IMG/VR virus record: IMGVR_UViG_3300009103_001640
Coordinates: 1-59,071 of that record
Source of the DNA: a virus
Strand: one strand, 5' to 3'
Length of the DNA: 59,071 bases
Shown: one piece after another, positions 1 to 59,071 of the stretch
How the letters are laid out: each line of letters starts with the position of its first letter
Numbering within the stretch: position 1 is the first letter of the stretch
The notes under the pieces: model-generated
What the model saw: only the letters and a program-made list of their open reading frames with translations
What the model was told of the DNA's origin: nothing
The model's database searches: none
Translations under genes and position numbers: made by a program

Positions 1-1
1 T

Positions 2-115
2 AATCAGGCATGCGAGGACACACAGAAGATTAAGGTTTTCCACATCGACAGAATGTGGGGTCTTGGAACACCCGAGGATCTAAACCACTATCTCCAACAC
101 CACCCTAGGGAATAG
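2..115 (+). CDS. Sugar nucleotidyltransferase, C-terminal end (partial)
   Basis: Only the last 37 codons are in the window, ending in TAG one base before the next start codon. The visible tail contains WGLGTPEDLNHYL, a pattern found near the C-terminus of nucleotidyltransferases that activate sugar 1-phosphates (the G-TPEDL segment). Family assignment therefore rests on a short segment. Its place directly ahead of a HAD phosphatase and a run of nucleotide-sugar genes agrees with a role in making an activated sugar. The catalytic N-terminal half lies outside the window, so neither substrate nor nucleotide can be stated. Confidence 0.5.
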   Translation, partial: NQACEDTQKIKVFHIDRMWGLGTPEDLNHYLQHHPRE

Positions 116-116
116 C

Positions 117-749
117 ATGTATAAGGCTTTTATCTTTGACTTTGACGGAGTGCTCGTTGACACCACAGACATTCAGGTGCGCTCAATTGTGCGAGCGCTT
201 GGACGCCGTGGTTTTAATGTTAGGCATCCTAGCGACTTGGAGATTGTGAATTCCACAATCACCACTAAGGCTAAGTTGATTAAGTTTTGTGACAAGGGCT
301 ACATCACCATGGATCAGGTAGAAGACATTTACGAAGACAAGAAGCAAATCGCAAACGAACTAATGGCAGAACTAAATCCTCGCCATTATTTTGATAAGAT
401 AGAGATGTTTAAGTTTCTCAAAGAAGAGAAGAAGAAGATTGCTATTGTGACAAACGCCAACGGACAGTCCACTCGTATATTGTTAGACCACCTAGGGTTT
501 GCAGAATACATTGACGTATTGATTACAAACAGTGATGTCGTCAATCCAAAGCCCCATCCTGAACCGTACATTCGCGCCATGATGATGCTGGCACGCATTG
601 GGTGTGATCTGGATGAGTGTATTATCTTTGAAGATTCTATTGTGGGGCTTGAAGCTGCCCGAGCCACTGGCGCTTCTGTACATGAAGTTAAAAGCTGGCG
701 TGATATCAACTATGGTTTGGTGGCTGACATTTTAAGGAGAGCGGAATGA
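117..749 (+). CDS. HAD-superfamily phosphatase / phosphomutase-like hydrolase
   Basis: This 210-residue protein has all four haloacid dehalogenase motifs: the nucleophile and general acid D8 and D10 in FDFDGVLVDT, motif II T112-N113, motif III lysine K145 in NPKPHPEP, and metal-binding E172-D173 in FEDSIVGLEAA. The region between motifs I and II fits a helical C1 cap like those of beta-phosphoglucomutase and phosphoglycolate phosphatase relatives. It probably removes or moves a phosphate on a small sugar phosphate in the cytoplasm. It starts one base after the upstream nucleotidyltransferase and overlaps the next gene by four bases (ATGA), so it is likely co-translated with the glycan genes. 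The exact substrate is unknown; phosphatase is the safest call. Confidence 0.85.
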   Translation: MYKAFIFDFDGVLVDTTDIQVRSIVRALGRRGFNVRHPSDLEIVNSTITTKAKLIKFCDKGYITMDQVEDIYEDKKQIANELMAELNPRHYFDKIEMFKFLKEEKKKIAIVTNANGQSTRILLDHLGFAEYIDVLITNSDVVNPKPHPEPYIRAMMMLARIGCDLDECIIFEDSIVGLEAARATGASVHEVKSWRDINYGLVADILRRAE

Positions 750-1483
750 GAATTGCATTATGCTTTAATGGTCTAGCCGGCGGCAAAAATGACAAAGGCT
801 TCCCCGTCGATTGGCAGTTAGCTGTGCCGCACTTCAAGGAGAACATTATTAACCTTAAAGCTCAAGATGTCGATGTGTTTTTTCACACATGGAGCACTGA
901 AGCTGAAGAAGAGTTGGTAGAATTTTACGAACCCAAAGACTACATTGTTCAAAAACAGGTTGACTTTGATTCGTTGGCGAATAAATTTAGGAAAAAGGTG
1001 CACTCGGATGTGCCACGACACTTTCACTCAATCATGAGCCGATGGTACTCTAATAAGGAGGTGCTTGGGCTTAAGAATAAATATGAAAAGGAGAACGGCT
1101 TTAAATATGATTATGTTATGACATCTCGTTTTGATGTGGCATGGCTGCAGCCTTTGGATTTTAGCCAGTTCGACCGTGATTCTATTTGGTGCGGACGCCA
1201 TGAGAGAGACACAATCTTTGACACCTTTAACGACAAAGGCATGCCCGTAGAAGGCGTGCTAGAGTACTGGTTGTTTGGAGGCTCTGAAGTTATGGACCGT
1301 ACGATTGATCTTGTTCGCAAGGTTCCTGAATATATCTACATGGGCAATTGCCGCATGTCAAATCATGACGTTATTCCGTATCACATCGAAAAAGAAAACA
1401 TGTTAGATAAGTTCAAGTTTCACTTCTGGGAGATTGAAGATTTCCAGCTTGTTCGACGCCTCCACGGAGGTCTTGAACAATGA
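746..1483 (+). CDS. Glycosyltransferase-like protein
   Basis: This 245-residue protein starts with MRIALCFNGL, a beta strand and loop seen at the start of a group of small glycan-cluster proteins, and contains YDYVMTSRFDVAW with an R-F-D segment at residues 128-130 resembling the metal-binding D-x-D region of GT-A transferases. There is no signal peptide or membrane segment. It overlaps both neighbours by four bases and sits between a phosphatase and nucleotide-sugar enzymes, which supports a role in sugar transfer. Donor, acceptor and exact family cannot be read from the sequence, and a non-enzymatic glycan-cluster protein is possible. Confidence 0.5.
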   Translation: MRIALCFNGLAGGKNDKGFPVDWQLAVPHFKENIINLKAQDVDVFFHTWSTEAEEELVEFYEPKDYIVQKQVDFDSLANKFRKKVHSDVPRHFHSIMSRWYSNKEVLGLKNKYEKENGFKYDYVMTSRFDVAWLQPLDFSQFDRDSIWCGRHERDTIFDTFNDKGMPVEGVLEYWLFGGSEVMDRTIDLVRKVPEYIYMGNCRMSNHDVIPYHIEKENMLDKFKFHFWEIEDFQLVRRLHGGLEQ

Positions 1484-1944
1484 TGTATATAGCCCACAGA
1501 GGCAACACAGACGGTCCCAAGCCCGAACTGGAGAACAGCCCCGGCTACATCGACAAAGCCCTATCAGAAGGCTTCTACGCCGAAATAGACGTTAGAAAGG
1601 GCAATATGGTCGGCGAGTTTATCATGGGTCATGACTATGGAGAACACAAGTTGCCCATTGAATGGTTTGAAGAGCGCCGAGGGCGCTTGTTCATTCACGC
1701 AAAAGACTTAGAAACATACACTTACTTTACTCGCGAAAAAGGGTGGAACGTGTTTTGGCACCAAGAGGACGATTATACATTAACCTCTGCCGGCATGATT
1801 TGGGCATACCCGGGAAAAACATTAAACGAGAAAACTATTTGCGTTATGCCTGAAAACGTGGTATACTCTAGAGTAGACTTATCGCGATGCTTAGGCATAT
1901 GCAGTGATTATGTTTTAAATTATAGGATGGAATACGGCACATGA
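1480..1944 (+). CDS. Short glycerophosphodiester phosphodiesterase-like protein
   Basis: The 154-residue product opens with YIAHRGN, the H-R catalytic motif of the GDPD / PLC-like TIM-barrel family, followed by E18-N19, E35 and D37 in AEIDVR, H51-D52 in GHDYG, and K75 in FIHAKDLE, each matching a usual active-site position in order. The length is well below the roughly 240 residues of full enzymes, so it is a shortened barrel or a specialised subfamily often seen next to glycan genes. The likely reaction is hydrolysis of a phosphodiester-linked headgroup, but this is inferred from motifs. Start is ATG inside the upstream stop; a second ATG three bases later would also work. Confidence 0.6.
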   Translation: MMYIAHRGNTDGPKPELENSPGYIDKALSEGFYAEIDVRKGNMVGEFIMGHDYGEHKLPIEWFEERRGRLFIHAKDLETYTYFTREKGWNVFWHQEDDYTLTSAGMIWAYPGKTLNEKTICVMPENVVYSRVDLSRCLGICSDYVLNYRMEYGT

Positions 1945-3062
1945 GAGTTCCACAGTTTATGCCTTACATTGGCATGGAAGAATATGAAGCTATTAAAAGC
2001 TGCTTCACGGAAAACTGGATTACAGAAGGACCGAAGGCAGCAGAGTTTAGCGAGAAATTGCTTGAAATAATTGGAAGTAAATACGGTGTTTTCGCTCCAA
2101 ATGGCACTTTGTCGCTTTACCTCGCTTTACGGGCGATGGGCATCGGTCCCGGCGATGAAGTCATTGTGCCAGACTTCACATTTATTGCCTCCGCAAACGC
2201 CGTCGAAATGGTCGGTGCCCGCCCCGTATTTGTTGACGTTGGTTGTCGCGACTTGCAGATTCGTCTTGACGATTGCGAGCGCGTACGCACCGACAAAACC
2301 AAGGCGATTATGCCCGTTCACATCTTCGGCTTTGCAGCAGACATGACTGAGATCATGGCGTATGCCAAAGAGCACAACCTTATGGTTATCGAAGATGCAG
2401 CCCAAGCCCTCGGTATCAACTGGAACGGCAAGGGCTGCGGCAGCTTTGGAGACACGGGCTCCTTTTCTTTCTTTGCAGATAAGACGCTGACTACCTGTGA
2501 GGGTGGGTTTGTTACTACAGACGACGAAGAGGTATATAATAACCTTCTCCTCCTGAGAAATCAGGGTCGTTTGCATCGCGGAACATTCACTCACCCAGCA
2601 ATCGGTTACAACTTTCGGATTAATGATGTGCAAGCTGCAATCGGCTTGGCACAACTGAAGAAGTTGCCAGAGATTATTGAGAGAAAGCAGAGAAACTATA
2701 ATATGTACCGAGAAGCTTTGGTAGATATTGAAGAGATTGAACTACTTAGCCCTGCGGACAAGGTTGAACCATACGTTCCGTTCCGTGTCGTCCTCAGAAC
2801 AAGACAAGAAGATGATCCTAGTCGGAACCTAATGGGATTCATGAAGATGAACGGCGTAGAGCCAAGGTCATTTTTCTATCCATTGCATCTGCAACCCTGT
2901 TTCGATATCTGGGCAGATGATCCTCGTCATAATCGCGAACATTTTGAAGTCGCTGAGCATGCGTATAACCACGGCGTGTGCTTGCCTTCGTTTGCTGCTT
3001 TGACAGAAAACCAGATTTCATATGTTTGTGACGTGGTAAAAGAGTTTTATAGGAGAAAATGA
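1941..3062 (+). CDS. DegT/DnrJ/EryC1-family sugar aminotransferase, perosamine-synthase-like
   Basis: This 373-residue PLP enzyme is full length for the family. It shows NGTLSLYLA (phosphate-binding loop, residues 54-62), GDEVIVPDFTF (71-81), IEDAAQALG (150-158) contacting the cofactor, and FSFFADKTLTTCEGG with K181 as the expected Schiff-base lysine. The C-terminal segments GYNFRINDVQAAIGLAQL and RSFFYPLH follow the pattern of GDP-perosamine synthases such as Vibrio RfbE as I recall that sequence. It would transfer an amino group from glutamate to C4 of a GDP-4-keto-6-deoxy sugar, the product of the Gmd-like enzyme encoded at 4122-5093. Overlaps of four bases link it to both neighbours. Other 4-keto sugars remain possible substrates. 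Confidence 0.85.
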   Translation: MRVPQFMPYIGMEEYEAIKSCFTENWITEGPKAAEFSEKLLEIIGSKYGVFAPNGTLSLYLALRAMGIGPGDEVIVPDFTFIASANAVEMVGARPVFVDVGCRDLQIRLDDCERVRTDKTKAIMPVHIFGFAADMTEIMAYAKEHNLMVIEDAAQALGINWNGKGCGSFGDTGSFSFFADKTLTTCEGGFVTTDDEEVYNNLLLLRNQGRLHRGTFTHPAIGYNFRINDVQAAIGLAQLKKLPEIIERKQRNYNMYREALVDIEEIELLSPADKVEPYVPFRVVLRTRQEDDPSRNLMGFMKMNGVEPRSFFYPLHLQPCFDIWADDPRHNREHFEVAEHAYNHGVCLPSFAALTENQISYVCDVVKEFYRRK

Positions 3063-3481
3063 TGATTCATGTATATTCTGCAGTCGAGCCGGATTTAATG
3101 TTGTTAGTTATAAACCGTGGAGATGAGATTGGTACCAACCGTGCCGACCTTAGCCCGCAAGATCAATACCTGCAGTGCGCAACCAAGAAGTTAACCAAGG
3201 GCACTACATTCGCGCCCCACAAGCACAACGAGTTAGTCAGAACCACTGACATTACTCAAGAGGCGTGGGTGTTCTTGAAGGGTCGTGTAGCCGCACGCTT
3301 TTGGGATATCGATGACCAACTAATTTATGAGACAGAGTTGGGCGAAGGCGATGCTGCCATTGTGTTCCGTGGAGGACACAGCTTTGAGGTTCTAGAAGAA
3401 GACACTGTTTTGTATGAGTTTAAGACCGGTCCATACTACGGTGTAGAAAAGGATAAGACCTACATTGAGGAATCTGAGTGA
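3059..3481 (+). CDS. Cupin-fold protein of the glycan cluster
   Basis: The 140-residue product is one cupin domain. The segment APHKHN near residues 53-58 supplies metal-binding histidines, followed by a beta-rich stretch with GRVAARFWD, GEGDAAIVFRGGHSFEV and a late histidine in GGHSF. Small cupins are common in nucleotide-sugar and capsule gene clusters, where they act as sugar isomerases, epimerases or metal-binding helpers. It could be started at 3059 or at the ATG three bases later; the first overlaps the upstream stop. It overlaps the dioxygenase gene by four bases. Function beyond metal binding is inference. Confidence 0.6.
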   Translation: MMIHVYSAVEPDLMLLVINRGDEIGTNRADLSPQDQYLQCATKKLTKGTTFAPHKHNELVRTTDITQEAWVFLKGRVAARFWDIDDQLIYETELGEGDAAIVFRGGHSFEVLEEDTVLYEFKTGPYYGVEKDKTYIEESE

Positions 3482-4125
3482 GAAAAGAAATATACGATAT
3501 TAGTCGTTACCCATTTCGAGAACTTATCGAGGATGCCATAGGTCACGAAGATCTGGAACAACTTCACGCGCACTATGACTACGAGCCGTTCACGATGGAG
3601 AACAACTCTGATACGATACCGCATAACAACTTTTACAACAAGATTCGTTCTGGTTGGACCGACTTTGAAGAGTTGTATGATAGGTTTGTGGAAGAGGTTG
3701 TGGTACCAATCTATGGGAGCCGCGATTTTATCTATCAATCGCTCCCGACCTTCCGTATCCACTTGGTGGGTAACTGGGTTGTGCCCGAGTTTCATTGTGA
3801 CTCTCAGGTGGGATATAATCACCCCGATGGCGAGATCAATTTTCAAGTTGCTATTACAAACATCTATGGCACGAATGCGACTTGGTGCGAGTCCGTGCCC
3901 GGTCTTGGTGACTATGCCCCGATTCAAATGAGCGAGGGCGAATATACTATTTTTTACGGCAACAAGTGCCGACATGGAAACATGATTAACGATACGCCGC
4001 ATACTCGCGTATCATTTGATTTTAGAATTTTACCGCTTGACAAATATACGCCAGACATGTCCAAGGCTTCCGGTACCAGAAAGATGAGATTTATCGTTGG
4101 CGAATACTATAAGGAACTTAAATGA
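3478..4125 (+). CDS. StrG-like Fe(II)/2-oxoglutarate-dependent oxygenase
   Basis: The 215-residue protein carries the iron-binding facial triad of this superfamily: H106 and D108 in EFHCDSQ, and distal H166 in KCRHGN, followed by R177 in TRVSFDFR, which would bind the carboxylate of 2-oxoglutarate. The sequence around the HxD motif, including VGYNHPDGEINFQV, resembles the StrG family named after streptomycin biosynthesis. It likely hydroxylates or oxidises a small molecule, perhaps a sugar or nucleotide sugar, since it lies between a cupin and Gmd. It begins with GTG within the upstream stop (GTGA), indicating translational coupling. Substrate is unknown. Confidence 0.65.
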   Translation: MRKEIYDISRYPFRELIEDAIGHEDLEQLHAHYDYEPFTMENNSDTIPHNNFYNKIRSGWTDFEELYDRFVEEVVVPIYGSRDFIYQSLPTFRIHLVGNWVVPEFHCDSQVGYNHPDGEINFQVAITNIYGTNATWCESVPGLGDYAPIQMSEGEYTIFYGNKCRHGNMINDTPHTRVSFDFRILPLDKYTPDMSKASGTRKMRFIVGEYYKELK

Positions 4126-5093
4126 GCAAAAAGAAAGCACTTATCACAGGAATCGCAGGACAGGATGGAAGCTATCTATCTGAACTGCTGTTAGAAAAGA
4201 ACTACGAGGTCCACGGCATTATTCGTCGTTCGTCCGTTGCGGAGAACCAAGACAGCCGTATCCAACACCTACAGGGACAGATTCATACACACTACGGCGA
4301 TCTGACCGACTATCCCTCGCTTGTGCGTATTGTGTCGGATGTCCGCCCTGACGAGATTTATAACCTTGGAGCTATGAGTCATGTACGAATCAGTTACGAC
4401 ATGCCATCGTTCACGATCCAAACGAATGCTTTGGGTGTGCTGAACATGCTGGAAGTCTATCGCTCTTTTGTGCCGCATGCCGGCTTCTATCAGGCTAGTT
4501 CTTCTGAGATGTTCGGCAACTCGGTCGATCATGACGGCGTACAGCGCCTCACAACTCCCATGAACCCGGTCAGCCCTTATGGTTGTGCAAAGGTCATGGG
4601 CTATAACTTGGTTAGACACTATCGGCATGCGTATAATCTTCACGCATGCAATGGCATCTTGTTTAACCATGAATCCCCCCGACGCGGCTCTAACTTTGTA
4701 ACCAATAAGGTTGTAAAGACTGCTGTGCAGATTAAGAAGGGATTAAGAGACAAGCTTGAGTTGGGTAACCTAGACTCGTATCGAGATTGGGGACACTCAA
4801 AAGATTATGTTCGTGCAATGCACATGATTATAAATCATCATGAGCCTGACGAATTTATTGTTGCAACTGGTGAAACACATTCTGTAAGAGATCTTGTGGA
4901 AACTGTGTTTACTAAGTTGGGAATGAACTACGAAGATTATGTTGTTCAGAATCCAAAGTATATGCGCCCAGAGGAACTTAAATACCTTAAGGGCGACTCC
5001 TCCAAGGCTAGAGAAATCTTAGGCTGGGAGCCCGAATATACTTTTGAGACTCTTCTGGATGATATGATCGACCGATGGGAAAGGGAATTATAA
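4122..5093 (+). CDS. gmd: GDP-mannose 4,6-dehydratase
   Basis: This 323-residue enzyme is an extended short-chain dehydrogenase/reductase. It shows the NADP-binding GIAGQDGSYL (residues 10-19), R35-R36 in IIRRSS, the catalytic S127 and E129 in ASSSEMFG, and Y153-xxx-K157 in SPYGCAK. The segment NHESPRRG is the diagnostic substrate loop of GDP-mannose 4,6-dehydratases, and RDWGHSKDYV is also typical. It converts GDP-D-mannose to GDP-4-keto-6-deoxy-D-mannose, the branch point for fucose, rhamnose and perosamine. No GDP-fucose synthase is visible here, while an aminotransferase of the perosamine type is, which points to GDP-perosamine. The length is slightly below bacterial homologues of about 345-370 residues. 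Confidence 0.95.
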   Translation: MSKKKALITGIAGQDGSYLSELLLEKNYEVHGIIRRSSVAENQDSRIQHLQGQIHTHYGDLTDYPSLVRIVSDVRPDEIYNLGAMSHVRISYDMPSFTIQTNALGVLNMLEVYRSFVPHAGFYQASSSEMFGNSVDHDGVQRLTTPMNPVSPYGCAKVMGYNLVRHYRHAYNLHACNGILFNHESPRRGSNFVTNKVVKTAVQIKKGLRDKLELGNLDSYRDWGHSKDYVRAMHMIINHHEPDEFIVATGETHSVRDLVETVFTKLGMNYEDYVVQNPKYMRPEELKYLKGDSSKAREILGWEPEYTFETLLDDMIDRWEREL

Positions 5094-5103
5094 GGAGAAC
5101 AAA

Positions 5104-5307
5104 ATGACCACTACCAAGAATATTAACTTATCTGATCAGGCGCTGGGCGCTGTTATGATGGCGCTGCAGAATTCATTGATGACACAAACTGATATTGTGC
5201 CTGTACTAAAAGGATTTAACTTCGTTATTGATGGCAACGATGATTTGATTGTCACCAATCCACCAATCATGCGCGCCAGCGAGGAGTCTATTCCAGAGAC
5301 GGATTAG
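5104..5307 (+). CDS. Small hypothetical protein
   Basis: A 67-residue protein with no motif I recognise. It is acidic at the C-terminus and lacks membrane segments or cysteine pairs. A clear ribosome binding site (aaggagaac) lies just before the ATG and the gene fills the space between gmd and the zinc-ribbon gene without overlap, so it looks real. Position at the border between the glycan island and the regulatory/structural genes says little about its job. Confidence 0.6.
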   Translation: MTTTKNINLSDQALGAVMMALQNSLMTQTDIVPVLKGFNFVIDGNDDLIVTNPPIMRASEESIPETD

Positions 5308-5309
5308 AC

Positions 5310-5582
5310 ATGCCTAGATATACTTATCGCTGCGAGCAGTGCGAAGACGTGTTTGAGACAGTCCACTCAATGAAAGAGTGTCTGACTGATTGTATCAAAT
5401 GTGAAGAGCAAGAAACACTAGTCCGCGTACCTGCAATGACATTCATCAAGATAAACACTACCCGTGCCCCCACGGGGAACAAGGTTGGTGCGCTTGTCGA
5501 GCAGCACATTCATGAGGCAAGAGAAGAACTGGCAAAAGAGAAGACGGATTTGCAAACTGCCGATTATGAGGAGAACAAATGA
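5310..5582 (+). CDS. FmdB-like zinc-ribbon protein
   Basis: This 90-residue protein opens with MPRYTYRCEQCEDVFETVHS, with cysteine pairs C8-xx-C11 and C28-xx-C31 forming a zinc ribbon. The spacing and the YRCEQC start match the small FmdB-type putative regulatory zinc ribbons, which are also frequent in phage genomes. The C-terminal half is charged and probably helical or unstructured. A role in nucleic-acid or protein binding is usually assumed for the family but not shown. It starts two bases after the upstream stop and overlaps the membrane-protein gene by four bases. Confidence 0.7.
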   Translation: MPRYTYRCEQCEDVFETVHSMKECLTDCIKCEEQETLVRVPAMTFIKINTTRAPTGNKVGALVEQHIHEAREELAKEKTDLQTADYEENK

Positions 5583-5920
5583 CAACACTACAAATTATAA
5601 TAACCTTACTCGTGGTATCTATTGCGATTAACGTCGTCGCTTTCTGGTTCATAAGAAACTTATTAACAAAGCTATTTTTTGTTTCAAACAACTTAGGCGA
5701 AGTAAACGATGTGATGCAGAAATTTGCAGAGCATTTAGACGCAGTACACGGAATGGAAACGTTTTATGGGGATCAGACTTTACAAGGATTACTGCAACAT
5801 TCAGAACTTGTTGTACAGATGCTTGGAGAATTTGACGAAATTTATCAAGTCGCCGAGGGATATGAAAACTTAGGAGTAGAAGCTGAAGAAGGAGAAGCCA
5901 TCGATGGCGAAGAAGCGTAG
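5579..5920 (+). CDS. Small membrane protein with an N-terminal anchor
   Basis: The 113-residue product has one strong hydrophobic segment at about residues 4-25, then two basic residues and a soluble, acidic helical tail ending in EEGEAIDGEEA. This looks like a single-pass inner-membrane protein with a cytoplasmic or periplasmic helical domain. I do not recognise the family. It overlaps its upstream neighbour by four bases and the sigma-factor gene by 17 bases, so the three small genes are translated as a unit. Confidence 0.55.
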   Translation: MTTLQIIITLLVVSIAINVVAFWFIRNLLTKLFFVSNNLGEVNDVMQKFAEHLDAVHGMETFYGDQTLQGLLQHSELVVQMLGEFDEIYQVAEGYENLGVEAEEGEAIDGEEA

Positions 5921-6590
5921 AAAAACATCATATTTTACTAAGGTACATGAACAAGCAATTATCGATTATAACAACAGCACGGATTTTGACGAAAGAGAAC
6001 GCCTCTATTCCACAATGATTGGACCGGTGTTCAGCGAGATGGTGGATAAGATCGTATTCACCTATAGATTTACAACGTTGCCGAATTGTGATTCACTGAG
6101 AGACGAGTGCAAGATTTGGTTAACAACAGTCATACAGAAGTATGATCCGAGTAAGGGCTCTAAAGCCTTTTCTTATTTTTCGGTTATAACAAAAAACTGG
6201 TTTATTGCCAAGGTTAAGAAAAACTCAAAGGCGCGCCGCACTGAGATCCCGATTGAGGATATTATGATCAGACCGATACTCGATGAGAAGCTGGTCGTTG
6301 AACACGGGTATTATGCTGATCGCGTGCAGAAAGAATTTTGGGAAGAATTGTGGAAGGAAATGGAGTCATGGGACACTGGAAACCTAAAACCCAACGAGCA
6401 AAAGGTTTTAGAAGCAATAAAGCTGTTGCTGGAACACCCTGATTCAATTGAAATTTTTAACAAGAAAGCTATTTACTTATACATTAGAGAGATAACCGGT
6501 CTTAACACGAAGCAGATTGTTAATAACCTCAACAAAATGAGGGCAAAATACAGGGCTTTCAAGAAGGACTGGAACGAGGGGAAACTATGA
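5904..6590 (+). CDS. 55: T4 gp55-like late-transcription sigma factor
   Basis: This 228-residue protein resembles the divergent sigma factor gp55 that lets host RNA polymerase use phage late promoters. The conserved core is seen around residues 60-110: a stretch rich in aromatic and basic residues, YDPSKGSKAFSYFSVITKNW, which matches the region-2-like helix pattern (K-a-f-s-Y-f-s..i.kn). The C-terminal part is helical with LNTKQIVNNLNKMR, like a helix-turn-helix remnant. T4 gp55 is 185 residues, so this one is longer. An AGAAGGAGAA ribosome binding site lies within the upstream gene. It directly precedes the long virion block it would be expected to activate. Confidence 0.7.
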   Translation: MAKKRRKTSYFTKVHEQAIIDYNNSTDFDERERLYSTMIGPVFSEMVDKIVFTYRFTTLPNCDSLRDECKIWLTTVIQKYDPSKGSKAFSYFSVITKNWFIAKVKKNSKARRTEIPIEDIMIRPILDEKLVVEHGYYADRVQKEFWEELWKEMESWDTGNLKPNEQKVLEAIKLLLEHPDSIEIFNKKAIYLYIREITGLNTKQIVNNLNKMRAKYRAFKKDWNEGKL

Positions 6591-6883
6591 GCAAGAAGCA
6601 AGAAATCGATGATTATTTGAAGGAAGCGGTTGAGAACGTACGCCAAGACAGGGACGTTACAAAGGAGCTTCTGGATGACGTAATTCAGTTTCTTGCTAAG
6701 GGAGACTCGACCCATCGTGAGGTTGGTCTAACTGCTGCAAAATATGTAGAAACCCTCCAACGCTCAAATGAGCAACTAGTTAAAATCTCCGGTCTTTTGC
6801 TTAAGCAAACGTCTACCGAAGGTGCAGTTTCGCTGTCCGATACTGACAAAGAGCAACTGTACGATTTGATAAAGGAGTCCTAA
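6587..6883 (+). CDS. Hypothetical protein, possible terminase small subunit
   Basis: A 98-residue, almost fully helical, charged protein. The stretch LLDDVIQFL followed by GDSTHREVGLTAAKYVETL and SNEQLVKISGLL has the same spacing as the core of T4 gp16-type terminase small subunits (leu-rich helix, a short loop with H/R-E-V, then a helix ending in N-xx-L). The resemblance is weak and based on memory of the family, and a late-transcription co-factor (gp33-like) is another possibility because the gene overlaps the sigma-factor gene by four bases. No large terminase is present in the window to settle it. Confidence 0.35.
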   Translation: MSKKQEIDDYLKEAVENVRQDRDVTKELLDDVIQFLAKGDSTHREVGLTAAKYVETLQRSNEQLVKISGLLLKQTSTEGAVSLSDTDKEQLYDLIKES

Positions 6884-6887
6884 TGAC

Positions 6888-9800
6888 ATGGCGAGAAGTG
6901 GTCCGTTCAAGGATTTAGGCTGGGGTAAACTCGGCGGCAATAAAAAGCCCAATACTCCTAAAAAGAATTCCGGCGTCAATAGCCGATATCGCACTTCTGC
7001 GATGGGTCAGCTTATGGGGCAGGCGAAAGAAGCCGCAATCCCCAAAAAGGCAAAGGGCGGCAATTACGCTGCTATCGTTTTACGGGTTGACAGTACAAAT
7101 CTCTCGGACGCAGCCGGCTCTAGCTGGATGACTTCGTGGTATGATGAGGTCTTGGGCGTTCCACTGCCCGAGACTATTAAAATTAAGGCGCGTATTCCAG
7201 CGCTACATGCTGGAATTCCCGAGCCTGACAAATATGGCTGCGACGGTGCTAGCGGAATCCACCAGTTTTGGATCAATATGCATCCAACTTTCTATGCATC
7301 GTCTCAGGATATCGAATTGCCTGAGTGTGGCGATGTTGTTATTGTTAGTGTAAATGCTGACGACGGCAGCGGCGGCGGTGATGCAGCCGGCGGCGGCTTG
7401 ATCATGAAAAATGTGGTCACCCGCGAGAACAATCCAGTCAAGCTGGGCGGCGCCTGTCCACCGGCAGAGCAGTTCCCTTCTACCGCGTCTTCTACAGCGG
7501 ACGGGGCAGACGGAGATGCTATGGGTGGCGAAGAAGTGTCAGCCGGCGCAGTGAACCCATTTGGGCTTCCGGCAGATTGTGATTTCGATTGCATGATGGA
7601 ATTCCTTGGTGGCATTGCTGCTGCTGGTCCTTCTTGTCCCGGTCGCGATCCCTTTGGTGAGATGACTACTTGTGGTAGCCCGCTGGACTCGAAGGGTGTA
7701 TTCATTAGTCGCCACTCTATGGGGCACAGAAATATGCCGACACCCCTAACTTCGCTGACTCGCGCTTTGTGGGCAGATCTAGGATATGTCGTTTTAGAAG
7801 CGATACATCAGACCGCCAACAAAACATATAAAACGGATGCTACCCGCTTAAGAGAATACGCTAGAATGTTCGCCTTGGGCGGCATGAATGTGTATATCTC
7901 TGGCACACCGTATCCCGGCAAAGCCACTGAGTACGTTAAGCACATGACAAAGGTTGCGACAGATCTGCCTGTTGTGGGCATGGTTATGACACCATCATGG
8001 GGATACTTATCTCCCGGCAATAAAGATAAATATGCCCGACAAGCGAAGTATGTCGCTAGTCAGATGAAGAAAGCAGCACTAGCCAACAGTTTACAAATAG
8101 GGTTTTCCAATGCTTGGATGCCCAGCGCCGAATATACGGTTACAACAGCAGACGGAGAGGACGGTGAAGTTTCCATTCGCTATAAAGACTCATTCCCCTA
8201 TTACTGCTTTTCAGATGTTGACTGGTCAATCGCACAGATTCTTTCCACATCTGGAAAATCAGTTGTACAGGTGCGCGAATCAACAGGCGCTGTCGAAATA
8301 CGCTCAGAAAGAGGCTCAGAAGCACTTAAACAAGAAGACTTTGTGGAAGTATTGAATGATTACATGAAGTTGGGCTTTAAATATATTATTCCCGCTTTCG
8401 GAGTTATGGGTTCTGGCTGGGATGACTACTTGGTATCATCTGAAAAGCCCCCAGAGCGTATGAAAGAAGAACTTGATATGCTTGGTGCTTATGAGGAGCC
8501 GGCTGTAGTTGGACCGGTGAGAACAAAAGAGACTGATTCTCGCTCTTTGCCGAATCCCGGTCCCGGTTCTCCCGGTTTGGATGTTAGAAATTGGGCGACT
8601 GGATACTTTGGCTCAATCATTGAGTGTACGGACGAAGAGATCGGCGTTGACCGACGTTGTGAACTTCCGCCAGAGCCAATTGTCGTTGAAGATCCCCCTC
8701 CGGTTGAGACAGTAACTACCGAGTTGGTAGAGGTGCCAGTAATGGAATGGACGGACGGCTGGGCTAACTATACGATTGACGAAGAGGGTGTTATCACATA
8801 CATCAGTCCCTCTAGCGGTGATCCGGTGTACGTGCAATCGGATAACTCATCAAACATATATCCCAGCGGTTGCCCTTCGGATTGCTATGACGCAATCATG
8901 GGATTCCGCCCTGAATCTACGTGGATAGAAGAAACGGTCGTGATCACCGAAGAGGTACTTGAAGAATCCGACGCAGACGAAGTAGCAAGTCAGATTTGGC
9001 CAACTTTTCCGAAACCAAACCCTCCAATCAAAGCACAGGTTGTTTGGTCGGTGATGTGGTGGGACTGGCTCAACGCAGAAGAGAACATTCCATGCTGGAA
9101 AAGCACTCGCTGGGAGGTTATTAAAAACTTCCATCGCTACAGCCCTATCGCATATGAGCGCCAGCAAGAAGGTGGTGCAATCAATCCCGGCAACTTTGAA
9201 GAGTTTTCAGCCGAAATCCGTGCAGCGATGGATGCGATTCAGGCATACAATCGTATTGCCGAAGGAAATCCCGGCATGCACAAGGTTAGTCTTGAACAGT
9301 ATATGATGGCAGTTCAGCAAGCCCAGTCTATGTCAACCTTCGCAGACGGAAGTGACATGGAATCCTATGGAGCGGCAGCATCATCTGTTGCTCAAAGCGC
9401 AGCAACAGAGTTGGGTTATGATGGTGAAGGTTCTGCATCCGGCGATGGCTCCGACGTAGCCGAGGATGTTGAGGATGCAATTGCCGATGCTGATGCATAT
9501 TACGGCTCAGACGCCGCAGACGCCAGCACAACTGGAGCCACCAGCGGCGGCACAAATTTAGATGCATATCCCGCATTTCCATATATTCAATTTAGTAGCC
9601 CTATTACGGGTGGCAACCAAGGCGGCTGGTTCCCGGCAGTAACCGGCGCGTTTCGCGCCAGTAGCCGTTCCCCTTCGACAATCGATCACATCGTAATCCA
9701 TACTACTGCAGGCGCTAGTCAACTGGCTGGTGGCGAGGTCTTCTGTCGTCCCGGCGCTGGCGTATCAACTCATTACGGGATCAACACGGGAGGTTTCGTC

Positions 9801-11063
9801 TATCAGTTCGTGAAGGAGAGTGATGTAGCCTATGGCAACGGCGGCGGTACTAAAAATGCATCCCCACCATCGTCACAGGGTGGTCGTAGAAACTTAGGCG
9901 GCGGCACCGACAAATATATTAACAATTCCAACGGAACAGGACTCAGTATTGAGATTACCGGTATTCCCAAAGAAGAGGCAGAACAGCCCGGCAAGTGGTA
10001 TACTGACGTGATGTATGAGAACCTTGCGTTTTTGGTTGCAAATATGTGCAAGAGAAACCAGATTGCAGTAGACAGAACACACATTTTTGGTCATGACGAA
10101 ATGACAATGAGAAAATCCGATCCGGGTACTCTTTTACAGAATGAGCACCCTGCCGGTATTTCATATCCGTACGGCGGTATTGCTAGCGACGGTTCTAACA
10201 AAGGACCATCCGGTGGTGAGGCATTCCCCGGCGCTCGGTTCCAGATTAACTCTTATTCTCCAAACTCCCAAGGCAACGAAACATTTGATTGGGCAAGATT
10301 TATGACACTTGTAGAAGGCTTTTTCAGCGGCGCCGGTGTTCCTATGCCCCCATCAACTTCTCTGGCAGTTGGCAGCGCAAGTGTCGCTCCCGGCGGCGCC
10401 AGCGCCTCGCCATCAGCCGCAGAGAAATGTCCACCAGCCGCTGCCGGTGGCGGCGCAGCAGGAGGAGGAGGCTCGTCAGGCGGAGCACCCCTTAGCGCAG
10501 CCCAGATTGCAGCCCTAGGAGAGTATCAGGGAAACTGGCCATCCGGCGGCTCCCCGGCTCTTTCATCGGATTACGGACCTCGTTCGCCACCCACTACAAG
10601 CGGAGGACAAGGTTCCAGCAACCATCCCGGCATTGATACTATTTCGTTGTCTCCGGTTTCTAGTGGTAATCCCGGCACTATTCCCCTCTTTGCGGTTGCA
10701 GATGGTCAAGTAACCAGAGTCCGCGACATGTCAGACACAGCAGGAAAGTTTGTTGATGTGACACATGATGGAACAGGGATGGTTTCTCAATACATGCACT
10801 GCCACACTATTCAAGTGACAAATGGACAGAGAGTCAGCGCAGGAGACGTTGTAGCCACAATGGGCACAACGGGCAACTCTAGTGGTGTTCACTTGCACTA
10901 TTCACTCTGGACCGGCGCCTCTTATGCTAGCGATAAGGTAGATCCATTTTCTGCTTTAGGGCTTGAATGTAATGATCTGGCAAAAGGACATTCCAGATAT
11001 GGTCGCTTGTGTGCTGCAGGAAACCAGAACATGACAGCCGGCGGACCCTACACTGGCGGTTAA
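6888..11063 (+). CDS. Tail hub protein with amidase and M23 endopeptidase domains
   Basis: This 1391-residue protein combines several modules. Residues about 60-190 are beta-rich (YAAIVLRVDS, IKIKARIPAL, CGDVVIVSV) and could be an OB-fold like the gp5 N-terminus. Residues about 270-525 alternate strands and helices like a TIM barrel (MNVYISGTPYP, VVGMVMTPSWGY, IIPAFGVMGSGWDDY); no activity can be named. Residues about 930-1085 form a type 2 N-acetylmuramoyl-L-alanine amidase with zinc ligands H938, H1069 and D1078 (IVIHTT, FGHDEM, KSDPG). After a Gly/Ala/Ser-rich linker, residues about 1225-1370 are an M23 metallopeptidase with H1246, D1250 and H1335-L-H1337. It would sit at the tail tip and open peptidoglycan during infection. 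It lies just upstream of baseplate genes. Confidence 0.85.
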   Translation: MARSGPFKDLGWGKLGGNKKPNTPKKNSGVNSRYRTSAMGQLMGQAKEAAIPKKAKGGNYAAIVLRVDSTNLSDAAGSSWMTSWYDEVLGVPLPETIKIKARIPALHAGIPEPDKYGCDGASGIHQFWINMHPTFYASSQDIELPECGDVVIVSVNADDGSGGGDAAGGGLIMKNVVTRENNPVKLGGACPPAEQFPSTASSTADGADGDAMGGEEVSAGAVNPFGLPADCDFDCMMEFLGGIAAAGPSCPGRDPFGEMTTCGSPLDSKGVFISRHSMGHRNMPTPLTSLTRALWADLGYVVLEAIHQTANKTYKTDATRLREYARMFALGGMNVYISGTPYPGKATEYVKHMTKVATDLPVVGMVMTPSWGYLSPGNKDKYARQAKYVASQMKKAALANSLQIGFSNAWMPSAEYTVTTADGEDGEVSIRYKDSFPYYCFSDVDWSIAQILSTSGKSVVQVRESTGAVEIRSERGSEALKQEDFVEVLNDYMKLGFKYIIPAFGVMGSGWDDYLVSSEKPPERMKEELDMLGAYEEPAVVGPVRTKETDSRSLPNPGPGSPGLDVRNWATGYFGSIIECTDEEIGVDRRCELPPEPIVVEDPPPVETVTTELVEVPVMEWTDGWANYTIDEEGVITYISPSSGDPVYVQSDNSSNIYPSGCPSDCYDAIMGFRPESTWIEETVVITEEVLEESDADEVASQIWPTFPKPNPPIKAQVVWSVMWWDWLNAEENIPCWKSTRWEVIKNFHRYSPIAYERQQEGGAINPGNFEEFSAEIRAAMDAIQAYNRIAEGNPGMHKVSLEQYMMAVQQAQSMSTFADGSDMESYGAAASSVAQSAATELGYDGEGSASGDGSDVAEDVEDAIADADAYYGSDAADASTTGATSGGTNLDAYPAFPYIQFSSPITGGNQGGWFPAVTGAFRASSRSPSTIDHIVIHTTAGASQLAGGEVFCRPGAGVSTHYGINTGGFVYQFVKESDVAYGNGGGTKNASPPSSQGGRRNLGGGTDKYINNSNGTGLSIEITGIPKEEAEQPGKWYTDVMYENLAFLVANMCKRNQIAVDRTHIFGHDEMTMRKSDPGTLLQNEHPAGISYPYGGIASDGSNKGPSGGEAFPGARFQINSYSPNSQGNETFDWARFMTLVEGFFSGAGVPMPPSTSLAVGSASVAPGGASASPSAAEKCPPAAAGGGAAGGGGSSGGAPLSAAQIAALGEYQGNWPSGGSPALSSDYGPRSPPTTSGGQGSSNHPGIDTISLSPVSSGNPGTIPLFAVADGQVTRVRDMSDTAGKFVDVTHDGTGMVSQYMHCHTIQVTNGQRVSAGDVVATMGTTGNSSGVHLHYSLWTGASYASDKVDPFSALGLECNDLAKGHSRYGRLCAAGNQNMTAGGPYTGG

Positions 11064-11083
11064 CCTACACAAAGGATAATAAT

Positions 11084-12016
11084 ATGGGAAAGAAAAAGGC
11101 GGTAGATACTTCAAGTTTATCTCCGGTACAGAAGAAGGCATTAGCTGCTAACGCCGGCGCCCAATCTAGGGGTTTAGGTCGTGGCGTCGGTGGCACAAAG
11201 ATTGCAGAGCCCAACCCTAGGTTCGTCCAATCGGAAACAGAGAATGTTTTGACATGTGCATCGAACGCAAATATCGTCTTAGGTCGCGACCGCCCCGGCA
11301 GTCGCCTAAGTGGTTATGGGGGTTCTGGAGATACGCACTGCGCTTCTATTGACATGGTTGCCGGCAGGATGGCAAATCTTGCGGCAACTTCAACTGCTGC
11401 CGGCGACCCTGTAAGTGCAGATCCAAACTTTAAACTTGACGCAGCACGAATCCACATTAGTCAAAAGACAGATGTTGACACCAACTTTGGATTGGCTGAC
11501 GGAAATGTTGGAAACGCTGCAGCGAAGTCCGCTATCGGATTAAAGGCTGATGGTGTTAGAATCGTTGCCCGCGAAGGCATCAAGCTTGTAACAAAGACGG
11601 ATAATAAAAACTCACAGGGTGGTGCAGTGGATCAGATCAGTGGCATCGACCTTATTGCCGGCAACGATGATGAAGACTTACAGCCGATCCCTTTAGGCGC
11701 CAACCTTGAAGAATCATTAGTTAGACTTACAGATCATGTAGATAAGTTGATTGGTATCATGGACAACTTCCTGATGTACCAGATGAAGTACAATGTTGCA
11801 TTGGCAACTCACTTTCACCATTCTCCATTTTTTGGAGCACCAACTTCTCCGTCTCCACCAGCAATGTCGAGCGGAGTTCAAAACGTTATTGATTGTTTGG
11901 CAGACACAAAGAGGTCTTTGATGACCCAACGTGCAAACCTAATCATGTTTAAACAAACATACTTTAGTGTAGCAGGAGGAAAGTACATCAATAGTCGCTA
12001 TAACAACACTACCTGA
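11084..12016 (+). CDS. Tail/baseplate structural protein
   Basis: A 310-residue protein. I place the start at ATG 11084, which has AAAGGA upstream; an in-frame ATG 25 codons earlier would overlap the hub gene and has no good ribosome binding site. The middle is beta-rich (FKLDAARIHISQ, IGLKADGVRIVAREGIKLVT), a pattern of gp5-like beta-helix or spike neighbours, followed by a helical segment LEESLVRLTDHVDKLIG and a HFHHSPFFG loop. The family appears in large T4-like marine phages as a virion protein as far as I recall. Position between the hydrolase hub and the baseplate wedge genes supports a hub or spike role. Confidence 0.55.
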   Translation: MGKKKAVDTSSLSPVQKKALAANAGAQSRGLGRGVGGTKIAEPNPRFVQSETENVLTCASNANIVLGRDRPGSRLSGYGGSGDTHCASIDMVAGRMANLAATSTAAGDPVSADPNFKLDAARIHISQKTDVDTNFGLADGNVGNAAAKSAIGLKADGVRIVAREGIKLVTKTDNKNSQGGAVDQISGIDLIAGNDDEDLQPIPLGANLEESLVRLTDHVDKLIGIMDNFLMYQMKYNVALATHFHHSPFFGAPTSPSPPAMSSGVQNVIDCLADTKRSLMTQRANLIMFKQTYFSVAGGKYINSRYNNTT

Positions 12017-12029
12017 TGTATAGACAAGC

Positions 12030-15000
12030 ATGAATCCAAAAGTAGACTTAACTACAGTTACCTTTACTGAGGTGGTGACCAATGACGATGGTACCACTGA
12101 AGATGTTACCGTCACATACACTTCAAGCCCTTTTTATGCGGCTGTTAGTGACGAAGTAAACGAGGTATCACATCCTTCAGCTACAGGTCAGTCTGCGGTG
12201 CCTACTGCTCCTGCGATGCAGCGGTTCACTGATGAAGAGATGATGGATTGTCCCGAAGAGCAGTGTTTAACGGCTCAATGGGATGCGGGCGATGCTATAC
12301 CCGGCTCATTTGAAAGCAGCTTAGGGACTCACTATTTTTATACAGAACCAATAACATATGACGGAGAACCGGGTAACAAGACGGTACAGATTAAAAAGTT
12401 TTCGAGACGCAGATCTCAAACTGTTGCAGAAGCTGAGCACCTTACCATTGTCACCTTATTAGACGAAGGCATCGGCAGTCGCGCTAAGTGGTGCAAGGTC
12501 AGGGTTCAAGATCTTGACCGGTCAACCGCTTTTTATAATGTGGAAGGTTATGTTGAGCGCTCTCATTTGCGACGACTTAAGTACGGGGAATTGTGTTGGC
12601 AGGGACCAACAACATTGCCCTCTCCCAAAGCGGCTAAACACAAGAGGCGCAAAAAAACAACTTGGTCTTTAGGTTCGCCATGGTATGAGATGTTAGCATG
12701 CGAGCCATGGCTTGACGAGAAAGAACTTAAGTTTATGACCACAGTAAACACTGGTCACAAAGACCGAGAACTCATGGATATGCTGGAAGATCAAGCCAAG
12801 CGTATTGGTGTCAAACAACTGTGTGTTTATTATGATCGCTTGCCATCGGGATACGACGTTCACACGCTTGACAATGGCGTTGCCCATCTGCGTAACGACC
12901 TTTATAAGTTTGCCAAGCTGGAAAAGACTTTTCTTTCTGACCGTCCCGACGATTCGATCAAAGCACTAATATCTGTTAACTACTCACATCTTATAGCCGT
13001 ACCGCGTATGGTGCGCTCTTTTACAACAGCAACTCAGGTAAGAACAGGTCATCGCACTGTGATGTACCAGTCCGACACAATAACGAAGAAGCTGAAAAAA
13101 GTCGGCAATACGATGGAAAACCTTCAGTCATCGGTAGATTTATTTCCCGGCATAGTCAAAGGCTCACAGAGCTATTCTCCCAAGAAATGGGGGAAAATGA
13201 TTAAAACTTTTGTGCCGGCTCTGAAGAAGCTTTTTAAAGCCAATGGGTATGATTTAAGAAAGGACCATGAAGATATTATCGAGATTGGTACAGATGCAGA
13301 TTTTAACCCAACTCACGTTATTGTATATCCCGACGATACCGGCATGGGCATGCCCCAGACTATCGGATTTAATAGCTTTGCGGCACAACTGCCGGCAAAC
13401 TCTGCGCGCCTGATGCACTATATTTTACAAGGCAACAACATGTTCAGCGATGCGAAGAAGCCAGAAATGACTACCCTTACGCCGCCGTGGATGACTTACC
13501 TTACACAATACACCTATCCTCCTTTGGAAATTCGACCCACACCACCAAGCGGGCTTAATGTTCCTAAGTTGGCTGATATGGCGAACATCGCAAACCAGAT
13601 GAACGCGCTGCCGATCAAGGGTCCAAAAGATCTAAAGTTTGAGAATCTTAAACTCAAAGATCCAAAATTCTTAGCAGACATGGCTGCAGCCCGGTTTGAC
13701 GTGGCTATACCCGCCGGCGATAATATTGTCGCCAATATTCCTATAGTCTTGGACAAGATTAGTTCTTTGGATGATGTATATGCTGAGTTGCTACAGAAGA
13801 TTTCCATTCCAAAATTGATTGAGCAAGCCATGGCAAAACTGATGGCTGAATTAGGGTTGGACAATATTTATGCAGCCTTGCTTGAAGCGGCTCTGGGGCA
13901 GTTTTCGATTGACGCGCTGATCAAACAGTTTATGTTACAACTCCCCGAGGATCTTTTAGCGGACTTGTTGCAACAACTGTTGGACATGTTAGACGTTAGC
14001 TGCGATGATTTGATTCAGCTTATGGTGGACATGGGTATTTCCACAAATCACTTACAAGGTATCGCGGACCAGATAGGGGATGAGATTAGTGCCCTACAAG
14101 ATCAAATTGATTCGTTTAACGACATGATTCCCGGCATGTGTCCCGACTCCGAAGAAGCCGAATTAGAAACCGACATGGAAGAAGTCGCAGATGATGCGGC
14201 AGAAAACATTGCCGACTCTTTGGACAACATTCTGGCTAACCTCACATGTGATGATCTAAAGCTTATTATTCAAAAAATCGCAACCATTGGAGTGCCGTCG
14301 TTTGACTTTGAGCCGCCCACTGTAGATTTGTCTTGCTTTGTCAAGGATATTGAGTTAGCAATGGGCGCCGCCCTAATGCCATTTATGCTTCCATTGACCG
14401 GCGCTCCTCTTGACATTACACGTCTTGGGGAAATCGACTGGTCAGGGCTTGTGCCAGAAGCACCCAATATTCAGATTATGACACCAGACGGCGAGTTTAT
14501 TAATATTCTGGATTGGGACACCGATGCTGCAGACCTATCAGAACTCCCCGGCTTTTCCATGCCAACTGGCGGGTTTAACCCCGCAGCGGCATCGCCTAAC
14601 TTAAACTATCCGCAGTTTGCTCTCGGCGGCACCGACGCCTCAACGGGAGACGCAACAGCTTCTCCCGGCGGTCTACAATTCCCTAATGTTAAATTTGCTG
14701 AACAATTTTCAGATCTTGAGATGCCGGGAGGGGTTGAGACTCTGATCGAGGCTATTGGCGGCTTGGCTGAAGGCGCCATCCCCGGCATTTCCACGGAAGA
14801 CTTAGGACCAGAAGGTGGCGCCAGTCTCTCTGACGTAAGTGATGTTAGATTCGGCGAACTTCTTGATGATTGGCGTAGAGTTTTTGTTGAAACATTCTCG
14901 GGCTTCTTGCTTAGCAACTTTGTATTCGCCATGGCAGGCGGCGGCAAGCCCTTCAATGCTCTCAAGACCAAGATGGAAGGCATGGCTTGGGGCTCCGAAG

Positions 15001-18000
15001 GTGCAACCATGGATATCCCAGAAGGCTCCGATACAGCAATTCCAAATTCTACTTTGCCTAACATTCCCGAGTGGAATGCTTCGGGCGTACAAACTCCAGC
15101 CGGCACTTGCACGCTGGACACCAGTGTTACTGAAACTACTGGTCTTGGCTGGCAAACTCTGGCGACAATGCCGAGAGAGTGGTGGGCATCCTCTGTGGAT
15201 GGTAGCGGAGTCGATTCTGTGGTATCTTTGCCCGATTTTGAATCGCTCAAGGCTCAGCGCGATGCGCTTGGGACCACAGCGAGAGTCCAAACAATTGAAC
15301 TTTATGATGCACTGACCGCACTTGCTGAATTCGATTTTTCTGCAGGGTTTGATCCTTGCGCACTGTTTCAGGCTGCAGACGCTCTCAGCGTGTGCTTGGA
15401 GGAATTCGACCTAGATCCAGAAACAGGTGATTATTATATTGATGGAGACGTATTCTGTAACATTGCGGATATTAAGCTTCCAACTGCGGTCTTTCGCCCC
15501 GAAGTGGGCTGTGGCACATACCAGCTTTACGGCATACCAGACTTTGGGCTTGGTAACATGAGTTTGCCCATTCCTATTGCCGGTCCAAACGGTGATGAAA
15601 CATTTGACATTTTTGATTTAGAGGCTCTTTTGGGCAAGTTGCCAGAAGTTCCTAACTTCCCAGACGTATTACCAGAGGTTCCAGCTACCGACGTTGGCTT
15701 AGACGTATCGATTCTGTGCGACAAGCCTGACCTATTTGCTGTCTTAGGTGACTTGATGGTTGGGAATATTCCCGACGTGCCAGCCGCCTTGGGCGGCTTT
15801 GATGCTGTTATCAAGAATATGGAGATGATGGGCGAAGGCGCCCCCGGTACCGCTCAAGGAATTCCGGCAAAACAAATCGCGATTGCGTTATTTAAGTTTA
15901 TTATTGACAAACTTGGCTTCAAGCCGATGCTATCACAACTAGTTGAGATACTAATACAATTTATGGATGCCGATCTTCTCACGGTTGAGATGATTCAGGA
16001 GATTCCAGCGATCCAAACCAAGATTGACGCATTGTCTATTCCCGGCGCAGACGGACTACCCTCTTTCAGCCCCGGCGCTCTTAAGGGTATGGGCTCTAAT
16101 GGCAGTTCTCCGTCTATTGAATCTGCTTCGTCAATGCTTCCCGGTGCTGGCATGCCATCTGGTGCCCCCGGCGGAGGCGACACTTCGGGTGGTGCCATCG
16201 CATCGATGGGCGGTTCGTTTAAACTTCCCACGATTACGTTGCCAGACGACATTCCCACTGGAGACTTGATGGGCGCTATGTTCAGTGGCATGGCTGGTGC
16301 TGTCAAACAAGCTATTGAATCCGCTATTGTAGAAATGGGCAAGTCAGTGCTCCGCAGTTTGCTGGATGGCGCGTCTGACGGCAACTTCGGCGATTTTGAT
16401 ATGATGGATGCGCTTAGCGATGCCTATGGCGCGGCAGCAGCAGAAGATTTGGTATGCGATATATTCTCAAACGTGGGCGTTGACTGTGGGGGAAATCTAA
16501 CTGACTCAACACTCCTGTCCACGACAACAATAAGTATTGAAATGGGCTGTGACGAACCTATTGAGATCGATCCAGAAGACCCTGAAACCGGTCCAGTGAC
16601 TGCAGCCTGCCCGCCTGCAACATTTGTGAGCGCAGTCAGCAGCAAATTGTCTCAACAAGAATCCGCACTTCTGCTTCAGGGCGTGGTTGGACCAAAGATG
16701 TGCGCCAGAATCGAAGATGTGATGAGAGGCGAGTGCCCACACTATGCTCTCGTATTTGATGACTGTCAAAAGATAGCTGACACATTTGAAGCCATCGGTG
16801 ACTTCATCCCCAAAAAGGTGATAGAGAAAATAGAAACTCCAGTGGTACCAGTTCTTAAAGATCTCAGAAAGATTTGCTGTGAAGAACCACTCAGAGAAAA
16901 AATCCAAGCCAGAACAGCCAAGGGAATGCCCGAGGAAGAGGCGGCACTTGATGCCGCCGAAGAGGTTAAGCAGCAGATTGAAGATCTTGGCAATCTTGCA
17001 AATATGCTTATGGGTTTGCCCGAAGGATTTCCGTTTGCCGGCGATGGTCATGGTGACACTATTGTTCCTGATGTATGGCCATGCGAAGATAATTGTGACA
17101 TCGAAGCCGACGACCCTCCAAAGCCATCGCTGTTCCCGCCAGATGATGAAATTCCAACACTGAATTTCATGAACCAAATGGCGACAGACCTTATGTACGA
17201 GCCAGTAAAGCTAGCATTTAAGATGGAGTCAGATTTATATCCAGAGATGCTGATCTCTGGCACGGTACATAATGTAGCAATTCCATTTTATGATCCTGCC
17301 GGCACACATGAAAGCGGCGGCGAAGAGGGAATCAATCGTTATGCAGAGCAGCTATTCAACGCTGGACACCAGTTGGTTGACTCAAGCGGCGAACTCTTTG
17401 ATGGCTCCGAGTATAAGAAGATTTTGAAAAAGGTACGAAAGACACTTTCTGCCGAAGAAGACGATTTTGGTGCAAGATTTAAAAAGGCACACGTACTTCA
17501 ACAGCACAATTCAGGTTCTGTGGTTCCAGTGCTTTACCAATCGCTTCGCACATACGATTACGTCAGTAACGAGTGGGACACCGACACACAGACATACGCA
17601 TGGTATTTCCAATATGGAGGTAACGAAGAAACTCCGACAGGGGATGAATGGCCAACCGTTGTGTGGAAGATGGACCCTATTACGGATGCAGAACTTGCGA
17701 CTGGTGGACCGGGACGGTTTGTGCCGGCTTCTTCGACAACTTCTGTGCCGGCTTCAACTGAAACTCCTCAAGGACAGCCATGTGATCCCTATTCTGCCTC
17801 AGTCACAGAAGAGATAGAACAGCCAGAATCCGTAGAACTGGAAACGGGCATACCTTTGAAGTACCAGTTGTTCCGTCAATTTATCCGAGACAAATTCACC
17901 AAACATCCAATGTTGCTTGAAGGCGTGGATGTTGCTTCTTTGTCGTCGTGGACCGCCCTAGGGCTCGATAGCGATGGCACTGCCTTGGCTGCGGGCTTCG

Positions 18001-20609
18001 GATTCCCCGGCATGTACAAACAAGTTATTAACCAAATCATTCAGAGCGCCGGCGTTCAGATCATTTTTACCGAGTTTTTCAGTGCCGATAGACTCAAGAT
18101 ATTAGAGATCGAGCCGACCAGCTTCTCTCCTGCAACAAAATGCGGTGATCCGCCTAGGAGCGTGCTGGACTTGGACGATTCAGCTAAGAATCCAACAAAA
18201 GATGCTTTCGCGAAAGCATGTAAAGATCCGGCGAAAGAGAAGGAAACAGGCAAAAATGCCTTTAAGCAGGCGGGACTGGTTGGTGTTTGTGAGATTACTA
18301 TTCGCGTTTATGTCGTTGATATGTTACTTCGGTCCATCTTTCCAATCTCGGAATATGATGTAGGCTCTTTCGACAGTATTTTCTTGAAACAAGTAGCCGA
18401 CAAAATCACTACTGAAATGCAAATGCTAGATCCTCAGTACCATGATGCCTTTATGGATACTCTAGATAAGGTGTTCAAGGCGGCGTGTGATGCCGCAGTG
18501 TGCAAGGGCGAGCCCCTGACAGACCCAATGACCGGCGAAGAGTTGGACTGCGAATCAATGTCTGCGCTAATGTATTATATTAAGAAGCACTTGGTAGATG
18601 TAGCAGATATTCTAGATGAGAAGTTTGGTACCTCGACCCCAAGTCTTTCAAAGGTTGCTCAAGAGTCGTGGTTAACTACCCTGCCAATACCAGAATATCC
18701 AATCCCAGACGACATGGACATCACCGGCTTGGGCTCTCAGGCAGACTTGTTTGCGACATTACTGAATAATCCCCGCCCCGAAATGAACCTTGACGGCATG
18801 ACAACATATTATGTCGGCGATATTGCAGCCACTACTGAATCTACTACTGAATCCACAGATGAGACGACAACAACAGAAGAAAGTTCTGTGTATATTGAAG
18901 CAGATATAACCTCTTTGAACTCAGGAGAGCTTATCGATCCAATGTGGCCAGATAACCTCCCACTACCTAGGCTCTTTAGTTTTTCTGAAACAGATTATAG
19001 CACCGAAGATTTGGCTTTCGTAGCCGAAGAGGTGTACTTGTTGGATCCAGCAGAGATGAGCGAAGCAGGAATCACAGATGCTGAGTTAGCGTCTAAGGAG
19101 ACGGTCACGCTCGCCGCTTCTTGGCAACAGATTTCAGATCCGGTTGAAGCTTTCTTAGAAGAGGGCGGTCAACATAACAATTTATATTATAGCTTGCTTG
19201 ACAACTGGCACAGACCCCAGCATGCAGCTTACCCTATTCCTAGCATGTTCCCCATGACAACTGACGTTAAGGGCGGCTTGTACTTGGAGAAGTATATTAA
19301 AATCGGACAAGAATATTGGCACCCCGACAACCTACAACAATGGTTTGATTTGCTGATTGATCGCTGCACCGACCGTCCAATTGACTCAACGGCTTTTGCT
19401 GCTTTGGCGCAATACGCCACCGCCGAAGCTGAGTATGGCTTGCGCTTATGCTACATGCTACCAACACGCACACCTTCTCTCACGGGCGGCGCTGGCTCTA
19501 CCGTTGCAGCAAACGTAGATCTGTTCACACTTCTTGGAGAAATGTTTGGACATTCAGCGGGATTGATGCCGGATGTATCAAAGATGCAGGGCTCGTTATT
19601 GCAACCGGAAGCGGTGATCTTTAACGCAGAAGTTGCTGCTGAAGTGTTGTCGGAAGCAGAAGATAAGAGTCACCACGATGAAGAGTCTGCGCCAACTATG
19701 GTTACTGCAACAGCTATAGAGAGCCATCAAGAAAAGTTTTTTAATGTTTCGATTCCGTTAGTCGAATCTAGTATCAGTGCCGGCTCGCCAATTAGTATTG
19801 CCATGGCAACCGGCGGTGCCACAAGAGATGCCGCCGGCGAGTTTTTAGAAGCAGGCGTTCTTCCAGCTTCAGCAGATATAGAGGCGTTTAATACACCATG
19901 GACCGATGCTTCGACCGCATTGGATGAAAAATTGACAGCGCTCCAAGTGAAGATGAGAAGATCATCGGAGTGGAAATATATCTTTACCCAGCTTTTGTGC
20001 TCGAATGATATTGTTCAGCAACTGTGGAACTATTGTTCTATGATGACTACAACTAGTGTACCCAAAATCGATCTGGCATTTGCGCAAACTAAACAAGAAT
20101 TGCGCATTTTGTTCTGGACTTTATACAATGACATTGGCACCGGCGGTGACGGATTCTCATTCCAAGCAGAGACAGAAACAACCGACATGGAAGTGGCTAC
20201 GCTCAATCAAGATACCGATGGCGGAGGTCTACCTTTACCGATCAAAATGGCGCTAAATACAATTCCTATGCTTTTTAAGGGAATTGCTGAAGCAATTGAT
20301 CCGAATATCATGATTGCGAAACTAATTAGAATTGCGGCAGATGGAGATCAAGGAAAGATTGCTAAATTCCCATCAACATTGATGGCTTTACCCTTCAACC
20401 TTATTCCACCGCCGCCCTTCGGACCCGGTATCGGACCACCGATTACCCCGATTGGTTTGGCTTACTTAGCTCTAGGGGCTTTAACCCCAATGGAGAAACA
20501 AGGCTTGAGAATGAATGACGCAAACAATCCACCTCCTCCACCCGGCACAGGCGGCGGCGATGGATCGGACGCAGATTGTAATTCAAATGAAGACGAGGCA
20601 GATGAATAA
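12030..20609 (+). CDS. Very large virion structural protein (2859 residues)
   Basis: A single 8.6-kb frame. The N-terminal 80-190 region (YFYTEPITYDG through EGYVERSHLRRLKYGE) looks like a bacterial SH3-type fold; residues about 215-330 include WLDEKELKFM and a helix/strand mix. From about residue 530 onward, leucine-rich amphipathic helices alternate with Gly/Pro/Asp-rich loops; the pattern C-D-D-L recurs (SCDDLIQLM, TCDDLKLII). A Thr/Glu run (TTESTTESTDETTTTEES) lies near residue 2270, and the C-terminus is proline-rich then acidic. No catalytic motif is visible. The stop overlaps the gp25 start (TAATG), tying it to baseplate assembly. A hub, wedge or tape-measure-like role is possible; I cannot choose. 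Confidence 0.6.
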   Translation: MNPKVDLTTVTFTEVVTNDDGTTEDVTVTYTSSPFYAAVSDEVNEVSHPSATGQSAVPTAPAMQRFTDEEMMDCPEEQCLTAQWDAGDAIPGSFESSLGTHYFYTEPITYDGEPGNKTVQIKKFSRRRSQTVAEAEHLTIVTLLDEGIGSRAKWCKVRVQDLDRSTAFYNVEGYVERSHLRRLKYGELCWQGPTTLPSPKAAKHKRRKKTTWSLGSPWYEMLACEPWLDEKELKFMTTVNTGHKDRELMDMLEDQAKRIGVKQLCVYYDRLPSGYDVHTLDNGVAHLRNDLYKFAKLEKTFLSDRPDDSIKALISVNYSHLIAVPRMVRSFTTATQVRTGHRTVMYQSDTITKKLKKVGNTMENLQSSVDLFPGIVKGSQSYSPKKWGKMIKTFVPALKKLFKANGYDLRKDHEDIIEIGTDADFNPTHVIVYPDDTGMGMPQTIGFNSFAAQLPANSARLMHYILQGNNMFSDAKKPEMTTLTPPWMTYLTQYTYPPLEIRPTPPSGLNVPKLADMANIANQMNALPIKGPKDLKFENLKLKDPKFLADMAAARFDVAIPAGDNIVANIPIVLDKISSLDDVYAELLQKISIPKLIEQAMAKLMAELGLDNIYAALLEAALGQFSIDALIKQFMLQLPEDLLADLLQQLLDMLDVSCDDLIQLMVDMGISTNHLQGIADQIGDEISALQDQIDSFNDMIPGMCPDSEEAELETDMEEVADDAAENIADSLDNILANLTCDDLKLIIQKIATIGVPSFDFEPPTVDLSCFVKDIELAMGAALMPFMLPLTGAPLDITRLGEIDWSGLVPEAPNIQIMTPDGEFINILDWDTDAADLSELPGFSMPTGGFNPAAASPNLNYPQFALGGTDASTGDATASPGGLQFPNVKFAEQFSDLEMPGGVETLIEAIGGLAEGAIPGISTEDLGPEGGASLSDVSDVRFGELLDDWRRVFVETFSGFLLSNFVFAMAGGGKPFNALKTKMEGMAWGSEGATMDIPEGSDTAIPNSTLPNIPEWNASGVQTPAGTCTLDTSVTETTGLGWQTLATMPREWWASSVDGSGVDSVVSLPDFESLKAQRDALGTTARVQTIELYDALTALAEFDFSAGFDPCALFQAADALSVCLEEFDLDPETGDYYIDGDVFCNIADIKLPTAVFRPEVGCGTYQLYGIPDFGLGNMSLPIPIAGPNGDETFDIFDLEALLGKLPEVPNFPDVLPEVPATDVGLDVSILCDKPDLFAVLGDLMVGNIPDVPAALGGFDAVIKNMEMMGEGAPGTAQGIPAKQIAIALFKFIIDKLGFKPMLSQLVEILIQFMDADLLTVEMIQEIPAIQTKIDALSIPGADGLPSFSPGALKGMGSNGSSPSIESASSMLPGAGMPSGAPGGGDTSGGAIASMGGSFKLPTITLPDDIPTGDLMGAMFSGMAGAVKQAIESAIVEMGKSVLRSLLDGASDGNFGDFDMMDALSDAYGAAAAEDLVCDIFSNVGVDCGGNLTDSTLLSTTTISIEMGCDEPIEIDPEDPETGPVTAACPPATFVSAVSSKLSQQESALLLQGVVGPKMCARIEDVMRGECPHYALVFDDCQKIADTFEAIGDFIPKKVIEKIETPVVPVLKDLRKICCEEPLREKIQARTAKGMPEEEAALDAAEEVKQQIEDLGNLANMLMGLPEGFPFAGDGHGDTIVPDVWPCEDNCDIEADDPPKPSLFPPDDEIPTLNFMNQMATDLMYEPVKLAFKMESDLYPEMLISGTVHNVAIPFYDPAGTHESGGEEGINRYAEQLFNAGHQLVDSSGELFDGSEYKKILKKVRKTLSAEEDDFGARFKKAHVLQQHNSGSVVPVLYQSLRTYDYVSNEWDTDTQTYAWYFQYGGNEETPTGDEWPTVVWKMDPITDAELATGGPGRFVPASSTTSVPASTETPQGQPCDPYSASVTEEIEQPESVELETGIPLKYQLFRQFIRDKFTKHPMLLEGVDVASLSSWTALGLDSDGTALAAGFGFPGMYKQVINQIIQSAGVQIIFTEFFSADRLKILEIEPTSFSPATKCGDPPRSVLDLDDSAKNPTKDAFAKACKDPAKEKETGKNAFKQAGLVGVCEITIRVYVVDMLLRSIFPISEYDVGSFDSIFLKQVADKITTEMQMLDPQYHDAFMDTLDKVFKAACDAAVCKGEPLTDPMTGEELDCESMSALMYYIKKHLVDVADILDEKFGTSTPSLSKVAQESWLTTLPIPEYPIPDDMDITGLGSQADLFATLLNNPRPEMNLDGMTTYYVGDIAATTESTTESTDETTTTEESSVYIEADITSLNSGELIDPMWPDNLPLPRLFSFSETDYSTEDLAFVAEEVYLLDPAEMSEAGITDAELASKETVTLAASWQQISDPVEAFLEEGGQHNNLYYSLLDNWHRPQHAAYPIPSMFPMTTDVKGGLYLEKYIKIGQEYWHPDNLQQWFDLLIDRCTDRPIDSTAFAALAQYATAEAEYGLRLCYMLPTRTPSLTGGAGSTVAANVDLFTLLGEMFGHSAGLMPDVSKMQGSLLQPEAVIFNAEVAAEVLSEAEDKSHHDEESAPTMVTATAIESHQEKFFNVSIPLVESSISAGSPISIAMATGGATRDAAGEFLEAGVLPASADIEAFNTPWTDASTALDEKLTALQVKMRRSSEWKYIFTQLLCSNDIVQQLWNYCSMMTTTSVPKIDLAFAQTKQELRILFWTLYNDIGTGGDGFSFQAETETTDMEVATLNQDTDGGGLPLPIKMALNTIPMLFKGIAEAIDPNIMIAKLIRIAADGDQGKIAKFPSTLMALPFNLIPPPPFGPGIGPPITPIGLAYLALGALTPMEKQGLRMNDANNPPPPPGTGGGDGSDADCNSNEDEADE
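18824..18892 (+). repeat. Thr/Glu low-complexity coding repeat
   Basis: A short stretch of repeated act-gaa-tct/act units inside the 2859-residue gene, coding for a Thr/Glu/Ser-rich run. It looks like a flexible, acidic interdomain linker rather than a DNA element. Reading frame is kept. Confidence 0.6.
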
Positions 20610-20998
20610 TGGCACAAGGACTTTCACCAGCAATCCCCTTTGTTACAGATGACAGAGATGGGGTAAAGCTTAATAAAGAATACATTGATTTGGTTAACCA
20701 AAACCTTACCATGTTATTGTTGACCGCTCCCGGCGAGAGGGTAATGGATCCTCATTTCGGCGTTGGCATGAGAAAATTCATTTTTGAGGTGGATCACCCA
20801 GCAACTTATTCAAATATTTCTGCTAAGATTCACAAGCAGGTCAAGAAATACTTACCCTATATTGAGATCGAAGGTATTACCTATGATTCTCACGGCACAG
20901 GCAATAACGAAGTTGCCGCCAACACTGTCATGATTAAGCTTATTTTTAACATTAAGCCCCTGAACAGAAGAGCAATGCTTGAAGTGCCCATAAGTTAG
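20609..20998 (+). CDS. 25: Baseplate wedge protein gp25 (GPW/gp25 family)
   Basis: The 129-residue protein matches the gp25 / W family of contractile tails: NQNLTMLLLTAPGERVMDP followed by HFGVGMRKFIFE, which contains the invariant L-T-x-P-G-E-R and FG-x-G segments. It forms part of the baseplate wedge and contacts the sheath start in T4. Length agrees with T4 gp25 (132 residues). Its ATG overlaps the stop of the giant upstream gene and it is followed after 38 bases by gp6, the expected order for a contractile-tail module. Confidence 0.92.
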   Translation: MAQGLSPAIPFVTDDRDGVKLNKEYIDLVNQNLTMLLLTAPGERVMDPHFGVGMRKFIFEVDHPATYSNISAKIHKQVKKYLPYIEIEGITYDSHGTGNNEVAANTVMIKLIFNIKPLNRRAMLEVPIS

Positions 20999-21036
20999 GG
21001 AAGTAACTATTTATTATTTGCAGGAGATACATGTAG

Positions 21037-22854
21037 ATGGCAAAGTGGGATGACGAAAGTAAAAAGGTTCCAATTAAGTACACAGCAAGGGACTTCGGAA
21101 GCATTAGATCCGACCTAGTAGATTACGCAAAGCGCTACTATCCAGATTCATTTAAAGACTTTAGTGACGCCTCTTTCGGCGCGATGATGGTTGATACAGT
21201 TGCTTATGTTGGTGACGTGCTATCCTTTTATTTGGATTACGCGGTTAACGAGTCGTTTTTGGACACGGCTGTAGAATTTGATAATGTTGTAAAACTCAGT
21301 CGCCAGTTGGGGTATAAATTTCGTGGCAAGCCTAGCACCTTTGGTATTATCACCATATACATGCTTTGCCCAGCCAACGTGACCGGTCTTGGACCGGACA
21401 CCGCTTATCTCCCAATGGTGCTGAAGGGCAGTCAGTTTATGTCAACTGCCGGCGATGGCTTTATTTTGACAGAAGATATTGATTTTGCCAACACTAAGAA
21501 CGAGGTAGTCGTCGGTCGTGTTGACGAAAACGGCACCCCGACTCACTATGTTATTCGTGCAAAAGGTAGCATCGTTTCAGGAAGAATCACAACTCAGCGC
21601 ATTAATATTGGCGGCTTTGAGAAATTTAGAAAGGTGCCCCTTGTTGGCAATAACATTGCCGAAATCCTGCGCGTAAGAGACGAAGAGGGGCATGACTATT
21701 TTGAAGTAGACTACCTCTCGCAAGACACGATTTATAAAGAAGTTCCCAACATGGGTGTCTGGCGTCATAATGTTCCTAACATTTTGAAGCCCTTCGCGGT
21801 CCCTCGCCGATTTGTCATCGAGCGCGACTCCCGCGTAACCACTCTCGTTTTCGGATACGGCTCCGAAGACCAACTTAAGGCAGGCGCAGTTACAGGCGAC
21901 ATTATTGAACCAGCAAATGTTGTGATGGACTTACATGCCAGAAATTATATTACAGATGTGGGTTTTGATCCCACAAACCTTATTAAAAGCGATAAGTTTG
22001 GTGTCGGACCATCGAACACTACCCTGACAGTTCAGTATCGCATCAACTCAAATAATAATGCGAATGCCTCACAAGGTACGGTTAGACAAATCCAGAACAT
22101 GAAGGTCAAGTTTGCCAACCGTTTTAGCTTGGATGATGCTAAGGTGGCAGAAGTTAAGAACTCGTTTGAGTGTAACAACGACGACCGTATTATAGGCGAT
22201 GTTACGATGCCGGGCGCTGACGAACTCCGCCGCTCAACCATCGATAATTACGCAACCCAAAACAGAGCCGTCACAAAGAAGGATTATCAGTCCTTGATTT
22301 ATGCAATGCCTCCGAAGTTTGGCTCTGTCACTCGTTGTAATCTTGCGCAGGATAGGGATTCGTTTAAGCGTAACCTTAATATCTACGTTGTCTCGGAGGA
22401 CGTTGAAAGAAAATTGGTACAATCCAACCCCGCGCTGAAAAACAATTTGAAAGTTTGGCTAAATGATAATAGAATGATCAATGATACAATCGATATTCTG
22501 GATGCAAAAATCGTAAATTTCGGGATTACTTACTCTATTGTTGTAGAGGCAGGCGAGAATAAATATGATGTACTACAGCGCTGCGGGCGCGTATTGAGAT
22601 CGAGATATCGCCGCAAGCACGATATCGGTGAACCAGTCGAGATTACAGAGATTTATAGAATCCTAGGTCGCCTCGACGGTGTAGCTGACGTTGTAGATGT
22701 TGATATTCACCAAAAGGTCGGAGATAAATACTCCGATATTCGTTTTAACTTTGAGGCGCAAATGACGCCCGACAAACGTTTTATAGCTGTTCCAGAAAAT
22801 GTTATAATGGAAGTGAAATATATGTTTGAAGACATTAAGGGAGTTACCGTTTAA
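21037..22854 (+). CDS. 6: Baseplate wedge protein gp6 (baseplate J-like)
   Basis: This 605-residue protein is a T4 gp6-type wedge protein. The N-terminus has KYTARDFGSIRSDLVDYAKR, then FSDASFGAMMVDTVAYVGDV and LSFYLDYAVNESFLDTA, all typical of gp6; the middle and C-terminal parts (NYATQNRAVTKKDYQSLIYA, RCGRVLRSRYR) follow the baseplate J pattern. Gp6 forms the inner ring of the baseplate around the hub. Length is close to T4 gp6 (660). A 38-base gap precedes it with an AGGAGA ribosome binding site; an ATG six bases upstream is immediately followed by a stop and cannot be the start. The gap also holds an AT-rich stretch but no convincing promoter. Confidence 0.92.
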   Translation: MAKWDDESKKVPIKYTARDFGSIRSDLVDYAKRYYPDSFKDFSDASFGAMMVDTVAYVGDVLSFYLDYAVNESFLDTAVEFDNVVKLSRQLGYKFRGKPSTFGIITIYMLCPANVTGLGPDTAYLPMVLKGSQFMSTAGDGFILTEDIDFANTKNEVVVGRVDENGTPTHYVIRAKGSIVSGRITTQRINIGGFEKFRKVPLVGNNIAEILRVRDEEGHDYFEVDYLSQDTIYKEVPNMGVWRHNVPNILKPFAVPRRFVIERDSRVTTLVFGYGSEDQLKAGAVTGDIIEPANVVMDLHARNYITDVGFDPTNLIKSDKFGVGPSNTTLTVQYRINSNNNANASQGTVRQIQNMKVKFANRFSLDDAKVAEVKNSFECNNDDRIIGDVTMPGADELRRSTIDNYATQNRAVTKKDYQSLIYAMPPKFGSVTRCNLAQDRDSFKRNLNIYVVSEDVERKLVQSNPALKNNLKVWLNDNRMINDTIDILDAKIVNFGITYSIVVEAGENKYDVLQRCGRVLRSRYRRKHDIGEPVEITEIYRILGRLDGVADVVDVDIHQKVGDKYSDIRFNFEAQMTPDKRFIAVPENVIMEVKYMFEDIKGVTV

Positions 22855-24365
22855 TGGGCATTAAGAGGTATTACGCCACCCACGACACTACTATTACTAA
22901 TGCGTTCAAGTCTGGGCTTAGCAAGCAAGCTACTGGCTCTAATATGGGTGCGTCTGATAGTATGGAGATTTTTCATATTTATGGTCAGTCCCAAATGACT
23001 TCATCAGAAAACTCTCGCGTGTTGGTGAAGTTTCCAACAGAGAATATCACCACGGATCGCTCCGCCGGAACACTGCCGGCAAGCGGTAATGTATCATTTT
23101 ATCTGAGGCTTTTCAACGCCGTTCATTCGTTCACGCTACCTTCAGACTACACACTTATGATTAAAGCAGTCTCTCGCGATTGGGATGAGGGAACCGGTAT
23201 TGATTCCGATGGCTATTCGGATTATGGATATTGCAACTGGGTGGCTGCACAAAGTTCTTCCGCCGGCGGAATCGTGGGCTGGACCAGTGAGGGTGGTGAC
23301 TACCAATCTTCTTTGTTGTATTCATCCAGCTTTGTTGATGGTTCTGAAGATCTGCTTGTCGATATTACTGGCATGGTCGAGTACTGGTTAGCAGGAACGT
23401 ACACCAACTATGGTGTCGGCGTTATGCTTTCGTCCAGTCACGAAGTTGCTTCCGGCTCTTTGTACACTAAAAAGTTTTTCTGTAGAGGCAGTCAATATTT
23501 CTTTAAGCGCCCCATTATCGAGGCACGTTGGAACTCAGCCGACAAGGATGACCGGTCCAACTTCTTCTATAGTAGTTCGTTAGCCGGCGCCGACGATAAC
23601 ATGAATACGCTCTATATGTACAACTATGTTAGAGGGCAGTTGAAAAACTTACCACACATTAGCGAATCTGCTGGCGAAGCCGGCGGCACTGGCAGCGTCT
23701 ATGTACACCTGTATTCCGGCTCTGCCAACAACACGGTGCCAGACACTAACTCGCTTGTTCTGGTAACGACTTCAGATCAAATGTCAGCCTCCACTCCAGC
23801 AACGGGCGGCTGGGTTTCGACCGGCATATACACCGCTTCTGTGTGTCTTACCGCTGCCTCTACTCCGCTGGATAAGTTGTTTGATGTGTGGCACACAGGC
23901 AGGGTGGACGACACCCAATGGCACACCGGTTCTATCTATCCAGATTTGATGGAAGCAGTGTCTTATAACCCAACGCCACAATATGTAACAAAGATTACTA
24001 ACCTTAAGGCAACTTACAGCAGAGAAGAGACTGCCAGATTCCGCTTGTTCGTGCGCGAAAAAGGTTGGAGCCCGTCTATTTATTCCAAGGCTACAGCCAC
24101 AATCCCAAATCACAGCATTGATAGCGGTTCATATAAGATTTTTAGAATTGCAGATGATTATGAGGTAATACCACATGGAACAGGCAGCGACTTGGAAACA
24201 CAGCTATCGTTCGACGTGTCAGGAAACTATTTCGACTTGGATATGGAGATTTTCGAGCCGGGTTACGGCTACGCTGTCCAATTCGCGTACTACAATGGCG
24301 CATTGGATACCTACGTGGAGCAGCCCGAAATATTCAAATTCAGAGTAGAGAAACATGAGTCTTAA
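22854..24365 (+). CDS. Virion structural protein, baseplate-associated
   Basis: A 503-residue beta-rich protein whose start overlaps the gp6 stop (TAATG). The N-terminal half contains SRVLVKFPTE, MIKAVSRDWDEGTG, LVDITGMVEYWLAG and NYGVGVMLSSS, then FFKRPIIEARW. The order of a DWDEG-type loop, a D-I-T-x-x-V-x-x-W helix and a terminal I-E-A-R-W strand is like DNRLRE-type beta sandwiches. The C-terminal part is also beta-rich. It ends 11 bases inside the giant gene, so the two are probably translated together. A wedge or fibre-attachment role is inferred from position only. Confidence 0.5.
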   Translation: MGIKRYYATHDTTITNAFKSGLSKQATGSNMGASDSMEIFHIYGQSQMTSSENSRVLVKFPTENITTDRSAGTLPASGNVSFYLRLFNAVHSFTLPSDYTLMIKAVSRDWDEGTGIDSDGYSDYGYCNWVAAQSSSAGGIVGWTSEGGDYQSSLLYSSSFVDGSEDLLVDITGMVEYWLAGTYTNYGVGVMLSSSHEVASGSLYTKKFFCRGSQYFFKRPIIEARWNSADKDDRSNFFYSSSLAGADDNMNTLYMYNYVRGQLKNLPHISESAGEAGGTGSVYVHLYSGSANNTVPDTNSLVLVTTSDQMSASTPATGGWVSTGIYTASVCLTAASTPLDKLFDVWHTGRVDDTQWHTGSIYPDLMEAVSYNPTPQYVTKITNLKATYSREETARFRLFVREKGWSPSIYSKATATIPNHSIDSGSYKIFRIADDYEVIPHGTGSDLETQLSFDVSGNYFDLDMEIFEPGYGYAVQFAYYNGALDTYVEQPEIFKFRVEKHES

Positions 24366-27300
24366 GGATTTATTTGAGAGCACGAAAGTAACGAAATCCG
24401 GCAGCGCAGATGAGACGGCTTATGAAGTCGAATCCGAAGCGTACACGGATGCGTTCGTTCAAGACAAGAACGAATATGTGCCTCCTGTAGATTTCTCTAC
24501 AGCCTCTAACTTCGCAAAATATGGTTCTGCTGCGAAATACTATGAAGACAGTATTCAGCGAATCTATAGCAACTACCCCTACGATGGCTCCAAGTATGAA
24601 GTCTTAGACTTTCATAACTCGTCTTCGTACTTGGACCGGTGGATGCTGGAGTATAAGTACCCTAGAACAACCGGGTATGTCGAGTTGGGAACCACATCAG
24701 GTTCTGGCGACTGGCTTCCAATGGTCAGTGGTTCAGCCGATGGCGACCCCGCTACCGCGACGTTCACATTCTCAGATAAACCAAACGAAGAATCGTGGAT
24801 TGAACTTACTGATACTGACGGAACGACCGTTAGATTTGAAATAGACAACGAAGCCGATGGAGCGAAGAAGGCGTCAGCAACCTTTACTTTCTCGGACAAA
24901 CCCAATGAAGAGTCGTGGATCCAGCTTGTTGATACTGACGGAACCACTATCAGATTTGAAATAGACAACGAAAATGACGGTCTTAAGAAGTCTACAGCGA
25001 CCTTTACTTTTTCTGATAAGCCCAATGAAGGCTCTACAATTACAGTCGTTGATAGCGACGGCACATCTGTCACTTTTGAGTTAGATAACGAAAACGATGG
25101 CGTAACTGGAAGCAATGTTGCGCTTAATGGCATATATGCCGCCGGCGGTGGCGCCACCGGGACAGCAACGGATTTGGTTGCAAAGATCAATGCTCAATCT
25201 GCGTTAGATATTGTAGCCACAAACCCTTCTAGTGGTGTTGTGTTGCTTACACAAGGTACCGGCGGTCGCGACGGAAACACCACAATCACTTTAAATGACT
25301 CAGCCCATTGGGATACTTCCACCAGCGTCAATGTTCCAACAGCCTTTGCAGGCGGTGCAGCAGATGTCGCTCTAAGCGGTATTTCTGCAGCCGGCGGCGG
25401 TGCTACTGGTACTGCTGCTGACCTTGTTGCAAAGATTAACGCTCAGTCATCATTAGATATTACAGCAACAAACCCTTCTAGCGGAGTGGTTCTTCTTAAA
25501 CAGGGTACAGCCGGCACACCCGGTCACACAGATATTACCCTAAACGACTCTTCGCACTGGAATACATGTACAAGCGCTAACGTCCCAGCGGCATTTGCTG
25601 GCTCATACACCGCCGTGGCACTAAGCGGTATTTCTGCAGCCGGCGGCGGTGCTGCTGGTACTGCTGCAGACCTTGTTGCAAAGGTGAATGCACAGTCGAG
25701 CCTGAACATTGTCGCAACCAACCCTTCCAGCGGCGTTGTGCTCCTCACACAAGGAACCACCGGCGGTGGCGGCGACACAGCGATCACGCTGAACAATTCT
25801 TCTCACTGGAATACTTGTACCAGCACTAACGTTCCAGCAAAGTTTACTGACGGATCGGGTCACGGCGCCGAGGTTGGTGGCTGGGGTATGCCCGATACTT
25901 CTGACAACAACATTCTGGAATATATCGAGATTAAGGGTGGACCCCACACGGGCTCTGCCGATAGAACGTTTGAGACGCAAGACGTAAAACTCAAAGAACT
26001 ATTTAAGTTCTCAAACGTTTATGATTCTGGTTCCGCACGCGAATATAGTCTAGAATATAACCTTGCAACCGGTATGACGGTTGAATTCTGGATGCTGAAG
26101 AACGGGTTCTACACCAGTAAGACTGAGCGTGAGGTTGTGTTCGACCTTTGGAACAACGAAAATTCATCTTCAGCCGGCTACGGGCGTTTGATGATCGAAC
26201 TTTCCGGCACAAACGTGTCGGGCGAATCTGTAATCAGGCTCACCGCGCAATCTGGTACTAATGGCTTTATCAACGAGGGAATCGCAACGATCACCACCGA
26301 TGACGTTGCCGATGGAATCTGGAAACATTATGCTATTACGCTAAAGAACCATCCAGACAATGATGGTGTTAACGCAAAACTTTATATCAATGGTCAGGTC
26401 AGCGGTTCTGCGAAACTCGGCTCCACAGGGCTTGGCAGAGTAACCGGCTCTATGTTGGCTAATATTGGCGCGCTTGTTGCGCGACCCAACGGAACCAATG
26501 GCTATTACGACAAGACTTCTATTGCCAAGGGTGGCGCCAAACTCTCGGCATCACTTGACGAATTCCGCTTCTGGAAGCTGGAGCGCGATCCGCGCCAGAT
26601 TGGTCGTTACTGGTTCACACAGGTTGGCGGCGGTTCAAATACCGATACTGCCAATGTCGGACTCGGAGTATACTACAAGTTTAATGAAGGGATCATGAAT
26701 TCCGGTAGTCGCGACCGCACTATCTTGGACTATTCTGGTCGTATTTCTAACGGATTCTGGAAGGGCGGCGTAGCAGAGTGTCGTAACAGCGGCTCTGCGA
26801 TTGCGTCAGGAAGCCACAACAGAAGCGAGTTCCACGATCCTATCATCTATTCGGAGCATCCCGACGTAGAGTACTTAGAGACTTCTATGATTGTGTCCGG
26901 TGCTCATCACGACAACCTGAACAACTCATTGATTACTTCCAATTTCCCAGATTGGATTGATACAGAATCAAGAACGACAACGCTTAAACACTTCACTCAG
27001 ATTTTTGCCAGCTACTTCGACAAGTTGTATATGCAGATTGAAGGCTTGTCGAAGATCAAGGAAAGATACGGCAGTTCATATGCTTCGGGAGATGTGTCCG
27101 CTAGCTTTAAGCCAGTGCCGTTCGCAAAGAGTCTTGTCACGCAGTTTGGTATTGCGGTACCAGAGATTCTACAAGAAGCAGAGCTTATTGAAAACTTCCT
27201 CAATCGTAATGAAACTATGGAATACGAGGAGAAGCTTTACAATATTCGTAACCAAATCTATTCCAACATTTACGCCAACTTGCTGTATGTTTTCAAAACA

Positions 27301-30300
27301 AAGGGTACAGAAAAGTCGTTGCGCAATATGCTTCGTTGCTTTGGTGTCGATGACGAATTAGTTAAGATTAACGCATATGCTGATAATGGCGATTATGTAT
27401 TCAAAGACAATCGCCGCTCAACAACCAATAAAACAAATTATGTGACTTTCAACCATAGCGACAGAAACGATGGTACGGTTTATCAGGCTGTCTCTATGTC
27501 GGTTGACGGCGTTTATAGCAATCCAAACGCCCGTGGCTATATTACAGGCTCTTCCACATTTGGAAAATACAATGCGCAGACAATCGAATGCGAAGTCTTT
27601 TTTCCGCTGAAGACAGATGATATATTAAGCAAATACTGGTATCAAGATAGGTTTGTCACCGCTTCACTGTTCGGCACGATGGGTCACGCAGGAGCAGACC
27701 ATGATGGCGTACATGACACACGCTTCCCTGCTTCTAGTCACGCAGCATCAGGTCACCATTCTGGCACAGTAGACCTTAAAGTGTTCGCGCTTAAGGACAA
27801 GCTAGAGTCAACACGCGCACGCTTTATGATGTCGTCAAGCGTCCTTGGAACATTAACCTCTGACTATTACGAAGATGTTTACGATGACACGCGATGGAAT
27901 TTTGCAGTTAGAATTAAGCCTACTTCTCACCCATGGATGGATCACGCAAAGGTTGAAGCTGATATGGGCGGCGGCTGGACCCAAGGCTTTGATGTAGAAT
28001 TTTATGGAGTTAATGTTTTCACAGATGTTGTTCAGCACGAATTCTTGAAGACAAGAACAATTACAGAAACGGTAGGCGAAGCGTTCTTGTCTGCCCCGAA
28101 GCGCTGTTACGTCGGCGCTCTCCATCAGGACTTTACCGGCAGCACGTTGTTTTATAGCAACGCCGAGGTTGGAAATCTGCGCTATTGGATGAGCGATATA
28201 TCGGATGAGGTTGTGCGAACCCACGCTATGGATCAGAGCAGCTATGGTGTGGAGAGCCCATACAAAAACGCATTCATCTATCAGACCTCAATGAGTGGCA
28301 ATTACGTGCCACAGATTGCAACGTTGGCACTTCACTGGAACTTCGACAATGTTACTGGATCTGGCGGAAGCCCAACCACTACACAAAATACAAAAGACGC
28401 ACAATTTATTGTACAAGATGTTTCTTCTGGTTCGGCAGAGCACGGCGAAAGATATGAACCCAACTTTAGTGATCAGGTAATGATGCAGCACTTGGGTATC
28501 GGCGACTTCTTCTTGGACAACAAGACAGATATCGTCAATACGCGATATGTCCCGACCGGCAAGGTCGTTTTGCCCGAGTATCTACACAGCAATGATATGG
28601 TTGAGATTCGCCAAAGAGACACTGAGTTCTTTACGATGGAGACAAGACCCAGTAAAGTTTATTATTCGATTGAAAAGAGTATGTACCAAACCATTTCGGA
28701 AGAGATGGTCAAGATGTTCTCGACAATCAAAGACTTCGATAACTTGATCGGTGAACCGGTCAACAGGTATCGTCACGAATACAAGGACTTAGGAAAACTT
28801 AGGCAACTGTTCTTTGAGAAGATGCCTAACGATCCAGACCTCGACAAGTATGTAGACTACTACAAGTGGATCGATAGTGCTGTCAGCAGGTTCCTTGAAG
28901 ACTTGTTCCCGGCATCTGCAGAACACTCAGATGGCATGCAGACTATGGTTGAGAGCCACATGCTGGAAAGAAGTAAATATCAGACGAAGTATCCGACTAT
29001 GGAGATGGCACAGGATCCCCCTGCTGCGTCCTTCGACACTATTAATACTCTTCTATATGATTATCAACGCGGCAGCGCACCTCTACCGGGTGATATCCAT
29101 TCGATAAGCGCGACCGAAGAGGGCACCACAGGCTCTGCCGAGATGATGGATCAAGATCAGAATTGCCTCTGGTGGAGCAAGAGAGCAGAGCGCGAGCACC
29201 CGATTCTGGCGTCAACAGCAATGTCGGCTAGTTCACCGGGAATGAACCTTTCCGGCACCCTAACATCCCGAATCGCTGTCTTCAGCGCAAGCACAAGTGC
29301 CTACAACCGCAAACTACACACACCATATCACTACTCGGTTGTCCAGAACCACCTCATTCACGGTGGCATCAACTATGATGACAACAAGAAGCTGGATTAT
29401 GTTTATCCTGCGACTGTTCCGTTCTCGCCAAGAGCCGTTGATTATGGCAAGTTTGGTGGATATCCTCTCGGCTATTTGATCGCGAAGGATATGGACCGGG
29501 ATGCTTCTCCGTATACGAGCATGCGACAGTGCGACTTACCCCTCTCCTCTTCTTACGGAGCCAAAGTTAAACGAGAAGGTTATAAAGTTATTGACGGCTG
29601 GGAAGGTTTCAAGTCCGCAGCCGGCTCCCAAGGATGGGTTGCTCCTATTGCTGCTTCTGGCAGCATCACAGTCACCGACGCTGTTACCTTGCACTCACAG
29701 GCACAGAAGCCGAGTTTCACCATTACCGCAACAGATGGTACCGTGATCAAGCTATCGCAGAACAACCAACAAACGACCAGCACTGATACAAATAATCCAA
29801 CATACCAAAAGCATACAACATGTTCAACTGCTGCTACGAATATGGCGACAGCACTTAATGCGAATAGTAAGCTGACAGCGACAGCGGCTTCTACAGCGGC
29901 AACTGCAACTTTCACCTTTACAGACAAGCCAAATGAGGGCTCTACAATCACGCTTGTCGGCACAGCGGCAAACATTACATTCGAGATCGACAACGAGAAC
30001 GATGGAGTAACAGGATCCAATGTGGCACTCAACGGTATTGCTGCTGCTGGCGGCGGCGCCACCGGCACTGCTGCAGATCTTGTCGCAAAGATTAATGCGC
30101 ATAACGGTCTATCCATCACAGCCACGAACCCATCTGCTGGTGTCGTCCTCCTCACACAAAACGCCGGCGGAAGTCATCTCAACACTGCGATTACATTAAA
30201 TGACGCTTCTCACTGGAATACATGTACGAGTGTCAACGTCCCATCAGCGTTTACTGGCGGTAAATCAGTTGTTACTATTACACAGGTAACTCCCGGCATC

Positions 30301-33300
30301 GCTGGTAACCGGACTATTATTGAAGATTATGGCGGCATAGCGGATCGGATTGAAGGTGTTGATACTGTCCCAATCCAAGGCGGTCAAGAAGCAATCACGC
30401 AGACTCCCAACTGGGAATCAGGCTCTTATCATCATTTCCGAGGCAACTTGGTTATGCCCTTCAACGTCATCTCTTCAAGTGCGAACGACGTTAACGAAGG
30501 CTACACTGTACTGATTAACCAAGACTTGACTGTGTGGGGTGGCGGCACTGGCGTCGGACACTCAACTGATGCTGGAATATATGTTAACAAGAGGAGCCGA
30601 CCGTACGGCACCCATCACAATACTGCCGGCGATAGTGATGATCAATCGGGACACAGTAATCCTACGGAATTAGGTGGACTCGGACGAGGCGTCAACTTAG
30701 TTAACCTCCACACAGACACATACGGCGAAGATAAGGAAGTCCCAATGCAGGGACCGTTCACCGAGAAATATGTTGGCGGGCGTGCTTATCGACATGCCGA
30801 GGTTAATGATGGCACGGACACACTGGGTACCCGGCAGGAAGGTTGGCTGGTGCTTATTAATGCTGCTATTATGACCCCTAATGGCGTCTTGCATGCAAAC
30901 TCGGGCGGCGTTGGTCTGACCGGACCTGACTATCCATATCCTCATGGTCCTTATCCGTTCCAAGCCGATGATGGCGGTGGCGGCAACTCTGTTCACTGGC
31001 GCCCAATCGGTGGTCGCTACTATCGCGACGAGACAGCGAAGCGCCCAGTAAACATTAGAAATATTCAGATGGTGACAAGCTCTGCTGGGCATGAGAATGT
31101 TGGACTCCATCGCGTAGATGTAATCCAAGCCAACGGGGATGATATCTCTGAATGGACAAAACATTATCATGAGCAGATTGCAACCGGTTCTGCAAGAACA
31201 ATCATCGGAAACTACCGACACAATTACGAAGTTGTACACACGGTCGGTCGCTCAAATCAGAAGCCGTTCTTAAGAGACAACCAGTCTGTTCGCAATATTT
31301 TGCAGACCGGTTCGTTTGCAGAGGCGCCCAGCATACTCCAGTCTACCCATGGGCAGACCCTCGTAGTAAGCCGCGCTTATGGAGCCGGCACCGGTCAGAT
31401 GGTTCACGAAGATCTTCTCGGAAACGGCAACTTGCCTGCGTCAACGCACATTGAGACGATTTTGACGCAAAAGTTTCAGTCCACCGGTTCTAAAGATTTT
31501 AAGGATACAGCCGCCGCTGAAGACGAGCATATCGTACCCACCCTTACTCACTTGACTGGCGCTGTGCTGGTTGGATCCAGAGTTATTGTTTCTGATGTTT
31601 CTGGTGGTGTGGGCGGCGCGAATGTGGACGAAAACAACAACGCACTCCCAGCCCGTCGAGCAGCTTCTTATGATATTTTGCCCACTCCCGATATGCATCT
31701 CAACATGGATCACAGAATCCAAGACAGATCGTCGGGAAGCACCAACCTTAATACAATTTTTGCAAACAGATTCTCCGCTCCCGGCGGTCCACGAAACCAA
31801 TCGAAGGGCTTCCTTGACTTAGCGGCAGAAGAATACTCAGTATATAATGCATACCCATGGCGCAACCTTGAGGTTCTGGGCTCTGCAAGTGGCGAAGATC
31901 ACCAAACCCGCGCCAACATTCTTCCACAGTCCGTAGGCAACTATCAACGCTTAGGGCTTCGCTCTCTTCGCGCTCTTGCTTCTGGTAGACATGGCACCCT
32001 GAGCCCGTATGTTCAGGACACAGAGGCGACAGACCCAAATACTCACAACAACGGCGGGATCCGTTCAGCCGATTATGATACGGCAACTTCTTGGCACAAG
32101 GTCAACAGAAACCCGCAAACGCGAGCAACACCGACAACTGAGCACCGTGAGGTTCCACCCCGCGAAACACTCAGGTTCAGTGATGTGGCTTCAGTACCCG
32201 GCAAGAAGATCACTATCAAAGATCCATGGGGGCATGAGTATGTTTATACTCTTGATGCCGGCTCTACCGCTGATCTTGCGGGGGAGGCTCACGCTACACA
32301 CGATAATGATCCCGAATCTGCAACCTACGGACAGGCATCGGCTACAATTGGCTGGGCATCTTCCGGCAGTCAGACTGTGAAGTATCTAGCCATCGCCGAA
32401 TCTCTTCGCCGCGTAATGAGAACACAGATCAGTGGTGGCTTAGACGTTAACACCGGACACGAACTTATCGCCGTGACCAAGAGTCAGGTTCCATCCAGCA
32501 CAACCGTTGTCATGACGATTGATTGGGACCAAATTGTTCGCAGAAACATGGGTACGGGCGAATTTGTTTGGGGCGACAGGGTTAATGACGCACAGTATAC
32601 TGTAGAATCTCTCCTGATGATCACGCCGGTCCACGAATCCAGCGCAGACAACGTGAAAACGGCAACAAATTCTCGCTACCGGTCGTCGGTAAGCGGTGGT
32701 CTAGACGACGTATCTAGAATATCTTACGATAATGACTATGTGACGCGCCCCATCCCACAAGACGAAAACCAATACGCTTGGATTGCTGCGTCCACGGAGC
32801 CGTCCGCGTCAGGATATTCGCTTCCGAATCTTGGCTATGGTTACAACATGACCACCTTCAACCAGCCGACACCTTCAGGTTCTCGCCCGGTTGATCCGAT
32901 TCTATTCATCAGCGCTAGTCAGGTTGGAAGCGCATTAGGTAACGCAAACACGCATGGCACCTCTGCCGACCGAGGCTTCCGTTATTGGGGCATTGATAAG
33001 GGCAATAACGAAGATGGGGGGAACAGCACCCACGAACTCCAATTCATCCCCAATGTTCACGGTCTGAATCTGAATCTTGTCGATTCCCAGAATACATGGC
33101 TTACGGACGGTTCCGGGGCTGTTGCGTTGGGCTTTTATGCCACCGGCGGTATATTGCCAGCGGACGTATCTTTGCCCATTGGTCACACTTCAAACAATAG
33201 ACGCGGCGGCTTTGCGTATTCTTCGCATATTGCCAACTTGCACAGTTATGTTAACGAAGAGATACAGTACACGCATCGCCAACCCACCGACCTGCCTAAT

Positions 33301-36300
33301 GGCACCGTTTGGCACGGCTCTGGCAGAGTTCGGGTGGTCGACCCCGACTCTACCAACGCCGCCGGCGACATGATCGAGCTTGCAGCGACCCCAGCCCAAA
33401 ATATGGTTTATCTGCAAGGCGCCTTTGTCGATGACACCGGCGCAGCCCCCGAAGCCGCCGGTGGTCTTTCGCGCCAGAATGAGCCGCGTGGACATTATGC
33501 AAGCGCCGGCGAGCATCGAATGGTCCCCATGTACTGGTCGGGCTCAAACAGCTTCGCACACGAAAATGTAGACTATAGCATCACATCCGGGGAGGCGACC
33601 TCCACCGATCACCAGCATTACGCCATCAACCAGTCTGTTGCTGGTATCTTTAATGCCTTAATGTGGAAGCGCAACGGACCATACGGGTATCCAACTTGGA
33701 AACAGGTTCGCGGTGGTGAGCACCAGTTAGCACAGACAATGCGCAAGAACAACCGTTATGTGGTCGTAGACCCGCGATCTGATCGGGTTGTTCCACCAAG
33801 ACCGGGCTTTGTTGGTCGCGTCGTATCGCTCAGTACTGTAGAGACTCATGATGTTGTTGCAGCATTCAGGCGTTCGGGTCATATCAACACGGCAGAAAGA
33901 AAGCACAATCACTATTATGTACCGGCAGTTGAAACTAACGCAAAGACTATGCTAGCGGCGATCCAAAGGGGCACTTTTGACGATGGCTCATATGACCCGG
34001 ACAGAATATTATATGCGAATGTGACGCACGTTAATAATCTTAAAAACTTTCCAAACTCGAAACTTAATGAAGATGTAGGTCTTCGCAACTACAAATCCGA
34101 CAGAACAGCTTATAATGATCTTTACGAGATGTATACCGAAATGACCGATATAGACGGCAACGACGCTTATACGTTGGTTGATTTGACATATCGCGAAACC
34201 ATTTATCCAAAACCGAATAACGCCGGTCGAAGTGATATGCGACAGCGCTCCAACTTCGATGTTGGTTATTGGGGCGGTGACGCTGATGCGGAATATCATG
34301 GCAAAACCAACCACACAGACTTGCACGGATATCACGAACCAATTGGTAGAAGAACCCACTTTAATAAGCCCGATGTTCGTAACCCTCATGGTCAGTGGGA
34401 ATTTGGTCGTGGACCCAACGCGGCAGCGCTTACAGTTGGCTACCTCTGGGGCGGTGGCAACACATGGAACGCAATATCTGCCTTTAACACAAAACAGGGC
34501 TATAAGAGCACCCAAGGTATTTCTGAATACCACAAAGAGAAGAATCGAAATGTGATGTGGTATTCTGGAAGTATCTGGCCAATGGACGGAGCGAAGAACG
34601 TTAATCTGTTGCCAGTAAGTTACGCCGGCGCTATCGGACCAAGACAATATTTAGCCTCTTCTTCTCATCGCGCAACCAATCCCGGCTATGCCGAAGGGTT
34701 CTATTTCGACGGCTTGGCGGCTGACATCCTTACTCACGGCGCCCCCGGCATCCTGCAGAATCAGTTTACATGGTTCCATAATGGTATGTCCATCGGCTTT
34801 GAGCCAACAACTATTTCGTCATCGTGGAGTACCGCCGCTGGACAAAACACCCCCGGTGAACAACATGATTTTAACATTAACCTTCGCCACGCTGTTGCAT
34901 CTTCTAGTGTAATGGCTAACGCTGATTTCTACGCGCTTGCTCTCAAGGTTGGAAAGATTCGTGAAGACGCCTATGGCGCTCATATTTTGACAGAGCGTTA
35001 CGTGGCTCAACCCGCCGCTGGTATGGCATTTGGACCTTCATATTCCAGACCGCACATGCTTGTCGGTCGCAACAGTTATTGCTCTCCATCAGCAGGAAAG
35101 GCTGCTTACGCTCGCCGATTCAACTTCGCTAGCGAAACCGCAGAACTTACGGGCGCGTTGTCGTACGGCAAGGGTGACGGCGTGTCTCCGTTTTTGGAAG
35201 CCATCAAGAAGCACGGCACACAAGATGCAGCCCCAGAAAATAATGGCACTACTATCCCAATCACGTCTTCGCAAACTATGGCTGGAGGCGCACCTTCGAC
35301 TCTTTTGGGGCTGGGCGACCGCGTAGTTTCGCAACTAACCAGATCTATCGGTCACGAAGTTGAGGGGCTTTATGTTAGTGATTGGGAGTGGAAAGCACCA
35401 ATCCAGTCTGGAAAGTCGCCGTTTTATACTAACTATTCTAAATGGTTTGAAGAGCTTCGCGGAAAGTCTCAAGACAGACAGGTGATTCCAGAGTATCGCA
35501 TTAGCGACAGAATGCCATATTTCGTTCTTGACAAGCAAGGTCGATTCACTTCTAGGGATAGAGAATGGCTTTCGCTTCTTGGAAACCCAAGTTCTTCGGG
35601 AGGGCATCTCACTTCTTCTGCGGACGCTACAAAGGCTGGTGATAATATCACTGGATCCTTTATAAGTGATTATGCGGTAACGGCAACCCCTGCTTTGCTC
35701 GACGCTATTAAGGCAGAAAATGCCGGTATCACAGAGCCTTATGAATTAACACTAACCTGCGATGCGATTGTGAAATTCCTGCCGTATCAAGGCTTTTATC
35801 CTCAGTTGCGCACCGTTGACTTATGCAAGCAGTTTGTTGACAGCTATGATGATCATGTGACATTTGAATCTGATTTGGGCATTAACGACTTGGCGTCTTC
35901 GTATGTGCGGGTTGATTCTTCGGGCTCTACTAATCCCGGCTCAACCCAAGACCGCTACGGCTTTAGTCCTTTCGGTCCCGGTGGCGGTATTCTTGGTCTT
36001 GGACAAGCCGGACAAACTGCGGTAATGTCGATCTTGTTTGATGCCACCCAAGGCAAAGGCGCCGACAGTTCTAAAGAAGGAACAGCCGAGGCAGGCTATG
36101 CCATTCCAGATATGACATTTATGGTTATCGATGATCCTGCCGCTAAGCAAAGAATTGCGCTGGTTTTTGATCGCACGACCACCCTCACCGGCTGGGGCAA
36201 CTATGCTCACTCTACTAGTGATAGCACGTCACTCATCGGCGCCCCCGACAATGACGGAACCACAAAGAACGATGCAGTTGATAACACAGACGCAACCAAC

Positions 36301-39300
36301 GCGGACGGTGCAGACCCAAGGCAGAGCGGGAATGTACCATGGGGCGCAGGAAAAAGATACGGTTTCGCAGAGGCTGGCACCACCACCAACCCAATAAACA
36401 CGGGCTTTGAACCATTGGGTTCCAAGAAAGCGGACCTATTGACCGCAGGTACTAAAGTTGTTAGCACAACAACAAACGAGTGGGTAGACGCTCAGTACAC
36501 TCAAGGAGAATTCACACAAGTCTATAAAGTCAGAGGCGGAAATCACTACAAATCCACCGACGACAACAACTACAAGGGTTCTCTGGTTCTTTTGTATGGG
36601 GTGGTTCAGGCTATCAAGCACGCTAGACACAATGGGTTCATCAACGTCAGCCCCGGTATGCCCACTACCACAACCCGGCGCGCCGATGAGGACTACTCCC
36701 CTGCTGAGCCATGGAATCCCGGCACCTACGAGCGCGATTCACTTCGCGGTAAATGGTTCCAAGATAACAAATCTGAAATCGACGGGTCGACCGGGCTCTC
36801 CACTAAGAGCGGCGACAACTGGGCAACCGTTCTAGAATTAAAATATGACGCCGGCGATGGCGTGTCTGCAGACGGCTCAGATGGTACCGCCGGCAACGGT
36901 GTCAAGGTCCAGTTCTTCTCTTGGAACGATAACAACGAAAAGAACGCACATCCCACCCCTGCCAGCGCCCCCACAGGTCATTCAGCATGGAATGCCTCCA
37001 CTTCGACCTATGACTGGGGGAATCCTAGCACGTCTAAAGCCTTTAGGCACATCACCACCGCTGACTCCGATACGGGATATGGGCTTCAGGATTTCTCGTC
37101 CGCACGCACATTTGCATATGGAACCGCTGCAGTGACGACAGATGATGCCCTTATAAACGCTAGGTTCTATAGTGATGTGGCACTTTCGGGCTACTCATTC
37201 GACGTTGATGAGATCTTAGATCCCACCTCTCCTCGCGTCGGCGGTTCTGGCAAACTTACCGACGAGGGTTTTGAAACTCACGGTCGCAACCCTGCTGCGG
37301 CTAAGCGTCCATTCTACGGTCCTTTCATGGCACCCGGCATTCTCTTTAACACAATCAAGTCTGGTGTTGCGGTAGATTATCCCGTCTTACACAGAAAGTT
37401 GGCTACTACGGCATCTGTTGATCGCGACGGTGGCAGAAACTTCCAGATTGTGAACGAGTACTTTGATAACAGGCTCCCGTTTGAAACTTTGGTAGAGCCA
37501 GAAAGATATCTTACTAATGTACCGCTGGTTGATATGGAGCCTCACCCAAGTGCCTCTATTAACGCTACTGCTTCGTGGGACGGTCAAGGAGATCCGCTGT
37601 ACAAGATGATGATGCATAACTTCTTGGCTGAGATTCCTAACTTTTATTTGGCAGACCAATCCATGCAGTCGTTTGTTTCTTTGCCTGAGTCTGACGGAGG
37701 ATTTGGGCAGGTCGAGGCAGTTGTACATAACGGCGAAAAAGTTATTCCAGAATATAGAATGATGGTGAAGCTGTTCAAGTCCCAAGAGAATAATATACGC
37801 CCACTTACTCCAAGCGCCAGCAACCATTGGCAAAACCATCGTGGTCCAAAATTACCATTCAAGACTCATGCCCATGATGGCTCTCATAGTGGCACACTGG
37901 TTTACAATGGGCGATATGAGCCTTGCTATTATACAGATGTTATCGGCATGGAGAACCATGGACACAACAAAGACGGTGGTTACGGTGAAGGCTGGTACCC
38001 AGATATATACCAAAAGGGCGTTGGTATCAATTACAACAAAAAAGAGAGTCAATATCCTCGTCCGCAAAGTGACGCACCCGAGACGATTACAATGTACAGC
38101 CGCCCCTCCGCATTTGGACCTCCATGTGCCGGCGGCTATGCGATTGAGCCAGAATACGAATATATTTATACTGGCTCCGTGGCGCCATTTTCTCAATCTT
38201 ATGATCCCGATGGCAATCTCGGCGTCACAAATCTAAACGCCGCAGCGGGCGGCGAAGTCGCATACGCCGATGGTGGTGGGCTCCTGCGCAATAATGTCGT
38301 GGTTTCTTCGTCTCCAACAGTCTACGGTAGAGATTTCGGACAACAATTCGTTGAAGGTCACGTTGCTGGTTCTGGAACGATTGGGAAGGTCGCCGACAGA
38401 TCTATGACAACGTACGGTATGAAAGATGGCACGAATGGATACAATGCTCCGTTTACTCCTCCATACTACGATGGTCAAGCTTGGGCATTTTTAACCTTCA
38501 AGCCTTCACGCACAGGTAAGCACTACTTAGACGATATCTGGGAGAATACAACTATTAACTTCTTGAGATATGAGTTTGATTATATTTCTGGTGCATATGG
38601 TGACTGGGGAACATACGGACCACAAGGCTATGCAATGAACGTTAACGCAATGCAGATCGACGCAGCAGTTAATATCAAGGGCAAGACTTCAATCAAAGAA
38701 GTTACATATGATGCTATTACTGGTCTGCCACAAACAGTACAAGACTCGTTGCAGAGCACAGCACGAAACTCAGCTTGGGTTATTCAGACCAAGCTTGAAA
38801 CTCCCATCTTGCACTTTGGGTATGGACTTACAGATAACCAGACGCCTCTCGCGCTTTCTGGATCGGATTCCACTTCGACCATGGCAGAATCTAATGGTTA
38901 TCATCATGGCTATGCCGGCTTGTGTGAGCCCATCGGAATGTGGCATCAGTATGGCGAGATCCCATCAGCTTCGCAGGGCATTTACCTAGAAGTTGCGGAC
39001 ATCCCACCAGCATATATGCGCTTCGGCACAGAGATGACAATCGCCAATCCCAAGTGGATGCACATTACTGGCTCGCCAGATATGACGGTTGGTTCTACTG
39101 CGGGCGTTATGGGCTACTTCAGTGGAAGCACAGGAGAACTGGACTATAGACAGGGAGCCCCCGACTGGGATGGTTGGCGAGGCAGTAGTTCATTCGACGC
39201 TGCTTTGATTACAAGCGACGACTCCGAGGGTGGCGACCAGCCAGCCCTCGCAGCCGGCGGGTTTGCGGCAGGCGGTCAAGAAAGGTTTCTCATGGGACAG

Positions 39301-42111
39301 GGCTACAGGTTCAGTGGTTCTTTCTCTGGATCCGAGATGGCGTATACTGTCGGAAGAGGCACTATTCAAAACCCAGATCAGGTTAGAGATGGAACGCTAC
39401 AGCGCGGCGGTCGCCAACAATATATGCGTTGGCGCCTAATGTCAACCGGATCACTTGCTGGCATTATCGCTGATATGACACACTTGCAGATTGTTTCCGC
39501 AGATGACGGAACGATTTTGGACACGACTTGGGGTTGCCCCATTTCCAGAGGCGCCGCCGCTACACCCGGTATTTCCGGCAGCGGTCCCTGTTTTGAAAGA
39601 GGTTACTATATTGATCTTACTGTTACGGGTTCAAATATTATTAGCGGCTCCCTTCACGCCGGCGGCTCGGGCGACGAGGATTATCCCGCGCCCGCCAATC
39701 AGTGGACCAGCCTTAATAGAGGATATCCCGGTACTAGCTCAATGCGTCAACAATTGATGGGAATTGGTAAACTGGAAAGCAGCTTTACAATGCACAGGGA
39801 GCACGACGACGCCGACACTACGGTTAAAAATATAACAATCCCATTCCGCAACTATTACAACCAGTGGCTTTATGATGTGCCAAATAACCCCGTGGTTGAT
39901 AAGTGGAATTTGGCAGCATCTTATCATAGCCCACTTCACAAAAACAAGCGCGGCGTCATTCCAGATCCTCCCCATTTCTCAAATAATATAGGCACTGGCT
40001 CATTCGGTACTGCTCTCGGTTGTAGTCTCTACAGCCACCAATACGATAACACACACCCTTATCAGACGAAACACGTTGGCTATGTGAGGAAGACTTTCGG
40101 CAGCGAGGTCCAGCCACGCATGGGTCCACAATTCGGGAGCGCCAGAGCCGCCAACGGATATAACAGCGATGCTATTATATCAAATTCCGTTGGAGTCGGA
40201 CGCGCAGAAATCATCTGCGGATACACGGGCTCTGAAGGAAAGTACGGCTTTGATGCCGATGGTAAGCAAATCACAGGCTGGAACGCGTCCCAAGGAAACC
40301 CTCCACCCGAGAACTCACCTTATAAGTGGGCAAAGAGTATCGACGGACCTCTTTCGGGCAACGTCAGCACGCTCAGAGAGATTAAGGATCTAGATAACAA
40401 CTCCTACCCCGTCGCTGGTGCTGGCGAGTACGATGCCGCCCTTCACGGGCGACGATATAGGCAGAACGGCAGGTACCCGCGCTATCCAAACGGCAACATG
40501 ATGGCTAGCGGTCTGACCCATGGCGAAACATCTTATCAACGCTGGGCATCTGATTATTATTTCACTGGCGATGCGAGTACGCTGGATCCAGACGGCAAGC
40601 CTTGGTCCGACGACACAGCACAAACTTCCGGCTCGACCACGACAATCGGTGTTCCTGCCGGCGTTAACGGCTTTCATGGTCGCACAGGCGGCTCAGGCGA
40701 TTCAGCCTGCGGCTGGTTCGGCAGTGGCTTAGAAGACATTTATCCTCTTGGACAAACAGGGTACCCAAGCCCATATCAAAATCAGAACGGCATTGGAATT
40801 AAACTGCAGGATACGTCAGATTATACCCCCCGAAACGATGGCGAAATGGTGATGCTTGATCCGATCAAGATGTGGTACACGAACCCTGTACACATCGCCA
40901 ATGTTCGTATGCAAGATATGTTCGTCCGTGATAAGATGATGAGCAACAACCCGAAACGAGCCCACAAGGTACTTCGATACTTCCAAGATTTGGAAGCAGC
41001 ATTGTGCTCACCTAGAACTGTGCCCTCTGGCAAATTCCAACCTCGCGGTGGGGCTCAAGCCTTGACAAGATCTTTGGGCTCTTTGGTCGGATTTGAAAGC
41101 GGGGCAAAGAAGCTTGGTCAGTTGGCTGAAGTTAAGACAGTCAAGGAGGCGGTTGTGGTAATGCCCTACGTGATGAGGCGCGGCAGACGCAGGTTCATCG
41201 AACTTGACAAAGCACAAATTAATCGCTATTTTGGTCGAGGAGATTTTAAAGATACTGCTTATTGGGCTGCTATAGAAAAGTTTAAAAATCTGGAAGGATT
41301 GGCTGCATCTCCGATCAGCGGCTTGCAAGTAAACTTGGGCAACTCGATCTTACGACAAATTAGGATCATGGGCGACTATGTGATGCCTCCGCATCTGGAC
41401 TTCACCAGAACACCATCGGCAAAGCCGTACGCGATGTACATTTTTGAATATGAGCACCAATTTTCAGCACAAGATTTGTCGGATATGTGGCAGGGCTTGT
41501 TCCCAGACTCTGGCAAGACTATGAAGCAGGTGACTAAGCAGGTGACACACAAATTGAATATTGCAGAACTGCTCGGCGCTAGCGCGGAAGACGGCGAGGC
41601 TTTGCCGGATCAGATTAGATTCATGGTGTTCAAGGTCAAGCAACGAGCCGAGATCAACTATTTCAAACAAACTAAGAACCAGTTAGATGACCAGCGATTC
41701 CGGTTTAAATTCAAGGCAGGCGCCGCCGCGAAGACTGTTGATTACAGTTATAACTGGCCATATGATTTCTTCTCCCTTGTTGAGACGGCTAAGATTGATA
41801 TGTCGGTTATGTTGCGAAACAAGACACTGATCGAAGATATTGAACTTCAAGAACTAAATGAGAGGTTCAGTCTTGAACCAGTAGTAACATCTGTTTCGGA
41901 TCTGTTCCGCCGCCGTGTTGGGGTAATGAGCCGAATGTCCATTACAGCCGCGTCAATCCGAAGGGCTAGACGCTTGGCGACGAGAAGAATGGCAACGGCT
42001 GCTGTGGCAGCAACGTATGGACCCGTGACGGTTTCTACGGCACCTAGTCCTTCCCCGTCATTGGCTGGACCAACGCTGGTCGCTCCCGCGCCATTTGGAG
42101 GTAGTTCGTAA
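24355..42111 (+). CDS. Giant virion protein (5918 residues) with lectin-like domains
   Basis: One uninterrupted 17.8-kb frame. Residues 133-252 are three 40-residue tandem repeats and 256-500 three 83-residue repeats; one copy of each recurs at about 1849-1970. Residues about 550-790 look like a LamG/concanavalin-type sandwich (MTVEFWMLKNGF, IWKHYAITLKN, SLDEFRFWKLERDPRQIG). Residues about 950-1010 contain LYVFKTKGTEKSLRNMLRC, a pattern resembling tail protein I-type wedge proteins. A second lectin-like domain spans about 1016-1300 (WNFAVRIKP, CYVGALHQDF, GNLRYWMSDISDE). The long remainder is rich in Gly, Ser, Thr, Asn and aromatic residues, and the last 370 residues are charged and more helical. 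It is probably a baseplate-linked fibre or adhesin-like component. No catalytic motif was found. Confidence 0.65.
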   Translation: MSLKDLFESTKVTKSGSADETAYEVESEAYTDAFVQDKNEYVPPVDFSTASNFAKYGSAAKYYEDSIQRIYSNYPYDGSKYEVLDFHNSSSYLDRWMLEYKYPRTTGYVELGTTSGSGDWLPMVSGSADGDPATATFTFSDKPNEESWIELTDTDGTTVRFEIDNEADGAKKASATFTFSDKPNEESWIQLVDTDGTTIRFEIDNENDGLKKSTATFTFSDKPNEGSTITVVDSDGTSVTFELDNENDGVTGSNVALNGIYAAGGGATGTATDLVAKINAQSALDIVATNPSSGVVLLTQGTGGRDGNTTITLNDSAHWDTSTSVNVPTAFAGGAADVALSGISAAGGGATGTAADLVAKINAQSSLDITATNPSSGVVLLKQGTAGTPGHTDITLNDSSHWNTCTSANVPAAFAGSYTAVALSGISAAGGGAAGTAADLVAKVNAQSSLNIVATNPSSGVVLLTQGTTGGGGDTAITLNNSSHWNTCTSTNVPAKFTDGSGHGAEVGGWGMPDTSDNNILEYIEIKGGPHTGSADRTFETQDVKLKELFKFSNVYDSGSAREYSLEYNLATGMTVEFWMLKNGFYTSKTEREVVFDLWNNENSSSAGYGRLMIELSGTNVSGESVIRLTAQSGTNGFINEGIATITTDDVADGIWKHYAITLKNHPDNDGVNAKLYINGQVSGSAKLGSTGLGRVTGSMLANIGALVARPNGTNGYYDKTSIAKGGAKLSASLDEFRFWKLERDPRQIGRYWFTQVGGGSNTDTANVGLGVYYKFNEGIMNSGSRDRTILDYSGRISNGFWKGGVAECRNSGSAIASGSHNRSEFHDPIIYSEHPDVEYLETSMIVSGAHHDNLNNSLITSNFPDWIDTESRTTTLKHFTQIFASYFDKLYMQIEGLSKIKERYGSSYASGDVSASFKPVPFAKSLVTQFGIAVPEILQEAELIENFLNRNETMEYEEKLYNIRNQIYSNIYANLLYVFKTKGTEKSLRNMLRCFGVDDELVKINAYADNGDYVFKDNRRSTTNKTNYVTFNHSDRNDGTVYQAVSMSVDGVYSNPNARGYITGSSTFGKYNAQTIECEVFFPLKTDDILSKYWYQDRFVTASLFGTMGHAGADHDGVHDTRFPASSHAASGHHSGTVDLKVFALKDKLESTRARFMMSSSVLGTLTSDYYEDVYDDTRWNFAVRIKPTSHPWMDHAKVEADMGGGWTQGFDVEFYGVNVFTDVVQHEFLKTRTITETVGEAFLSAPKRCYVGALHQDFTGSTLFYSNAEVGNLRYWMSDISDEVVRTHAMDQSSYGVESPYKNAFIYQTSMSGNYVPQIATLALHWNFDNVTGSGGSPTTTQNTKDAQFIVQDVSSGSAEHGERYEPNFSDQVMMQHLGIGDFFLDNKTDIVNTRYVPTGKVVLPEYLHSNDMVEIRQRDTEFFTMETRPSKVYYSIEKSMYQTISEEMVKMFSTIKDFDNLIGEPVNRYRHEYKDLGKLRQLFFEKMPNDPDLDKYVDYYKWIDSAVSRFLEDLFPASAEHSDGMQTMVESHMLERSKYQTKYPTMEMAQDPPAASFDTINTLLYDYQRGSAPLPGDIHSISATEEGTTGSAEMMDQDQNCLWWSKRAEREHPILASTAMSASSPGMNLSGTLTSRIAVFSASTSAYNRKLHTPYHYSVVQNHLIHGGINYDDNKKLDYVYPATVPFSPRAVDYGKFGGYPLGYLIAKDMDRDASPYTSMRQCDLPLSSSYGAKVKREGYKVIDGWEGFKSAAGSQGWVAPIAASGSITVTDAVTLHSQAQKPSFTITATDGTVIKLSQNNQQTTSTDTNNPTYQKHTTCSTAATNMATALNANSKLTATAASTAATATFTFTDKPNEGSTITLVGTAANITFEIDNENDGVTGSNVALNGIAAAGGGATGTAADLVAKINAHNGLSITATNPSAGVVLLTQNAGGSHLNTAITLNDASHWNTCTSVNVPSAFTGGKSVVTITQVTPGIAGNRTIIEDYGGIADRIEGVDTVPIQGGQEAITQTPNWESGSYHHFRGNLVMPFNVISSSANDVNEGYTVLINQDLTVWGGGTGVGHSTDAGIYVNKRSRPYGTHHNTAGDSDDQSGHSNPTELGGLGRGVNLVNLHTDTYGEDKEVPMQGPFTEKYVGGRAYRHAEVNDGTDTLGTRQEGWLVLINAAIMTPNGVLHANSGGVGLTGPDYPYPHGPYPFQADDGGGGNSVHWRPIGGRYYRDETAKRPVNIRNIQMVTSSAGHENVGLHRVDVIQANGDDISEWTKHYHEQIATGSARTIIGNYRHNYEVVHTVGRSNQKPFLRDNQSVRNILQTGSFAEAPSILQSTHGQTLVVSRAYGAGTGQMVHEDLLGNGNLPASTHIETILTQKFQSTGSKDFKDTAAAEDEHIVPTLTHLTGAVLVGSRVIVSDVSGGVGGANVDENNNALPARRAASYDILPTPDMHLNMDHRIQDRSSGSTNLNTIFANRFSAPGGPRNQSKGFLDLAAEEYSVYNAYPWRNLEVLGSASGEDHQTRANILPQSVGNYQRLGLRSLRALASGRHGTLSPYVQDTEATDPNTHNNGGIRSADYDTATSWHKVNRNPQTRATPTTEHREVPPRETLRFSDVASVPGKKITIKDPWGHEYVYTLDAGSTADLAGEAHATHDNDPESATYGQASATIGWASSGSQTVKYLAIAESLRRVMRTQISGGLDVNTGHELIAVTKSQVPSSTTVVMTIDWDQIVRRNMGTGEFVWGDRVNDAQYTVESLLMITPVHESSADNVKTATNSRYRSSVSGGLDDVSRISYDNDYVTRPIPQDENQYAWIAASTEPSASGYSLPNLGYGYNMTTFNQPTPSGSRPVDPILFISASQVGSALGNANTHGTSADRGFRYWGIDKGNNEDGGNSTHELQFIPNVHGLNLNLVDSQNTWLTDGSGAVALGFYATGGILPADVSLPIGHTSNNRRGGFAYSSHIANLHSYVNEEIQYTHRQPTDLPNGTVWHGSGRVRVVDPDSTNAAGDMIELAATPAQNMVYLQGAFVDDTGAAPEAAGGLSRQNEPRGHYASAGEHRMVPMYWSGSNSFAHENVDYSITSGEATSTDHQHYAINQSVAGIFNALMWKRNGPYGYPTWKQVRGGEHQLAQTMRKNNRYVVVDPRSDRVVPPRPGFVGRVVSLSTVETHDVVAAFRRSGHINTAERKHNHYYVPAVETNAKTMLAAIQRGTFDDGSYDPDRILYANVTHVNNLKNFPNSKLNEDVGLRNYKSDRTAYNDLYEMYTEMTDIDGNDAYTLVDLTYRETIYPKPNNAGRSDMRQRSNFDVGYWGGDADAEYHGKTNHTDLHGYHEPIGRRTHFNKPDVRNPHGQWEFGRGPNAAALTVGYLWGGGNTWNAISAFNTKQGYKSTQGISEYHKEKNRNVMWYSGSIWPMDGAKNVNLLPVSYAGAIGPRQYLASSSHRATNPGYAEGFYFDGLAADILTHGAPGILQNQFTWFHNGMSIGFEPTTISSSWSTAAGQNTPGEQHDFNINLRHAVASSSVMANADFYALALKVGKIREDAYGAHILTERYVAQPAAGMAFGPSYSRPHMLVGRNSYCSPSAGKAAYARRFNFASETAELTGALSYGKGDGVSPFLEAIKKHGTQDAAPENNGTTIPITSSQTMAGGAPSTLLGLGDRVVSQLTRSIGHEVEGLYVSDWEWKAPIQSGKSPFYTNYSKWFEELRGKSQDRQVIPEYRISDRMPYFVLDKQGRFTSRDREWLSLLGNPSSSGGHLTSSADATKAGDNITGSFISDYAVTATPALLDAIKAENAGITEPYELTLTCDAIVKFLPYQGFYPQLRTVDLCKQFVDSYDDHVTFESDLGINDLASSYVRVDSSGSTNPGSTQDRYGFSPFGPGGGILGLGQAGQTAVMSILFDATQGKGADSSKEGTAEAGYAIPDMTFMVIDDPAAKQRIALVFDRTTTLTGWGNYAHSTSDSTSLIGAPDNDGTTKNDAVDNTDATNADGADPRQSGNVPWGAGKRYGFAEAGTTTNPINTGFEPLGSKKADLLTAGTKVVSTTTNEWVDAQYTQGEFTQVYKVRGGNHYKSTDDNNYKGSLVLLYGVVQAIKHARHNGFINVSPGMPTTTTRRADEDYSPAEPWNPGTYERDSLRGKWFQDNKSEIDGSTGLSTKSGDNWATVLELKYDAGDGVSADGSDGTAGNGVKVQFFSWNDNNEKNAHPTPASAPTGHSAWNASTSTYDWGNPSTSKAFRHITTADSDTGYGLQDFSSARTFAYGTAAVTTDDALINARFYSDVALSGYSFDVDEILDPTSPRVGGSGKLTDEGFETHGRNPAAAKRPFYGPFMAPGILFNTIKSGVAVDYPVLHRKLATTASVDRDGGRNFQIVNEYFDNRLPFETLVEPERYLTNVPLVDMEPHPSASINATASWDGQGDPLYKMMMHNFLAEIPNFYLADQSMQSFVSLPESDGGFGQVEAVVHNGEKVIPEYRMMVKLFKSQENNIRPLTPSASNHWQNHRGPKLPFKTHAHDGSHSGTLVYNGRYEPCYYTDVIGMENHGHNKDGGYGEGWYPDIYQKGVGINYNKKESQYPRPQSDAPETITMYSRPSAFGPPCAGGYAIEPEYEYIYTGSVAPFSQSYDPDGNLGVTNLNAAAGGEVAYADGGGLLRNNVVVSSSPTVYGRDFGQQFVEGHVAGSGTIGKVADRSMTTYGMKDGTNGYNAPFTPPYYDGQAWAFLTFKPSRTGKHYLDDIWENTTINFLRYEFDYISGAYGDWGTYGPQGYAMNVNAMQIDAAVNIKGKTSIKEVTYDAITGLPQTVQDSLQSTARNSAWVIQTKLETPILHFGYGLTDNQTPLALSGSDSTSTMAESNGYHHGYAGLCEPIGMWHQYGEIPSASQGIYLEVADIPPAYMRFGTEMTIANPKWMHITGSPDMTVGSTAGVMGYFSGSTGELDYRQGAPDWDGWRGSSSFDAALITSDDSEGGDQPALAAGGFAAGGQERFLMGQGYRFSGSFSGSEMAYTVGRGTIQNPDQVRDGTLQRGGRQQYMRWRLMSTGSLAGIIADMTHLQIVSADDGTILDTTWGCPISRGAAATPGISGSGPCFERGYYIDLTVTGSNIISGSLHAGGSGDEDYPAPANQWTSLNRGYPGTSSMRQQLMGIGKLESSFTMHREHDDADTTVKNITIPFRNYYNQWLYDVPNNPVVDKWNLAASYHSPLHKNKRGVIPDPPHFSNNIGTGSFGTALGCSLYSHQYDNTHPYQTKHVGYVRKTFGSEVQPRMGPQFGSARAANGYNSDAIISNSVGVGRAEIICGYTGSEGKYGFDADGKQITGWNASQGNPPPENSPYKWAKSIDGPLSGNVSTLREIKDLDNNSYPVAGAGEYDAALHGRRYRQNGRYPRYPNGNMMASGLTHGETSYQRWASDYYFTGDASTLDPDGKPWSDDTAQTSGSTTTIGVPAGVNGFHGRTGGSGDSACGWFGSGLEDIYPLGQTGYPSPYQNQNGIGIKLQDTSDYTPRNDGEMVMLDPIKMWYTNPVHIANVRMQDMFVRDKMMSNNPKRAHKVLRYFQDLEAALCSPRTVPSGKFQPRGGAQALTRSLGSLVGFESGAKKLGQLAEVKTVKEAVVVMPYVMRRGRRRFIELDKAQINRYFGRGDFKDTAYWAAIEKFKNLEGLAASPISGLQVNLGNSILRQIRIMGDYVMPPHLDFTRTPSAKPYAMYIFEYEHQFSAQDLSDMWQGLFPDSGKTMKQVTKQVTHKLNIAELLGASAEDGEALPDQIRFMVFKVKQRAEINYFKQTKNQLDDQRFRFKFKAGAAAKTVDYSYNWPYDFFSLVETAKIDMSVMLRNKTLIEDIELQELNERFSLEPVVTSVSDLFRRRVGVMSRMSITAASIRRARRLATRRMATAAVAATYGPVTVSTAPSPSPSLAGPTLVAPAPFGGSS
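24751..25110 (+). repeat. Three tandem 120-base coding repeats (unit A)
   Basis: Three copies begin at 24751, 24871 and 24991 with an exact 120-base spacing. Each encodes about 40 residues with the shared core FTFSDKPNE, then D-x-DGT and FE(I/L)DNE. Copies 1 and 2 are closest; copy 3 diverges where it joins unit B. Differences lie mainly at third codon positions, so selection is on the protein. Confidence 0.9.
25120..25867 (+). repeat. Three tandem 249-base coding repeats (unit B)
   Basis: Copies begin at 25120, 25369 and 25618, spacing 249 bases (83 residues). Each has AAGGGA(T/A)GTA, DLVAK(I/V)NAQS, ATNPSSGVVLL and a late HWNTCTS- or HWDTSTS-type segment followed by NVP. The pattern resembles a small beta/alpha domain repeated in tandem, as found in stalks of fibres. 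Confidence 0.9.
29899..30270 (+). repeat. Distant copy of the A+B repeat module inside the same gene
   Basis: About 4.9 kb downstream of the tandem arrays, one A unit (core FTFTDKPNEGSTI) and one B unit (GIAAAGGGATGTAADLVAKI, then ATNPSAGVVLLTQ) recur in the same order and nearly the same spacing (126 rather than 129 bases). DNA differs at many third positions, so the copy is old or has been under protein-level selection. Confidence 0.85.
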
Positions 42112-42113
42112 CA

Positions 42114-43247
42114 ATGTCGTTCTTTAACAAAAAGGAAGAAGTGATTGAGGTTATCCTAACGTCCTATGGAAAGTATAAGCTTTCTAGAGGTCAATGGAAG
42201 CCTGCGTATTATGCTTTCTTTGACGAAGATATTGTTTATGACACACGCTATGCGGGCTACCCTGAAATCTCTGGAACCGCCGAAGCGAGGATTCAGGAAG
42301 AGACACCATCGATGCGCGCCCAAACCTCGTATTCCGATCTGGAAAGACAGGTTAAAAAGCTTACTCGCGCAGTTAAGCGCAATACAAAAAGAAGCGCAGA
42401 GTTTGGCGTCGGCGCGCAAGACGCATACGCAACCGCTTTACGCTCTAGTACGAGTCGCGCACCTTATATGTTACCATTGGGCAACTCAACAATAATTTCT
42501 GAAAAGATGTTGTATGCACCAGCATGGGAGATCAAGGCATTAAAAAATGAGTTTACAGCTAGCATGGCATACGTTAGCAGTTCGTACGAAAATATCACCA
42601 AGATCCCGCAACTTGAAGTACACATCGATTACACAACTGAGATCCACAAAACAGAAGACGCAGTAGATCCTGCAGCATGGGAAGAAGGCTTGAGCCATCC
42701 TGCGACAGAGTTTGATGATGACGTGGCAGGAGAAGCCTTGCCCGGTACCGGTCAGCCCCGAGATATGTATCTTTCGACATATTATCCTGATGGCACCTTT
42801 ATACTTGTAGACGACAACTACTTAGTGCTAGAGGTTAATGAATTGAATTCTGCAAAAGCAGTAGATCAATTTTATGTCGAAGTTTGGGAAGTGGAAGAGG
42901 ATGAGAAAATGCAGCCCAGAGACAGGACAGGGCAGACTCTGACACGAATGAGCTTCGTGAAATACGGAGAAGAGATTGTGGATAACATTTTGGTAGACCC
43001 CTCAGAGATCCCAAGGTATAACTTGTCACTTCTTGATGACACCTATGTTCCATACTTTATGGACATTCAGGCAGATGAAGAGATCGACGATTCCACAGTC
43101 TGCAATTATGTAGCAACTGATGAAAAGACCAGAAGGGAGTGGACAAGAGTGTTGGATTGTTATGACGCCGTGGAAGACCCCGGCTCTGTGCTATACAATA
43201 CAGAGGATATTGACTTGCTTGGTTCGCTGTGCGAGGAGTGTGAATAA
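42114..43247 (+). CDS. Virion structural protein with shared N-terminal domain
   Basis: A 377-residue protein starting two bases after the giant gene. Its first 45 residues contain VIEVILTSYGKYKLSRG, then YYAFFDEDIVYD, which matches the start of the protein at 50038 (see there). A helical segment (YSDLERQVKKLTRAVKRN) follows, and the C-terminal half is acidic and beta-rich with several tyrosine-rich strands. I do not recognise a named T4 counterpart. The N-terminal domain may be an attachment module used by two proteins of the same structure. It ends in TAATG with the next gene. Confidence 0.55.
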   Translation: MSFFNKKEEVIEVILTSYGKYKLSRGQWKPAYYAFFDEDIVYDTRYAGYPEISGTAEARIQEETPSMRAQTSYSDLERQVKKLTRAVKRNTKRSAEFGVGAQDAYATALRSSTSRAPYMLPLGNSTIISEKMLYAPAWEIKALKNEFTASMAYVSSSYENITKIPQLEVHIDYTTEIHKTEDAVDPAAWEEGLSHPATEFDDDVAGEALPGTGQPRDMYLSTYYPDGTFILVDDNYLVLEVNELNSAKAVDQFYVEVWEVEEDEKMQPRDRTGQTLTRMSFVKYGEEIVDNILVDPSEIPRYNLSLLDDTYVPYFMDIQADEEIDDSTVCNYVATDEKTRREWTRVLDCYDAVEDPGSVLYNTEDIDLLGSLCEECE

Positions 43248-46200
43248 TGGCATCTAATGACATGAACTTCCTTGCCGATCTGATCCCTACATCAGTTATT
43301 AAGGTTATCACGATTGAAACTGTGGGCGGCACTGTCGAACTTGAAACAAATCCGCACATTGTTGAAGAGACTGTGCCCGTGTACAAGCGTGCAGAATTAC
43401 AGGCAACAATGGGCGCCGAAGGCGGCGCCCGGTTTGAGGCTCTTATGAAGCAGTTCGGGGCTGATTTAGGTTCCACGTCTTATAGCGGCAAGCAGTTAGG
43501 CGAAATTGGAGCCCAAATGGGCATGGCAACCAGCAACAAAGAAACCACTATGGTCACTCTCGACGTTGCTATGAAAGATACTTTAGATCGCGAAGACGTT
43601 GCTGGTCAGTGGTTCATGAGCGGCGATATCACAAAATACTTATACATCATCGCAGTACAGTTCAAGAGCAAGCGTGCAGTAAACACATATAGATCGCTGA
43701 TCGGGAAGGCAACAGGTCCGGTCATGCAGATTGCGCACGCATACCTTACTGGAAAGATAACAAAAGAAGAGTTACTGGCACAGGGCAGAAAACAGAATAT
43801 TCCTAGTGTGGGTAACCTGATCAAGTCAAAGAACGACATTACGTTTAAAATAACATCTGCTCAAGATATTGTTAATGCGATTGATAGCAGCACATCCGGC
43901 GAGGCAATCACAGAGCAAGACCTGATGCTGGCAGGCTACTCCAGTATTGACACAAATGGCGACACCATATATGAATTTCCAGCAAAGTTTCAATTTGAGA
44001 TCAACAGCGCCGAGCCAAACCACGCAGCTTATTATATCTGTTCGTACATCGATATTGAAAAGCTTTTGGAAGACAATGGCTTAACCACAAACACGGTTAA
44101 CATGAGCGCCAACCAATACGCCAACAATGGCGAGTGGGTCACGGCACTTGCAAACGGAGAACTTGGCAACGATGGGCGCATCTCAGACTTCAGAGATGTT
44201 AATAATGTCGTTCCGGCACACTCGGTCGATTTGTCACAGATCAATATGCTTGATGAGTTGGCATCCGGCACCGGTCAAAACTTTACTACTCTGCCGGGAT
44301 ATAAGCCCAAATACTTCAGCGACATTCATTTGTCGGTTATGCCCGGTCGCGGTTGTGGATTCTTGTTTGCTTTTAGTCAGCTAGACTTCATGAAGGACAA
44401 CTCTGTTTATGGTAGATTCTTTGACAACGTTGCCGATAATACTGCTGACGCGGTGCTGAAAAGATGCACGATGGAAGAGATGAAGATTGTAAGAAGAAGG
44501 GTCAAGCACTTCAAGCAGGGCTCGTATGCGAGAGGCTATCCGAGTGTTTACGAACCATGGACCAATGAAGAAAAGGAGCATGTCGTTGTAAGCACCAGAG
44601 CGAAAAAGAGAACAGGAAAGCTGCAGTCAACACGCCGCATAGTACAGAAAAAGACCGGCGCGCCTACTAGTATTGGACGCACCAACAGTGGCGGCATCCG
44701 AGAACTCAACCTAAAGACAAATTCTACAAACGGCAAAGATTTTAAAATCAGACACTTCACCGGCAAAGATATCGGAGTCAAGAGACAGACAGACGGCATC
44801 TATCAATATGGTGTAGAGATCACCATGAGAGATTATGTTCCGGTCTTCATCGGCGCTCACTTAAAAGAACTCAGAAAGCATGTGACAAGGCTAAAAGAGT
44901 ATGAAGTCTTTTCACAAATACCAGTTGTGAATCGCTATCAACAGACATATAAAGATCCGCATGTGGGGAACAAGATGGTCGATCAACAAACCGACAAAGC
45001 CATTCCTGTTGTGAATATTGTGGGCGGCGTTTCAGCCGCCAACACCAACGCGCCGAAGCAGAACCAAGTTGGTTTTTACGACCCCACAATCAACAGATTT
45101 ACCAGAGATTTTAGAAGATTCGCTGCGCGCCGATATGCCCGCACCCGCCCATGGCGCCGCGCTCCGCAGGTCTTTGTCGAACTATTGGACTTGATTGTGA
45201 ATAACAAAATGAGTGATCAGGAGAAACTTAAGATCCGCAAGAATATGGCTAGCGTTAGTAATCCAGCTTCCGGCACTCCACGCGGTATTAATGCTGTCAT
45301 CGAAACGTTAGAGTTGTATATTAAAATCGTGGAAGACTTGATTTCTTCTGAGCCCCCCACTACTAACTCATCAGCAGCATCGAACCCCAACACTCCCAAT
45401 GGAGGATCCGGCGTGACCAATCGAACAGTCACACACAAGGTGTGGTTTAATAATGATGCCTTTAACGCCGACGCTCCCCCGGCTACCGGCGCGTCTTTCT
45501 TGAACATGTCCGCCAACGGCGCAACAACGTCAATTGGTATCGTGACTACAGGCGATTATATGGAGAGAGCACAGAACGAGGTGTTGAAATACTTCACATC
45601 TCCGACCGCAGCACCCAACCCGGCAAAAGCATACAGTTGCTTGTCAGGTATGTCCGTCAACATGCTGCAGCCAGACAACACAATAAACCTACAAAGGCTC
45701 AAAGATTATACTGGGAGTCACACAGAAAAGTCTGAAATGAAAAAGGACTTTAAAAATGTTGTGCAGTGGATGGGCTCGAAACGCAAAGCAGATCAAACTC
45801 GTATTTTGACAATAGACTCCAAGCAGCGCGTAGGACAGGCAATCTCTCCCGAGTTTGGATTTTCGCTGATGACCGGAAAAGAATATGGAGACGCCCTGCG
45901 AGGGAGATTTGAAGCAGACAGCAACTCTAACCCAAGGCTGACCGAAGGCGTCGACGACGGCGCCTCGGCAGATCCCATTCTGTCACAACCCGGTGTTGAA
46001 CTTCCCACTGCGGAAGCAGAGGATGTGGATTATGTGGATGTGTTTCCTTCTGCCATGGCTACCGCTGAGTGGGCGTCTGTTCAAACCGGCGCCGAGTTGA
46101 TGGACGCATTTACTAACCTTGCGGCTGGTTTTGAGATGCAACATGAAACAGAGTTCTTGACACAAATGGTGATTAACACAAAAAGAGATTTTATGCACTC

Positions 46201-46810
46201 CACTATAAGCCACCCGGCGCGCTCGACTGAAGCTAATTTCACTGCAGTTGCTGTGATAGAGTATTTAATCGAGTCGGCTCTTGCATACGGCGGCTGGACT
46301 ACCCCGGAATTTACTGCTGCAGCAAATAGAATTTTAAATAATTTGCCAATTAGCATACAAGCTGCGGGGTGGAGTACGTCGCCTTCGTCTCCTGTGCGAA
46401 GCAGTATAAAGGGCAAAGTAGGGGCAGACTATTGGAATCATCCAGTGATTAATGCTCTTTATCAGCTTTATTTTATGATGAACGTGCGTGTAGAATACTT
46501 GGTGGGATACCGCGATTCTAACTTGCGCCCGAAATATGAAAAGACAATTGGCGCAGAGATCTGGGCGCCCCTGAGTCAGAAAAGGGTCAGGTCTTTGCAC
46601 AGAGCCGAAGGGCAGCAGATTTTGTGCCGCTTGCGACCATACAATCATGAGGATTTGCGCATTGCTTTTCCCAAAGCTTTAGAAATGCCGATCTGGAATA
46701 ATAGATTTTTGTTAGTTGGAAACAATGGCAAAGCCCTTTCAGGCATTAAACGAAAGATGGGGCTCACCCGACCGGCTACACAGATCATAAGAGAAGGACT
46801 TACTTACTGA
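43247..46810 (+). CDS. Large virion structural protein (1187 residues)
   Basis: No motif I recognise as catalytic. The N-terminal region has SVIKVITIETVGGTVELETN, and a basic stretch around residues 440-480 (RAKKRTGKLQSTRRIVQKK) and another around 620-640 (FRRFAARRYARTRPWRR) suggest contact with acidic partners or nucleic acid. A Ser/Asn/Gly-rich linker lies around residues 700-720. The last 200 residues are helical. It is joined to both neighbours by one-base overlaps (TAATG and TGATG) and so belongs to the tail or baseplate block. Exact location in the particle is unknown. Confidence 0.5.
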   Translation: MASNDMNFLADLIPTSVIKVITIETVGGTVELETNPHIVEETVPVYKRAELQATMGAEGGARFEALMKQFGADLGSTSYSGKQLGEIGAQMGMATSNKETTMVTLDVAMKDTLDREDVAGQWFMSGDITKYLYIIAVQFKSKRAVNTYRSLIGKATGPVMQIAHAYLTGKITKEELLAQGRKQNIPSVGNLIKSKNDITFKITSAQDIVNAIDSSTSGEAITEQDLMLAGYSSIDTNGDTIYEFPAKFQFEINSAEPNHAAYYICSYIDIEKLLEDNGLTTNTVNMSANQYANNGEWVTALANGELGNDGRISDFRDVNNVVPAHSVDLSQINMLDELASGTGQNFTTLPGYKPKYFSDIHLSVMPGRGCGFLFAFSQLDFMKDNSVYGRFFDNVADNTADAVLKRCTMEEMKIVRRRVKHFKQGSYARGYPSVYEPWTNEEKEHVVVSTRAKKRTGKLQSTRRIVQKKTGAPTSIGRTNSGGIRELNLKTNSTNGKDFKIRHFTGKDIGVKRQTDGIYQYGVEITMRDYVPVFIGAHLKELRKHVTRLKEYEVFSQIPVVNRYQQTYKDPHVGNKMVDQQTDKAIPVVNIVGGVSAANTNAPKQNQVGFYDPTINRFTRDFRRFAARRYARTRPWRRAPQVFVELLDLIVNNKMSDQEKLKIRKNMASVSNPASGTPRGINAVIETLELYIKIVEDLISSEPPTTNSSAASNPNTPNGGSGVTNRTVTHKVWFNNDAFNADAPPATGASFLNMSANGATTSIGIVTTGDYMERAQNEVLKYFTSPTAAPNPAKAYSCLSGMSVNMLQPDNTINLQRLKDYTGSHTEKSEMKKDFKNVVQWMGSKRKADQTRILTIDSKQRVGQAISPEFGFSLMTGKEYGDALRGRFEADSNSNPRLTEGVDDGASADPILSQPGVELPTAEAEDVDYVDVFPSAMATAEWASVQTGAELMDAFTNLAAGFEMQHETEFLTQMVINTKRDFMHSTISHPARSTEANFTAVAVIEYLIESALAYGGWTTPEFTAAANRILNNLPISIQAAGWSTSPSSPVRSSIKGKVGADYWNHPVINALYQLYFMMNVRVEYLVGYRDSNLRPKYEKTIGAEIWAPLSQKRVRSLHRAEGQQILCRLRPYNHEDLRIAFPKALEMPIWNNRFLLVGNNGKALSGIKRKMGLTRPATQIIREGLTY

Positions 46811-49800
46811 TGGCGAATGGAAAGAAGCAATATGTGATTTCATCTACCGCTTATGGAATTAACTTTTTAAAAAGAAATCAGCGATTTAAGACGCATTTTG
46901 AGAACATGGCTGCTCGCGATCCGTCCAAGCAGCAGCAGTCTGCTCGCGGCGCGACTCTGGACTCAACAACGCGCCAGAGAGAGACAGCAGAATTTTTCAA
47001 GTCTCTCCAGCGTTCAGATAAGTTTTTGGAAGATTCGTCACTTGGGGCAGGGGTGATGTCACCTGTTGATCCTATTCGCACTTTGTCTAATCGCATTTGG
47101 TCAGTCAGGGGCAGAGATCCTGATACTAAGCTGATGTTCCTTTCTGGCGCAATGTCGTTAGAAGCAGAGGGTAGCGTCTATCAGTCGCAACCATTTGACA
47201 TTGTGTTCTCTAACGAGGTCGCCAAGACGGGAGACGGAGTAATACCAGATCCTATCGAAGACAAGATGACAAAGTGGCGAGATCAGAAAAATGGACCCAT
47301 AGTTACGTCAGGCTTGTTCCCCGTGTACCAACAGAATATTAAACTTATACCAGTTGAAAGTACGTTTAACCAACTTTATATGACACTTACTGGTCTTACT
47401 CCAGAGCAGATCGCCAAAGCGGACGAACTTGCGGAGGATCCAAAGTACGGCGAAAAGATGAAAGCTATGCAAGTAGGGTCACAATTTCAGAAAGAAGGCT
47501 CAATCTATGCTTGGAATATGATGCGAAACTATATTGGAAAGACTGCGAGAACTGTTGCTGGCAGCAAGACTGCATACGAAGATTATTCATCGTACGTTAA
47601 CGTGCCGTTCAATATGTTAGAATCGAGGATCATGTCCTTTGACGGCACATGTGATTATGCACATTGTAAATCGGAATATAATTTCTATTCGATGATGTAC
47701 GAAAAGTTTTCAAAGCATGCGCCAGAACTGTTGCTGCCGTGTATGTTGTTGCAATCCGCTGCAGACACTAAACTCGGAGATCCTGAGACTATTAAGATTG
47801 CAAACGACAACGCCACGCTTGGTGGTGCGATTAAATCAGCGACTGCTGGAAACCTCATTGGAAGAAAGAAGAAGAGAGACGCCGATGCTGCTGAAGCTAT
47901 GACAATCTCCAGCCTGTATTGGCACGAGTTTGGCACTGTGCTATCTAGGGTTGCCAAAGCTGCCGTGAAAGGAAACGGCGTCACCTCTCAGCTACCGAAA
48001 GACATTGACGCTCTTGCTGATTCCAAATCAGCGCGCCAAACATTGGGGCGCATTCTCCAGAATAGTCCAGCGGCAGCATACTCTGCTGGAAAGATGAGAA
48101 ATCTCATATTCAGTGGAGATTATCAACAGCTTATCTCGGACACTGATTTGCATCGTGAGAACTATCCGATGTATGCCGATGTTAGCTTCACGGCAGATCA
48201 ATTCGCAATGTTCTCTGATTTCATTGATTATGCTGGGCTTATGCCAGATTTGATTGACGCTCTCGTTGCTAGCGAGCCCGGCAACACATCGTTGCTACAG
48301 GATGTGCCAAGCAGCAAAAGACCAGAGTTGGCTGTAGGCAAGCCTGTATTTGAGGCTCAACCAAAGATGCATGTTGTCCATCGTGTTGATGATGGCATCT
48401 CTATGGTACAGAAACAAAATATCGTGCCGATGAAGAGAAACATTTTTGATGTTGAAACTTGGCTATACGAGTTGTTAAACGATCAGCAAGATACGCAAAA
48501 GATGACCGGACGCCTTCATGCGCATGCTTCTGTTATTGCCGGCGACGGAATGGTAAATACGCTGGAGAAGCAGATTAAAACTATTATTGCTCTTGGCAAG
48601 ATCAAGGATATGGTGTCGGACTATGTTCGCAGTTACGAGCAGATCCTAAAAGGAGAAACGGCTTATTCTGAAACTGTAGTATATCAGGTTAGAAAGAGTG
48701 TTAAACAAAATGGCAACAGAGCCGGCAAGTTTATCCAGAATTTCTGGTTCGCTAATTCCACAAAGGTTACTAATATTAACTTTATGGATACGCAAGTCCA
48801 CTACGGACAAGAGTACATTTATGAAATCTTTGCCTACACGCTTGTCATCGGAACAAGATATGATATTGGCAACAAGTCCTTGGACATGAGCCCGCTTATC
48901 AAATCAACTGATAAATTAGAAACCATGCTCCGAGCGAATGATCAGAGTCTCAAAACTATGACGTTTAAGGATGCCCCATACTCACAAGCTGTGTGGTACA
49001 CCCCGACCCTTAAGCTTGTCAAAACACGTATTCATGCTGAGAGCATCATGATGTTTGATACTGCGCCGATTGTACCAGAGGTAGAGTTCGTTCCATACAA
49101 GGGTATTGCTCACAAATTGCTTTGCGTGTTCAAGGGAAGCGTCGGTCGCAATCAGTTGCCGACCCTATTTATCAATTCGGATCGTAATGCATACGGTCCA
49201 AACTTTGCCATGACTGAGCAGCAAGCAGCAGCTTTACAAAGAAAATATCAAAAGAATGAAATCCTTCCCGGTGAGAATCTTTTATACGAGTCGGATGATC
49301 GTCCTGAGTTCTTTGAGGTCTACCGCTTGACCAAGGCACCATACGGATATTCTGACTTCGATGGACAACTGTACGCAAGGGTCAACACCAGAATACCAAG
49401 CGAGAAGAGCACCTTCCCAGCTAGTGAGATATTGCCAAAATATGCAGACTCAGCCTCAATGGTTGATATCCTTGCGCCCAATACGAAATACTATTATATG
49501 GTTCGACAGGTGGATGTGCATGGCAACTTTTCTAACCCGTCTCCCGTTTTTGAAGTAGAGATGGTTAAGCAGAAAGAGGTCATTTATCCACTAATCAAAG
49601 AATATATTTTCAAAGACCCCATCCCTAGGACAAATAAGAAATATTTTAACAAGTATATTAAAATTGCCCCAACAGTGCAACAGGTACTAATTAATAATAC
49701 AGAGGCTACTTCTGCGTTCGACGCGGCAAACGGAGCCATTCAACTAGGGGCAGCAGACGCAAACATCTGGGGCAGAAAGTACAAGGTTCGCATCACCTCT

Positions 49801-49959
49801 ACCACAACAGGAAAATCGGCAGATTTGAATATTCAGTTTAATCAGAAGCACAAGAAAACTGCTACTGAGACGGAAGGCGGAGACGCGATCAACAAGGAAA
49901 CTGGTGTTAGGACAAAGACAAAGGACATAACTGCCGGCGCTTCAAAGAGCCGGCGCTAA
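46810..49959 (+). CDS. Large virion structural protein with a C-terminal FN3-like domain
   Basis: A 1049-residue protein. The first 900 residues are mixed helix and strand without a motif I recognise; a Lys/Arg-rich N-terminus (FLKRNQRFKTHFENMAAR) precedes a Gln-rich segment. Residues about 820-925 resemble a fibronectin type III fold: FFEVYRLTKAPYGYSDF, then ILAPNTKYYYMVRQVDVHGN and PSPVFEVEMV, the usual N-T-x-Y-x-Y-x-V-R pattern. FN3 domains are frequent on phage surface and tail proteins. The C-terminal 60 residues are Lys/Thr-rich and probably disordered. This gene ends the run of overlapping structural genes that begins at 42114. Confidence 0.5.
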   Translation: MANGKKQYVISSTAYGINFLKRNQRFKTHFENMAARDPSKQQQSARGATLDSTTRQRETAEFFKSLQRSDKFLEDSSLGAGVMSPVDPIRTLSNRIWSVRGRDPDTKLMFLSGAMSLEAEGSVYQSQPFDIVFSNEVAKTGDGVIPDPIEDKMTKWRDQKNGPIVTSGLFPVYQQNIKLIPVESTFNQLYMTLTGLTPEQIAKADELAEDPKYGEKMKAMQVGSQFQKEGSIYAWNMMRNYIGKTARTVAGSKTAYEDYSSYVNVPFNMLESRIMSFDGTCDYAHCKSEYNFYSMMYEKFSKHAPELLLPCMLLQSAADTKLGDPETIKIANDNATLGGAIKSATAGNLIGRKKKRDADAAEAMTISSLYWHEFGTVLSRVAKAAVKGNGVTSQLPKDIDALADSKSARQTLGRILQNSPAAAYSAGKMRNLIFSGDYQQLISDTDLHRENYPMYADVSFTADQFAMFSDFIDYAGLMPDLIDALVASEPGNTSLLQDVPSSKRPELAVGKPVFEAQPKMHVVHRVDDGISMVQKQNIVPMKRNIFDVETWLYELLNDQQDTQKMTGRLHAHASVIAGDGMVNTLEKQIKTIIALGKIKDMVSDYVRSYEQILKGETAYSETVVYQVRKSVKQNGNRAGKFIQNFWFANSTKVTNINFMDTQVHYGQEYIYEIFAYTLVIGTRYDIGNKSLDMSPLIKSTDKLETMLRANDQSLKTMTFKDAPYSQAVWYTPTLKLVKTRIHAESIMMFDTAPIVPEVEFVPYKGIAHKLLCVFKGSVGRNQLPTLFINSDRNAYGPNFAMTEQQAAALQRKYQKNEILPGENLLYESDDRPEFFEVYRLTKAPYGYSDFDGQLYARVNTRIPSEKSTFPASEILPKYADSASMVDILAPNTKYYYMVRQVDVHGNFSNPSPVFEVEMVKQKEVIYPLIKEYIFKDPIPRTNKKYFNKYIKIAPTVQQVLINNTEATSAFDAANGAIQLGAADANIWGRKYKVRITSTTTGKSADLNIQFNQKHKKTATETEGGDAINKETGVRTKTKDITAGASKSRR
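49933..49954 (+). terminator. Possible hairpin at the end of the 1049-residue gene
   Basis: GCCGGC at 49933-49938 and again at 49949-49954 can pair across a 10-base loop, giving a GC-rich 6-bp stem over the last codons of the gene. There is no T-run directly after it, so an intrinsic terminator is doubtful; it could also be a by-product of the GCCGGC-rich coding style. Confidence 0.25.
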
Positions 49960-50037
49960 AACACAGAAAAGAATGTTTTAAGAGAAAGCACTATTTACTG
50001 TATAATAAACTAATTAAGTAACGGAGACAAGAGTTTA
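49960..50037 (+). promoter_or_regulatory. Intergenic gap with a candidate late-type promoter
   Basis: This 78-base gap is the longest in the window. It holds TATAATAA at 50001-50008 in an AT-rich setting and a GGAGA ribosome binding site shortly before the next ATG. TATAATAA resembles both a bacterial -10 element and the T4 late-promoter core TATAAATA (two mismatches). No good -35 element is visible 16-18 bases upstream, which would fit a gp55-type late promoter better than a sigma70 one. Confidence 0.3.
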
Positions 50038-50991
50038 ATGGGATTCTTAGATAACTCGGGTGATATCATCCTCGACGCGGTACTAACCGACACAGGCAGA
50101 TATCGACTCGCAAAGGGCGATGGCTCTTTTAAAATCAGCAAGTTCGCACTTTGCGACGATGAGATTGATTACTCACTTTATAACAAAGATCACGTCAATG
50201 GTAGCGCATACTATGACTTGGAGATTCTGCAATCACCGGTGATGGAGGCGTTTACGAATAACGGCTCTATGATGAAGAGCAAGCTGCTCTCTATCTCTCG
50301 CACCAACTTGCTGTATTTGCCAATTTTGAAATTGAACAACAGCGCACCAGATGCGTCTATGACAACGCTGGATGACGTTGCAACATTTGTTGTTGCGGTA
50401 GACGCCGATTCAGAAGCAAATTCTTCTGGCGGACTAAACGCATCACAAACCAATGGTGTGCTCGCCGGCGAATCGCTTAACTCTCCATCACATGTTCGTA
50501 TTGACCAAGGGCTGAATACGACCGAAATCCCGCCTTCGTTTACTATTGATTCTGACTTGGCTGAGACTGCGTATATCCTCGAAATCGATAACCGTCTTGG
50601 TCGAATCGCTCACCCCACGAAAACATCGCTTGCAGATCCGTCTTTTATTGATGACGACAATATTGCAAGCTATTACTTGACTCTCAATGACAGTGGATAT
50701 GTGAGTTCTAATGAGAGTACAGCAACTTCTACACAGGATAACACGCAAGTCATCACTGGTCCTCGCGGCACAATCCTCAAGTTTAGAATCCAAGCAAGTC
50801 TGGAATTGAATACCAGCACATATCTGTTTGACCTCATCGGCGGTACAGGCACGGTTAGTATTAACCGCAGCACTGATGATGGTCCGGTAGCTTCAAGCTT
50901 CACCAACTACATTGACACTATTGTGCGTGTGACTGGCGCTACAACGGGATACAGTTTGGACATTCCAGTGAGATTTGTTAAGAAGGCATAA
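50038..50991 (+). CDS. Virion structural protein with shared N-terminal domain
   Basis: A 317-residue protein preceded by the only sizeable gap in the structural block. Residues 8-45 read IILDAVLTDTGRYRLAKG then ISKFALCDDEIDYSLY, parallel to the start of the protein at 42114 (VILT-x-x-G-K-Y-K-L-S-R-G then FDEDIVYD). The rest is beta-rich, with Ser/Thr/Asn loops and a C-terminal IDTIVRVTGATTGYSLDIPV strand pair. I do not know a T4 counterpart. A sheath, neck or fibre-attachment role would fit, but only context supports this. Confidence 0.5.
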   Translation: MGFLDNSGDIILDAVLTDTGRYRLAKGDGSFKISKFALCDDEIDYSLYNKDHVNGSAYYDLEILQSPVMEAFTNNGSMMKSKLLSISRTNLLYLPILKLNNSAPDASMTTLDDVATFVVAVDADSEANSSGGLNASQTNGVLAGESLNSPSHVRIDQGLNTTEIPPSFTIDSDLAETAYILEIDNRLGRIAHPTKTSLADPSFIDDDNIASYYLTLNDSGYVSSNESTATSTQDNTQVITGPRGTILKFRIQASLELNTSTYLFDLIGGTGTVSINRSTDDGPVASSFTNYIDTIVRVTGATTGYSLDIPVRFVKKA

Positions 50992-51001
50992 GGAATAAAA
51001 C

Positions 51002-52315
51002 ATGGCGACAACATATAAAACTTTTTCAAACAATGATATTGTTTCAACTAAGACGCTTCTGAATGAAGCAATCCCTCTCACCGGAACGGTTGTTTCCGGC
51101 ACGTATATGGAGGGCACCAGCGAAGTCAACATCAAGAATTACGCTCATGGCATGTTCCAGAGTATCTATGATTATCCTTATCTGAGTTCTTCGGCAAACC
51201 ACATTTTCGACATTACGTTTGGCTACTCTGCCAATTCATCGTGCTCTTCATCGACCAGCACGCAAAACGCCAAGAAGATTAATATTTATAACCAGATGGC
51301 GAAGGTGCTCGTCGGACACAGTTCTTCTGGTGTTATTCAGGAGTTTGATGAAGACGGAGACTTGACTGGCGGAACCAAGCTACAAGAATGTTTCTTTGTT
51401 AACTTTGCTCGCCTGCTTACAAAGGACGAGATCAAGAAAGGTTCATTTAGTTTAGAACTCGGTATTGAGCCCGGTAACTCTGCGTCGTTCCATAAGCGTA
51501 TTAAATGTACTGACTACAATGCACAAAACGATTATCGCGTAAACTCTCCCGCAGGAGATTATGCTGTGCTTTATGCAGAAACCAGTTATGATGGTGGACG
51601 AACCACTGATGGTCTTGCATATTCTGACCGAAAGTTTCTCAAAGGCGAGAAAGAACTTGGTCGCGTTAAGTGCGGTCTGCTTTATTATCAAGCCGGCGTA
51701 GCTGTGCTTACTTCTTCTCTGTTCGCTCATGCTTCGGCATCTGCTGCGCATAGCAATGGAAAGATAAACGGCACCGGCGAGACAGCGGCAAATGGCTCTG
51801 GCTTGCTCGGCGAGGACTATGGGGGATATTTCGATGGCACCGCAGTAGAAGGCAACTACAAGGACATGGGCGCCCACCACACCTATCAGCCTTTCCTTGG
51901 ACCACACATCGGACCCACCACTAGCGATGCCAACGCTGATGGAACACCGACTCTTACAGAGGGTGAAAATCTTTTTATTCGTCAAATGATGACCGGTTCT
52001 GAAATCTCCTCTTCCTGTAATGCGCTGAGATCGCGTCTTTACAACCTCTCGTTCAACAACACGACGGAACTTAACTCGACAATTTACTTCTGTCGAATGA
52101 ACCACAACGAGTTCAACTACAGTTCCAACCCCACATACCTGAACGGTTCCAAGATTCGCGTTAAGAACGTTGCAGGCGATACTCCAGTTGCTTATGTTAC
52201 TGGTGTCGGACTTTACTCATCGGACAATGAGTTGATGGCAGTGGCAAAGTTGTCAGAGCCCCTGAAGAAAGACCCAACAAACGAGTTGACACTGAGAGTT
52301 CGTCTAGACTACTAG
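51002..52315 (+). CDS. Virion structural protein, paralogue of 52949-54289
   Basis: A 437-residue beta-rich protein. It starts TYKTFSNNDIVSTKTLLNEA and its last 100 residues include YFCRMNHNEFNYSSNPTYL, then YVTGVGLYSSDNELMAVAKL and PLKKDPTNELTLRVRLDY. The same order recurs in the protein at 52949 (FCRAPKNKLNHSNNPTYL; QVKIYDEEMNCIGIAKIAKP; KLKVDF at the end), as do IKKGSF/I and the YYQAGVAVLTSS / MYDAGLFLLTGS segments. Central low-complexity loops are rich in Ala, Ser and Gly. Likely a repeated structural component of tail, neck or fibre. Ribosome binding site GGAATAAAAC is weak. Confidence 0.55.
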   Translation: MATTYKTFSNNDIVSTKTLLNEAIPLTGTVVSGTYMEGTSEVNIKNYAHGMFQSIYDYPYLSSSANHIFDITFGYSANSSCSSSTSTQNAKKINIYNQMAKVLVGHSSSGVIQEFDEDGDLTGGTKLQECFFVNFARLLTKDEIKKGSFSLELGIEPGNSASFHKRIKCTDYNAQNDYRVNSPAGDYAVLYAETSYDGGRTTDGLAYSDRKFLKGEKELGRVKCGLLYYQAGVAVLTSSLFAHASASAAHSNGKINGTGETAANGSGLLGEDYGGYFDGTAVEGNYKDMGAHHTYQPFLGPHIGPTTSDANADGTPTLTEGENLFIRQMMTGSEISSSCNALRSRLYNLSFNNTTELNSTIYFCRMNHNEFNYSSNPTYLNGSKIRVKNVAGDTPVAYVTGVGLYSSDNELMAVAKLSEPLKKDPTNELTLRVRLDY

Positions 52316-52327
52316 GCGGGCTTTCGT

Positions 52328-52939
52328 ATGAGCACACCGAAACTCAGAAAGAAATACGAAAAGCTTATCTTAGAGCTTCGGTACTTAACCGCTGATTATG
52401 ATTATCATCGCATGGCGTACGCCGATGCGCAGCAAAGATTTGCAAAAGACTTTGAAGAGTACCAGACAGAGTTTAATCTATCCGACCCTCCAGAGCGCGA
52501 TGCCAGCAGCACTGGTTCTGAGGAAGATTTTACGGAATTAGAAGCCGTCGAGGATGAGTCAAAGAGAAAGCGAATAAACGCCGTTGCCAACGCAGTCTTT
52601 AAGAAGATAGCGAAAGCCACTCACCCAGACAAACTTATGCATCTGAGTGAAGAAGAGCAGAGACGAAGAGAAGGTATGTTTCAGGACGCACAAGATGCTT
52701 CGTCTAAACGCGAATGGTATCGACTGTTGTGTATCGCAACAGATCTGGGCATTTCTCTGCCAACACCAACCAAAGAACATATTGCCTTGCTGGAATCAAA
52801 AAATAAAGAACTTCGCCAAGTGATCGTCCACATGGAAAAGACATATGCTTGGGTATATTCTCAAATGCCAAACTCGGCATCTAAGCAGAATGTTCTTAGA
52901 GAATTCGCCAAAGCGGTTGGATATATCACCGGCGACTAA
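52328..52939 (+). CDS. J-domain-like (HPD motif) protein
   Basis: A 203-residue, strongly helical and charged protein. Residues about 82-135 read like a J-domain core: a helix AVANAVFKKIAKAT, the signature loop H99-P100-D101 followed by K, and a helix EEEQRRREGMFQDAQDA, then KREWYRLLCIA. The HPD motif is what DnaJ proteins use to trigger ATP hydrolysis in DnaK. The N-terminal 50 residues may form a coiled coil, and an acidic linker (EEDFTELEAVEDE) lies between. It sits between two paralogous virion genes, so it may be an assembly helper recruiting host DnaK, or a structural protein with a degenerate J fold. Confidence 0.55.
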   Translation: MSTPKLRKKYEKLILELRYLTADYDYHRMAYADAQQRFAKDFEEYQTEFNLSDPPERDASSTGSEEDFTELEAVEDESKRKRINAVANAVFKKIAKATHPDKLMHLSEEEQRRREGMFQDAQDASSKREWYRLLCIATDLGISLPTPTKEHIALLESKNKELRQVIVHMEKTYAWVYSQMPNSASKQNVLREFAKAVGYITGD

Positions 52940-52948
52940 TTATTTAAA

Positions 52949-54289
52949 ATGCCATACTATAAATTTAAGAAAAGAGATCTGATTTATAATCGGATCAAGA
53001 CATTCCCCAAGGTCGAGTTCACGGTTGCTAGAGGACCGGACGACACTACGAGTAAAGTTTATTATAACCACAATCCTCAGATTGATGGTAAGTTTGGTTT
53101 AGGAAGTCCTGAGTCTGGACACGTATCTTTGTATGAACTCAACGTGGACAAGTTTAGTGGTTCGGTCTATGACCCCGCTAAGGACACGACTGAAGGCGAA
53201 GGTGTCAATAACGAGATTTTTCCGTTTATTGTCAAGGGCAGTAGCATGCACTCATTCGGTACCGTCAGTTCAACTGGCTTCCACGGCATCTCGTATGGCG
53301 ATGAGATTACCAGCAGCTACTCGATGACTGCATCTGTTCAAAGACTGTACTACCGGGAGAACGACAGCAGAAAGCACGTCTTCGCCCTTAAGAGTCACCT
53401 TGACCGCGCTGCAACAACGAGCCGGCACTTCGCCTTCACCGGTTCAGGGGGATCCAATGAAGAGGTCGATAACGGGTGGGACAAAAGCACACAAGAGATG
53501 AGTATTATTGATGTGCCATCCATCTTTTATGGTAACTCGATTAAGAAAGGCTCCATTAATTTAAAGTTTTATCTTACCGGTACATTGGTCGGCGAACTTT
53601 CTGACATTAAAAACAATGGCGAATTAATCCAGATTGGACCTACAGGATCGACAGGTTCGGGCTCCGTTGCGGGCATCGTTATGTACGACGCCGGGCTTTT
53701 TCTCTTGACAGGCTCATGGGATCTTGATATAGTAGAGAGGAATTATAGAAGTGCAGGTGCGGGAGACTTGGTAACTTCGCAATGGGTGTATTTCGGATAT
53801 GGCATACCCACTCGGGCATTGGAGGAGAGTGACGAGGGTACATTAGAAGGAGCCTCGCAGGTGATCAACAAGCAGCTTCAATATGTGGATATGAAGTCGG
53901 ATGACTTAACGGGTTCACAATTCTCTATTAGCTTTAGAGGAGTAAACTATATCCCAACTGTGACAATGTTTTGTCGAGCGCCAAAGAACAAACTAAACCA
54001 TTCCAACAACCCAACATATCTTGCCCACTCCTCATCGTTAGATGAGTCGGGCTCAGTTGAAACAATCACGGGTTCTACGATTTATCGCGAGAACGATAGA
54101 CAACAAATAAACAATGTTGTATACAGCGCCTATAATAGTATTACGGGCAGCTTCAAAAAAACAACCTTCATTACGCAAGTTAAGATTTATGATGAAGAGA
54201 TGAATTGCATTGGCATAGCCAAGATAGCAAAACCAGTAAAGAAGACGCCAGAACGCGACTTCACATTTAAGTTAAAAGTAGATTTTTAA
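52949..54289 (+). CDS. Virion structural protein, paralogue of 51002-52315
   Basis: A 446-residue beta-rich protein starting YYKFKKRDLIYNRIKTFPKV. It shares with the 51002 protein the IKKGSINL segment, the GIVMYDAGLFLLTGSWDL segment, FCRAPKNKLNHSNNPTYL and the C-terminal KTTFITQVKIYDEEMNC then AKIAKPVKK. Sequence identity is modest, so the duplication is old. The J-domain-like gene lies between the pair. This is the last virion gene of the window; the next gene, two bases later, belongs to DNA metabolism. Confidence 0.55.
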   Translation: MPYYKFKKRDLIYNRIKTFPKVEFTVARGPDDTTSKVYYNHNPQIDGKFGLGSPESGHVSLYELNVDKFSGSVYDPAKDTTEGEGVNNEIFPFIVKGSSMHSFGTVSSTGFHGISYGDEITSSYSMTASVQRLYYRENDSRKHVFALKSHLDRAATTSRHFAFTGSGGSNEEVDNGWDKSTQEMSIIDVPSIFYGNSIKKGSINLKFYLTGTLVGELSDIKNNGELIQIGPTGSTGSGSVAGIVMYDAGLFLLTGSWDLDIVERNYRSAGAGDLVTSQWVYFGYGIPTRALEESDEGTLEGASQVINKQLQYVDMKSDDLTGSQFSISFRGVNYIPTVTMFCRAPKNKLNHSNNPTYLAHSSSLDESGSVETITGSTIYRENDRQQINNVVYSAYNSITGSFKKTTFITQVKIYDEEMNCIGIAKIAKPVKKTPERDFTFKLKVDF

Positions 54290-54290
54290 T

Positions 54291-54827
54291 ATGAGCAATA
54301 CATTGGGGCTGGATATCAGCACCACAAGGATAGGTATCGCCGTGCTTGACGCTAGCGACAACCTTATACACAGTGATTTGATTAAGTTCAAATCTGAACT
54401 TCCGCTTGAGGATCGTGCTGCGATCTTTGAGTCAATCATGCGCAAGATAAACAGCAAGTACACTCCGTTCTATGTGTTCGTCGAGAAGCCCGCGATCAAC
54501 TTTCGCTCTGGCTCGACTGCGCACGTTATGGCGAAACTGCAGCGATTCAACGGAATGTGCAGCTACGCCTGCCGCAAGGTATTCAAAGAGAATCCAGAGT
54601 TAATCGATGTACGCACTGCCCGCCGCACATTGGGCATTAAGATTCCACGCGGCAAAGGCATGAAGAGTCAGGCTAAGAGAGTGGTTATTGAATATGTTGA
54701 AAAGCAGTATGAAAGCTTCCAATACAACCTGACCTACAAGGGAAATCCCCAGCCGGGAACTGATGATCGAGCAGATGCTGTGGTCATCGCTCTTGCAGGT
54801 ATTAAGATTTTTGAAGAAAACGCTTGA
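54291..54827 (+). CDS. RuvC-fold Holliday-junction resolvase
   Basis: The 178-residue protein has an RNase H / RuvC fold with the acidic active site in order: D8 in LGLDISTTRIG, E65 in FVEKPAIN, and D158-D159 with D162 in GTDDRADAVVIAL. These residues bind two metal ions for cutting four-way DNA junctions. Size matches bacterial RuvC (about 170 residues) and pox/phage relatives. In T4 the packaging-linked junction cutting is done by an unrelated enzyme, endonuclease VII; here a RuvC-type enzyme may take that role. Its stop codon overlaps the -35 box of the primase promoter. Confidence 0.8.
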   Translation: MSNTLGLDISTTRIGIAVLDASDNLIHSDLIKFKSELPLEDRAAIFESIMRKINSKYTPFYVFVEKPAINFRSGSTAHVMAKLQRFNGMCSYACRKVFKENPELIDVRTARRTLGIKIPRGKGMKSQAKRVVIEYVEKQYESFQYNLTYKGNPQPGTDDRADAVVIALAGIKIFEENA

Positions 54828-54852
54828 CAGCGTTCTGCATATAGGGTATAGT
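54824..54852 (+). promoter_or_regulatory. Sigma70-type promoter for the primase gene
   Basis: A perfect -35 box TTGACA at 54824-54829 and TATAGT at 54847-54852 are separated by exactly 17 bases, the ideal spacing for host sigma70 polymerase. The -35 box overlaps the TGA stop of the resolvase gene. A start point about seven bases beyond the -10 box would fall at 54859-54861, right on the primase ATG, so the transcript would be leaderless. This is the best promoter I see in the window and it marks the switch from late virion genes to early-type DNA genes. Confidence 0.8.
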
Positions 54853-54860
54853 AATACTGC

Positions 54861-55805
54861 ATGCATAAAGAAAAGCTAAAGATAGTTGCGTCCTGTTTGG
54901 GCGAGTACCGCATTGCGGGCGACGAGACACTGTTCTATTGTCCGTTCTGCAAACACCACAAGCACAAGCTGTCGGTGAACGTTCGTGCGAATGTTTACAA
55001 GTGCTGGATTTGTGACGCACGCGGTAAGAATGTTCGCCGACTTGTTCGCAAGTTTGGCAACTACGCGCAAGTTACAGAATGGGATCGTATCACCGGTCGT
55101 CATGACGTTACCGATTTCGATTCCATATTCGGCGATGCGCTGCCCGAGGCAGAGGCTGTGCAGCGAGTTTCCTTACCAGACGAGTTTCGCACACTGGCAC
55201 GCAAAAACCTTTCGCCAGCTACCAGACCAGTCCTAAACTATCTACAGGCTCGGGGCATCGGAAAAGACGAGATTTTGAAATGGAAGATAGGCTACTGTCC
55301 ATCGGGCGAATACGCAGGTCGTATTCTGATTCCGAGTTTTGATATGGATGGTTATGTCAATTACTTTATTGCGCGTGCGTACGATGGCGCGTGGATGAGG
55401 TACAAGAACCCACCAGCTAGCCGGGACATTGTGTTCAATGAGTTATACTTGGACTGGGATGAAGATATTATTATAGTCGAGGGTGTCTTCGACGCAATCG
55501 TGGCTGGCAATGCTGTTCCGATTTTGGGTTCGACTCTGAATCACAACACCACATTGTTCGCACGCTTGGTCAAAGAAAGCCCTCGCGTATATATTGCGCT
55601 TGATTCAGACGCATCATACAAGGAGCGCAAGATTATCAAAAGCCTGCTACAGTATGATATGGAAGTATATAAGATTGACACCAGTGGCATTGAAGACATT
55701 GGTGCGATAAGTAAAGAAGAGTTCGCCGCAAGGAAGTCAGCGGCACAGCGAATAGAAGACAGTTCGTATATCTTAAGCGATGCGCTGTCTTCTGTCCGCG
55801 TATAA
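54861..55805 (+). CDS. DNA primase (zinc ribbon plus Toprim)
   Basis: This 314-residue enzyme has an N-terminal zinc ribbon with C27-xx-C30 and C48-xx-C51 (YCPFC, KCWIC) and a Toprim domain with E207-G208 in IIIVEGVFDA and the D248-x-D250 pair in IALDSDAS. This is the minimal DnaG / T4 gp61-type arrangement, making RNA primers for lagging-strand synthesis. T4 gp61 is 342 residues. No Shine-Dalgarno sequence lies before the ATG, in agreement with the promoter ending at the start codon. No helicase gene is in the window; a partner helicase is presumably encoded elsewhere. Confidence 0.85.
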   Translation: MHKEKLKIVASCLGEYRIAGDETLFYCPFCKHHKHKLSVNVRANVYKCWICDARGKNVRRLVRKFGNYAQVTEWDRITGRHDVTDFDSIFGDALPEAEAVQRVSLPDEFRTLARKNLSPATRPVLNYLQARGIGKDEILKWKIGYCPSGEYAGRILIPSFDMDGYVNYFIARAYDGAWMRYKNPPASRDIVFNELYLDWDEDIIIVEGVFDAIVAGNAVPILGSTLNHNTTLFARLVKESPRVYIALDSDASYKERKIIKSLLQYDMEVYKIDTSGIEDIGAISKEEFAARKSAAQRIEDSSYILSDALSSVRV

Positions 55806-55814
55806 GGAGGAGAA

Positions 55815-55997
55815 TTGCCAGCAAGTTTGTTGTTTGCTTTGCTATGCAGCTATGGTGTAGCGTTTTTGATAGGGTTATTTATTGGCACAACCGCACCACA
55901 ACGACGCAAAGCAAGAAATATTAAAGATTACAGAAGGTTTTATGAACAGGAGCACCGTGAGGCTCAAAACGATTCGTGGAACCACCCCACATTTTAG
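55815..55997 (+). CDS. Small membrane protein with a TTG start
   Basis: A 60-residue protein with a near-ideal ribosome binding site (AAGGAGG) placed before a TTG codon; no ATG is available in the hydrophobic part. Residues about 4-25 form one membrane segment, followed by a basic, tyrosine-containing tail. It lies between primase and the SbcD-SbcC gene with short gaps on both sides. I do not recognise the family. The ribosome binding site and lack of overlap with neighbours argue that it is real. Confidence 0.55.
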   Translation: MPASLLFALLCSYGVAFLIGLFIGTTAPQRRKARNIKDYRRFYEQEHREAQNDSWNHPTF

Positions 55998-56006
55998 AGG
56001 ACAAAA

Positions 56007-59000
56007 ATGAAGTTTGCTCATATTGCAGATACGCACATTAAAAATTTAAAGTACCATTACGAATACAAGGAAGTGTTCAAGCAGCTATATCAAGCGCTGC
56101 GTGACGAAGAAGTAGATTGTATCGTACACTGTGGAGATATTGCCCACACCAAGACACAAATCTCTCCAGAGTTTGTAGAGCTTTGTTCTGACTTTTTTCG
56201 GAACCTTGAGAGCATCGCACCCACGTATATCATCTTGGGGAACCATGACGGTAACCTGCGCAACAGCAGCCGTCAGGACGCCATTACACCCATCGTAGAG
56301 GCTCTGGACCTGCCTGACCTGCATCTGCTCAAGGACGCGGGAGAAACGGCTTTAAACGCCGATTATACGCTGAACGTGCTATCTGTGTTTGACGAGGAGA
56401 ACTGGACAGATCCGACTGATGCGGACAAGATCAACATCGCTCTGTACCATGGCTCGATTTCTGGCGTCAAGACTGACGCTGGCTGGGTCATGGAGCACGG
56501 AGAGCATGATATCAAAATCTTCGACAAGTTTGACTTTGCGTTTTTGGGAGACATTCACAAGACGGATCAGGTGCTCGACGATGAGGGTCGCATCCGTTAT
56601 CCCGGTTCCACTATCCAACAGAACCATGGCGAGACGAACGACAAGGGGCTTCTCATTTGGGACATTAAGGATCGCGACACATGGGACGTGAAGCACGTTG
56701 CTTTCAAGAATCCCAAGCCCTTCGTGACGATTGAGTTGACTCCGAAGGGTCGCATGCCAAAGAAGATTGAGGTACCGAAGGGCGCTCGTCTGCGCTTGGT
56801 GTCAAACAATAACCTTCCGCTTAACCGGATGAAGAAGGCTCTTGACGTTGCCAAGCATCGCTTCAAGCCAGAGGCGATTACGTTTCTTAATCGCGCAGCA
56901 GGCGAGCGAGGGAACGTTGACGCCCTGACATACAATCTAGTTAAGGAAGACTTGCGAGATCCTGTGGTACAGGAAGAGTTGATCGAAGAATATCTCAAAG
57001 AGTATGAGGTAGACGATGACCTGATGAAAGAGGTTCATTCTATCAACGGACACTACAATCGTATTGTCGAGAAGGAAGAGGAGATCACCCGTAACGTAAA
57101 CTGGAAGCTGAACTCATTTAAGTTTGACAACCTGTTTAACTTCGGTGAAGGTAACTCGATTGACTTTGAGAAGCTAAACGGTATTGTTGGCATCTTCGGG
57201 AAGAACTACAGCGGAAAGAGCAGTATTATTGATGGCTTGCTGTTTACTATGTTCAACTCCACGTCCAAGAACGAACGCAAGAACCTGAATGTGATTAACC
57301 AGCACAAACAGGACTGTGACGCAACGGTTGAATTCTCGATTGGTGAAAAGGTGTATACAGTTAATCGCCAGTGCGAGAAATATATTAAACGCCTGAAGGG
57401 TGAAGAGACTGTCGAGGCAAAGACCGATCTTGAATTTACGTCTGAGTGTCTGATTAGTGGCGACACAATGAGCGAGAATGGGCTGACTCGTAACGAGACA
57501 GATAAGAACATTCGCAAGGTGGTTGGTACGCTTGACGACTTCTTATTGTCGTCTATGTCGTCGCAGCATGGAGCGCTCCAATTTATTAACGAGGGAACAA
57601 CCCGACGCAAGGAAATCTTCGCAAAATTTCTCGACCTAGAAGTTTTTGAGAAAAAGTTTAGGTTGGCGAAGGAAGACAGCGCGGACATGAAGGGTGCCCT
57701 CAAGAGACTTGAGGATCGCGATTACGATGCGGAGTTGACTGAGTTACAGTCCAGCGAAGCGCATGTGCTTGAAAGCTTGGGTATATGTCAGCAGGCTCTC
57801 ACCATTGAGAAGACCCACCGCGACAACTTTAAGGACGTGTTGGATGACATTGTTAACAAGATTGAAAGCGTGCCATCCGGCATCGTTGATATCGTTGGTA
57901 TCAAGAAGAAGCTGTCAGATAAGCGAATCCGCGCTAGCGCCCTGCGCGCAGAGAACGTGAGCCTGTCGAAAGATTGCGCACACAAAGAGTCGATTCGCAT
58001 TCGCATGGATAGTTTCATCAAAGAGTTTGATGTAGATACATACCGCATGAGACAGCAACAAATCGAAGAACTTATCGCTTCTGCTGCTGACTCGCAAAAG
58101 AACCTAGACGCAGAACAGTCCGAAGCCCGCCGACAGGAAAAGAAGATTAGAATGTTGGCAGATCATGAGTACGATCCAGACTGCAAATACTGTTCTGAAA
58201 ATAAGTTTGTAAAGGACGCACATGTGGCTAAGGCATCGCTACCCAAGACACAGGAAAAGATCGCGAAGATCGAAGAGTCTATAGCCGCGCTTCAAACTCA
58301 GCTTGATGGTTTAGAGCCGGCAAGAGTCAAGAGGTACCTGACGCGATACGAGGATCTGATGCGCAAATCTGCTGAGTTGTCGGGAGAGATTTCCGACTGC
58401 CGCTTGCAGGTGCAAAAGAACAAGACCTCTATCATACGCATCGAAAAGGAGATCTCCGATCTTGAAGCTAACGAGCGAGTGTATGAGGAGAATCGTGATG
58501 CTATCGAGAATCTGGAAGCGCTGCTGAAGGACCGTGATCGGGCTGAGAGAAAGCTGGAAAAGTCGAACATTAAGCTTTCAGTACTTAACAACGAACTCAT
58601 GGATTTACACAAAGAGCACGGTTCAGTCGAGAGCAAGATCGAAAATCTGGAAGGCGCCCAACAAGAGTTGGCTGATTTGCAGAAGCGGTACGCGGCATAC
58701 GATCTGTTCATGCGCTGCATGCATTCTAACGGTATTGCTTACGACATTATCAAGAAGAAGCTACCAGTCATCAATGAAGAGATCGCGAAGGTCTTGGCGA
58801 ATATCGTAGACTTTGAGATCTTCTTTGAGGACGATGGCAAGAAGATGAATGTCTTTATCAAGCATCCTCGTCACGAAGCCCGACCTTTGGAAATGGGCTC
58901 TGGCGCAGAGAAAACTTTGGCAGCTATGGCAATCCGATTGTCGCTGCTGAGCGTTTCATCTTTGCCAAAGGGCGATCTTTTCATCCTCGATGAACCGGGT

Positions 59001-59071
59001 ACTGCTCTTGATGAGGAGAATATGGAAGGGTTTATTCGCATCTTGGAACTAATTAAGACGTACTTTAAAAC
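56007..59071 (+). CDS. SbcD-SbcC fusion nuclease/ATPase (gp47-gp46 fused), 3' end outside window
   Basis: A single open frame of 1021 codons runs from ATG 56007 to the window end. Residues 1 to about 300 are an SbcD/Mre11/gp47 nuclease: D8-T-H10, G43-D44, G78-N79-H80-D81, H148 and G181-D182-I-H184, all five metal-binding motifs in order. From about residue 370 the chain continues as SbcC/Rad50/gp46: Walker A GKNYSGKSS at 398-406, long coiled coils around a zinc hook C726-KY-C729, the degenerate signature MGSGAEKTL, and Walker B with D995-E996 in FILDEP. I checked the frame through the junction (56700-57200) and saw no stop. The complex processes DNA ends for recombination-dependent replication. 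Normally it is two proteins; only a short C-terminal piece should be missing. Confidence 0.9.
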   Translation, partial: MKFAHIADTHIKNLKYHYEYKEVFKQLYQALRDEEVDCIVHCGDIAHTKTQISPEFVELCSDFFRNLESIAPTYIILGNHDGNLRNSSRQDAITPIVEALDLPDLHLLKDAGETALNADYTLNVLSVFDEENWTDPTDADKINIALYHGSISGVKTDAGWVMEHGEHDIKIFDKFDFAFLGDIHKTDQVLDDEGRIRYPGSTIQQNHGETNDKGLLIWDIKDRDTWDVKHVAFKNPKPFVTIELTPKGRMPKKIEVPKGARLRLVSNNNLPLNRMKKALDVAKHRFKPEAITFLNRAAGERGNVDALTYNLVKEDLRDPVVQEELIEEYLKEYEVDDDLMKEVHSINGHYNRIVEKEEEITRNVNWKLNSFKFDNLFNFGEGNSIDFEKLNGIVGIFGKNYSGKSSIIDGLLFTMFNSTSKNERKNLNVINQHKQDCDATVEFSIGEKVYTVNRQCEKYIKRLKGEETVEAKTDLEFTSECLISGDTMSENGLTRNETDKNIRKVVGTLDDFLLSSMSSQHGALQFINEGTTRRKEIFAKFLDLEVFEKKFRLAKEDSADMKGALKRLEDRDYDAELTELQSSEAHVLESLGICQQALTIEKTHRDNFKDVLDDIVNKIESVPSGIVDIVGIKKKLSDKRIRASALRAENVSLSKDCAHKESIRIRMDSFIKEFDVDTYRMRQQQIEELIASAADSQKNLDAEQSEARRQEKKIRMLADHEYDPDCKYCSENKFVKDAHVAKASLPKTQEKIAKIEESIAALQTQLDGLEPARVKRYLTRYEDLMRKSAELSGEISDCRLQVQKNKTSIIRIEKEISDLEANERVYEENRDAIENLEALLKDRDRAERKLEKSNIKLSVLNNELMDLHKEHGSVESKIENLEGAQQELADLQKRYAAYDLFMRCMHSNGIAYDIIKKKLPVINEEIAKVLANIVDFEIFFEDDGKKMNVFIKHPRHEARPLEMGSGAEKTLAAMAIRLSLLSVSSLPKGDLFILDEPGTALDEENMEGFIRILELIKTYFK

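Follow-up and report, generated by a model that had tools for sequence, protein, structure and literature searches.

An SbcD-SbcC (Mre11-Rad50) Fusion Family of Marine Phages and the Possible Exchange of Its Zinc Hooks

Introduction

The SbcD (Mre11) nuclease and the SbcC (Rad50) ATPase are encoded by separate genes in T4 and in typical bacteria, as an earlier note on the DNA described here correctly stated. The window, a 59-kb linear virus record (IMG/VR record IMGVR_UViG_3300009103_001640; 59,071 nucleotides, the whole stretch that was analysed), ends in a gene that appears to encode both. Is this a genuine fusion, is it peculiar to one contig, and what might such an enzyme do in its phage? 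Novelty, which the earlier note implied, is not part of the answer: fusions of Mre11 and Rad50 have been on record since 2011 (PMC3175470), and the family to which the window gene belongs has hundreds of members in IMG/VR.

The Fusion Gene and Its Domains

The fusion frame (56007-59069, + strand) opens with an ATG, is preceded by AGAGGA, and stays open to the contig end, where the gene is truncated. A complete ortholog, L003, is 1053 aa long and 91% identical to the window fusion; by comparison with it, ~32 codons and the stop lie beyond the contig end. The earlier reading of SbcD and SbcC in one frame is borne out by Pfam, PHROGs and motif searches, but the gene is not complete in the window. 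Its features are as follows.

56007-59069, + strand: SbcD-SbcC (Mre11-Rad50) fusion gene, 1021 codons, 3' end missing
56007-56711, + strand: metallophosphoesterase (nuclease) domain, aa 1-235 (Pfam, motifs; boundaries from the L003 model)
56028-56036, 56133-56147, 56238-56249, 56448-56453 and 56547-56558, + strand: nuclease motifs I, II, III, IV (H148) and V (GDIH), respectively (motif search)
56712-56894, + strand: capping-like region, aa 236-296 (L003 model; named by analogy with Mre11, PMC3175470)
56961-57077, + strand: two helices, aa 319-357, at the position of Mre11's Rad50-binding helix-loop-helix (L003 model)
57078-57098, + strand: short linker, aa 358-364, up to the first strand of the ATPase (L003 model)
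57099-57641, + strand: Rad50/SbcC ATPase N-lobe, aa 365-545, with Walker A at 57198-57224 (Pfam, motifs, L003 model)
57642-58160, + strand: coiled coil, outgoing arm, aa 546-718 (L003 model)
58182-58193, + strand: zinc hook CKYC, aa 726-729 (motif search)
58203-58721, + strand: coiled coil, returning arm, aa 733-905 (L003 model)
58722-59069, + strand: ATPase C-lobe, aa 906-1021, incomplete, with the SGAEK signature at 58899-58913, Walker B at 58980-58994 and D-loop at 59007-59021 (Pfam, motifs)

Pfam assigns the N-terminal part to Metallophos (aa 1-185, E 1.6e-11) and the C-terminal part to SMC_N (aa 383-1014, 6.5e-13) and AAA_23 (aa 374-589, 2e-9), while PHROGs places an SbcD-like family (phrog_100, aa 1-385, E 3e-36) ahead of an SbcC-like one (phrog_77, aa 292-1014, E 5.7e-49). 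Sequence matches in the PDB are to Mre11, SbcD and Rad50. An AlphaFold model made on L003 reached a pLDDT of 80.9 with a low pTM of 0.45, so that the relative placement of its domains is uncertain; the Mre11 and Rad50 folds within it match solved Mre11-Rad50 complexes. The terms capping and helix-loop-helix are taken from T. maritima Mre11 as described previously (PMC3175470). The stretch that follows the capping-like region (aa 296-309) is weakly predicted in the model.

All five metallophosphoesterase motifs named in the earlier note are present: D8-x-H10, GDIAH (43-47), GNHD (78-81), H148, and GDIH (181-184), the last of which departs from the usual GHxH form of motif V. Walker A (398-406), a CxxC hook between coiled coils (CKYC), SGAEK (965-969), Walker B (FILDEP, 992-997) and LDEEN (1001-1005) were located in the same frame as the nuclease; the note had read the Walker motifs and the hook there. 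The Rad50 H-loop region lies past the contig end in the window and is present in L003. Residues invariant in 66 fusions include D8, H10, D44, H47, N79, H80, H148, D182, H184, K404, D995, and E996. Motif V is likewise invariant as GDIH throughout the family; GHxH is found in T4, P-SSM2 and cellular SbcD, and GDxH in a T5-like D12 and a 735-kb huge-phage fusion. The substitution could alter nuclease activity. Taken as a whole, 56007-59069 is a genuine SbcD-SbcC fusion in one uninterrupted frame.

Phage Context and Proposed Function

The genes that lie upstream of the fusion in the window are listed below.

54291-54827, + strand: RuvC-like Holliday junction resolvase, a conserved upstream neighbour (phrog_159, E 1.2e-11)
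54861-55805, + strand: primase, a conserved upstream neighbour (phrog_47, E 1.1e-37)
55815-55997, + strand: 60-aa ORF with a hydrophobic N-terminus, found in L003 too (ORF list)

A primase occurs upstream of the fusion in 108 of 111 loci and a RuvC-like gene in 89 of 104, while a terminase lies downstream in 41 of 46. In L003, terminase-like and portal-like proteins, identified by sequence inspection, are encoded 3' of the fusion. Elsewhere in the window are genes for baseplate wedge proteins, a late sigma factor and sugar enzymes, a complement that fits a T4-like phage with a contractile tail. Eighteen long phage records carrying the fusion hold no second full SbcC/SbcD pair, although a few weak partial matches occur. 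Fifteen of these records encode a RecA/UvsX-family recombinase; the other three, which may be incomplete, gave no RecA match.

The window has two further genes of note. A 5918-aa open frame (24355-42111, + strand), among the largest of phage proteins, lies amid long structural-looking genes. A 1391-aa protein (6888-11063, + strand) has an endolysin/amidase-like region at ~922-1085 and a metallopeptidase-like region at ~1222-1355, and is perhaps a tail-borne cell-wall enzyme. Contigs catalogued under bacterial or archaeal MAGs also carry fusion genes (L163-L170; for example, Nitrosopelagicus, Flavobacteriales and WOR-3). Most of these contigs are short, and contamination with phage sequence probably accounts for them. 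The WOR-3 copy (L165) sits in a 2.8-Mb contig and runs into masked bases.

A T4-like marine tailed phage probably makes its Mre11-Rad50 (SbcD-SbcC) enzyme for DNA-end processing as a single chain, which would assemble as an M2R2-type dimer and resect ends for recombination-dependent replication with the phage RecA/UvsX. By analogy with the Mre11-Rad50 and T4 literature, two chains would dimerize via their ATP-bound heads, nuclease domains and zinc hook to form such a complex, in which head closure driven by ATP would regulate the nuclease. In the simplest arrangement, the helix-loop-helix of the nuclease would bind the coiled-coil base of its own chain. Binding in cis is favoured because only ~7 residues separate the helix-loop-helix from the first ATPase strand (L003 model, pTM 0.45), and in this respect the earlier expectation that fusion would constrain the geometry of the complex is reasonable. 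Its companion claim, that fusion fixes a 1:1 stoichiometry, does not stand: the canonical Mre11-Rad50 complex is already M2R2 (2:2), and fusion leaves that ratio as it was. The enzyme would resect double-strand ends to 3' single strands, on which RecA/UvsX could load for recombination-dependent replication, with the RuvC-like enzyme resolving the products before packaging.

By annotation, T4 gp46/gp47 are required in recombination as well as in the degradation of host DNA, and a role like theirs, in DNA-end resection for recombination-dependent replication, is the most likely one by analogy. The main task might instead be host DNA degradation, which the T4 annotation includes, or the cutting of hairpin ends. 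E. coli SbcCD cuts hairpins, and the change in motif V could alter activity. Such a main role is nonetheless unlikely, as the primase, resolvase and terminase neighbours and the co-occurrence of RecA/UvsX fit recombination-dependent replication; the two kinds of role are not mutually exclusive.

A Single Frame across the Family

Viral contigs were scanned twice: the first scan yielded 112 relatives, 80 of them retained, and the second, with the nuclease half as sole query, gave at least 600 stretches. The earlier note had proposed a search for proteins of about 1000-1050 residues with both domains, and such proteins prove to be common: 144 of the 169 related loci checked encode the entire fusion in a single frame (988-1084 aa). 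Of the rest, 21 are truncated by contig or locus ends, and four are other cases. Because some contigs occur in duplicate, independent genes are somewhat fewer than loci (131 rows on the tree, 129 distinct). In the linker region (aa 296-370), the window and L003 differ by 37 synonymous and two non-synonymous codons, a pattern of purifying selection. The fusion is an established form in its phage group and not a peculiarity of the window contig.

One frame might still yield two products, if SbcC were also translated from an internal start or if the chain were cleaved after synthesis. The weakly predicted stretch at aa 296-309 may be exposed, and the window has TTG codons at aa 316 and 325 with AGGA upstream. 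A comparison of 17 members, however, revealed no internal start that has a ribosome-binding-like site and a position shared past the closest ortholog. On these grounds, independent initiation of SbcC within the frame was rejected, and two products are, overall, very improbable. That an assembly or sequencing artefact joined two genes, as might be feared of a single metagenomic contig whose gene reaches the contig end, has next to no likelihood and is ruled out by the same single frame in the 144 loci and in the Microcystis phage Mel-JY01 (a deposited complete genome), with the purifying selection on linker codons also against it.

Two Zinc-Hook Types

The hook is described as a conserved CxxC (PMC5093744). 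Within the fusion family, two general types of hook are observed. Of 131 proteins, 61 have a CxxC hook (consensus LHDHEYDPDCxYCSxNxFVKxA) and 58 have a wider PCG-x5-C form (consensus LLxEVPCGxxFPxCKFIKDAH), while nine show other wide spacings and three lack the usual pair. Each type is a conserved block of ~20 residues, the two types differ in length, and the coils that bear them are nearly equal in length. The wide form would be a hook that either binds zinc without CxxC or bonds in some other way. Searches of cultured phages and the PDB gave no convincing match to the wide hook outside the fusion family, and no description of phage hook variants or of swapping between two designs was found in the open-licence literature.

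The two types do not follow the phylogeny of the heads. When the coil and hook columns are left out of the tree, its well-supported branches require at least 11-14 changes of hook type, and a second tree, made with another program from 50 chosen members that include discordant pairs on purpose, forces 12. Switching is seen among related loci such as L024, L097, L005 and L012. For example, L024 and L097 have heads that are 96% identical, hooks of different type, and outer coils that are mostly 54-76% identical, and the window and L005 likewise carry different hooks on heads that are 91% identical.

Since the hook types are conserved ~20-residue blocks of different length, recombination accounts for the switches better than repeated independent mutation, which is unlikely; the pattern suggests repeated hook exchange among fusion proteins. 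On balance, the Rad50 dimerization clasp seems to be an exchangeable cassette: two hook designs on equally long coils would have been traded by recombination, roughly a dozen times or more, between enzymes that are closely related in other respects. The breakpoints are not sharp, as coils diverge fast in general (for instance, between the window and L004, which share a hook type). A search for the DNA donor of a swapped hook turned up nothing near-identical; the best matches to hooks of the same type reach ~70-90% over short stretches. A possible reason for the swap is that it changes which Rad50 partners pair, or that it allows escape from something that recognizes the hook.

Significance

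The family adds many intact phage examples to the class described in 2011, and its single-chain Mre11-Rad50 enzymes of ~1050 aa are convenient for structural work. Hook exchange, if true, would matter more than the fusion itself, since with a family that swaps two hooks on the same heads one could test directly whether partner specificity is set by the hook.

Comparison with Known Fusions and Split Relatives

The 2011 paper of Yoshida, Claverie and Ogata reports Mimivirus R555 to be a fusion of Mre11 and Rad50, along with twelve further fusions in bacteria, eukaryotes and Bacillus phage 0305phi8-36, including plasmid sbcDC fusions of Clostridium kluyveri and Deferribacter (PMC3175470). From GOS scaffolds with phage primases, these authors argued that many fusions come from aquatic phages, and the published fusions were not monophyletic (PMC3175470). 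The window fusion is one more case of this class, and the fusion itself is not new. It shares with the published examples the domain order in one chain, and a region for capping and helix-loop-helix appears to be kept. As with the GOS homologs (PMC3175470), the window family is marine and adjoins phage primases, and just as published viral carriers have the fused form only (PMC3175470), so do its 18 long records. The linker is expected to have 9-12 extra residues from the T. maritima distance (PMC3175470); the ~7 in the L003 model, which has a low pTM, are somewhat short.

R555 is compared here by description. It has Asp in place of the motif V His together with a His in motif II (PMC3175470), as does the window family with its GDIAH and GDIH, in which H47 and D182 are invariant in 66 members. 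At 1351 aa, R555 is longer than the ~1053 aa of the window family, which has a shorter coil. In a structure search, the highest places go to giant-virus fusions (Tupanvirus, Harvfovirus, Yasminevirus and others), followed by proteins of comparable length from Tenacibaculum and Listeria phages. No close plasmid relatives of the window fusion were found, the matches there being weak ones to ordinary SbcC or SbcD.

Full-length fusions that are 27-32% identical over the matched parts occur in Mel-JY01 (WWT39521.1, annotated merely as "AAA domain containing protein") and in the huge phages LR756508 and LR756501. A primase lies directly upstream in Mel-JY01 and LR756508. The LR756501 fusion (L179, 3989-7594) is a jumbo-phage SbcD-SbcC fusion of 1202 aa. 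In LR756508, a 484-kb huge phage (L083), the fusion gene is interrupted between GDIH and SGSLIQQN (5665-6582) by an insert with a 305-aa, homing endonuclease-like ORF (cysteine pairs, a PDFFIEY-VKGW stretch); the insert has no credible match among Rfam intron families. A further SbcD-SbcC-sized fusion, with GNHD, GHFH and a CPYC hook, is the 1099-aa ORF305 of Xanthomonas phage XacN1 (L180, 3896-7195), annotated merely as "recombination endonuclease subunit".

In a tree of fused and split proteins, the window family groups with Mel-JY01 and the two huge-phage fusions, and that of XacN1 falls with the split proteins of T4 and SPO1 type; branches are long, and the order of distant rows is a hint. 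The XacN1 protein is probably, if not surely, the product of a separate fusion event, and the tree thus hints at two or more such events, in agreement with the published conclusion (PMC3175470). T4 gp47/gp46, P-SSM2, T5-like D12/D13 and SPO1-like systems have the same two enzymes and core motifs, and probably do the same job. These relatives are at most ~24-33% identical to the window fusion over the ATPase part, and what they encode in two genes is encoded in the window in one frame.
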